38,979 bases of DNA, from NCBI RefSeq assembly GCF_009695545.1, contig NZ_VUNS01000037.1, positions 1-38,979 of the forward strand, read 5' to 3'. Made by a program: the position numbers and the translations under genes. The DNA comes from Victivallis lenta (GTDB lineage Bacteria; Verrucomicrobiota; Lentisphaeria; Victivallales; Victivallaceae). Of the stretch, positions 1 to 38,979 are shown piece by piece; position 1 is the first letter of the stretch, and every line of letters starts with the position of its first letter. The notes beneath the pieces were generated by a model, which ran no database searches, was not told the origin of the DNA, and saw only the letters and a program-made list of their open reading frames with translations.

Positions 1-1
1 C

Positions 2-166
2 ATGGAACAAGTCCGTTATGCTTTGCCATATTTAAACCGGGCCTACTTTTTCGACAACTCAACGGAGCAGTCGATTTATCTGGCGGAGTATGAATCGGAG
101 GTCGGCTTCTCTCTGCATTCAGAGCTCTTGCCATCTTGGTTCAGACGCTTTGTGCTGGGTGAATAA
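2..166 (+). CDS. C-terminal end of a zeta-toxin-like P-loop kinase (partial)
   Basis: An open frame enters from the left edge and ends at TAA 164-166, giving at least 54 residues. It reads as protein: ALPYLNRAYFFDNS is followed by a short tail ending RRFVLGE. A hydrophobic-aromatic stretch leading into DNS near the C-terminus is typical of COG4185/zeta-toxin-like predicted ATPases, which phosphorylate small substrates. The P-loop would lie outside the window, so the assignment rests on this tail alone. Its 3' end overlaps the opposite-strand nuclease ORF by about 90 bases, which is unusual for two intact convergent genes. Confidence 0.5.
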   Translation: MEQVRYALPYLNRAYFFDNSTEQSIYLAEYESEVGFSLHSELLPSWFRRFVLGE

Positions 167-963
167 ACCAAAGTCGAATGCCAGGACTTGCAACGATCCC
201 GATACGGACACTCGCTACAGGCGAACGATGTTTCATTGGGCAGGAACACGCCTTTGTTGATCGCGTACTGCGCCCGGTTCGCCAGCGCCTCGAAGCGCCG
301 GAAATCGTGAAATCCGCGACTGGTGTAGTGGCTCTCACAACCCGGATTCTTCGTCTTGGTGATAACATCGAACCGAAAGAGCGGAGCCGTACCGTTCTGC
401 TTCTCATAGGCGTAGCTGAACACGGTCGCCTGAAGATCGCGGTCAGCTTTCCCGGCAGGCCAGCGGCTCGTGGAGGTTTTCCAGTCCACGATACAGGCAT
501 CCCGCCCATCCTGAACGATGAGGTCGTATTCGCCGATCAGGGGCTTGTCCAGTCCGGGAACGTCGATCCTGAACGCCTGCGCAACGCCCTTGACAGTGTA
601 GTAATCCGACCAGTTTGCCAACGCCGCATCCAGCATCTTCACGGCAAGGTCGATCACCGTATCGAAGTTCTCGCCTTCCTTGTAGATCAGGTTCGGCGTC
701 GCTTCGGCTTCGATTTTGAACGCCTCTTCAAACCGGTCAACGATTTCGTCGCGGGTCAGCGAGCCGCCCATCATGCACTCCCACGCCTGAGCGGTCAATG
801 CCGAATGGAACGCCTTGCCGAACGGGAAGCAGACCGAAGTTCGTTCGACCTCGGCCTGATCCACGTAGCGGTACATGAATTGCGCCTGACAGATATTGAG
901 GTACGTATTCAACGCCGAATACGACCAGTGCGGTTCCTTCCGCAGTTCGTCGATGGTCGCCAT
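76..963 (-). CDS. RecB/Cas4-like PD-(D/E)XK nuclease with Fe-S cysteines
   Basis: This is a 295-aa protein of the PD-(D/E)XK exonuclease superfamily (PDDEXK_1 / RecB C-terminal / Cas4 type), which processes DNA ends in recombination or phage replication. Visible motifs are GKAFH (residues 49-53), GEYD (144-147) with D147, DWKTS (160-164) with the catalytic D and K, and the downstream Q178...Y helix. C25 together with C249-x2-C252-x5-C258 matches the four-cysteine 4Fe-4S arrangement of AddB/Cas4 nucleases. I chose ATG 961-963 because GGAGGG lies just upstream and the start forms TAATG with the stop of the preceding gene. The last ~35 residues are antisense to the zeta-toxin-like gene and look non-native, so the 3' end may have been replaced by recombination. 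Confidence 0.85.
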   Translation of the reverse strand: MATIDELRKEPHWSYSALNTYLNICQAQFMYRYVDQAEVERTSVCFPFGKAFHSALTAQAWECMMGGSLTRDEIVDRFEEAFKIEAEATPNLIYKEGENFDTVIDLAVKMLDAALANWSDYYTVKGVAQAFRIDVPGLDKPLIGEYDLIVQDGRDACIVDWKTSTSRWPAGKADRDLQATVFSYAYEKQNGTAPLFRFDVITKTKNPGCESHYTSRGFHDFRRFEALANRAQYAINKGVFLPNETSFACSECPYRDRCKSWHSTLVYSPSTKRLNQDGKSSECREKPTSDSYSAR

Positions 964-1394
964 TACGCCGCCCTCCATTCGTCGATCTGATCCGAACACT
1001 GCTGCCGGGTCAGATGCTGGATGTCCGGCACCTGAAAACGCGCCGCGATCTGCTGCGGAGTGATGCCGCGCTGCCGGGCAAGATCGAGTAGATACGAAAG
1101 CTGTTTCGGACTCGCCGGACCATTGTTCTGACGGTCTCCAGCCCTCCTGCCTTGCGGAGCGTTTTTCGACCTGTTTGAAGCCGGATAAGTACCGTAATTA
1201 CGAGGGGAGTTCCCATGCAGTTCCGCTTCGACGGAGTTTCGTACCAGATCGAACGTTTCGTGAATCCGAGCCTGAAGAGCCTCGCCGGACAACCCGTCCG
1301 GCAGTTCCACTTCGACTGACGCATGATAGCTCTGGCTGGAATATTCCTCTCCGGCCGGAACCTTCTTCGAATACGACGCATTGAGTTTCAACAT
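963..1394 (-). CDS. Small phage/plasmid recombination-type protein, unknown function
   Basis: This 143-aa protein has two parts: an N-terminal ~70 residues with beta-rich, charged character and a Q/N/P-rich linker, then a helical segment with SPKQLSYLLDLARQRG and a final ...DQIDEWRAA. Helical endings of the kind xxKQLxYLxxLA occur in proteins encoded beside phage and plasmid recombinases and single-strand DNA-binding proteins; I cannot name a specific family. Two ATGs sit close together; the second (1392-1394) lies 7 bases from GGAGG and is preferred to the one at 1398-1400, which touches the SD. The gene is coupled to the downstream nuclease by TAATG and separated from the upstream clamp gene by a strong hairpin. 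Confidence 0.6.
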   Translation of the reverse strand: MLKLNASYSKKVPAGEEYSSQSYHASVEVELPDGLSGEALQARIHETFDLVRNSVEAELHGNSPRNYGTYPASNRSKNAPQGRRAGDRQNNGPASPKQLSYLLDLARQRGITPQQIAARFQVPDIQHLTRQQCSDQIDEWRAA

Positions 1395-1412
1395 AATCAT
1401 TCCTCCATAAAA

Positions 1413-1452
1413 GACGGATAGCCGGGAGCCTCGCAGCTCCCGGCTATCCGTC
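1413..1452 (-). terminator. Perfect 17-bp stem hairpin between clamp and downstream gene
   Basis: Arms 1413-1429 and 1436-1452 are exact reverse complements around a 6-base loop (CTCGCA). Read on the minus strand the stem is followed at once by TTTT and then by the GGAGG ribosome site of the next gene. It can serve as a terminator of the clamp transcript or as an attenuator in front of the 143-aa gene. Confidence 0.75.
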
Positions 1453-1477
1453 CGTTTGTATTTGTGTTTTTATTTGG

Positions 1478-1729
1478 CTAAATCGCCATCCTGATCCGCT
1501 CGATGGCGCGTTTCGCCTGAATGAAATCCCGCTCTTTCTGCTTTTGCGCAAGCTGAACTTCCTTGACTTTGCGCACCAGCAGGGTTGATTCATCCAGAGC
1601 AAGTTTGAGTTTATTCCGGAACGTATCGATGGTATTGCAGAGTTCATCCAGCGGATTGGTTTCGGGTTCATGGTTCGGGGCGACCGTCTGCACCGGGGCA
1701 GACACCACTTTGTTTTCGACGTTTTCCAT
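1478..1729 (-). CDS. Possible separately translated 83-aa clamp-tail protein (internal start)
   Basis: Inside the clamp gene, in frame, ATG 1727-1729 is preceded by AAGGAGG with an 8-base spacer, as good an SD as any gene start here. It falls just where the canonical clamp ends. The product would begin MENVENKVVSAPVQ, carry a P/E/N-rich linker and end in a predicted coiled coil (ESTLLVRKVKEVQLAQKQ...). The layout suggests either two products from one frame or a former separate gene fused upstream by loss of the clamp stop codon. No homologue is recognised. Confidence 0.4.
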   Translation of the reverse strand: MENVENKVVSAPVQTVAPNHEPETNPLDELCNTIDTFRNKLKLALDESTLLVRKVKEVQLAQKQKERDFIQAKRAIERIRMAI

Positions 1730-2761
1730 TTTCGTTTCCTCCTTTTCGGGTTGATGTTTGGGTAATATGTGAATCGGCATCGCGAGATACCGGCCGCTGC
1801 CGCCCTCGGCAATAACCGGTATCCTGCCGTCCGAATGTGCCCGGAATTTCGTGTAACCCTGCTGAAGCATCCGCAGCAGGATATACTTGTTGAGCGCCAG
1901 TACAGCACGGGGCTGAGCACCGATCACCGTTGCCTCCAACCGCAGCTCCATATCCGGGAAATTATTCGGGATCACGGTGACGCCGTTCGGAACCACGTTC
2001 AGCTCGACAGCATGGAACGGCGGGCAGTCGGGAACCGTTTTCAGGAATGCGATGATCTGCTCCGGCTTGTGAATCTCGATTCGGTAATCCAGCGTCTTGT
2101 CGGCAGGAATCACCTGCTTCCAATCAGGAAAGTTACCCGGCAATACCTTGCCCTGCCACTGGAAACCGCCGATCACGATGCGGAACAGCCGCTCATTCCG
2201 GCTGCGCCAGACGTGCAGCGTCCCCGCTCCCTCCGGCCGTGCGGTCAGCAGCGCCAGCGGAAACGGCAGCGTCATATCCTCCGGGATTTTCAACGGACAC
2301 GGCAGGTTGAGCAGCTCTTTGCCGTTCGTTGCGGTCACGCCGTCGCGGAAAAGGTTGATCCCCCGCAACGCAAGCCGCGCTTCACGCAGATTCACCACCG
2401 GAGCTGCCAATGCCAACAGCTTGCCGAAATCCGGCGGCAGTTCGACCGTCACCGCGTCATCCGGGACGGCCTCTGCTTCCGGCCAATCAAGCCGCTTGCC
2501 GGTCACTTCGACCTCGCCGCCGCGTGTGGAACGGATCAGCTCACGCAGAGCCTTATATTCGACCGCGAAATCCTCCATGTTCCCGGCATCGCCAGCCACT
2601 TCGACCGTGACGGATTCCACACCGTCGGTCGCAGTCAACCAGACCTGTTCCCCGACGCCGAGAAACCGCACCGACCGCAGAACCTCCACCGGAGAAGTCT
2701 GCGACACCACCTTGCCGAGCACCTTCAACGCTTCCACCAACACACTCTTCTTGATCTTCAT
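1478..2761 (-). CDS. Divergent DNA polymerase sliding clamp (DnaN-like) with C-terminal coiled-coil tail
   Basis: This is a 427-aa protein whose first ~340 residues follow the three-domain plan of the bacterial beta clamp. An N-terminal domain begins MKIKKSVLVEALKVLGKVV, domain 2 ends in the clamp-typical FPDWKQVIP, and domain 3 closes with YLAMPIHIL, matching the end of DnaN proteins. Such a clamp would encircle DNA and tether a polymerase. It then continues for ~85 residues beyond the usual clamp end into a charged, heptad-like segment (about 370-420). The start at 2759-2761 lies 7 bases from GGAGG; an earlier in-frame ATG at 2765-2767 touches the SD. Presence beside a RecB-like nuclease argues for a phage or mobile-element clamp rather than the chromosomal dnaN. 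The tail may also be made separately from an internal start. Confidence 0.8.
   Translation of the reverse strand: MKIKKSVLVEALKVLGKVVSQTSPVEVLRSVRFLGVGEQVWLTATDGVESVTVEVAGDAGNMEDFAVEYKALRELIRSTRGGEVEVTGKRLDWPEAEAVPDDAVTVELPPDFGKLLALAAPVVNLREARLALRGINLFRDGVTATNGKELLNLPCPLKIPEDMTLPFPLALLTARPEGAGTLHVWRSRNERLFRIVIGGFQWQGKVLPGNFPDWKQVIPADKTLDYRIEIHKPEQIIAFLKTVPDCPPFHAVELNVVPNGVTVIPNNFPDMELRLEATVIGAQPRAVLALNKYILLRMLQQGYTKFRAHSDGRIPVIAEGGSGRYLAMPIHILPKHQPEKEETKMENVENKVVSAPVQTVAPNHEPETNPLDELCNTIDTFRNKLKLALDESTLLVRKVKEVQLAQKQKERDFIQAKRAIERIRMAI
1738..1744 (-). promoter_or_regulatory. Internal Shine-Dalgarno inside the clamp gene
   Basis: AAGGAGG on the minus strand, 8 bases before the in-frame ATG at 1727-1729. 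It encodes part of the KEETK segment of the clamp, so it could be coincidental. Its position exactly at the clamp/tail boundary makes a real internal start likely. Confidence 0.45.
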
Positions 2762-2789
2762 TTTCATACCTCCATGATGTTAAAACACA

Positions 2790-2825
2790 ACCGGCCCCGG
2801 CAGTCTTACGACCGCCAGGGCCGGT
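2790..2825 (-). terminator. Hairpin upstream of the clamp gene
   Basis: Arms 2790-2801 and 2814-2825 pair over 12 positions with one mismatch, and the loop holds a further GTC/GAC pairing. On the minus strand it is followed by a T-rich stretch and then the clamp's ribosome site, the same order seen at 1413-1452. It may end an upstream transcript now lost, or act as a leader structure. Confidence 0.5.
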
Positions 2826-2892
2826 AACGAACAGGATTGTCCTGATTGCACGAAGGTAATATATAGGTGAAAATCCGTTGAACTACATGAAA

Positions 2893-3538
2893 TGGAAACT
2901 GCTTTCTTGATAAATATGAAAATCATGTTTACGGCACTTGGGGATACCTGAAAACCGCACAGATGCTGTGGCGCGGACTGAGCACAGAACAACGCAACAG
3001 CGAAATTGGAATTCTGTTGAAAAAACGGATTGATGAGTGTAATGACTGGTTCGCGGCATGCCGCCGGGAATACCGGCCGACCGTGCTCTCCACTGGGGTT
3101 TTCATCAATCTCCATATTTTCCTGCTGCACGCGGTCCAGAACAACCGTGAAGAAATCTCCAATGATTGGCTCATTGAGCTGGCAAAATTATCTGCAGCTG
3201 CCACTGACAACACCGGCGGAGCGCTCGGACTCTCTGGCTATGAAGATACTTATCCCGGATTCTGGACGAAGAATTATCCGGTCGGCGGGGTGTTAAACCT
3301 GATCGCTTACCTGACTGGCTCTCCCGCCATAAAATATCTGCGCGAAACCCTGCCCGGTACGGATAACAACACTTGGTGGAACCTCAGCAGCGATATCCAC
3401 AGTTGGGCGAACGGCAAACCTGCTGTTTCTTCCGGCGGTTTTACCGGTTTTCAAAATGTGTTTGGTAATAATTTCCCTTTGTTTCAATATAGCTTACTTA
3501 GTTGCGATACTTACCGTAATATTAATTTCCCCTCCTGA
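2893..3538 (+). pseudogene. 5'-truncated gene fragment, unknown secreted or carbohydrate-related protein
   Basis: The frame opens after a TGA near 2888 and reads coherent protein without a start codon for the first ~23 codons (FLDKYENHVYGTWGYLK precedes the first ATG at 2963), then runs to TGA 3536-3538. Composition is that of a normal gene: Trp/Tyr-rich, for example GYEDTYPGFWTKNYPVGG and NNTWWNLSSDIHSW. The N-terminal part is missing where the clamp cassette begins, so the gene was probably cut by arrival of that element. I do not recognise the family. The 3' end overlaps the convergent symporter gene by 17 bases. Confidence 0.55.
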
Positions 3539-5801
3539 GTGTAGATAAGACTTTTTGACGAGAACCGCAGTTATCCACCATACCGTTGTCCCTGGGATCT
3601 GCAATTCGATTTTTCAATTCGCGGAACATCCTGCGTAAATCCATGATTCCTCCGATTCCAAACCAGAAAACAACAATTGTTGCGATGATTCCGGGAACAA
3701 GCAGAAATACCGTAAAAAAATAGGCCTTCCACGATGAGAGTGACCATGGAGAAAAAATATTAAAAACAATAATCGCTGCAAATGCAATGCAGAAACGATA
3801 AAGGAACGAATAACCGAAACAGCTCCAGGCAATTATCTTGTCACCACAACTGTATTCCGGAGTCACACCTGTCAGCTTTGCAAAAAATATTTTTAAAGCA
3901 CAGATGGGCCGTAAACCAACTGTTTCATCAATGGCGTCTTCGCGGTGCAGCATCTGTTTCAGCTTAAAAGGTGCACGGCAGGTCAGATAAGATACCATGA
4001 CATAGCTGATGACTGAAGTCAGCATGGCAATAAAATAAATTTCATAAGAGTTGATCGGGAATTTTAAACGATTCATTTTCCAGACCAGATAGGGATTAAA
4101 TGGTGATGAGATGCCGGAAAGAATCCTCCCCAGGTCGTCAACCCATCCCATTTTTTCCAGAAACGGATAAATCAGGTCAGCCCAGTAACGTTGCAACAAA
4201 GCTCCAGACAGGTTGACTCCCATCCCGACAAGAAGTGAACACCAGGCCCCCACGGAGGTCCCGAAACGGCTGTACAATCCGAAAACAATCATAGGACCGC
4301 AACCGCCGAGCCACATGCCGTACATGATCGTGATGAACAGATTGATATAGTCCAGTTGAGTCATGTACCACGAACCGGCCCCCCAAAGAATACCGACACC
4401 AACGGAAATAATTCGGAGAAAGAAAATATGTTTGTTCGGCGGAAGCGTTTCCATTCGATAGAACGGTACAATACAGTCCTGCACAAGGGTAGAACTTGCA
4501 GAAAAGATCCGGCTGCAATCCGTGGAGAGGATAAAAAGCAGAACCATCATGCAGAAAAGTCCGCTCAAACCATTCGGCAGAATTCGGCGCATGGTTGCCG
4601 GAAGCATCAACTGGTGAAAGATTGTCTTGAATTGCTGAAGCTTTGAACTGCCTTCGCCGGTTAAATCAAAATTTTCCTGCGCTTTATGAAAATAAATTTC
4701 ATCGGGGTTGTCATTCCGCGCGAAAAGCCGGCCTTCTTCAAGCGTATTCCCATGTTCAGGAATCGACTCAATACTGGCCATAAATTCTGAACGCTCTGCA
4801 TTGTCGGCAATCAGTTCTCCTGCGATGTTCCGGGAGATGTCGAACCGAATCGCCCTTGCGTCACCTGCGTAATTGGGATGGTGCAACACCGTGATGACCG
4901 TAAGAGCAATCACTGTAAAAAAAAATGTCGAGAATACTGTGCGCCAAGTTCCGAGGATAGCCCCCATTTTCGTTTCGTGAGGGCTTATTGCAGAATTTCC
5001 AGTTCCTGTGAGTCCGCTTGCTGTATGCAGAAGCATTCCAGAGAGGATGACGAGCAGCATTATGAGGTTAAAATCGCGCAAACTGGAAATATCAAAAGGA
5101 TTCAGAAAGCTCTCTCCCGGAATCCGTGCGCTCAATACGGGCAGAACTTCATCTGAAATTGAAAATCGGGTAAGCAGGAAGATTAGAAGAAACAGGGCGG
5201 CAGGAAGAAGGATGATTCCCTGCAAGGCATTCGTTGCGATCACAACCAAAGCTCCCCCCATGCAGATCAGGCTGATTGCCAGAAACAACGTAATGACCAC
5301 GATTGCCAGAAACGTCGGACATTGCCACCCCAAAAGCGGAAAAGTCTGTGGCAGCCCCAGATAGCAGATAAAGAAGCGTGCCGCCAATGCGGGCAAGATG
5401 ACGTTTGCCATTATTTCAGCAACAGAGCGCAGAAAGCAGGCGAATATCCGTAAACTGCGACAATAACGCATTTCCAGAAACTGCCCAAGACTCATTGCTT
5501 TCGTTTCACGAAAGCGGTAGAGGCAATAACCGGAGAGCGAAATGAAAATCCCCAGCGGCAGCGTCAGGGACATCCAGAAGCTCAGAGCAAATCCGGTTGC
5601 ATATTGACTTTCTACGTATGCCGCCAATGCCACCAGACTCAGGGCGTTGGCCAAATTGGACGAGATGATGACATAGCGGCGGCAAATTCTGCCGGCAACC
5701 AAAAAATCCGATACTCCGATAATAAACCGGCGGATAAAACATCCCATTCCGATGACGGCAATCAATGGAACAACAATAATAATCCAGTCGGCACTTCCCA
5801 T
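3522..5801 (-). CDS. Sodium/solute symporter family protein (SSS, LeuT fold)
   Basis: This 759-aa integral membrane protein has about 14 hydrophobic segments. The order and motifs fit the solute:sodium symporter family: an early SLGQFLEMRY segment, and LSTDCSRIFSASSTLVQDCIVPF around the Na+-binding helix, corresponding to the family's conserved Ser-rich SxxxD region. A ~90-residue hydrophilic insertion between membrane segments (about 305-400) and an extended C-terminal membrane region make it longer than the usual 500-600 aa. Substrate is not evident; with DUF4838 and beta-helix genes nearby a sugar or sugar acid is plausible. It starts at ATG 5799-5801 with a weak ribosome site and is transcribed away from the pseudopilin operon. 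Confidence 0.85.
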   Translation of the reverse strand: MGSADWIIIVVPLIAVIGMGCFIRRFIIGVSDFLVAGRICRRYVIISSNLANALSLVALAAYVESQYATGFALSFWMSLTLPLGIFISLSGYCLYRFRETKAMSLGQFLEMRYCRSLRIFACFLRSVAEIMANVILPALAARFFICYLGLPQTFPLLGWQCPTFLAIVVITLFLAISLICMGGALVVIATNALQGIILLPAALFLLIFLLTRFSISDEVLPVLSARIPGESFLNPFDISSLRDFNLIMLLVILSGMLLHTASGLTGTGNSAISPHETKMGAILGTWRTVFSTFFFTVIALTVITVLHHPNYAGDARAIRFDISRNIAGELIADNAERSEFMASIESIPEHGNTLEEGRLFARNDNPDEIYFHKAQENFDLTGEGSSKLQQFKTIFHQLMLPATMRRILPNGLSGLFCMMVLLFILSTDCSRIFSASSTLVQDCIVPFYRMETLPPNKHIFFLRIISVGVGILWGAGSWYMTQLDYINLFITIMYGMWLGGCGPMIVFGLYSRFGTSVGAWCSLLVGMGVNLSGALLQRYWADLIYPFLEKMGWVDDLGRILSGISSPFNPYLVWKMNRLKFPINSYEIYFIAMLTSVISYVMVSYLTCRAPFKLKQMLHREDAIDETVGLRPICALKIFFAKLTGVTPEYSCGDKIIAWSCFGYSFLYRFCIAFAAIIVFNIFSPWSLSSWKAYFFTVFLLVPGIIATIVVFWFGIGGIMDLRRMFRELKNRIADPRDNGMVDNCGSRQKVLSTLRRGN

Positions 5802-6110
5802 TTTCTTTTATTGCGGCAGTTATGATTCCATTGGACAATATCCGATATTTTCACAATGAAATATATCATGATGGCATCTTAAAATCAATGTACGTCAGGC
5901 CATATAGTTATATAAATAGCTATTTTTATGCTGAACAATTTGAAAAGAATGTTTTTCATGGTAGATTACTCGATAGTGACAAAAGAAATTTGATTCTCCC
6001 GGGCCGAACAAATCGTTGAGTATTCATTTCTGCTCAAAGCAGTCTACGTAATGCCGGGTAAAGGTTCTGGATAATAATAGAAGCGGATATGTAACGTAAC
6101 GCAAAATAAA
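5802..6110. promoter_or_regulatory. Divergent intergenic region, symporter / pseudopilin operon
   Basis: This AT-rich stretch separates oppositely transcribed genes and must hold both promoters. I see no confident -35/-10 pair. A perfect 12-bp palindrome AAATAGCTATTT lies at 5914-5925, and TAATAAT at about 6075 could be a -10 element for the plus-strand operon. A 65-codon open frame inside has no coding character. Confidence 0.35.
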
Positions 6111-6698
6111 ATGAAAGTCGTTCGTCATTTTTCTCTAGTGGAATTACTAATAGTTTGTTCGATCATTATGATTCTCGCCGCACTTTTGGTGCCGGCATTA
6201 AACCAGGCGAGAAGTAATGCAAAATCAACTATCTGCCTCAACAATCAAAGGCAGATATTGATGATTCTTCAAATGTATGGCATGGATCATAATGAGATTC
6301 CGATCAAATACTGGTCAAAAGCTTTATTGGAAACTCAATATGTCCCTCCGAGCGACAATGTTTCATTATTCTGTCCGACTTGGTATCCTCCGAATGAACT
6401 GGGCAATCATCATCAGACATATGGAATGCGTCAGATTGAAGAAGAAGTTCATTCTTTTGTGAATGTTCAAACCCCTTCGACCCATGTACTGATTGCGGAC
6501 TCTATCCGCCTTAATCCTGATGACCCGCAAGATGGAATGAAACAATATTTTCGTTTCTACGGAAATACAGGGCAGCATATGAACCGAGTCCACTGTCGTC
6601 ACCAACGGAAAGCGAATGTCGGTTTTATGGACGGTCATGTCGAATCGTGTTCCGGACAGGAACTCGAAAACTTCGGGTGTCCGAAATATGCATATTAA
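6111..6698 (+). CDS. Type II-like pseudopilin with H-X9-DG domain
   Basis: This 195-aa protein has a short basic leader followed by FSLVELLIVCSIIMILAALLVPAL, the prepilin methylation/processing site and hydrophobic helix of pseudopilins; E at +5 relative to the cleaved F is present. Near the C-terminus H-QRKANVGFM-DG is an exact H-X9-DG motif, the signature of the expanded prepilin families of Planctomycetota and Lentisphaerota. It would be processed by a prepilin peptidase and sit in the inner membrane with a periplasmic domain. The downstream DUF4838 gene starts inside its last codons, so the two are translationally coupled and likely co-function in surface or substrate capture. Confidence 0.9.
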   Translation: MKVVRHFSLVELLIVCSIIMILAALLVPALNQARSNAKSTICLNNQRQILMILQMYGMDHNEIPIKYWSKALLETQYVPPSDNVSLFCPTWYPPNELGNHHQTYGMRQIEEEVHSFVNVQTPSTHVLIADSIRLNPDDPQDGMKQYFRFYGNTGQHMNRVHCRHQRKANVGFMDGHVESCSGQELENFGCPKYAY

Positions 6699-8445
6699 GT
6701 CTACTGTGACGTTTGTTTTGTGGATGATCTCTGCCATACTTTGGGCAGATCCGGTCATCGTGACTCCAAAGCTCCCTGCGGAAATCTCCTTTCCTCCAGG
6801 AGAAACAGTTTGCTATGCGGCAAAATTTCTGCAAATGCACATTCGGGCGGCCACGGGAAAAAATCTTGCAATCATCCCGGAATCCGAAGCGGAAAAATAT
6901 GCCGAACGAATCTGGATCGGCAATACTCGGTTTTCCGCTCAGAATTTGGGAGAGATTCGATTTCAGCCGGAAGAATTGCTGATTCAATCCGTCGACAGCG
7001 ACCTGATTCTCTGCGGAGAAATCACTCCGAAGGGAATTGACCGGGGAACGCTTTTCGCCGTCTACGAATATCTGGAACGGGCATTGGGGATCCGTTGGTT
7101 CTTTGCTGATATTTCGGCATTGTATCCGGACGGACTCGGCACTGTCATTCCGGTCGGAATGGAACTGAAACTCTCAGGCTGGAATATCCGAACCTATCCT
7201 CGTTGCCGTCAGCGTGAGGGCGGGGTAAGTTATTATTATGAACCTGTTGAAATACAGAAAAAATGGCATCCGGTACTTCGTTTCGGCTCCTCATTGCCGT
7301 ATCGCAATGCGAATCATACGCAGATCAACTGGTATCATCTTTATCATGAAACTCATCCGGAATATTTCGCAAAAGATCGGACCGGCAGGGTCAGCTTCAA
7401 TCACCGATTGCCGCACCGCAACTACATCTGTCCGAATGCTTCCGGATTGCTTGAACAGATGCTGGAGAATATCGCTGCCGCCGATGCCGGATGTCCTCCG
7501 GAAAATGCCTGGGGGCCGTGCCCGCCGGAAAAGAATTATGTCTATTTCGCCTTCAACGACGGTATGACCTTGCAAAAGACTTGTCACTGTTCGATATGCG
7601 AACGACTGCTTCAACCGGAAGCACCGGAGGCAGGTCAGGCGAGTGAGCTGGTTTTTGATTTCGTTACTCGTTACGCGCGTGCTGTCGGTACGTGCCGGCC
7701 GGAACGGAGTTTGGTGACGCTGGCGTTTCACCATTATCGGAAACCACCGGTGCAATGCGATATCCCGGAAAATCTGAATGTGATCTATGTAACGAAACTT
7801 ATGCATTATGCCAATGATCCAGCCACTTGGAATGCGGAAACTGCCTATATTCGGGATTGGGCATATTTATTGAAAAATAACCCGGACCGATTGCGAATCT
7901 GGCTGAACATCGTTCATCCGATGCAGTATGTTTCGCGAGTGCCGTGCTTCTATCCGAATCTTTTTCAAAAATGGTTGCGCGCCAATCTGCAGTACAGTGA
8001 CGCCTACTTCATCAACGGACTGAATCCTTATCTGAAACGTCTCGATGAAAGCGCCCGGAGGAAAACGCTTGCCACCTATCCGATGGTCTGGCTGCAAAGC
8101 CGCCTGCTGTGGAATCCCGACACCGAAGTGGAGGCTCTGCTCGCAGATTATACGGCAAATCTCTACGGCCCGGCGGGCAAAACCATGTTCAGGCTCTTTC
8201 AGCTTCTGACAGAACGATGGGAGAAATGCCCAATGCCGTCCGATGCAGATGAAGAGAACTTCATTCATACGGTACGTTTTCCACAAGCAGCAGCTGCAGA
8301 AGTCGAGGCTCTGTTTGAACAGGCAGTCCGGGAAGCTTCTGAAGACGATATGGCAAGACGCCGCGTAGAATTCTGTTATTCCGCTCTCTGGCGGCCTTTT
8401 GCCGCGGAGTCAGAAGCATGGCATCAAAAGCGGAAGGTGGAATAA
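6688..8445 (+). CDS. Secreted DUF4838 (glycoside-hydrolase-like) protein
   Basis: This 585-aa protein has a signal peptide (basic start, hydrophobic core VTFVLWMISAILWA, then DPVIV). Residues ~20-150 form an alpha-glucuronidase-like N-terminal domain with the typical ...GTLFAVYEYLERALGIRWFF segment. The DUF4838 region follows with NDGMTLQKTCHCSICERLL, the family's conserved NDG and Cys cluster, and HHYRKPP further on. DUF4838 proteins are found in polysaccharide-utilisation settings; catalytic activity is presumed but not demonstrated for most. ATG 6688-6690 is preferred to 6616 because it yields the signal peptide; it overlaps the pseudopilin stop by 11 bases. Confidence 0.85.
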   Translation: MHIKSTVTFVLWMISAILWADPVIVTPKLPAEISFPPGETVCYAAKFLQMHIRAATGKNLAIIPESEAEKYAERIWIGNTRFSAQNLGEIRFQPEELLIQSVDSDLILCGEITPKGIDRGTLFAVYEYLERALGIRWFFADISALYPDGLGTVIPVGMELKLSGWNIRTYPRCRQREGGVSYYYEPVEIQKKWHPVLRFGSSLPYRNANHTQINWYHLYHETHPEYFAKDRTGRVSFNHRLPHRNYICPNASGLLEQMLENIAAADAGCPPENAWGPCPPEKNYVYFAFNDGMTLQKTCHCSICERLLQPEAPEAGQASELVFDFVTRYARAVGTCRPERSLVTLAFHHYRKPPVQCDIPENLNVIYVTKLMHYANDPATWNAETAYIRDWAYLLKNNPDRLRIWLNIVHPMQYVSRVPCFYPNLFQKWLRANLQYSDAYFINGLNPYLKRLDESARRKTLATYPMVWLQSRLLWNPDTEVEALLADYTANLYGPAGKTMFRLFQLLTERWEKCPMPSDADEENFIHTVRFPQAAAAEVEALFEQAVREASEDDMARRRVEFCYSALWRPFAAESEAWHQKRKVE

Positions 8446-9575
8446 TGCCTGATTCCGCCACACATCGCAAGCTCACAAAATTTACCCTGTCTGCCGCCCC
8501 CGCCCTTTTTGCCGGGCAGGATACGGCTGAATTGATCCATCATGCCTGTCTTTTGCCGGACTTGGTACAGAATGGTGAACCGGATGCAATGCGTGTTTGT
8601 TTTGAGCTGGACGGAATACCGTTCCACTATTTGCCGGATGTTCCGTTGGAGAATCTTTACCGCCATCATTACCGGGATGCGGCCGGTACGGTAAAAAGGT
8701 GCCGTAGTTTCAATAACCACCATTATGATTTTGCCATAAAGGGCTTGACTCGGTCTCTGTCGCGGATTCTCGAACTGTTGCGAACGGGGCGAAACGATGA
8801 AGCAATGAAAACGACCGGTATGTTGCTGCATGTGTTGCAGGATAATTCCTTTGGCGTTCATACATTGGAAGGCGTCGGCGGAACCGATGTGTTTTTCTTT
8901 GACCGGTTGGAGTTGTGGAGAGAATCTCCATTTCAAAGATTATGTCGTCTGAGTTGCAGCGATACGAGTCCGCAGCTTTCTCGTCAACCGGAAGCGCTGG
9001 GAGGTTCCGTCGATGAGGCGTCGCTTCGGATTTACCGGCGCTGGTGCAATGCCATCCGTTTGGGGCGCAGGAAATGCGTGGAAGTTCTGTTGAACAGCAA
9101 AGCCGATCTTCAACCGATGACAGCAGCTTCGGTTTTGCTCGGTGCGGATGTATTGCAGACCCTCAACGCATTGTACCAGAATAATGAAAAGAGCGGGCAG
9201 AAGATTCCTTTGACGGAATTCGAGCCGTATGAGTCGCCAGTCCGCAAACTGGCGGAAACGGCGAATGGCAATTCTATTTTTTCCATATCGTTGGAAGAAC
9301 ATCTGTTCTACCAGTTTCCGGAACATCTGTTTGAGTTTTTTTCAACCGGGGTTCAGGCAACTGGCGACGCTCCGGTTCACTATGAGTTGATCAACAACAA
9401 TGTTACGGAACAATACGGCATACTGTTGCCGGGAAAGTCGGAACAGTGGCGGATCAGATTTCCAAAACATCGCTTCGGCATGAAGTTTAGCGTGGAACGT
9501 GGCTCTGCGCAGATTATTCTGACTGATCCGAAGCTGCAATGCCTTGGGAAACCACCGCATTCGCTTGTGCATTAA
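8445..9575 (+). CDS. Zn-dependent phospholipase C / S1-P1-like helical protein
   Basis: This 376-aa protein shares the TAATG junction with the DUF4838 gene; AAGGTGGA precedes it, so ATG 8445 is chosen over 8418. The first ~170 residues are helical and dotted with His and Asp: HHACLLPDLVQNG, FHYLPDVPLENLYRHHY, FNNHHYDFAIKG, and MLLHVLQDNSFGVHTLEG. This spacing resembles the metal-binding helices of zinc-dependent phospholipase C and S1/P1 nucleases, where LLH...QD...H is a core motif. The C-terminal ~100 residues appear to be a beta domain. No clear signal peptide is seen. Function is not certain; co-transcription suggests a role in the same substrate pathway. The 3' end overlaps the convergent regulator by 62 bases. 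Confidence 0.5.
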   Translation: MPDSATHRKLTKFTLSAAPALFAGQDTAELIHHACLLPDLVQNGEPDAMRVCFELDGIPFHYLPDVPLENLYRHHYRDAAGTVKRCRSFNNHHYDFAIKGLTRSLSRILELLRTGRNDEAMKTTGMLLHVLQDNSFGVHTLEGVGGTDVFFFDRLELWRESPFQRLCRLSCSDTSPQLSRQPEALGGSVDEASLRIYRRWCNAIRLGRRKCVEVLLNSKADLQPMTAASVLLGADVLQTLNALYQNNEKSGQKIPLTEFEPYESPVRKLAETANGNSIFSISLEEHLFYQFPEHLFEFFSTGVQATGDAPVHYELINNNVTEQYGILLPGKSEQWRIRFPKHRFGMKFSVERGSAQIILTDPKLQCLGKPPHSLVH

Positions 9576-10581
9576 TGACCAAAGAGTCGCGAGGTTGTTC
9601 CGGACTTTTCAGAATGCCGGCAAAATACTTGGCGGAGAGTTCTCCGATTTGCAACGGGCAGAAGCCGATAGTGGCGATCCCCAGTTCCTCGATCAGAAGT
9701 CGCGACGGAGAGGAGTTTACCAGAAGCCGCCTCTGCTCATTCAAATTCTCTCCTCTTGCACGAAAAAAATCATATATTCCCAAGCCGACAAAATCGTCTG
9801 TCACCCAGAACCCGGTGTTGGACGGCACATTCAGAAAGCGTTCTGCGATGCGATGTCCGGCTTCGACCGTGGGATATTCCTCCAAGTCAATGATCTCGAC
9901 CTCCGGAGGGGGAATGATGTTGCGATCGTTCCGAATCATGATAATTTTCCGGCACCCGGTCCTTTCCCAAAATTGGCAGGAAAGCCGCACAAGCCCGTCA
10001 AAGTCATAATACACGGGATGAAAATTCTCAGGCAAGATAACATTAGCGGGAGGATTGATCACCAGAACCTGCCGCATACCGTAAGTCTGGCAGGCGGAAA
10101 GAACCCTGTTGACCATGGAGTTGCCGCAAACGATACCTTGACTTGATTGCCAATAAAAACTATTGACATCGTCCAGCAATTCCCGATAAATCACCTGAAC
10201 GGAAATATCACTCGAGGAAAATCCCTGAATCAGCGCACTCAGACGTAATTCAAAAAAATCATTCAGCTGCTTGCGAAAGTGATGATGCAGAATCAGGACA
10301 CGAAAGTTAAGCGAAGTCACCTTTCGCAACAATTCAAAATCCTTGATTATGACCCCTTCGCCAGCCTTGCAGGAGATGAACCCTTGCGCTGTCAGAAGAG
10401 CGACGGCCCTGCGTACTGTGGTGATGGAGGTATTGTGCTTTTCACACAGATCGCTCAGCGTACAAAAAAAATGACCATTACGTGGCTTTGCTTCCAGAAT
10501 CTGAACAGAAATCTTTTCTGCCAACTTCTTATAAAGCGGGCGAAAAGAAAGATTATCTTGATTGTCCTTTGGTATTTGCAT
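9514..10581 (-). CDS. GntR-type HTH / LacI-type sensor transcriptional regulator
   Basis: This 355-aa cytoplasmic regulator begins with a GntR winged helix (residues ~10-80: LSDLCEKHNTSITTVRRAVALLTAQGFISCKAGEGV). It continues with a periplasmic-binding-protein-like sensor domain with LacI features (QGIVCGNS, ...TGFWVTDDFVGLGIYDFFRA, ...LGIATIGFCPLQIGELSAKYF). This fusion is common in sugar-responsive repressors. ATG 10579-10581 is the first start giving the domain intact; earlier ATGs add only a short tail and no strong SD is visible. It is transcribed divergently from the beta-helix gene, whose promoter carries a palindrome overlapping the -10 box, a likely site for this regulator. Confidence 0.85.
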   Translation of the reverse strand: MQIPKDNQDNLSFRPLYKKLAEKISVQILEAKPRNGHFFCTLSDLCEKHNTSITTVRRAVALLTAQGFISCKAGEGVIIKDFELLRKVTSLNFRVLILHHHFRKQLNDFFELRLSALIQGFSSSDISVQVIYRELLDDVNSFYWQSSQGIVCGNSMVNRVLSACQTYGMRQVLVINPPANVILPENFHPVYYDFDGLVRLSCQFWERTGCRKIIMIRNDRNIIPPPEVEIIDLEEYPTVEAGHRIAERFLNVPSNTGFWVTDDFVGLGIYDFFRARGENLNEQRRLLVNSSPSRLLIEELGIATIGFCPLQIGELSAKYFAGILKSPEQPRDSLVINAQANAVVSQGIAASDQSE

Positions 10582-10616
10582 ATGAAAATAACATAGCAGT
10601 GTTTCTGATAATGTCA

Positions 10617-10636
10617 ATATTTTTTACAAAAAATAT
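10617..10636. promoter_or_regulatory. AT inverted repeat in the regulator/beta-helix intergenic region
   Basis: ATATTTTTT and AAAAAATAT pair exactly around AC. It lies ~36 bases upstream of the regulator's start. It could be an operator or simply a flexible AT-rich segment. Confidence 0.3.
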
Positions 10637-10665
10637 AAAAATAACTATTTTAGATATTATTGGAC

Positions 10666-10694
10666 TTGACATTCCATTCCAACTGTGATAAAAT
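10666..10694 (+). promoter_or_regulatory. Sigma70 promoter of the beta-helix gene
   Basis: TTGACA at 10666-10671 and TAAAAT at 10689-10694 are separated by exactly 17 bases, a near-consensus housekeeping promoter. The start codon of the beta-helix gene follows at 10748, leaving a ~45-base leader ending in GGAGG. Confidence 0.8.
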
Positions 10695-10703
10695 ATTTCA
10701 CAG
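10683..10703. promoter_or_regulatory. Operator-like palindrome over the -10 box
   Basis: CTGTGA (10683-10688) and TCACAG (10698-10703) are perfect inverted halves separated by 9 AT-rich bases that include the -10 element. Binding here would block RNA polymerase. The adjacent divergent GntR/LacI-type regulator is the obvious candidate; a CRP-like protein is an alternative because TGTGA-TCACA halves resemble a CRP site, although the spacing here is 9 rather than 6. Confidence 0.55.
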
Positions 10704-10747
10704 ACAGCTCAAAGGCAATAATACGAAATCTCGATGTGGAGGATCAA

Positions 10748-12061
10748 ATGAAGGTGCGACAACTGTTTACCGCAGGGGCGATGCTGGCCGGAGTAACTTT
10801 CCAAACGGTTGCAGCCGATTGGTATGTTTCTTTTTCTACCGGTAAGAACAAAAATGCGGGAACTCAAGAGGCTCCATTGAAGAATATCTGGAAAGCGCTA
10901 GAGAGTGCCGCGCCCGGCGATACCATCCACATTGCGGAGGGAAATTATTCCGGAAAAATGTCTTGTGGCTGGATCAATATGGATAAGCCCGTAAATCTGA
11001 TCGGAGGTTATTCGCCGGATTTCAGTACACGTAATCCTTTAGTGCATCATACCATGCTCCGTCCGAAAAACGAGCAGAATGCCACCAGGCCGACTTTCGG
11101 GACGCTGACTATAAAGACACGAAAAGCCGGGGCGAACGCCAGTGTACTGATTGATGGTTTCATTTTCGATCATACCGCCGCAAACAGCTATCATCCAGTG
11201 GAGGGAAAACCGGAGGGTTTTTCCGATGGCATGCTGACAATTCCTCCGGCGAAAGGCAAAACCAAGTATCCCTCCATTGACAAAGCGTTGCTCAATGCGG
11301 AAACGGACGGTTCTCTTACAATTCAAAACTGTCTTTTTCTCAACGGTAGTAACTACGCAATCCTCGTCGCACATTTTTCCGGAACGGTCAAAATTCTGAA
11401 CAATGTGTTCATCGGCAACCGCATGATGGGGGCCGATGTGAGAAGTACCAATGGCAAACCGGGAATGGTGGAGTTTGAATTTTCCAACAACACACTGCTT
11501 TTTACTTGGACACGGACAAAGGCCTTTGAGGATATGGGATTCGGAGTGCGGGCCAATGCCAATATGTCTACCAATATCCATCACAATATCATCGGCTTGA
11601 ACACCATGTCCGGCTTCGACAACACCAAGGGCAACGACAAAACCAAAGCGGTCACGCTGGAAGACAATATCTTTTTTCTCAACAAGACAGCGGATGTCAC
11701 TGTTACAATCAGCCCCTCCATCAAATTCATGAAAGTCGAAGACGAGGGATTCGACGATCTTGCCGATGTGGACGGAATGAAAAGTGTCAAAGACAACCTC
11801 GGCCTGAAAGATCCTGCCTTGTTTAAGGGGATTATAGATGAAAAATACCTCAATGCGTTTCTCGCTGCGACCTACTCGGAAAAGGTTGAATACGATGAAA
11901 ATTCGCCGATCAATCAATTTCGTGCCGCCCTGGGTCTGAATAAACAGGGGAAAATCACTTCTAAAGTGTCTATGTTTGCCAATCCGTATCCCTTTGACAG
12001 TGCAATCAAATTTTTCGGAGCAGTTCAGGGAACAGGCGCCCAGATACCGGCGCAGCAGTAA
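10748..12061 (+). CDS. Secreted right-handed parallel beta-helix protein (pectate-lyase-like)
   Basis: This 437-aa protein has a signal peptide (MKVRQLFTAGAMLAGVTFQTVAA) followed by DWYVSFSTGKNKNAGTQEAPLKNIWKAL and GDTIHIAEGNY. These are the DUF1565/pectate-lyase-like opening in which a GT..PLK.I..AL segment leads into a beta helix. Later rungs are visible as repeated short strands with Asn ladders (LTIQNCLFLNGSNYAI, VKILNNVFIGN, FEFSNNTLLF, NIHHNIIGLN, VTLEDNIFFLN). No catalytic set is identifiable, so it may bind or cleave a polysaccharide. The start is fixed by GGAGG six bases upstream. Expression probably responds to the divergent regulator. Confidence 0.8.
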   Translation: MKVRQLFTAGAMLAGVTFQTVAADWYVSFSTGKNKNAGTQEAPLKNIWKALESAAPGDTIHIAEGNYSGKMSCGWINMDKPVNLIGGYSPDFSTRNPLVHHTMLRPKNEQNATRPTFGTLTIKTRKAGANASVLIDGFIFDHTAANSYHPVEGKPEGFSDGMLTIPPAKGKTKYPSIDKALLNAETDGSLTIQNCLFLNGSNYAILVAHFSGTVKILNNVFIGNRMMGADVRSTNGKPGMVEFEFSNNTLLFTWTRTKAFEDMGFGVRANANMSTNIHHNIIGLNTMSGFDNTKGNDKTKAVTLEDNIFFLNKTADVTVTISPSIKFMKVEDEGFDDLADVDGMKSVKDNLGLKDPALFKGIIDEKYLNAFLAATYSEKVEYDENSPINQFRAALGLNKQGKITSKVSMFANPYPFDSAIKFFGAVQGTGAQIPAQQ

Positions 12062-12085
12062 CAACTTAACGATAGAGATTGTTTT

Positions 12086-13126
12086 ATGAGCACAAACATT
12101 CTGAAAATGACATTCTGCGTCCTTCTCGGTTCGCTTGGAATGTCCCTTTCCGCAGCACACATCCGTGTCTTCGAGGGCCACCGGCCGACCCAGTACTCGG
12201 CTTATGTGTTCGACACCTACAACAATCGTCTTTTCAAGGGACAGCCCCCCTATGGGGAACCGCTGTGCTATTTCGATCGGGATACGAAACGGGTCTACGC
12301 CGGCCGGGACAAAACCGGAAAAATCCTGTTCAACTATGTTTTCGACAAAAACTACAGCAAACTGATCCCCGGATCGTACCCCAACGGCAAACCCGCCATG
12401 TATTATGACAAGGTGAGAACGCCGCCCAGTTTCAGAAGAAATTCTCCCGGCGGCCCCATTCTGGCGATCTTCTATGAAGGACGCGTGATTCAGGGAAGCT
12501 CTCCCGCCGGGAAGGCGCTGATCACCTTTTCCGACAATTACAAGGAACTTCCGGAAGCCATGATGGTCTACATTGCCAGTCAGCTGTATCTGAAAGACAT
12601 CGGAGACGCCGTCCCCGCCCCCGCCCCCAAAGTGGACACGGCAAAAGTAACGGTTCCGGTCTACAAGGGCGAACCTTCCGCCAAGGACATTCTGGTGTCC
12701 TACAAAGGAAAAAAGCTGTGGGAAGGCGCCGGTACGGACGGCGAACCGGACTATTCCGTGAAAGTCATCAAAGGAGTCAGCCATGTAAAGATCTACAAGG
12801 GGCTGGATCAGACAAAACCGGCCGCATACACCTATTACAAATTTGTTCTTTACGAGGGGGATGTCAGCGGTGACGACAGTCTCGGCAAGCCGCTGATGAA
12901 CTATTCCATATTGAATTTCTACCGTCCCGGCGAAGATGTGCCGAACGCCGTCTGCTGTTTCAGTCGGAATCAGGAACGGCTGTTCAAAGGACAGAGCGCG
13001 GAGACGCCCGGCGAACTGATATTCAGCTTCCCGTCAAACGAGAATGTTTACATCAATCTTGGAACAAAAATTTTCATTATTTACAAATATTTTTTCGAGC
13101 AAGCCGCCCGGGATAAGTCAAAATAA
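12086..13126 (+). CDS. Secreted protein of ~20-residue beta repeats, unknown family
   Basis: This 346-aa protein has a signal peptide (MSTNILKMTFCVLLGSLGMSLSAA). The mature chain contains repeated units of 19-22 residues following [R/K]-[L/V]-[F/Y/I]-x-G-x(4-6)-G-[K/E]-P-x3-[F/Y]-D. Examples are NNRLFKGQPPYGEPLCYFD, TKRVYAGRDKTGKILFNYVF, YSKLIPGSYPNGKPAMYYD and GRVIQGSSPAGKALITF, with looser copies after a Pro/Ala-rich linker at about residue 175. The pattern suggests a beta-hairpin solenoid or propeller and recalls MORN-variant repeats, but no match is claimed. It follows the beta-helix gene by 24 bases and may be co-transcribed. Confidence 0.6.
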   Translation: MSTNILKMTFCVLLGSLGMSLSAAHIRVFEGHRPTQYSAYVFDTYNNRLFKGQPPYGEPLCYFDRDTKRVYAGRDKTGKILFNYVFDKNYSKLIPGSYPNGKPAMYYDKVRTPPSFRRNSPGGPILAIFYEGRVIQGSSPAGKALITFSDNYKELPEAMMVYIASQLYLKDIGDAVPAPAPKVDTAKVTVPVYKGEPSAKDILVSYKGKKLWEGAGTDGEPDYSVKVIKGVSHVKIYKGLDQTKPAAYTYYKFVLYEGDVSGDDSLGKPLMNYSILNFYRPGEDVPNAVCCFSRNQERLFKGQSAETPGELIFSFPSNENVYINLGTKIFIIYKYFFEQAARDKSK

Positions 13127-13157
13127 CAAGAAACATAACAAGGAATTGAGGAAAAAA

Positions 13158-13508
13158 ATGCATCGGAAACTGATTGACAACTTCATCAACATTGTGACAA
13201 GGAAATATTTCCGCTTTGACGGTCGGGCTGGCCGGACGGAATTTTGGCTCTTTTTTCTGGCCGTATTCATCGTCAACATCGTTTTGGGATTTATACCGAA
13301 AGCAGGCGGAATTCTCGGATTGGTCTGGACATTGGGAGTACTGCTGCCGACTTTGGGAGTTACCGCACGACGGCTGCATGACATCGGCAAGTCAGGCTGG
13401 ATTCAGTTAGTCGGATTGATCCCGCTGATTGGCGGAATTATTCTGCTGATTCTTTGCGCCAAGCCCGGAGACGTGGCGGCAAATCAATATGGCGAAAGCG
13501 TGAAATGA
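13158..13508 (+). CDS. DUF805 membrane protein
   Basis: This 116-aa inner-membrane protein has three to four hydrophobic helices. It contains FRFDGRAGRTEFW near the start and TARRLHDIGKSGWIQLVGLIPLIGGIILL near the middle, the diagnostic DUF805 sequence. Function of the family is unknown. ATG 13158-13160 is preceded by GAGGAAAA; upstream in-frame ATG 13044 would run into the previous gene and is rejected. It sits between the secreted repeat protein and a lipoprotein in one orientation. Confidence 0.9.
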   Translation: MHRKLIDNFINIVTRKYFRFDGRAGRTEFWLFFLAVFIVNIVLGFIPKAGGILGLVWTLGVLLPTLGVTARRLHDIGKSGWIQLVGLIPLIGGIILLILCAKPGDVAANQYGESVK

Positions 13509-13566
13509 TTGAATTCGGGATGCGCCCGGGTTCATCATATATACAAAACGCATAAGGAGCGTTAAC

Positions 13567-13968
13567 ATGAAAAAGAGTCTTCTTCTCGTCGGCGGTGCGA
13601 TTCTCGCATCGGTAGTCATGACCGGCTGTGCCGGTGTCGGAACCAATAATGGAGCGGTCACGCTCAGTGGCGCGGGCATGAATCTCTACAGTGAGATGTC
13701 CGCCAACGCCATGCTTCCGCAGTATGCGGCGCAGGATGCTGTTGTGGTCAAACGCGATGTCAAGGCGACAGCCGAATTGAAGAGCATCTTCACTGCCTTC
13801 AATTTCGGAGATGCTTCCTACGAAACGTTGAAAGCCGAGGCGCTTAAGCAGGCTCCCGGCGCGACCGATCTCACCGATGTCAAGATGGATTACAAGCAGA
13901 GCTGCATCTGCGGTATCAATACCGTCGTTGTCACCATGACCGCCACCGCGATCAAGTACAACAAGTAA
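13567..13968 (+). CDS. Small lipoprotein, TRL-like
   Basis: This 133-aa protein has a lipoprotein signal (MKKSLLLVGGAILASVVMTGC, lipobox VMTGC, Cys at residue 21). The mature part reads ...VKATAELKSIFTAFNFGDASYETLKAEALKQ...INTVVVTMTATAIKYNK. A GDAS segment followed by an Ala-rich helix and a final V-V-V strand resembles TRL-like/DUF6567 bacterial lipoproteins of unknown function. AAGGAG lies 8 bases before the ATG. A strong hairpin follows the gene, so it probably ends the transcript. Confidence 0.7.
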   Translation: MKKSLLLVGGAILASVVMTGCAGVGTNNGAVTLSGAGMNLYSEMSANAMLPQYAAQDAVVVKRDVKATAELKSIFTAFNFGDASYETLKAEALKQAPGATDLTDVKMDYKQSCICGINTVVVTMTATAIKYNK

Positions 13969-13974
13969 TTGTTT

Positions 13975-14033
13975 TTTTACTGTTGCGGCAACTCATCGGA
14001 ATCTCTGAAAAACGATGAGTTGCCGCAGTAAAA
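13975..14033 (+). terminator. Strong hairpin after the lipoprotein gene
   Basis: Arms 13984-13998 and 14013-14027 pair perfectly over 15 bases around a 14-base loop; TTTTAC (13975-13980) and GTAAAA (14028-14033) extend the stem past a 3-base bulge. Seen from the minus strand it is followed by a T-rich run as well, so it could act in both directions. Confidence 0.7.
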
Positions 14034-14047
14034 GATGATATGTCAAA

Positions 14048-14155
14048 ATGAAATTTATGGAATCAAGTATGAAGGACACAGAAAAACCATTGAAAGATTT
14101 TTTTCGACGGCTTTTCTGTCTTTTTGATACAAAACAGTTCAATCAGGTGTTTTAA
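14048..14155 (+). CDS. Possible 35-aa leader peptide before the O-heptosyltransferase
   Basis: ATG 14048 opens a 35-codon frame ending TAA 14153-14155, one base before the heptosyltransferase ATG. The product MKFMESSMKDTEKPLKDFF... is amphipathic with a basic-aromatic centre. There is no strong SD. It may be a small protein or a leader whose translation re-initiates into the next gene; it overlaps the possible hairpin at 14075-14125, with which it would compete. Confidence 0.3.
   Translation: MKFMESSMKDTEKPLKDFFRRLFCLFDTKQFNQVF
14075..14125 (+). terminator. Weak terminator or attenuator hairpin before the glycosylation operon
   Basis: CAGAAAA (14079-14085) pairs with TTTTCTG (14112-14118), with short flanking pairs, and five T residues follow at 14121-14125. 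It lies 32 bases before the heptosyltransferase start and may limit read-through into the operon. Confidence 0.4.
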
Positions 14156-14156
14156 G

Positions 14157-15458
14157 ATGGATGATTTTACCATAGCGGCGGATAACAATGCGCCGACGCA
14201 AGATATCAGCGTCAATACCGCCAAGCCGGATTTGACCGCAAGTCAAGAACTGGCTAAGGGGCAGCAAGTGGACCAAAAGTCTATTTACGGAGAAGTGCCG
14301 CAGATTCCGACTCTGGATGCGATTGAGGGGATTAAGTTCGACTTCAACGACGGTATCCGCATTCTTTTCCCGCAGAATCAGAAAGAGTATCATGTCACAT
14401 TCTCCGATATCGATACGGGGATTATTCTCTTCAGCCAGGATACCGTTCCCGGAGCCTATGTAACCAGCGTCAAGAAGTTTTATATCCGTTTCCGGCTCGT
14501 CATCCATGAAAAAGGTGGCAGGGAACCGATCTTCACCCATGATTTCGATGCGAAAGACAAAGAAGTAATGATCCAGCTTCCGGTCGGCACCATCGGCGAC
14601 TCCATCGGCTGGTTCAGCTATGTCGAACGCTTCCAGAAAAAGCATCAATGCAAAGTGATCTGCGTCATGGCTCCGTGGATTGCCGAAATCGTGAAGAAAC
14701 AATATCCGGAGATCATATTTATTGCTCCGGAAGAAACGAAAAATTACAAGCCTTACGCCTGTTACCATATGGGGCTTTTCTTCAAGGGCGATGTCGATCA
14801 TCAACCGATCGACTTCCGTTATATCGGATTACACCGGACGGCAGGCTATATTCTCGGAGTCGATCCGGCGGATGAACCGCCGCGTTTTGATCTTTCCGCA
14901 CCACGCCGGATCAGGGAGAAATACGTCTGCATCGCGGCGCAGAGTTCCAGCCAGGCGAAGTATTGGAACAATCCATACGGCTGGGACGATGTCGTCAAAT
15001 TCCTGAAAGAGAACGGATACCGGGTGATCTGCATTGACAAGGAACGAGTTCACGGTACGGGATTGGTCTGGAATCATATCCCGTGGGGGACCGAGGATGA
15101 AACCGGAGACAAACCGCTTCAGGAACGGATTGACCTTATCAAAGACGCGGATTTCTTTATCGGTTTAAGTTCCGGCTTGAGCTGGCTGGCGTGGGGGTGC
15201 AATGTTCCGGTGGTGATGATTTCCGGCTTTACGCATCCGACGAATGAATTTGCAACGCCTTACCGCGTCATCAATTATCACACCTGCCACTCCTGCTGGA
15301 ACGACATGCGCGAGAACTTCGATCACTTTGATTTTCTGTGGTGTCCGCGTCACAAGGGAACCGACCGGCATTTTGAGTGCACGAAACTGATTTCCGCAGA
15401 ACAGGTCATCACGACGATTAAAAAGATACCAACTTTCCGGCCGTTAAACGTCGAATAA
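14157..15458 (+). CDS. Strand-loop-strand protein O-heptosyltransferase (BAHT family, Aah/TibC-like)
   Basis: This 433-aa cytoplasmic glycosyltransferase matches the family that transfers heptose from ADP-heptose to Ser/Thr in strand-loop-strand repeats of autotransporter-type adhesins. Key stretches are LPVGTIGDSIGWFSYVERF, the donor-domain IAAQSSSQAKYWNNPYGWDDVV, ADFFIGLSSGLSWLAWGCNVPVVMISGF, and a C-terminal cysteine set C377-x2-C380-x15-C396-x11-C408, equivalent to the metal-binding cysteines of TibC. ATG 14157 is used; an upstream TTG at 14124 is less likely. The next gene encodes a protein full of the repeats this family modifies, so enzyme and substrate are adjacent. Confidence 0.9.
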   Translation: MDDFTIAADNNAPTQDISVNTAKPDLTASQELAKGQQVDQKSIYGEVPQIPTLDAIEGIKFDFNDGIRILFPQNQKEYHVTFSDIDTGIILFSQDTVPGAYVTSVKKFYIRFRLVIHEKGGREPIFTHDFDAKDKEVMIQLPVGTIGDSIGWFSYVERFQKKHQCKVICVMAPWIAEIVKKQYPEIIFIAPEETKNYKPYACYHMGLFFKGDVDHQPIDFRYIGLHRTAGYILGVDPADEPPRFDLSAPRRIREKYVCIAAQSSSQAKYWNNPYGWDDVVKFLKENGYRVICIDKERVHGTGLVWNHIPWGTEDETGDKPLQERIDLIKDADFFIGLSSGLSWLAWGCNVPVVMISGFTHPTNEFATPYRVINYHTCHSCWNDMRENFDHFDFLWCPRHKGTDRHFECTKLISAEQVITTIKKIPTFRPLNVE

Positions 15459-15477
15459 TTTTATCAGGAGGTACGTT

Positions 15478-18400
15478 ATGCAGCAGACAATGATTCCGAA
15501 CAGCGGTATCATGACCGTGCCGCAGATTGCGGCGCCCCAGCTCGTCTATCTTGACTTTGACGGCGAGCTTGCCAGTTACAACGGCGAACTGCTCACCATA
15601 GACCGGGTCGAGGTGGAAGACTCCGGTCTCACGGAGCCGCAGATCGCCCGGATCGTCTCCGGACTCAATGAAGAATTCGAGGGACAGAACATCGTTTTTA
15701 CGGCGGAGAAGCCTGCTTCAGGCGAATATTCGACCGTGTTCATCGGCGGAACATCCGCGTTCGAGCCGTTCGGCTCCTTCGCCGGACTCGCGGAGACGGT
15801 GGATACAGGAAACGCCGTCCGGAACGACAATGCCTTTGTGATTCTCAAGGGCGGCGAGAGCATTGAGGCGATCATCGACACCATTGCCCACGAAACACAG
15901 CATCTCATCGGCACGCTTGACCACGGCGGCGAGGGACTCGGCCGTTATGCGTGGGTTGAAACGCTGTCGCTCTCAAATGTCTCCAGCAGCGGTTTGAAGA
16001 TCGGTCAGGATTCCGGCAACGATGCCGGTTATGTGAGTGCCTCCAGCGCGACATTGGTTTCAACCACGGTCAACTCTGGCGGATGTCTGAGCGCTTTCAG
16101 AGGTCAACTTACCTCTACTGTGGTCAATTCCAGTGGCGTTGTGTATCTTTCAAGAGGCAGCGCCACCGCTGCCACGATCAACGGCGGCAGGTTTCATCTC
16201 CGTCAGGCAACGTTGGTTTCAGCTACGGTCAGCAACGATGGTGTTTTGACGCTCTTCACCGGTTCCGTCAGTTCTGCCACGGTCAACTCTGCATCTATAA
16301 TAGTTTCCGGAGGCAGTGCGAATGGTATGACATTGAACAACGCGAGCATGTACATTCATTCCGGTGGTGTTGTCAGCGGTCTGGCCCTCACTTCCGGAGG
16401 TTATGCTTCCATTCAATATAGTGGACTGATATCCAGCGGAACGGTCTTTTCGAGTTCCTACATTCTCAACAGCGGCGGCGAGCTGAAAGCCATCAGACTG
16501 TCCGGCGGGCGGATTCATTGCGCTTACGGCGGTCAGGCAACAGGCATTACCGGGGTCAACGGTTCGCTGAGTATGGATAGCGGAGGAAAAATCCTGTCTG
16601 CCGCCATTGGCGGCAGTGCGGATTTTGAAATCCGCAACAATGGAATCGCTTCGTCCATGACTTCCTACCTGTCCGCCAGGATGGCGGTTAGAGGTGGCGG
16701 CTCCGCAGTCAATACCACGCTCAACAGCGCCACGGTCTTTGTCCGCAGCGGCGGATGCGTCAGGAATCTGAGCATGTCCCGCGGAATAATGTATCTGAGC
16801 GGCAGTGCCATTCTGTCCGGTTCCATTGTCAACGGCGGAAAGCTTGTCACAGGCGGTCTCGTCAATGCTTTCGGCGCAACTTACACTGTGAACCTTGCCG
16901 GCTACACTGGAACAGAGGTGACAGATGCGTTGGTGGACAATTATGCGAATCTGGCGTCCGTGAGCTATGCGGTCCGTGTCGCCTCCGACCAGCAGACCGG
17001 TGTCTATCGTCTGCTGGGGAATGCGGCGGATTTCAATCAGTTGATCACGCTGGATGTCGCGGGCATCTCCGCCTCTCCGGGAACGCTGAGCGTGGGAGGA
17101 AGCCTCGAAACGTGGAGTCATCGGTATGCCTTGACGCGAACCGGAAGCACCGTGGCGCTTCAGGTGACGATGAACGATCTTCCGGTGAAAATTTATTCCG
17201 ACGGCGTGATGGTTTCCGGCGGAAAGACCATCTCCAGTAAGACCATCTCCGGCTCCGGCGTGGTCATGCGGATTTCCGGCGGCGGCGTCGCCACGGCCAC
17301 AACAGTCAGTTCCGACGGCACGATTTTCATTTCCAGCGGCGGCGGTGCCTCCGGAATCACGGCACGCGGAAGCGGCACCAATGTTGAAAATCGCGGCGGC
17401 GTCATGACGGACTTCAGTCAATACGACGGATTCTCGTTGATCGCCGAAGGGGGGAGCGTCCGGAATCTGAATGCGTCAGGCGGGCAGGTGGCTTTTCTCG
17501 ACGCCACTCTCGGCGGAATGATCCATGCTGCTGTCTACGGCGCTATCGACGTATCGTCGCAGACGACGATAGACTTCTCCGTGGCGGACCATACGGCGGA
17601 CGGGACGGCGCTCATCACGCGCTGGAACAATATTGCCAACGGTACGAAGGCGAATTACACCATCACCGTCAAAGCTGACCAATCTGCCGGAACCTATATT
17701 CTCGCCACCGGAGCCGGAACCTTCAACCAGACTCTCACGGTGAAAAACGATACGGGTAGTGAATTCGGCACCATTGCGCTCGATGAAACGAAGCGGTTCG
17801 GCAATTCCTCTTATACACTGGGCAAGGACGGTATCAAGCTGACCTTGACGGTGGAAAAAGCGACGGCAACACGGGGCGACTTCGACGGGAACGGCATATC
17901 CGATATTCTGTTCCAGAATCTGGCGGATTCCGCCAATCCGCTGGGAGCATGGATGAACGCGGACAAAACGCAGTGGAACGGCGCGCTCGGTCCCGCTCCG
18001 AAGTCCGACTGGACCGTCTACGGCGCGTATGATTTCACAGGAAGCGGCGTCTGCGACATCATGTTCCGCAGCAAACGTGCCGACACCCAGTATGCGGTCG
18101 GATATTACGAGGACGGCGACGTTACGCAGTTCCGTACCATGGGTTGGGGCGTCACTGCCGAATGGGAACTGGCCGACGTGGGAGATTTCAACGGCAGCGG
18201 CAGGGCTGATATCCTCTGGAAGAACTCCTCCAACGGCTATCTCGGATTGTGGATGGATGGCACCGACCAGTGGGTGGCGCTCCCCGCCAGCAATCTCGGT
18301 TCCGGGCAGAGCCTCATCGGCATGGGAGACGTCAACGGCGACGGAAAGGACGACATCCTGATCAACTCCAACGGAGTTCTGGGCTACTGGGACATCACCG

Positions 18401-18774
18401 GAATCCTCGACGATACCAGCAGCACTCCGGAATGGAACGCATTCGGAATCCATGTCGGCAACGAATGGGAAACCATCGGCTGCGCCGATTTCGATGGAAA
18501 CGGAAAGGCGGACATCGTGCTGTGGCGGGACAGAGACGGTTATGTCGGTACCTATATGAACTGTGACGTCAACGATTTCCGAGGAATTTATCCCGGAGCA
18601 TCGAAAGATGAATGGGGGCTTCCGGGATTCGGCGACTACAACGGCGACGGCTGCGACGACGTGCTCGTCCGCAACCTCGCCAGCGGTGCGCTCGGTTATT
18701 GGGACGGCGCGGATGAGTTCAAGTGGAATGAGATCGGCAGCGGCGTCGACAGCACGTGGGCTGTCATTGCGTAA
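15478..18774 (+). CDS. Metzincin-like / strand-loop-strand repeat / FG-GAP protein (probable O-heptosylation target)
   Basis: This is a 1098-aa protein. Residues ~1-155: LVYLDFDGEL followed by HETQHLIGTLDH at 138-149, an exact HExxHxxGxxH zinc motif. Residues ~160-470: a series of ~18-20-residue strand-loop-strand repeats rich in Ser, Gly and Asn (SSATVNS, YIHSGGVVSG, FVRSGGCVRN). A second set follows an intervening domain at ~560-680. Residues ~795-1098: six FG-GAP-type calcium-binding units (GDFDGNGISDILF, GDFNGSGRADILW, GDVNGDGKDDILI, GDYNGDGCDDVLV and two more). There is no N-terminal signal peptide and no C-terminal beta-barrel, so it is not a classical autotransporter; the export route is unclear. 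TCAGGAGGT gives a strong start. Proteolytic activity is plausible but a Met-turn is not evident. Confidence 0.8.
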   Translation: MQQTMIPNSGIMTVPQIAAPQLVYLDFDGELASYNGELLTIDRVEVEDSGLTEPQIARIVSGLNEEFEGQNIVFTAEKPASGEYSTVFIGGTSAFEPFGSFAGLAETVDTGNAVRNDNAFVILKGGESIEAIIDTIAHETQHLIGTLDHGGEGLGRYAWVETLSLSNVSSSGLKIGQDSGNDAGYVSASSATLVSTTVNSGGCLSAFRGQLTSTVVNSSGVVYLSRGSATAATINGGRFHLRQATLVSATVSNDGVLTLFTGSVSSATVNSASIIVSGGSANGMTLNNASMYIHSGGVVSGLALTSGGYASIQYSGLISSGTVFSSSYILNSGGELKAIRLSGGRIHCAYGGQATGITGVNGSLSMDSGGKILSAAIGGSADFEIRNNGIASSMTSYLSARMAVRGGGSAVNTTLNSATVFVRSGGCVRNLSMSRGIMYLSGSAILSGSIVNGGKLVTGGLVNAFGATYTVNLAGYTGTEVTDALVDNYANLASVSYAVRVASDQQTGVYRLLGNAADFNQLITLDVAGISASPGTLSVGGSLETWSHRYALTRTGSTVALQVTMNDLPVKIYSDGVMVSGGKTISSKTISGSGVVMRISGGGVATATTVSSDGTIFISSGGGASGITARGSGTNVENRGGVMTDFSQYDGFSLIAEGGSVRNLNASGGQVAFLDATLGGMIHAAVYGAIDVSSQTTIDFSVADHTADGTALITRWNNIANGTKANYTITVKADQSAGTYILATGAGTFNQTLTVKNDTGSEFGTIALDETKRFGNSSYTLGKDGIKLTLTVEKATATRGDFDGNGISDILFQNLADSANPLGAWMNADKTQWNGALGPAPKSDWTVYGAYDFTGSGVCDIMFRSKRADTQYAVGYYEDGDVTQFRTMGWGVTAEWELADVGDFNGSGRADILWKNSSNGYLGLWMDGTDQWVALPASNLGSGQSLIGMGDVNGDGKDDILINSNGVLGYWDITGILDDTSSTPEWNAFGIHVGNEWETIGCADFDGNGKADIVLWRDRDGYVGTYMNCDVNDFRGIYPGASKDEWGLPGFGDYNGDGCDDVLVRNLASGALGYWDGADEFKWNEIGSGVDSTWAVIA

Positions 18775-18783
18775 AGGAAACGA

Positions 18784-19917
18784 ATGGAGCTCAAGAAAAT
18801 TCTTATTATTTTCGGAACAAGACCGGAAGCCATCAAAATGGCTCCGGTCGTCGCCGAGTTTCAAAGGCGCCCGGAATGTGAAGTCAAAGTCTGCTTTTCC
18901 GGACAGCACCGGGAGATGGTTGAACAGGTCCTTGAGGTATTCGGACTTGTTCCGGATTTCGATCTCGCTGTCATGAAAAAAGGACAGACGCTGACCGAAG
19001 TGACAACCGGTGTCCTTGCCGGAATGAAACGCCTGCTTGAACAATATGCGCCGGATATGGTACTGGTTCAGGGAGATACGACTACAGTACTGGCGGCCTC
19101 GCTGGCAGCGTTCTACCGCCGGATTCCGGTAGGGCATGTCGAGGCCGGATTGCGGACGGGAAACCGTTATTCGCCGTTTCCGGAAGAAATGAATCGGTTG
19201 CTCGCCTCCCGGCTGGCGACACTTCACTTCGCGCCGACGGAACGAGCCCGGAAAAATCTGCTGGAGGAAAAGATTCCGGAATCGGATATTTCCGTGACAG
19301 GCAATACCGTAATTGACGCTCTTCATATCGCGCTGAACCGACTGGATACCGATCCGGAGCGGCTGCAGCGGATGGAGGCGGAATTCTCCCATCTGAATCC
19401 GGCGCGGAAACTGATTCTGGTCACCGGTCATCGCCGGGAAAATCACGGTGACGGGATTCGGCAGATTTGCGCCGCCCTGAAACGTCTGGCGGCACGGAGC
19501 GATGTGGAGATCCTCTATCCGGTGCATCCCAACCCCAATATCCGAATGGTGGCCGAAAAAGAATTGGGCGACATGGAAGGGATTCAGCTCTGTCAACCAC
19601 AGGATTACCTTTCGTTTCTTTATCTCATGCGTCGCAGTTTTCTGATTCTGACGGATTCCGGAGGAATTCAGGAAGAGGCGCCCGCGCTGGGAAAACCGGC
19701 ACTGGTCATGCGGGAGAGTACAGAACGCCCCGAAGCGCTGGATGCCGGAACCATCCGCCTGGTCGGCCATGATCCGGAACGTATCGTCGGGGAAGCTGAA
19801 AAATTACTGAATTCCCCGGAGGAATACCGGCGGCGCTGCCGTCTCGCCAATCCTTTCGGAGACGGTTCGGCGGCCCGGAGAATCGCGGATATCGTACTGG
19901 AGCGCCTGTCGGAATGA
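18784..19917 (+). CDS. wecB: UDP-N-acetylglucosamine 2-epimerase (non-hydrolysing)
   Basis: This 377-aa cytoplasmic enzyme interconverts UDP-GlcNAc and UDP-ManNAc, a precursor for surface polysaccharides. Conserved elements are present in order: FGTRPEAIKMAPV, VQGDTTTVLA, VEAGLRTGNRYSPFPEEMNR, GNTVIDAL, VTGHRRENHG, YPVHPNPN and DSGGIQEEAPALGKP. Length is normal for the family. It lies 9 bases behind the repeat-protein gene and overlaps the next glycosyltransferase by ATGA, so the glycosylation run continues without a break. Confidence 0.95.
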   Translation: MELKKILIIFGTRPEAIKMAPVVAEFQRRPECEVKVCFSGQHREMVEQVLEVFGLVPDFDLAVMKKGQTLTEVTTGVLAGMKRLLEQYAPDMVLVQGDTTTVLAASLAAFYRRIPVGHVEAGLRTGNRYSPFPEEMNRLLASRLATLHFAPTERARKNLLEEKIPESDISVTGNTVIDALHIALNRLDTDPERLQRMEAEFSHLNPARKLILVTGHRRENHGDGIRQICAALKRLAARSDVEILYPVHPNPNIRMVAEKELGDMEGIQLCQPQDYLSFLYLMRRSFLILTDSGGIQEEAPALGKPALVMRESTERPEALDAGTIRLVGHDPERIVGEAEKLLNSPEEYRRRCRLANPFGDGSAARRIADIVLERLSE

Positions 19918-20966
19918 ATTTTGTCTTTTTCGCCGCTGTCGCATATGATTCCACCCTTGGCGGACGTACCCGGCAGCTGGCCGATATTTTGAGCTGTCGT
20001 CATCAGGTGCATTTCATCGAAATGCCCAGTTTGCGCCGCCCGATGCCCCGTCATGCCGTCAGGCGTGAAAACGGAGTATGGATCCATCATCTGCCGCCGT
20101 TGCCGGGCGGCTGGCGAATGGCGGGAACGAGCGGAGAAAAACTCTGGATTACCTATGCGGTCACCATGCTGCGGCGGACGCTTCCACCGGATTTTTTCGC
20201 CGTCGTCAGCAATCCGTTCTGGGAAGCGTTGACGGAACGGCTGGAGTCCGCTTGTCTGATCTACGACTGTCTGGATCACTGCTCAATCCATACAAAATCC
20301 TGTTACGCTCCGGCAGTGGCGGAGCGGGAACAACGCCTGGCCACCCGCTCCGGGCTGATTCTGGCCGTCAGCAGGAAGCTGACGGAGTTCTGGCAGGCCC
20401 GGTATCGGGAAAAAACGTTTTTTCTTCCCAACGGCTGTCCGGACTCATGGCTGAAGCTGGAACGCCGACAACCGCTGCGCCCCCTGGCTGGTTTTCTCGG
20501 AGCGCTGTATGAGTGGATCGATTATTCTCTGTTGGAACAGGTGGCGGACGCGCAGCCGAAGGTGCCGTTTGAGTTTACCGGTCCGGTTCGCGACCGGAAG
20601 AGTATTGCCGCTTTGCGGAAAATGCCGAATGTGAAATTTCGCACTGCCGTACCGTTCTGCCGGGCCGCGGAGGTCATGAGCCGTTATTCAGTCGGCCTGA
20701 TCCCTTTCCGGCATGACCCGGTTGCCGAATACAGCAATCCGTTGAAGATGTATGAATATCTGGCGTTGGGGATACCTGTGGTCAGCACACTTCCCGGTGA
20801 AGCCGGTTTGCCGGTTCATGTCGCCATCGGTGCGGCGGATTTCATCAGGCAGGTGCAGCGGCAATTGGAGGCACCGCCCCCGGCGGAGGAAATGAAGCGG
20901 GCCGTCGTTTCCCGCACCTGGAATTGCATTGCAACTGATTTGGAAAGGATTTTAGAGAAAATATGA
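19914..20966 (+). CDS. Glycosyltransferase (GT-B, GT1/4-like)
   Basis: This 350-aa protein has a GT-B shape: an N-terminal half opening MNFVFFAAVAYDSTLGGRTRQLADIL, a central YDCLDHCS segment and a C-terminal donor half with FFLPNGC, ...AEVMSRYSVGLIPFRHDPVAEYSNPLKMYEYLALGIPVVST. The latter is the E-x7-E-like nucleotide-sugar region. It resembles the second half of the large transferase that follows, suggesting a shared pathway. Acceptor and sugar are not deducible. It is joined to both neighbours by 4-base ATGA overlaps. Confidence 0.85.
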   Translation: MNFVFFAAVAYDSTLGGRTRQLADILSCRHQVHFIEMPSLRRPMPRHAVRRENGVWIHHLPPLPGGWRMAGTSGEKLWITYAVTMLRRTLPPDFFAVVSNPFWEALTERLESACLIYDCLDHCSIHTKSCYAPAVAEREQRLATRSGLILAVSRKLTEFWQARYREKTFFLPNGCPDSWLKLERRQPLRPLAGFLGALYEWIDYSLLEQVADAQPKVPFEFTGPVRDRKSIAALRKMPNVKFRTAVPFCRAAEVMSRYSVGLIPFRHDPVAEYSNPLKMYEYLALGIPVVSTLPGEAGLPVHVAIGAADFIRQVQRQLEAPPPAEEMKRAVVSRTWNCIATDLERILEKI

Positions 20967-23839
20967 AAAAGGACAGTCAGCCGGCAAATTCATCGCCCAG
21001 GCAGGGGGAAAATTATCTGGAAGTGTTGAAGCAATGCAATGACTTGCTTCTCGAACAGAAACGGCGTCTGGAAGAAGACCTTGAAAAGCAGCGGAAACTT
21101 TGCACTCTGTTGAAGCTGAAAGTACGGGAACTGGCGGACGCCAACCGGGCATTCGGAGCTGAGCGCAAGATCCAGGCCACGGAAATTGCCCGGCTCACGG
21201 CTCAGGTGCAAAAGGGACACGAAAAGATTTTCAATACGGCCTTTACCGCCGGCAGCATCACCAGACAGGTCATGGAATTGCTGAATTCCAGAAGTTTCGT
21301 CTGGACTAATTTTCTTCGCTACACCGACCGCACCCTGTTGAATTTCTCCATTCAAGGGAAAGTCAACTTTTTTCGGAAGGTTTCTTCCCGCATTCTTCGG
21401 AACAAACGGATGCAGCTGCCTTCCGCTCTTCAGGGGATCGACCGGGAACTGCAACTGCTGAATGCCGCGCTTTCGGAACTTTGCCATGAAGTCAATTTAG
21501 ACGGTTCCGGCTGTCAGGTTCCGGCAACTGTGGCGCCGCCGATACCGGAAATTCCGATCGCTCCGCCGTTTGAGGCAGTTACTCAGTGGAAACATATTTT
21601 TACTCCGGGGCGCGGAGAAGCGCCGAGCCGAACCGTTGCGATTGCCACGCTGCTTTTCTACGATGCAGACGGGCGGAACTACATGCACGGCGGAGCGGAA
21701 CGTTATCTGATCGAGCTTTTCGGCATCATTCAATCAATGGGATTTGAAGCTGTAGTCGTTCAGGCGGGCAACTCCGACTGGACTCTAGCCCATCATTGCG
21801 AATATGGGGAACTGCCGGTAACGGCGCTGCATTCGGAATTGCTTTTCAACTCCTTCAGCGAAGCAGTCAACCGGTGGCAGAATGAGAATCCCTGCGCCTT
21901 GATGATCTATTCGCCGTTTCTGATCGCTTCGCTTTATTCCGCCCCGAATTCCCTGGGAATTTCCCATGGAATTTTCTGGGACGATCCTCATTACCGCGTG
22001 ACGCAGGAAACGGTGATATTTCATCAGAAGGCTATCCGGCAGGCCATCGCCAACTGTCATGAATTGATATCCGTGGACACGAATACCGTCAACTGGTACC
22101 GTACCATGTGCCACGATGCGGAAGTCAAAATGAACTGCATTCCGAATTTCGTGAACCGGCGGGAGTTTCATCCGCTGCAGAACGCAGAGAAACGCCGAAA
22201 ACTGCGAATCGTCTATCCACGGCGACTCTATGCCGCCCGAGGATTCAACCTGGTGCTGGAGGTGTTTCCGGAACTGTTCCGGAAATATCAAGACATCGAA
22301 TTGGAACTGATCGGTCAGATCGATGACAACGCCCGGAAGCAGTTGAAGGATTTTCTTGGAAAATTCCACGGGCGCGTGAAACATCGCTGCTGTCCGCCGG
22401 AGGAGATGCCGGAGGTCTATCGCCGTGCGGATATCGTACTGGTGCCGACCTGCTATTCGGAAGGAACCAGCCTTTCATGCCTGGAAGCCATGGCGAGCGG
22501 CTGCGCGGTGATCGCCACCAATGTGGGCGGCTTGCCGGAACTCATCATCAACCGTTTCAACGGTCTGCTGATCGCTCCGGAAGCGGAGGCGCTGGCGGAA
22601 GCGCTGACGCAACTTATTGAACAGCCGGAATTGCGGCAGGATATTGCGGAAAACGCCTTGAAAACCAGTAAATGCTACGATCTTGTCCGCTGGCGGGACG
22701 AATGGCGCAAAGTATTGGAACGCAAGCTCGGAAAATCCCGGGAACGGCGAATTGAATTCGTTCAGCTGGCGGCTCCGGGGATGACTTGGAATGCAATGAA
22801 GCAGCGGCCTCAGCAACTCTTTCAGGCGTTGGCGCAAATGGGGTTCGAATCGACTTATATTTCCGATGAGCCGATGGTCAATCAATCTCTGCTCGGAGAT
22901 ATTCCTCCTCAATTGCACATCCAGCCCAACGGTTTCATTCCGAATTTGAACGGGAAATATCTTTATCTTTATTTTCCGAACATCATCTATCATCGCAATT
23001 TCACCTATGGCGAGCTGATTCGTAATTCAGACTGCAAAATCATTTTCGATATTCTCGACGATCCGTCGATCCACACCAATCCCGAGACCGGAAAGGCTGA
23101 TCCGGTATTCATGAACAATTTCGAAATGCTCCTGAAAAATGCCGATTTCGTCATCACCAGCGCCCGGCAGCTGTATGAAAAATATTCCGGAATCCGACCG
23201 GATATGAAGCTGGTATTCAACGGCGTGACACTGGAGGATTTCCGGCTTCGGACCGTTCCGGAGCGTCCCGCCGATCTGCCTGACGACGGGCGCAAGATCA
23301 TCGGTTATTACGGGGCTCTGGCGCAATGGGTGGATTTCGATCTGATTGAACAGGCTGCGAAGGCTTTGCCGGAACTGCACTTCGTCCTGATCGGCCTGAA
23401 TGTCAATGAAGAAGAGATATCCCGCGTCACCGCTCTGGGAAACGTTCATTTTCTGGGACTGAAACACTACAATCAACTGGCCGGCTATCTCCGGTATTTC
23501 GACGTGGCGACCATACCTTTTAAAATCAACCCGGTTACAGATGCCGCTTCGCCGATCAAGCTTTTTGAATATTGCGCTTCGGGAACGCCGGTTGTAACCA
23601 CCGGATTTGCTGAAGTCATGCAGTATCGGGAACAGGGCGTCATGGTAGCCGAAAGCCGGGACGATTATATTGCAAAATTAAAACAGGCCGCCGGCCTGAA
23701 AGATGAAGATTTGGAGAAACTGCGGAAAAAACTGGAGGCGCTTGCCGAATCCAATACCTGGGCGATTCGGGCTTCCATCATTGCGGACATGGTACGGGAA
23801 AAACAGGATAACACTGAGGAAACGGAAGATGTTCGATAA
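20963..23839 (+). CDS. Double-domain glycosyltransferase with N-terminal coiled coil
   Basis: This is a 958-aa protein. Residues ~10-95 are a long coiled coil (repeated LEEDLEKQRKLCTLLKLKVREL). Residues ~215-590 form a GT4 domain: MHGGAERYLIELFGI, PNFVNRREFHPL, then RIVYPRRLYAARGFNLVLEVFPEL and TCYSEGTSLSCLEAMASGCAVIATNVGGLPEL. Residues ~595-945 form a second GT-B domain: PGMTWNAMKQRPQQLFQAL, IFDILDDPSIH, VFNGVTLEDFR and ...TIPFKINPVTDAASPIKLFEYCASGTPVV. Two active sites on one chain suggest processive or sequential sugar addition, and the coiled coil may oligomerise it or dock it to the exporter. The start forms ATGA with the previous stop. Confidence 0.85.
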   Translation: MKKDSQPANSSPRQGENYLEVLKQCNDLLLEQKRRLEEDLEKQRKLCTLLKLKVRELADANRAFGAERKIQATEIARLTAQVQKGHEKIFNTAFTAGSITRQVMELLNSRSFVWTNFLRYTDRTLLNFSIQGKVNFFRKVSSRILRNKRMQLPSALQGIDRELQLLNAALSELCHEVNLDGSGCQVPATVAPPIPEIPIAPPFEAVTQWKHIFTPGRGEAPSRTVAIATLLFYDADGRNYMHGGAERYLIELFGIIQSMGFEAVVVQAGNSDWTLAHHCEYGELPVTALHSELLFNSFSEAVNRWQNENPCALMIYSPFLIASLYSAPNSLGISHGIFWDDPHYRVTQETVIFHQKAIRQAIANCHELISVDTNTVNWYRTMCHDAEVKMNCIPNFVNRREFHPLQNAEKRRKLRIVYPRRLYAARGFNLVLEVFPELFRKYQDIELELIGQIDDNARKQLKDFLGKFHGRVKHRCCPPEEMPEVYRRADIVLVPTCYSEGTSLSCLEAMASGCAVIATNVGGLPELIINRFNGLLIAPEAEALAEALTQLIEQPELRQDIAENALKTSKCYDLVRWRDEWRKVLERKLGKSRERRIEFVQLAAPGMTWNAMKQRPQQLFQALAQMGFESTYISDEPMVNQSLLGDIPPQLHIQPNGFIPNLNGKYLYLYFPNIIYHRNFTYGELIRNSDCKIIFDILDDPSIHTNPETGKADPVFMNNFEMLLKNADFVITSARQLYEKYSGIRPDMKLVFNGVTLEDFRLRTVPERPADLPDDGRKIIGYYGALAQWVDFDLIEQAAKALPELHFVLIGLNVNEEEISRVTALGNVHFLGLKHYNQLAGYLRYFDVATIPFKINPVTDAASPIKLFEYCASGTPVVTTGFAEVMQYREQGVMVAESRDDYIAKLKQAAGLKDEDLEKLRKKLEALAESNTWAIRASIIADMVREKQDNTEETEDVR

Positions 23840-24740
23840 ACTGGAAGATGTCACTTATACCTCCTTCGGCATTGTTCCGCAGGAGTTCTATAAAAACAAA
23901 TTCAATTCGGTTCCCAGTCACGATTATCTGTCCGATCCGGTAAACCGTTTTCTGCTCGGAGCTTCCCGAATCCGTCATCTCTGCCGGGAGCTTCAGGGGG
24001 GACGGGTGCTTGATCTCGGATGCGGATGCGGACCTTACGGCTTGACGCTCAAACAGCACGGCTATGCCGATCATCTGACCGGAATCGACCTGGATCCGGA
24101 TTGCACCAAACGCGCCGGAGAGTGTTATGATGAGGTCGTGACGCAGCAGGCGCTGGATCAGCTGCCTTTTCCCGATGGCAGTTTTGACGCCGTATTCAGC
24201 AGTGATTTTTTCGGGCATGTGGAGTTCCGTTACAAAGACGCCTTGATTGCGGAAGTTGCCCGCGTATTGCGTCCCGGCGGCCGGACCATCCATCTGATCG
24301 AAAGCGGAAATTACGACTACCTGCATTGCAATCAGGATGATCCGGATGATCCGCTCCGTAAGTACGTTTACGTGGACGGACATATCGGGGTGGAGTCACC
24401 GGTCGCGATCAAGCGGCGTTTCGAGCCGTATTTCGAGCAGATTCACCTGCGTAACGCCATGCTGTTTCCCTTTTTTACCGTCCAAGGGTTCATCAACAAT
24501 ACCGATGTTTTCGGCGAGGAGTTTTCGGCGCTGCTGCGAAAATTCTCTCCCGCCGAGGCGCAGGCGGCGGATATCGTCAGCGGTTTTATCTGCGACTATC
24601 TGGAACGGGAACTTTATCAGGAAAATCCGGCGAACCTAGATCCCACGCTGGAACGCAATCTGCCGCGAGTGTTGAAATATGAGTGCGGAATGGTCTTTCT
24701 TTCCGGGTTAAAAAAAACGGAGCAGGAATTCCATGCGTAA
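23829..24740 (+). CDS. SAM-dependent methyltransferase (class I, Methyltransf_11-like)
   Basis: This 303-aa enzyme carries motif I VLDLGCGCGPYG, motif II LTGIDLDPDC, and LPFPDGSFDAVFSSDFFGHVE with RVLRPGGRTIHLIE, the standard class I set. ATG 23829-23831 follows GAGGAAACGGAAG and overlaps the transferase stop by 11 bases; the earlier in-frame ATG at 23703 is rejected. In this operon it may cap or decorate a glycan; the acceptor is not known. Confidence 0.9.
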   Translation: MFDKLEDVTYTSFGIVPQEFYKNKFNSVPSHDYLSDPVNRFLLGASRIRHLCRELQGGRVLDLGCGCGPYGLTLKQHGYADHLTGIDLDPDCTKRAGECYDEVVTQQALDQLPFPDGSFDAVFSSDFFGHVEFRYKDALIAEVARVLRPGGRTIHLIESGNYDYLHCNQDDPDDPLRKYVYVDGHIGVESPVAIKRRFEPYFEQIHLRNAMLFPFFTVQGFINNTDVFGEEFSALLRKFSPAEAQAADIVSGFICDYLERELYQENPANLDPTLERNLPRVLKYECGMVFLSGLKKTEQEFHA

Positions 24741-25788
24741 CAAAAGGGTTCTGTTTTGCCTCCGCCGGGATTATTTGCGCCATCCCGGCGGGGATACCAT
24801 GCAGATGGAGTCCTATGCACGAATTCTGCGACAGTCGGGAAATCATGTCCGGTTGCATTCCGGTTCCGTCGCACCGTCGGATCTCGAAGGAAACGACATA
24901 GTGTTTGTCTGGCATCTGGAGCGGCCGCATGACAGTTTTCAACCGTGGCATACCGCAATCCGCAATGGCCTGCCCGTGGTACTGCTGCCGACCTGTTTTC
25001 ACGCGAATACCGCTGGATTTTGGCGGGCTTTGCCGGAGCAGTTCAAAATCTGGTACCGCTGTCTTCGGGAACCGTCAGACTCCGCCTCTCATTACATGCA
25101 ATTCCGTTCGTGGCGGCATTGCCGTGAGAGAATGTTGACCCAAAGTTCGTGTTTGATCGTCAACTCCGAAGCAGAAAAAACGTTGTTGCTTCGCGAAGGT
25201 GCCAACACCTCACGGGTGGTCGTGATTCCCAATGTCGTCGATCAGGAAACATTGACGGTACAGGAACCGGCGCCTTGGAATAAACGTCAGCGGATCATTT
25301 GTATCGGGCACTTCTGCCCTCGTAAAAACCAATTGGGATTGATTCGAGCTCTGCGTGGACTTGACTTGCAGATCACCTTTGTCGGTACGGCCCGGCCGAT
25401 GCACCAACGCTATCTGGAACGCTGCCGGCGGGAAAGCGCCGGCCAACATCTGTTTACCGGTGCGCTTTCCCATTATGATACGTTGAAACTGCTGGCGCAA
25501 AGCCGTCTGGCGATTTCCGCCAGTTTTGAAGAAACGCCGGGAATCGCCAATCTGGAGGCGGCTGCTTTGGGATGCAATCTTCTGTTGTCGGAAATTGCTC
25601 CGATCCGGGAATATTTCGGCGCGCGTTCAATGTATCTTGATCCGTCCCGTATTGATGCGGCGCGAATTCGGGAAGCGGTACACCTGCCGCCGTCTCCGGA
25701 ATTGAGAACCCATATTCTGTCCCATTATACGGAAAAGAATCTGCATCGGTTCTTTCAAATACTTGAAATTGAGGAAATGGCTCATTGA
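24733..25788 (+). CDS. Glycosyltransferase family 4-like
   Basis: This 351-aa GT-B protein opens MRNKRVLFCLRRDYLRHPGGDTMQMESYARILRQSG, carries the mid-linker VVVIPNVVD and IICIGHFCPRKNQLGLIRAL, and ends in the donor region FEETPGIANLEAAALGCNLLLSE. It overlaps the methyltransferase by 8 bases and the ABC permease by TTGA. Sugar specificity cannot be read from the sequence. Confidence 0.9.
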   Translation: MRNKRVLFCLRRDYLRHPGGDTMQMESYARILRQSGNHVRLHSGSVAPSDLEGNDIVFVWHLERPHDSFQPWHTAIRNGLPVVLLPTCFHANTAGFWRALPEQFKIWYRCLREPSDSASHYMQFRSWRHCRERMLTQSSCLIVNSEAEKTLLLREGANTSRVVVIPNVVDQETLTVQEPAPWNKRQRIICIGHFCPRKNQLGLIRALRGLDLQITFVGTARPMHQRYLERCRRESAGQHLFTGALSHYDTLKLLAQSRLAISASFEETPGIANLEAAALGCNLLLSEIAPIREYFGARSMYLDPSRIDAARIREAVHLPPSPELRTHILSHYTEKNLHRFFQILEIEEMAH

Positions 25789-26549
25789 AACAATTCATTC
25801 AAAATTGGAACATCATCTATTATCGGAGCATGGCGGAACTGAAAGCCGAGGCCAGCAACAATTATGCCGGCTACATCTGGTGGGTTTTGCAACCGTTTCT
25901 GGCGCTGGCCGTCTATTATGTGGCATTCCGGTGGCTGATTCCCTATCCGGACGATCGGTTTACATTGTTTCTGTTCATCGGGATCACGGTCTGGCAGCTC
26001 TGGGCCAATACTTTGATCCGAAGTTGCGCCGCATTGATTACCTATCGGCCGCTGATGCTGCAGTTGAACATTGAGAAATACGTCTTCCCGGTGAGTATCT
26101 GCATCGTCAATCTGGTGAAGTTCCTGACCGCATTTATCCTGCTTTTACTGTTGGCTCCATTTCTGGGCGGCACCGTTTCTGCGGCTCTGATGACGCTTCC
26201 GCTGTTGTTACTGTTATTATTGTTATTGACTTGCGGGACCGGGATGATACTGGCCGCGGTTACGCCGTTCTGCCCGGATATGGTGCTTGTGGTGGAGTTT
26301 CTGTTGCATCTGATGATGTTTCTGAGCGGTGTGTTTTTCGACTTGACGCTGCTTCCGGAGGGAATACAGAAAGTGCTGGCATTCAATCCGCTTGCGGTTA
26401 TCATCAGCCAGCTCCGTCGAGTGATGATGGACGGCTGTTTCCCGGACTGGCAGAGCTTGGCGGGACCGGCTCTCTGGACATGTATCCTGCTGGCCGTCGG
26501 CGGCTGGATGTTGAAACACTTCGGCAAACAATATCCGAGGATGACCTGA
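25785..26549 (+). CDS. ABC-2 type polysaccharide export permease (Wzm/TagG-like)
   Basis: This 254-aa membrane protein has six hydrophobic helices. It begins with an amphipathic stretch and NNYAGYIWWVLQPFLALAVYYV, then ITVWQLWANTLIRS and a C-terminal FFDLTLLPEGIQKVLAFNPLAVIISQLRRVM loop typical of O-antigen and teichoic-acid exporters. The start is TTG at 25785-25787 within TTGA, which overlaps the glycosyltransferase stop. It would pair with the ATPase encoded 3 bases downstream to move a lipid-linked glycan across the inner membrane. Confidence 0.9.
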   Translation: MKQFIQNWNIIYYRSMAELKAEASNNYAGYIWWVLQPFLALAVYYVAFRWLIPYPDDRFTLFLFIGITVWQLWANTLIRSCAALITYRPLMLQLNIEKYVFPVSICIVNLVKFLTAFILLLLLAPFLGGTVSAALMTLPLLLLLLLLLTCGTGMILAAVTPFCPDMVLVVEFLLHLMMFLSGVFFDLTLLPEGIQKVLAFNPLAVIISQLRRVMMDGCFPDWQSLAGPALWTCILLAVGGWMLKHFGKQYPRMT

Positions 26550-26552
26550 ACC

Positions 26553-27248
26553 ATGAACCAGTCCATGATTGTGTATGATGTGTGCCATGTCGGCATAAGC
26601 TATATGAAATCCGCATCTTTCCCCTGGCGGAAAAACCGGTTCCAAGCATTGAAGGATGTCAATTTCCAGATACGCTCCGGCGATGTTGTCGGCATCATCG
26701 GCCGGAACGGAGCCGGAAAAACAACCCTGTTGCGTCTGTTGGCCGGTATCCTCAAACCGGATACGGGAGTTATCCGCCGGGCTTATGAGCATGTCGGAAT
26801 CCTCTCGTTCGGTTCCGGATTCGAAGATCGCTTGTCCGGGCGGCAGAACATCATGCTTGAAGGGATTCAGATGGGAGTACCACGCCGGAAAATTCTGCAG
26901 CACGCCGATCCGATCATCGAACTGGCCGGACTCGGCGAATTCATTGATCAACCGATCAAAGTGTATTCTTCCGGCATGCGTACCCGGCTTGGGTTTGCCA
27001 TTGCCTATTATCTGCATTCGCAGGTTTTACTGATTGATGAAACCTTTGTGGCCGGGGATGACGAATTTCAGAAGAAGGCCGGGCAGCTGATCACGGAAAA
27101 AATCCAATCCGGTATTACCGTAGTCATGGTTTCGCATGCATTGAGTGTCCTGGAACATTTGTGTAACCGGATTATTCAGATTGAAGACGGTGTGTCTCTC
27201 CCTGAATTGCCGGTACGGGAATCAATCGAGAGATACCGGCACCAATGA
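26553..27248 (+). CDS. ABC transporter ATP-binding protein for glycan export (Wzt/TagH-like)
   Basis: This 231-aa ATPase has Walker A GRNGAGKTTLLRLLAG, the ABC signature YSSGMRTRLGFAIAYY, Walker B VLLIDETFVAGDDEF and the switch His in MVSHALSVL. The N-terminal SFPWRKNRFQALKDVNF segment matches polysaccharide-export ATPases. It lacks the C-terminal carbohydrate-binding domain of the longer Wzt proteins, so export is probably not gated by terminal-sugar recognition. It overlaps the next gene by ATGA. Confidence 0.95.
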   Translation: MNQSMIVYDVCHVGISYMKSASFPWRKNRFQALKDVNFQIRSGDVVGIIGRNGAGKTTLLRLLAGILKPDTGVIRRAYEHVGILSFGSGFEDRLSGRQNIMLEGIQMGVPRRKILQHADPIIELAGLGEFIDQPIKVYSSGMRTRLGFAIAYYLHSQVLLIDETFVAGDDEFQKKAGQLITEKIQSGITVVMVSHALSVLEHLCNRIIQIEDGVSLPELPVRESIERYRHQ

Positions 27249-28006
27249 GAAAATATACCGACAATGCCTGGTTTTCCGCATTGTTTCTTCCGTTATGCGG
27301 CCTGCTGGTGCTGGGAACGTTGCTTTGGCTCAATCCGATTCCGGCAGATGATACGGCGACGCGCTATGCTCCGATGGCGCAAGCTTTTGCCGAGGGAGAT
27401 TGGTTCTATGCGTTTCATCCCCATTCCGGCGTATTTTTCCCGGCACTCTCCGGTGGAATCGCGTGGCTGACCGGGGTGGACGGCTTCCGAGCCTGTCAGG
27501 TGGCGGCACTTCTGCTGTGGGCGACGGCGGCCATTCCGCTTTACGGTATCGTTCTGAAACTCTGGGGGGATCGGAGAATCGCCCTGCTGGCTGAACTACT
27601 CTATTTGGCCGCCTCCCATCTACAACGTTACGTCTACGATGGTTTACGTGATAACGGTCGTTCGCTCGGATTGTTTCTTTTGGTACTTGGCTTGCTGATG
27701 TTTTATGAAAGTTGTCGTTCATGGCGGGCAGTTCCGGTGAGCGCCGTCGGTGCGGCACTGCTGACAATGCTTCGTGTCGATGGTCCACTGATCGCTGCCG
27801 CCGGAATCCTCTGCTTTATTGTCTGGGATGTTACGGGAAACCACCGAAATCTTCTCCGCTGCGCTGCCTTACTGATCCTGACCACGGTTCTGATTTCTCC
27901 GCAACTGTATTTAAACTATCGCTGGAGCGGCTACCCGGTGCCGAATTCCCGTTATTCGCTGATTCTGGAACATCTCGGCATTCCAGGCTGGGGAGACGGC
28001 ATATGA
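27245..28006 (+). CDS. GT39/ArnT-like glycosyltransferase, N-terminal half
   Basis: This 253-aa membrane protein has a first helix followed by IPADDTATRYAPMAQAFAEGDW, the acidic first loop that carries the catalytic Asp in GT39 (PMT/ArnT) enzymes. Further helices and a loop YRWSGYPVPNSRYSLILEHLGIPGWGDGI follow, where it ends. Such enzymes use polyprenyl-phosphate sugars and normally run ~500 aa; the missing half is encoded by the next frame. The ATG overlaps the stop of the ATPase gene. Confidence 0.75.
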   Translation: MRKYTDNAWFSALFLPLCGLLVLGTLLWLNPIPADDTATRYAPMAQAFAEGDWFYAFHPHSGVFFPALSGGIAWLTGVDGFRACQVAALLLWATAAIPLYGIVLKLWGDRRIALLAELLYLAASHLQRYVYDGLRDNGRSLGLFLLVLGLLMFYESCRSWRAVPVSAVGAALLTMLRVDGPLIAAAGILCFIVWDVTGNHRNLLRCAALLILTTVLISPQLYLNYRWSGYPVPNSRYSLILEHLGIPGWGDGI

Positions 28007-28746
28007 TCAGCGTCATCGTCAAGGGGTGTTATCCCTATTTCTCAATTCTGGCATTCTGCGTGATTGTCTGGCGAATCAAGGCCGGGCTTTGGAATCGTCG
28101 GGAGACCATCGTACTCGTCTGTTTCGCAGGGCATCTGTTGCTGGAGATTTTGCAACTCATCGTCGGGGACGGGAAATGGGAAATTTCACGCCGTTATCTG
28201 CTGCCGGCAGCTCCGCTGTTATTCGGGTGGACGGCATACGGACTCCGAGTTCTCTACCTGCAATATCGTTTCCGCATTCCGGCATGGTGTCTGTGGAGTG
28301 CCGGCTGCCTCGCGCTGGCCATCCTGTTTTTCGATGGAATGGCGCCGTCACTGAAAAACTATTATTCCAGACGAAAACACGGGGAACTCGAGGTGATCGC
28401 TCAGGCGGTTCCGGCGATTCGAGCGAACTACGTCGGACCTGCAACGGATCAGGTTCCCGCTCATCGACAGATCTATCATTCGCACCGGCGCCCGGTGGTC
28501 TGGAGTGAGTTTCCCGCCGTCGCTTTCTTTGCCGGGGGACGTTCTGAGCCGTCTCCCTTCTGTGATACTCCAGATTTTTGGATTTTGCGTCCGAATGAAC
28601 CGGAGCCGCCCGCGCGCAAGTTGCTCGAGATGAACGCAAATGGTTTTTGTTATATCCTTTATCAGGCTGTGGGCACGCACCGAAATCCGCCGGAATATGA
28701 GCATGACCTCCGCCGGAATTTGAGCACGTTGTCCGCCGGAATTTGA
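28003..28746 (+). CDS. GT39/ArnT-like glycosyltransferase, C-terminal half (shifted frame)
   Basis: This 247-aa frame starts at ATG 28003 inside the ATGA of the previous stop. It continues with membrane helices (MISVIVKGCYPYFSILAFCVIVW), the GT39-type SRRYLLPAAPLLFGWTAYGL segment and a soluble C-terminal region ending in DFWILRPNEPE. The two halves together give 500 aa, the usual GT39 length, so this is either a naturally split enzyme or one frameshift. The last ~20 residues are read through 23-bp tandem repeats and are probably not native. Confidence 0.7.
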   Translation: MISVIVKGCYPYFSILAFCVIVWRIKAGLWNRRETIVLVCFAGHLLLEILQLIVGDGKWEISRRYLLPAAPLLFGWTAYGLRVLYLQYRFRIPAWCLWSAGCLALAILFFDGMAPSLKNYYSRRKHGELEVIAQAVPAIRANYVGPATDQVPAHRQIYHSHRRPVVWSEFPAVAFFAGGRSEPSPFCDTPDFWILRPNEPEPPARKLLEMNANGFCYILYQAVGTHRNPPEYEHDLRRNLSTLSAGI

Positions 28747-28754
28747 GCATGGGC
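28686..28754 (+). repeat. Three 23-bp tandem repeats, possible IS end
   Basis: Units beginning at 28686, 28709 and 28732 share TCCGCCGGAATWTGAGCAYG. The third lies in TGTCCGC-N21-GCGGACA (28730-28764), an inverted pair. Multiple short repeats near a TGT terminus occur at ends of IS21-like elements, but no transposase is adjacent, so this may be a solo remnant. Confidence 0.55.
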
Positions 28755-28764
28755 ACCGCGGACA

Positions 28765-28992
28765 GCCCCCTAACGCCCGGCAGATACAATTTTATCAGTC
28801 GGTTTTGAAATAGAGAATGATGATTTTTCATAGGGTGTATAAAAAAATTTCCTGCATTAGTCGTGACTTTGAAATCCATGCAGAGAGAAAGCGTCCAGTC
28901 TGCCCCAAGGCAAAAGACAAAAGGGTATGCGGGACTAAAAATAGAAAAGTAACAAAAACGATTTGGTAAAATCTAACAAAGAGGATATAACA
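28765..28992. other. Non-coding junction before the AT-rich module
   Basis: About 230 bases separate the repeats from the module's first gene. Base composition shifts to AT-rich. AGAGGATATAACA before ATG 28993 is the ribosome site. No clear promoter or tRNA-like attachment site is visible. Confidence 0.4.
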
Positions 28993-30204
28993 ATGGCACA
29001 AAAAACACCCGGAGCAGCAAGTTACAGGCAGAATATTTGCCCGTCAGAGAAGATGCTCTTTGCGAAGGTTGCAGAAGATTTTTCAAAACAGAAGTTGACC
29101 TTGTTAAACTGCGACTGGAAACAATCGGCAAAAATTATTCAAATGTCGCGTGTGAATGAGCGTCTTTCGAATATTTTAATACGAGATCAACAAAATACTC
29201 CGTTTCCGAAACCAATTCAAATTGGTGATTATTGGGTTTCTGTCAATAAGAACTCTCAGCCGATAATAACGTGTTATCGCTTTCCATTTACTTATAACTT
29301 TCGCGAAGAGTTGGTGATAGCCCAAGATATTCAAGATGGAAAACGTTTGCCAGTAACTCTTCCTTGCCTGAAGCATACTCCCTTTTATTTTTTGCGTTTA
29401 CTTTTTCATGATGAAGCAATAACAAAATATGGTTATGATGAATGCGGATTTCAAGAAGCTGAATATTTAGGAGCAGAACAGCTTGCTTTCAAATATGAGT
29501 ATACTGGAAGTTGGGGAGGTTCCTATCAGGAAATTATGGGGGACATCTTTCTAACGCCCCCTGAGCTGTTTGAAGCATGTAGTGAATATGGCCGGTTGTT
29601 TTATATTTATGATTGCAAGGGGCATATGAGTTGCTCATTTGAAATGATTCCTGTTGGGGAAAGCGTTTTAGTTTTTCCTCACAGTTATAGAACTCGTAGG
29701 AATTTTTCAGAGCCTGTCAAGGTATATTTTCAACAAAATGCCAATGTTTCCATTTGGGGCGTGGACAAAATCTGTAACCCCGCAGCTGAGCATGTGATTC
29801 TCTATCATAACCCCGGCATTATGCGTTTGAAATTTCCGAATGCTTCGGTGGCAACGGGATGTATTCTCGGTGGACTTGATTCGATTCCCTATGTATCCTG
29901 TGAAGGGCTGCATAAAAAACAAAATCATATTTTGATTTCTGAAAATACATTTGATCTTGCTTTTGCTTTGAACCTTGCAGTTGCCATGAAAAGACAAGGC
30001 GTTCCAGTGGTTCGTTTTATGAAAATGGAGGCGGCCAACCGGTGCGAAACAGATTATAACTGGGACGGGATAATGTATCCGGCAACACAGTTAAGCGATA
30101 TGCAAATTCAAAAAATCACTCCTGCGGAATTGCGGTTACTGGCTGAATCCAATGGAGTTCAAATTCCGGAAAATTTTGTAAATTACTTTGAGCAGGTTTA
30201 CTGA
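28993..30204 (+). CDS. Unknown protein of a mobile replication-type module
   Basis: This 403-aa soluble protein is markedly AT-rich compared with the glycosylation operon. I recognise no family. The middle contains aromatic-rich beta segments (YEYTGSWGGSYQEIMGDIF). The last third reads VILYHNPGIMRLKFPN, ISENTFDLAFALNLAVAMKRQGVPVVRFMKME, which has the alternating strand/helix look of a Toprim- or Rossmann-like fold. It shares TGATG with the downstream ATPase, so the two proteins are made together and probably act together. Confidence 0.6.
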   Translation: MAQKTPGAASYRQNICPSEKMLFAKVAEDFSKQKLTLLNCDWKQSAKIIQMSRVNERLSNILIRDQQNTPFPKPIQIGDYWVSVNKNSQPIITCYRFPFTYNFREELVIAQDIQDGKRLPVTLPCLKHTPFYFLRLLFHDEAITKYGYDECGFQEAEYLGAEQLAFKYEYTGSWGGSYQEIMGDIFLTPPELFEACSEYGRLFYIYDCKGHMSCSFEMIPVGESVLVFPHSYRTRRNFSEPVKVYFQQNANVSIWGVDKICNPAAEHVILYHNPGIMRLKFPNASVATGCILGGLDSIPYVSCEGLHKKQNHILISENTFDLAFALNLAVAMKRQGVPVVRFMKMEAANRCETDYNWDGIMYPATQLSDMQIQKITPAELRLLAESNGVQIPENFVNYFEQVY

Positions 30205-32639
30205 TGGATACACAAAATGAACTGAAAGAGTTCTTTGTAAATTTTTTTGTGCCGATTGACAATATTCCGGAGGATACAGCCTGGCGTAATTCTATCAGCA
30301 TGGAAGCACGTGCTTCCATGCTGATAGATAATGCTTCTCTGGAGGATTTGTCTTCGCTTTTCAATGTATGCATCAATGAAAATGTTCTTACTCTTAAATT
30401 GCCTGCCCCACTGTCGGTTCAAGTTACTGCACCGACGACTTTTCCCGCACCCACGACAGTCGGATACACCTACGTAGATGTATGTTATTCTTGGAATTTT
30501 TCCAGTTACTGCATAACGAGAACAGAAACAACAACTGACTACTTCCAGATTAGTGGACGCTGGCATATAAAAGATTCATTGTTTGAGAGAAGTAAATGCG
30601 AAAGTCTCTTGACGCTAAATTTACACAATGCAAAACCCTCTTTTTACTGGAATGACTCCGGAGCTGTAAATATTTTGCATAATTGTTCAGGTAAACTTCA
30701 AAAGGAGTTGAAAAAGCATTTTACTGAGCATTCGACTTTCCAGCTGGCAGAACCATTAACTTCCCATAATACTCCGGGGAAAATCTGCCGTTTCTTTCGT
30801 AAGGAAGCATTGCCGTTATCACCGATCTCTTTGTCTCATCATTTCTCACAGCTTGAAGAGGGTGTTTCGACAATACCATTCGAGCCTGTCATTTCTGGAC
30901 AAAGTGAAGCTGAAAGTGTTCACGATTCCTTAAAAAGCATGTTCTCTGCAAAGCGATTGCTAGATTCATTATTAGAATATCGGCCCAAGGCGTATGAAAG
31001 ATCGCAACAGTTTCTTTTTCCATTCAAGGACAAAGATAACTATACAGTCATGACTGTGTTGAAATGTTATGATGACACTTTTCAGCAAAAAAGTTTCCTG
31101 CCCGTGACGCGCTGGCAGGTCAAGCATACTCTTCAACGGTATTGTATGGCTGTTCCGGGTGAAAAGAAATTATCTTTATTCAATTTGCCGGAGTTGGCAG
31201 CTTGTCCGGATGCACCTGTCATATTGACTGACAGCCTTGAAATAGCCGCCCTTAATCAAGCAAAGATAGAGCCGGAGAAATTGATTTTCACCAGTTTTAT
31301 TTGCGATGATGGGCATTATGATCAGGTGGATTGGAAGCCGTTAAAAGGTCGTCAGCTTTATCTGCTTGTCACGAATCATTCAGGTAGAACATTCGAAGAA
31401 GCCTGTTTGAAAGTCGGTAAGTTGGCAGATTATTTGAAGAAATTTCAATCAGTAGAACTTCAGTTCGTTCGCGTTCCTATCTGGTATCGTCCTCTTCCTG
31501 TTCTGCATAGTATTCAAGAGTTGATCTCGGCATATAAAGCAGCTCCCCCGCAGCCTTATAAAGAAGATATACGGATATTGACGCCGGAAGAGTTTGAAAC
31601 GATTCGAGGAATGGCAGAGCAGAGGATTGGCATACCGCCGGAAGCGTGGTGGAAAACTGAACGGGAACGGATTGCCATATCGCCACAAACTTCAACAGAT
31701 ATTCTTGAAGTGGCAAATATGAATCGATTGGATTATATTCTTTGGCCTTTTCTTGTTCGCGGCAAAAGCACTCTGCTGTACGCGAGCAAAGGGATCGGTA
31801 AAAGCGCGTTAGCTCACAGCATTGCTGCTTGTTTGAGCAGTCAGCAAAAGAAACGGTTGTTTATAGAAAACAGCTGGGGAGCAAGCAAGGGGAACTTTGA
31901 CTCTTATAAAGTTCTGTATCTTGATTTTGAAAATCAGCCTAATGAGCATCTGGATCTTTTAAAACGGATGTGCCGGAAATATTGGCATACTGAAAAATCC
32001 GAAACAGAGAAAGATGCAAAGAACTTTCTCTGGAAAAACATGCCTGAAATAGGGTTGTCAGGAATCAATTTTACTCTCCCCGAAAATCATCAGAAGTTAT
32101 TGGATTTGCTTGATAAAGCTCAGAATGAGGGAGAATCAAATCATCCGGTGGATGTACTCATTATCGACACTTACCATGAATTTACGAGTTTGAGTGATGA
32201 GGTAAATACTCATCGCGGCTTGCGGGAGCTTTTGCGGATACTCAGTGAGCGTAATTTAGCCACTTTGATTTTAAACCATGCCAAAGCATCGGATTCGCAA
32301 AAGATGTCGGGTTACAACATCATCAAAGAATCTTTTGCATATGTGATGAAACTCAGACGGGAAGGGGAACAATCCCGACCGCTTTCAGAGCCGATAACAG
32401 TCAGTTTCGATGCTGTCCGAACAGGTTGGTTGGGACGGGAACTGACGGAGTTTAAAATATATCAGCCGGAGTCGCCGGGCAGATGGCATCTCTATTCGCC
32501 CGAACGTTCTGCAACAGAAGAACGGAACCGGATAAGAGACTACTATATCAATGTGGAAAAGTTTGGAAAAGAGGAAACGGCAAAACTACTCGGAACATCT
32601 CCGGCTTCGTTATATCGTGATGTAAAAGATGCAGATTGA
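30204..32639 (+). CDS. RepA/DnaB-like AAA ATPase with N-terminal Toprim-like region
   Basis: This is an 811-aa protein. The N-terminal ~450 residues have no clear family; a strand-helix region DAPVILTDSLEIAALNQAKIEPEKLIFTSF and LYLLVTNHSG could be Toprim-like. The ATPase core (about 500-740) has Walker A YASKGIGKSALAHSIAACL, VLYLDFENQP, Walker B VDVLIIDTYHEF and sensor-like TLILNHAKAS, matching AAA_25/RepA hexameric helicases. It ends in a small helix-turn-helix (EETAKLLGTSPASLYRDVKD). Such proteins drive plasmid or phage replication initiation. The coding region contains a perfect 38-bp palindrome near its start. Confidence 0.75.
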   Translation: MDTQNELKEFFVNFFVPIDNIPEDTAWRNSISMEARASMLIDNASLEDLSSLFNVCINENVLTLKLPAPLSVQVTAPTTFPAPTTVGYTYVDVCYSWNFSSYCITRTETTTDYFQISGRWHIKDSLFERSKCESLLTLNLHNAKPSFYWNDSGAVNILHNCSGKLQKELKKHFTEHSTFQLAEPLTSHNTPGKICRFFRKEALPLSPISLSHHFSQLEEGVSTIPFEPVISGQSEAESVHDSLKSMFSAKRLLDSLLEYRPKAYERSQQFLFPFKDKDNYTVMTVLKCYDDTFQQKSFLPVTRWQVKHTLQRYCMAVPGEKKLSLFNLPELAACPDAPVILTDSLEIAALNQAKIEPEKLIFTSFICDDGHYDQVDWKPLKGRQLYLLVTNHSGRTFEEACLKVGKLADYLKKFQSVELQFVRVPIWYRPLPVLHSIQELISAYKAAPPQPYKEDIRILTPEEFETIRGMAEQRIGIPPEAWWKTERERIAISPQTSTDILEVANMNRLDYILWPFLVRGKSTLLYASKGIGKSALAHSIAACLSSQQKKRLFIENSWGASKGNFDSYKVLYLDFENQPNEHLDLLKRMCRKYWHTEKSETEKDAKNFLWKNMPEIGLSGINFTLPENHQKLLDLLDKAQNEGESNHPVDVLIIDTYHEFTSLSDEVNTHRGLRELLRILSERNLATLILNHAKASDSQKMSGYNIIKESFAYVMKLRREGEQSRPLSEPITVSFDAVRTGWLGRELTEFKIYQPESPGRWHLYSPERSATEERNRIRDYYINVEKFGKEETAKLLGTSPASLYRDVKDAD
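30291..30328. repeat. Perfect 38-bp palindrome inside the RepA-like gene
   Basis: Bases 30291-30309 are the exact reverse complement of 30310-30328 with no spacer. It encodes SISMEARASMLID of the ATPase. It could extrude as a cruciform, serve as a recombination or replication site, or be an assembly fold-back artefact. Confidence 0.9.
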
Positions 32640-33026
32640 TCCGATTGCATTTTTTTGTTGAGATGATATAGTATTTATAGTTGTTTGATTTCAGGATTGG
32701 AGCCGGGGTACCACTCTTTTTAAAGGGTGCCATCGGGTGCCGTTTACAAGGGAAAAAGTGCCGAAAAGTGCCGTTTTTACGATCTTGGAAGCCTTGCAAA
32801 ACCATCAGGTCAGAACGATAGTTTTTCGTTTCAGACCAATGGGTTGTAACTTATTTTGAGCTCAAGCTGCGGGTAGTTGGCTCTACACTTTGGGTGTACC
32901 ACCTTTGTGCAAGCTTTGTGTAACTTCCGGCAGCTCCTTCCCTTGCCCAGACTGACATATCGGGATGGTTTCGTCGCATTTTCTGCCGCTCATGCGTCCC
33001 CGGCAATCCACAAGTGAAAAAGCTAC
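32640..33026. other. Intergenic region downstream of the RepA-like gene
   Basis: This non-coding stretch separates the ATPase gene from the convergent serine-hydrolase gene. It contains the four GTGCC boxes described separately. No gene, tRNA or clear terminator for the ATPase gene is visible; the short ORFs in it have no coding character. Confidence 0.5.
32725..32772 (+). repeat. Four helically phased GTGCC boxes
   Basis: GTGCC occurs at 32727, 32737, 32758 and 32768, with spacings of 10, 21 and 10 bases, that is one, two and one helical turns. The first pair is in a GGGTGCC context and the second in AAGTGCCG. This looks like an iteron-type binding array for one protein on one DNA face, possibly the RepA-like ATPase or its HTH partner. 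An alternative is chance repetition. Confidence 0.5.
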
Positions 33027-33060
33027 AAAAAAAATGTCCCCGGAAACAAAGTCCAGGGAC
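33027..33060 (-). terminator. Intrinsic terminator of the serine-hydrolase gene
   Basis: On the minus strand GTCCCTGGA pairs with TCCGGGGAC (one T-G pair) around a 7-base loop, followed by A and eight T residues, a textbook intrinsic terminator placed ~20 bases after the stop codon. Confidence 0.85.
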
Positions 33061-33079
33061 GGATCATAAACAGACAATC

Positions 33080-34336
33080 TTATTTGAGGCGGCCTGTGTA
33101 AGCATCGGCATCGGTATTGTCGATGACATATTGGAAGAATTTTTTCTCCGCCGCAGAGCGGGCCGCGTCCCACGGACGCGGCTCTCCGCAAAGCTGTACG
33201 ACCCAGAGTTTCAATTCCTTGCGATGCCAGTTGACCATGCAGTTCGTGCCCCAGGCTCCGCCGTGCCCGAACCACGCATCCTCCTTGTCCTCCTCCGGGG
33301 CACTGAGGCCGAGGGAATACCCGCCCATCCCTTTCGGACGGGTGGACTTGGCAAGCAGTTCTTTGACGGTCTCCTCTTTAAGGATTCTCACTCCGTTGTC
33401 GCCCACGCCGAGATTCATCAACATCTTGTAGAATTTAAGCTGGTCGTTTGCAGTGGTCCAAAGCCCTGCACCGGCCGATGCAAAGACATGGGAGTCGTTG
33501 TAGGGGCGCTGCTGCATGCCATTCTGCAGCCGATACTTTGCCGGCGCATCTTTCACGCAGTCGTACATCTCCACTTGTGTTTCAAGCGCCCGGTCGCTCG
33601 GCCAGAATGAACTGGACTCCATGCCCAGCGGAGTCAGAACGCGCTCCTGGAGGAAATCCTCCCAGCGCTGTCCCGTCACAACCTCAACGATTGCCGCGCC
33701 AATGTCGATTCCGGTGTTGGAATACTGAGTTTTGGTTCCGGGTTCAAACAGCAGCGGAGACGCGGCCGCGATGGCTGCCGTCTGCCGAAGCGGAGCACCG
33801 CCGCTCCAGCCGCCGCCCTTGATGTTCCCCTGCTTCGCGCAAATCTCGAACGGGAAACCGCCGGTATGATTCATGACCATGCGGATGGTAAGGGTGTTTT
33901 TGGCGCGGACCAGCGTCTTTACGCCATCCTTGTTGGAGGCCAGCACCCAGAGCTCCTTGAATTCCGGAAGATATTTTGAAACGGGATCATCCAGTGAAAT
34001 TTTGCCTTCTTCGATCAGGATGGCGATTGTAACGCCGCAGAACCCCTTGGTCTGCGAGCACTGCATGAAAACATCATCCATCGTGATTGGACGTCCGGCC
34101 GCAACATCGGCATAACCGACACAGGTGGTTTCCTGAATGCCGTTTTTGTAAAAGACATTGATTGCTCCCGGAAGTTGTCCGCTTTGAACAAAGGGAGTCA
34201 GTGCATCCTTCGCAAAAGTCGTTCCCGATTCTTTAACGTCGGATTTTCCCGATTGGCATCCCGTGATGACAGCCATGACTGCAATCAGCATCAGCAGTGT
34301 CTTCAGGTGATTTTTCCTGGTTTTCATTTGTACCAT
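33080..34336 (-). CDS. Lipoprotein serine hydrolase, beta-lactamase class C / esterase family
   Basis: This 418-aa protein has a lipoprotein signal ending VMAVITGC. The PF00144 motifs are in order: SQTK (SxxK nucleophile, ~residue 95), YSN in TKTQYSNTG, and HGG in GHGGAWGTN in place of KTG. The family includes class C beta-lactamases, D-aminopeptidases and esterases; the HGG variant and length fit the esterase/peptidase type rather than a resistance enzyme. A start at 34336 or 34327 is possible; GGAG sits just upstream of both. It is flanked by the RepA module and Rhs cassettes and has no operon partner. Confidence 0.9.
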   Translation of the reverse strand: MVQMKTRKNHLKTLLMLIAVMAVITGCQSGKSDVKESGTTFAKDALTPFVQSGQLPGAINVFYKNGIQETTCVGYADVAAGRPITMDDVFMQCSQTKGFCGVTIAILIEEGKISLDDPVSKYLPEFKELWVLASNKDGVKTLVRAKNTLTIRMVMNHTGGFPFEICAKQGNIKGGGWSGGAPLRQTAAIAAASPLLFEPGTKTQYSNTGIDIGAAIVEVVTGQRWEDFLQERVLTPLGMESSSFWPSDRALETQVEMYDCVKDAPAKYRLQNGMQQRPYNDSHVFASAGAGLWTTANDQLKFYKMLMNLGVGDNGVRILKEETVKELLAKSTRPKGMGGYSLGLSAPEEDKEDAWFGHGGAWGTNCMVNWHRKELKLWVVQLCGEPRPWDAARSAAEKKFFQYVIDNTDADAYTGRLK

Positions 34337-34632
34337 AGCTCCGGAGATCTTTATTGTTGATTATTTTCCTGAAACCTGATTGATATACGAAATTCAATGA
34401 CGGCACTTGACCGTTTTCAATTCTGATAATACTGTATTGCTTCTCCTTTCCTCTTTTCCCTGACCTGCCAGGAGGAACCGCCTTGTCCGCAGCAGCAGAT
34501 CGCAGTTGCCGGGGAAGCACAAGAAGGTCCAACAAGCAAAAATACATCAGTCAGCCAGTCTCGTCAAGTACCGGATTTGATTCCAACGCGAAAATTTGAA
34601 GAAATCACAGGGAAAACCATATGATTCCAGAT
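34337..34632. other. Non-coding stretch between Rhs cassette 1 and the serine hydrolase
   Basis: No gene is visible. The position, directly downstream of the short Rhs tip, is where an immunity gene would be expected; none is intact. The serine-hydrolase promoter must lie here, but no clear -35/-10 pair is seen. Confidence 0.4.
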
Positions 34633-36003
34633 TCAAATCCAACGAACCTTATTATATGCATTTATATGTTGTTTCACAATTTTTGTTGTACTATCAGCAG
34701 CTCCACCCACAAAAATTGTGAATGTTTTCAAATATCGTCCGCGGGTACCCTCCTTGATGATCTCCGAGAGAGAATATTGCTTCAATCCAAGATAATCTGT
34801 TTTAGTTACAGAATTATTCCCTACCATCGCATAGAGGTTCACGCCGCCTTCTTCTTCGATGGGGTCGCGGCTGATCCATCTGCCGAGTTCGGGGCTGTAG
34901 TAGCGGTAGTTGTAGTAGACGAGACCGGTTTCGTCGTCGTGGTATTCGCTGCTGAAGCGGAACGGGTTGATTTCGGCCAATTCGCCGGTCGAGGAGAGGA
35001 GCCGACCAAACGGGTCGTAGACGTATTCCGCGACTTTCGTTCCCGCCGCGTCGATCAGCGACATCACGTTCTTGTTGCCATCCGTGACATAGTAGTAGGT
35101 CTCGCCGTCATACATCATCGAAAACGGCGTGTCAAGCCCGGTCGATTCCGGGTGCCACGCGAAAGCCATGGTCACCGCATCGCTGTTCAGCGCGTCCAGC
35201 ACCTGAATCAGCTTGTAACCGTCGTAGACGAATTTCTCGTGTTTCGTCAATACGTTCGCGGTGTAGACCTTCTTCTCGAAGCGGCGCCCCATGTAGTCGT
35301 AGCTGAATTCAAGCCGCGTATCGCCGTTCTCCGCCGAAATCAGGCGGTTTTCACCGTTCCAACCGTAGCTCCAGCCCATGATCCCGGTCAGCATATTGCC
35401 GTCCACATCGTAGGTCGGATTCCATGTGTTCATCGGCCAAACCGTACTCACATCGGTGTATTGGTTCAATATATTGCTCGTCAGATAGTAATAGGTATTC
35501 CCGGTTCGGCTGGTTTCCGTCCAGTTGCCGATATCATCATAACTGAATCCGCCATAATAGAGGCCCGGCGTGACCTGTTCCTCTTCTCCCGCACGGCGGC
35601 GTTCCATCGCCGTTACCTGACTTTTTCCGTCATACCGGAACTTCCAGTAACTGCCGTCTTCCGATTCCACACGGATGCGCTGGTCCTTCTCGTTCAGCGT
35701 GTAGCCGGTCGAAAGCTGACCGTTCAGCTTGATCTCCGTCAAACGGTGCTGCGCGTCGTATTCGAACGCCCGAGCGGTCGAGGTCCCCTCCGTCGTGAAG
35801 CCGGAAAGCTGATTCAGGCCGGGACGGTAGGTGTAGGACGTCGTCCTCTCCTGCCAGCCGAGCATCGAGGCCTTGCCGTTCGCGTAACCCACGGACGCCG
35901 CGTAATCCCCGGACGCAATTCCGGTACGCCGGCTCTGCGCGTCGTAGGCGCGGCTGTATTCACATGGCTGCACGCCGGGAACGGGTGTAGTTGTGGCTTT
36001 CAT
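34633..36003 (-). CDS. Orphan mini-Rhs protein 1 with short tip
   Basis: This 456-aa protein starts MKATTTPVPGVQPCEY, continues with YD/RHS repeats (FEYDAQHRLTEIKLNG, FSYDDIGNWTETSRTGN, YDVDGNMLTGIMG) and reaches the RHS-associated core ending YRYYSPELGRWISRDPIEEEGGVNLYAMVGNN...DYLGL. After this boundary only ~50 residues remain (KQYSLSEIIKEGTRGRY...NAYNKVRWI), short for a toxin. No signal, PAAR or TcdB-like N-terminus exists, so it is a displaced or orphan Rhs. GGAGGCCGGCCCCGA precedes the ATG and is shared with cassette 2. No immunity gene follows. Confidence 0.85.
   Translation of the reverse strand: MKATTTPVPGVQPCEYSRAYDAQSRRTGIASGDYAASVGYANGKASMLGWQERTTSYTYRPGLNQLSGFTTEGTSTARAFEYDAQHRLTEIKLNGQLSTGYTLNEKDQRIRVESEDGSYWKFRYDGKSQVTAMERRRAGEEEQVTPGLYYGGFSYDDIGNWTETSRTGNTYYYLTSNILNQYTDVSTVWPMNTWNPTYDVDGNMLTGIMGWSYGWNGENRLISAENGDTRLEFSYDYMGRRFEKKVYTANVLTKHEKFVYDGYKLIQVLDALNSDAVTMAFAWHPESTGLDTPFSMMYDGETYYYVTDGNKNVMSLIDAAGTKVAEYVYDPFGRLLSSTGELAEINPFRFSSEYHDDETGLVYYNYRYYSPELGRWISRDPIEEEGGVNLYAMVGNNSVTKTDYLGLKQYSLSEIIKEGTRGRYLKTFTIFVGGAADSTTKIVKQHINAYNKVRWI
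34814..35369 (-). repeat. Rhs core repeat, copy 1
   Basis: A ~556-bp near-identical copy of the sequence at about 37591-38146 encodes the shared Rhs core up to the tip boundary. Divergence begins sharply at the conserved VGNN codons, as expected for cassettes that exchange tips by homologous recombination. Confidence 0.85.
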
Positions 36004-36125
36004 TCGGGGCCGGCCTCCGAAGGTTGGCGTTCCGCAACGAAAAAGGAGATTCTGAAGTAATCTAGTCAGATTGGAGGAAAATGCAAGCGGTATCCAAGGA
36101 AAATATGAAGAATTACTGAAAAAGA

Positions 36126-36182
36126 AGAGCATCCGGACCCGAAAAATTTCTCCAACAGAAATTTTTCGGGTCCGGATGCTCT
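36126..36182 (-). terminator. 26-bp perfect hairpin terminator between Rhs cassettes
   Basis: Arms 36126-36151 and 36157-36182 are perfect reverse complements around a 5-base loop. On the minus strand it is followed by TCTTTTT, marking the end of the Rhs2/membrane-protein transcript just before Rhs1. The outer part of the stem recurs upstream of Rhs2 in degenerate form. Confidence 0.85.
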
Positions 36183-36260
36183 AAATAATATAATAATCGA
36201 CAATCACTTGGAACAACTATTCTTATTAAAATACATTTATTAGCAAATTTTCATATATTA

Positions 36261-36950
36261 CTAATGATGATTTGGTAAAAAATGAAAAGTAAAACTCACA
36301 CCGATTGATAGTAAAACATAAAATATAAAAATGAAAAACGAGCAACTAAACAAATCCCCCCAATAAATAAATCTAATAGATTGCCAAGTACATAACAGCA
36401 ACATTATAACAATGCTAAATTTTATAAAAAAATATAGAACATTATTTTTGTAATTCATTACGTTATGAAAATTAATTTCTTCAGGAAGAGAACAAAAACT
36501 TAGTATAAGGAAAAGAATTCCTCCTGTACATTCAATAAGAAATATCCAAAAAATAGCAGCTAACGATGCCAATACCAAATTACCGGCATAATATCCCAAA
36601 GGATATTCTATAGAAAAGTAAGGGTACACTAAAACATTTACGACAGTTCCACATCCCCATATGGACCACAAATAAATATAGTAATATTTATCTTCTAATG
36701 TAGATATTTTCTTATTAATCTTTGCACATCTAAAAATATTTAATATCGATAATGCAATAATCATTCCCCCAAAGAAAAAATTGAAAATAGTGATGTAGCC
36801 ATCACTATTCTCACGTTTGTAGAATAAAAAGTGCCTAAACAAATAAAATAATAAAGACAACAAAAAAATTTCACCAACCATTAAAGACATGCCAAAATAA
36901 TTAACAACTTTTTTGTTACAATTAATTCGTCTCCCAAAAATTAGCAACAT
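36261..36950 (-). CDS. Multi-pass membrane protein, probable immunity protein of Rhs2
   Basis: This 229-aa AT-rich protein has about six hydrophobic helices, a basic N-terminus (LLIFGRRINCNKK) and PYFSIEYPLGYYAGN in a mid loop. The start shares its A with the Rhs2 stop (TAATG), with a G-run ahead of it, so it is made in step with Rhs2. Placement directly after a variable Rhs tip and the AT-rich composition are typical of an immunity gene. A membrane immunity protein would suggest a tip acting at or in the inner membrane. It is related to the truncated protein at 38406-38858. No known family is recognised. Confidence 0.6.
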   Translation of the reverse strand: MLLIFGRRINCNKKVVNYFGMSLMVGEIFLLSLLFYLFRHFLFYKRENSDGYITIFNFFFGGMIIALSILNIFRCAKINKKISTLEDKYYYIYLWSIWGCGTVVNVLVYPYFSIEYPLGYYAGNLVLASLAAIFWIFLIECTGGILFLILSFCSLPEEINFHNVMNYKNNVLYFFIKFSIVIMLLLCTWQSIRFIYWGDLFSCSFFIFIFYVLLSIGVSFTFHFLPNHH

Positions 36951-38206
36951 TATCCCCCCCTTTGAAATGCAGGAAAACCACCGGTGAAACTCCATGACTC
37001 TAAATGGCTATTATAAATTAATTGAAATTTTCCGGAAAACTTAATTCTTATCTTATAATTCCTTGGACGAAAACCAAAATACACTCTCAGCGGAATACTT
37101 AAAAAATCTTTACCATACCCAAAATTCGGATCAATAATATCATTCCAGATATATTGCAAATCGCCGTCAAAACAAATTTGACTTCTCCTATATATTTGTC
37201 CAAACCATCTATATCCCCCCACCGTCCAATTTGTTCCATGCAATAATTCATAGCCAGTACTGTATCCATTGTCGCTAAGGACTATCGCATCTGTCTCATC
37301 GAGCCTCATATAACTCCCAACAAGAAACAATTTATCTATTGCTTTTATCTTACTGATAATAAGATCTCTCGTTTTTACCTGAAGATCAACATTTTTCTTT
37401 AAATAATCTCCAAATGGAGCATCAAGCCAATCCCCCTCTCCCATAACCCAACGCACAAAAATCGAAAATCCTTCCCTATCTTTAAAATTAGAATATAAAC
37501 TTGCCAATTTTATTTTAAGCTCTGTAATCTTCATAGCAGTATACCAATCACTCATAGAACATCCTAAAAAGTCTCTTTCATTCACCGGATTATTTCCTAC
37601 CATCGCATAGAGGTTCACGCCGCCTTCTTCTTCGATGGGGTCGCGGCTGATCCATCTGCCGAGTTCGGGGCTGTAGTAGCGGTAGTTGTAATAGACGAGA
37701 CCGGTTTCGTCGTCGTGATACTCGCTGCTGAAGCGGAACGGATTGATTTCCGCCAGCGAACCGGTCGAGGAGAGGAGCCGACCGAACGGGTCGTAGACGT
37801 ATTCCGCGGCTTTCGTTCCCGCCGCGTCAATCAGCGACATCACGTTCTTGTTGCCATCCGTGACATAGTAGTAGGTCTCGCCGTCATACGTCATCGAGAA
37901 CGGCGTGTCAAGCCCGGTCGATTCCGGGTGCCACGCGAAAGCCATGGTCACCGCATCGCTGTTCAGCGCGTCCAGCACCTGAATCAGCTTGTAGCCGTCA
38001 TAGACGAATTTCTCGTGTTTCGTCAACACGTTCGCGGAGTAGACCTTCTTCTCAAAACGGCGCCCCATGTAGTCGTAGTTAAACTCAAGCCGCGTGTCGC
38101 CGTTCTCCGCCGAAATCAGGCGGTTTTCGCCGTTCCAGCCATAGGTCCGGCTGCGGTCGTATTCACATGGCCGTGCGTCGGAAACGAGTGTGGTCGTGGC
38201 TTTCAT
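36950..38206 (-). CDS. Orphan mini-Rhs protein 2 with 203-aa variable tip (candidate toxin)
   Basis: This 418-aa protein begins with a leader like that of Rhs1 (MKATTTLVSDARPCEY) but joins it directly to the core at YGWNGENRL, lacking ~191 codons present in Rhs1. The core ends ...YAMVGNN, and after DFLG an unrelated, AT-rich 203-aa tip begins CSMSDWYTAMKITEL. It includes TNWTVGGYRWFGQIYRR, FDGDLQYIWNDIIDPN and FGYGKDFLSIPLRVYFGF and ends FPAFQRGG. No nuclease, deaminase or pore motif is recognised. Order core-tip-membrane protein is that of polymorphic toxin/immunity cassettes. Confidence 0.8.
   Translation of the reverse strand: MKATTTLVSDARPCEYDRSRTYGWNGENRLISAENGDTRLEFNYDYMGRRFEKKVYSANVLTKHEKFVYDGYKLIQVLDALNSDAVTMAFAWHPESTGLDTPFSMTYDGETYYYVTDGNKNVMSLIDAAGTKAAEYVYDPFGRLLSSTGSLAEINPFRFSSEYHDDETGLVYYNYRYYSPELGRWISRDPIEEEGGVNLYAMVGNNPVNERDFLGCSMSDWYTAMKITELKIKLASLYSNFKDREGFSIFVRWVMGEGDWLDAPFGDYLKKNVDLQVKTRDLIISKIKAIDKLFLVGSYMRLDETDAIVLSDNGYSTGYELLHGTNWTVGGYRWFGQIYRRSQICFDGDLQYIWNDIIDPNFGYGKDFLSIPLRVYFGFRPRNYKIRIKFSGKFQLIYNSHLESWSFTGGFPAFQRGG
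37591..38146 (-). repeat. Rhs core repeat, copy 2
   Basis: Partner of the copy at about 34814-35369. The leader and upstream region (38154-38342) also match 35951-36139, so the cassettes share both flanks of the region missing from copy 2. Confidence 0.85.
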
Positions 38207-38335
38207 TCGGGGCCAGCCTCCAGAGTTGGCGTTCCGCGACAAAAAGGAGATTTTGGAGGTAATCTAGTCAAGGTCAGGGGAAAATGCAAGCGGTGCCCGA
38301 GGAAAATGTGGAGAATTGCTGAAAAAGAAGAGCAT

Positions 38336-38393
38336 CCGGACCATGATCAGTGAAGAATTTCTTGTTAGGGGAAAATTCTCCAGCCTGGATGCA
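38336..38393 (-). terminator. Degenerate terminator upstream of Rhs2
   Basis: GCATCC...GGATGC flanks TGGAGAATTT/AAATTCTTCA on the minus strand, followed by TCTTCTTTTT. It occupies the same place as the 26-bp hairpin before Rhs1 but its middle has drifted. It would end the transcript of the truncated membrane-protein gene. Confidence 0.6.
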
Positions 38394-38405
38394 ATATAAA
38401 TTCCC

Positions 38406-38858
38406 TTATGCTAATTTACCAGATTTATCCTTCAGCCGCATTGAGATGCTTGCGCTGATTGACAGAAAAACATATACTCCAAAAATAAACATTGCCCCCT
38501 CAAATAAGCGACCCAAATAAATAAACCTCAAGGATAACCAGACACATAAAAAAGACAAAACGGCCAAAATCAATCTAATAATGTCTATAAAAATGTTTTT
38601 CCGAATTCCCCCCAATAAATTTGACAAATTCATTGGAGCCGGAAAGGAGCAAAAATACAGAATTGCAGCCAAAGCAAAGCTGATAAAACAGACTCCAATC
38701 ATTCCAGAAACAGCGTTAAGTAATGTCCAAAATAAAATACCGTTATAATATCCGAGAGGAAACTCTATATCAAAATAAGGAGCAAGCATCCTATCTACAA
38801 GAAAACAACTTCCCCATAAAAGCCAAGAATAAATATAATAGCATTTATTTTTGCCTCT
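38406..38858 (-). pseudogene. 5'-truncated paralogue of the Rhs-linked membrane protein
   Basis: The frame is open from 38858 to the stop at 38406 and aligns with the 229-aa membrane protein from its EDKYYYIYLWSIWG segment to the end: here NKCYYIYSWLLWG, PYFDIEFPLGYYNG and SLRFIYLGRLFEG. The first in-frame ATG is 38789, but homology continues upstream of it. Homology stops at a TGA (38859-38861) next to an inverted repeat, so the N-terminal part is lost. It implies a third Rhs/immunity cassette once lay to the right. Confidence 0.7.
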
Positions 38859-38910
38859 TCACCAGAATTTGTGGGCGAAATCCGGTTCCGGGAGTTCGCC
38901 AAGCTGGTGA
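38859..38910. repeat. Inverted repeat at the break of the truncated paralogue
   Basis: TCACCAG (38859-38865) pairs with CTGGTGA (38904-38910), and GGCGAA (38874-38879) with TTCGCC (38895-38900). It starts exactly where homology to the membrane protein ends, so it may be a recombination or insertion end. The plus strand across it also reads EIRFREFAKLVI then stop, a possible tail of another gene. Confidence 0.45.
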
Positions 38911-38979
38911 TATAAGCACACTTTTGCAATTTTGAGCGTCCGAAATCCGAACGATTTCCTGATAGTCAGATTTATTTTC

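Follow-up and report, generated by a model that had tools for sequence, protein, structure and literature searches.

A predicted O-heptosyltransferase and a metzincin-headed, propeller-tailed repeat protein in Victivallis lenta suggest protein heptosylation linked to type I secretion

Two adjacent genes of Victivallis lenta probably encode a glycosyltransferase/substrate pair, in which the repeat protein would be heptosylated in the cytosol and then exported by type I secretion as an adhesin or protease; we assign this reading a probability of about 0.68. The heptosyltransferase would use ADP-heptose in the cytosol and add heptose to serines of the neighbouring protein, within its 18-residue strand-loop-strand repeats. 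Export would proceed with neither a Sec signal peptide nor an autotransporter barrel, most likely via a HlyB/HlyD/TolC-type type I secretion system (T1SS) encoded elsewhere in the genome, and calcium would fold the FG-GAP propeller outside the cell. The result would be a rigid stalk covered in sugar that bears a metzincin-like domain at one end and a lectin-like propeller at the opposite end; it would probably serve to bind, and possibly trim, neighbouring cells or glycoproteins from the host or its diet. A preliminary description of this DNA had proposed a heptosylated putative protease or adhesin that leaves the cell by a non-autotransporter route. The evidence presented here supports that proposal, within which we infer heptosylation, export and proteolysis.

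The window, that is, the whole 38,979-nucleotide stretch analysed, corresponds to contig C37 in full and belongs to a genome of 5.5 Mb. Its relevant features are as follows.

14157..15458, + strand: O-heptosyltransferase, BAHT-type, Aah/TibC family, as assigned from TIGR04414, PF21129 TibC_1st, PF01075 and a phmmer match to TibC (4rap)
14124, + strand: in-frame TTG upstream of 14157, an alternative start of the heptosyltransferase
14598..14600, + strand: codon of Asp148, counterpart of the TibC catalytic base Asp110 (alignment to TibC; role from PMC4358343)
15285..15380, + strand: predicted iron-finger Cys377, Cys380, Cys396 and Cys408 (alignment to TibC; PMC4358343)
15478..18774, + strand: metzincin-headed strand-loop-strand repeat protein, 1098 aa (ORF and domain matches)
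15535..15957, + strand: predicted metzincin-like N-domain, about residues 20-160 (alignment of 16 relatives, termed A1; AF2; structure matches)
15889..15924, + strand: putative zinc-site motif HETQHLIGTLDH, residues 138-149 (sequence; family statistics)
15958..17847, + strand: Ser-rich strand-loop-strand region of AIDA/TibA type, residues 161-790, putative O-heptose acceptor (TIGR04415, AIDA-I, 18-aa period, Ser content)
17860..18771, + strand: predicted FG-GAP beta-propeller of lectin-like fold, about residues 795-1098 (PF13517/PF01839, AF2, structure matches)
18784..19917, + strand: wecB-type UDP-GlcNAc 2-epimerase, with which the downstream glycan cluster begins (TIGR00236, 493 bits)

The end of the heptosyltransferase gene and the start of the repeat-protein gene are 19 bp apart, and an AGGAGG ribosome site precedes the latter. 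This order is that of E. coli, where the heptosyltransferase gene lies directly upstream of the substrate gene. The wecB-type gene follows 9 bp beyond the repeat-protein gene, and several glycosyltransferases, a methyltransferase and an ABC-2 type exporter pair (25785-26549, 26553-27248) come after it on the same strand (18784-28006 overall); the pair therefore heads an O-antigen-like glycan operon or cluster. A sigma-70 promoter scan returned matches at chance number only. Towards the end of the window, on the - strand, an ORF at 36950-38242 matches the RHS repeat PF05593.

The first gene had been described as an Aah/TibC-type O-heptosyltransferase, and our searches agree: its product scores 590.6 bits against TIGR04414 (cut-off 200) and matches TibC (4rap) with a phmmer E value of 2e-144. 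When the two proteins are aligned, TibC residues D110, T226, K230, R286 and W305 correspond to D148, S264, K268, R324 and W343, with S264 a conservative change from T226, and the iron-finger cysteines (C377, C380, C396, C408) have spacing identical to that of TibC (339/342/358/370). Roles of Asp110 as catalytic base, of the sugar-binding residues and of the iron-finger cysteines are described for TibC (PMC4358343). The position of TibC Pro300 and Aah Ser294 has been linked to sugar stereoselectivity, with Aah taking both ADP-heptose epimers (PMC4358343); the window enzyme, like Aah, has a serine there (Ser338). Judged by family membership and catalytic residues, the enzyme is thus classified as a TibC/Aah-type O-heptosyltransferase. 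For the ADP-heptose donor, the V. lenta genome contains two HldE-domain-I-like genes, which score 328.7 and 319.6 bits and fall below the cut-off of 345.

The second gene product combines a head, a repeat region and a tail. Serine makes up 14.3% of residues 161-790 versus 5.6–5.8% of the domains on either side. Across residues 161-470, the autocorrelation at a spacing of 18 residues is 0.243, compared to 0.237 for the best of 1000 shuffles. TIGR04415 matches the protein with 21.9 bits (E 1.3e-4) against a curated cut-off of 30, AIDA-I also matches the repeat region weakly, and a paralogue encoded on contig C6 reaches 98.4 bits with TIGR04415. The preliminary description had seen strand-loop-strand repeats here and had made its heptosylation proposal depend on acceptor serines within them; serine content and periodicity are compatible with both points, and the TIGR04415 score stays below cut-off. 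It had also reported that the protein lacks a signal peptide and a C-terminal beta-barrel. Consistent with this, a hydropathy scan detected no N-terminal hydrophobic segment (19-residue hydropathy in that part peaks at 0.86), the barrel model PF03797 gives no Pfam match, and the structure predicted for the C-terminus is a propeller.

In that C-terminal part (residues about 795-1098), the six FG-GAP-type motifs noted earlier are present, and Pfam FG-GAP_3 and FG-GAP (PF13517/PF01839) match above cut-off. An AF2 model of the region (pLDDT 84.3) is closest to Streptomyces UmbA4 (9oee; Z 25.5 over 291 residues) and also resembles the fungal GlcNAc lectins (Psathyrella velutina lectin 2bwr; Z 14.8 over 276 residues). 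By this model, the C-terminal domain is a beta-propeller with a lectin-like fold, and it may bind a ligand.

On its own, the N-domain (residues 20-160) has no Pfam match. Its AF2 model, built from the alignment of 16 relatives, has a pLDDT of 80.8, with core blocks above 90. Foldseek matched this model to metzincins, weakly (best E 0.026), and VIA-align placed metzincins in all of its best 50 matches, the top one having a Z of 8.0 and an rmsd of 4.2 with 118 residues aligned. Z values of 7–8 are modest by themselves, but we find assignment of the modelled domain to the metzincin fold convincing because the match list is uniform and HExxH is invariant. The structure prediction that the preliminary description had called for thus bears out its metzincin proposal.

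The same cannot be said of the exact HExxHxxGxxH motif it had reported. The window protein reads H138-E-T-Q-H142-L-I-G-T-L-D148-H149 (HETQHLIGTLDH), with the third histidine one residue late, at position 12 rather than 11; the exact motif is found in the paralogues encoded on contigs C1, C3 and C6 of the same genome. All 80 distinct HExxH-bearing domains have the third histidine at one of these positions (position 11 in 21, position 12 in 59), and the 59 domains of the second kind have D, E, N, S, T or K at position 11. The displaced third histidine is therefore a family trait, and the pattern points to His149 as the third zinc ligand in a motif one residue longer. The snapalysin motif is HExxHxxGxxD. 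We considered Asp148 as a snapalysin-like third ligand and disfavour it, since position 11 varies across the family, and every motif-bearing domain without His there has one at position 12. Because of the shifted histidine, we class the N-domain as metzincin-like rather than as a canonical metzincin.

Another departure concerns the Met-turn. No methionine that could serve in it occurs in the rest of the window N-domain after the motif (HGGEGLGRYA follows), and most family members have Leu or Ile in its place. Going by the titles of Foldseek matches, structures have been solved for PrtC variants in which the Met-turn methionine is replaced. With the third zinc ligand displaced and the Met-turn methionine missing, the predicted head may be inactive. 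It is conceivable, if somewhat doubtful, that the head is a degenerate, non-catalytic domain with a structural or binding role and that the protein is an adhesin only, an idea compatible with the heptosylation and export proposed here and favoured also by the absence of HExxH from the matched stretch of some family members. Against it stand His138, Glu139 and His142, invariant in A1, and the conservation of a histidine at position 11 or 12 in 80/80 domains, with position 11 free to vary when 12 is His. Given this conservation, the sequences suggest that metal binding at the predicted site is kept; the head would then bind zinc and might act in proteolysis.

The N-domain family is widespread within the lineage. 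There are three paralogues in the V. lenta genome (C1, C3, C6), and ten other genomes of the same family contribute 17 further places. A contig scan with a profile made from a 7-row alignment detected 78 loci, nearly all in Lentisphaeria/Victivallales MAGs and about ten of them in MAG SIG96; with the single window N-domain as query, the contig scan gave no matches. Outside the Lentisphaeria, the domain appears in Planctomycetota, one Chthoniobacteraceae and one record filed as Nealsonbacteria. Among 44 complete Lentisphaerota members, RTX GGxGxD repeats are present in 16 and FG-GAP repeats in 6, and Leu-Ala occurs within the last six residues of 30 (26 of 40 distinct C-termini) versus a background of 3%. 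Six SIG96 paralogues (L079, L083, L084, L085, L086, L089) differ in their repeats and have nearly identical C-termini (LTRSAADILTTDKEESRLLNSGKLAG), which look like a candidate export signal module. On contig C3 of V. lenta (L014; 6897-8186, 12613-15978), no repeat neighbour was recognised for a third heptosyltransferase, and a repeat ORF ∼4 kb from it ends in KKGNGLLA, resembling the C-termini of the family.

The preliminary description had left the export route unnamed and proposed a search for a secretion system near similar proteins. Such a system was found in two places. In the Victivallales contig JAFZIJ010000095.1 (L102), a heptosyltransferase (146-1495), an N-domain protein (1585-4719), a small ORF, HlyB and HlyD follow one another on the + strand; the N-domain protein carries PF16168 AIDA and PF00353 RTX, and the HlyB has a C39-like domain. 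In G021:C164, a gene for a propeller like that of the window (E 1e-34 over 300 residues, full length) lies ∼2.1 kb upstream of HlyB/HlyD. At this latter locus (L144, 1311-10406), an insertion-sequence-like stretch (about 1825-3542) interrupts the metzincin-like head, and HlyB/HlyD lie downstream. A further enzyme/N-domain pair, L035, encodes a protein with an RTX C-terminus that ends in GFLA.

V. lenta itself has two HlyB/HlyD pairs, on contigs C21 and C30. The HlyD proteins score 307.8 and 283.7 bits (cut-off 208.65), the HlyB proteins 658 and 431 bits, below the TIGR01846 cut-off of 725.55, and a weak TolC-like match reaches 134.5 bits against a cut-off of 225. In 12/12 genomes tested, a type I-class HlyD scored above its cut-off. 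PF03797 barrels were found in 0/11 genomes, namely that of V. lenta and ten related ones; nine of the 11 have TIGR04414 over cut-off, and PF03797 is blind to divergent and T5b barrels. The HlyB/HlyD operon of a relative, the RTX C-termini in 16/44 members and the lack of PF03797 barrels together indicate, at the level of sequence, that the alternative route is type I secretion, and we infer the same route for the window protein.

Another machine, such as a T5b translocator or a diverged barrel, might instead export the heptosylated repeats. T1SS genes adjoin only two of roughly 90 N-domain loci, one of which (G021) is an interrupted gene; none was recognised within the window, whose protein has no RTX GGxGxD repeats and ends in WAVIA rather than xLA, and PF03797 was the sole barrel model searched. 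However, T5b export needs an N-terminal signal and the window protein has no hydrophobic N-terminus, the L102 operon includes HlyB/HlyD, and the relative upstream of HlyB/HlyD in G021 is FG-GAP-tailed like the window protein. We consider export by a machine other than type I unlikely.

Enzyme and N-domain co-occur in 9/11 versus 12/50 genomes (Fisher p 6e-4, from counts that ignore phylogeny). In a tree, the window enzyme falls in one clade with the enzymes of L102, L035 and L147, and within its large group a large repeat protein directly follows the enzyme at L035, L102, L145, L147, L148, L150, L156 and L157. Chance adjacency of the window pair is ruled out, because the identical gene order recurs at these eight further loci. 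The L147 partner combines repeats with RTX and lacks the metzincin-like head; hence the constant partner of the enzyme is the AIDA-type repeat, as expected for a substrate, whereas the head is a module that can be absent.

One could still argue that the neighbour is not the substrate, and that the enzyme modifies another repeat protein and is adjacent only as part of a glycan operon. The pair opens a wecB/glycosyltransferase/ABC-2 exporter cluster, which would fit, as would the many N-domain proteins with no adjoining heptosyltransferase. Yet the recurrent order of enzyme then large repeat protein, and the membership of the partners in the AIDA type, a known substrate class, make this very unlikely. 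Under the favoured enzyme/substrate reading, a known enzyme family very probably acts on a known repeat class.

A second BAHT clade (support 99/97) comprises L015 (V. lenta C35:1-14000), L152, L161, L162, L165 and L166. Its enzymes adjoin a 490–730-aa AIDA-type repeat protein in what appears to be a prophage tail module, with minor tail and tape-measure matches; in L015, the two genes lie side by side on the - strand (3587-4831 and 4831-6774). In IMG/VR, 72 viral contigs (L170-L241) encode relatives of the C35 heptosyltransferase with 31–76% identity, six of them with an AIDA-type repeat protein nearby, which in the five closest (L170-L174) directly precedes the enzyme. Four GenBank phage records match the window enzyme. 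Phage tail proteins may carry an O-heptosyltransferase of their own. Near the prophage tail genes of L152, a reverse transcriptase (5976-7052, - strand; phrog_1423, 319 bits) is possibly part of a diversity-generating retroelement. As this sister clade sits in prophage tail modules, we considered whether the window pair came from a phage and rejected this: the window enzyme groups with the first clade, and glycan genes adjoin it.

BAHT heptosyltransferases have been portrayed as modifiers of autotransporters (PMC4358343). It is somewhat more probable than its converse that the Lentisphaerota practise a 'glyco-type I secretion', with a BAHT re-purposed to heptosylate T1SS-exported adhesins, many with an undescribed metzincin-like head of shifted ligand, present as many paralogues per genome and fitted with interchangeable RTX, FG-GAP-lectin or other C-termini. 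Protein heptosylation would then extend to a second secretion route, as BAHT genomes without PF03797 were found and the neighbouring substrates look type I-secreted. In a literature search largely without subscription journals, we found no paper joining BAHT with type I secretion and none naming Victivallis with a heptosyltransferase. The enzyme family and the repeat class are known; the export setting and the fusion to an undescribed metzincin-like domain are new. That domain, for which Pfam has no model, occurs in multiple copies in Lentisphaeria of the ruminant gut, and the extra residue in its zinc motif offers a way to test how far the metzincin definition extends. Surface proteins of gut bacteria that combine a protease head, a lectin tail and a sugar coat are candidates for attachment to mucin or host glycoproteins.

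Among known proteins, the best structural matches of the N-domain are archaemetzincins and adamalysins (Z about 7.2–8.0, 105–126 residues aligned), to which its sequence identity is 10–19% and from which it differs by a variant zinc motif and by being fused to a lengthy repeat architecture. Serralysins (PrtC and its relatives) are RTX metzincins secreted by T1SS and appear among the Foldseek matches of the N-domain. They resemble the window protein in its predicted metzincin-type fold and its lack of an N-terminal signal, and their RTX C-terminus recurs in relatives of that protein. Unlike serralysins, the window head has no Pfam match, a motif one residue longer and no Met-turn methionine, and the protein adds an AIDA-type solenoid of considerable length and has a heptosyltransferase as partner. 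The strand-loop-strand proteins of TIGR04415 have the same repeat class, and that model describes the repeat rather than head, propeller or export route. UmbA4 (9oee) and the Psathyrella velutina lectin (2bwr) have an FG-GAP/ALF-type propeller like the window's, a likeness of fold only, and in the window protein this propeller forms the tail of a repeat protein. The closest systems are Aah/AIDA-I and TibC/TibA of E. coli (PMC4358343), which have in common with the window pair the enzyme family, the catalytic and iron-finger residues and Ser-rich repeats, in the window protein of apparent strand-loop-strand type. In place of the signal peptide and beta-barrel of AIDA-I and TibA, however, the window substrate has a metzincin-like head and an FG-GAP propeller, and relatives of it have RTX ends and T1SS genes; PF03797 was found in none of the 11 genomes searched.
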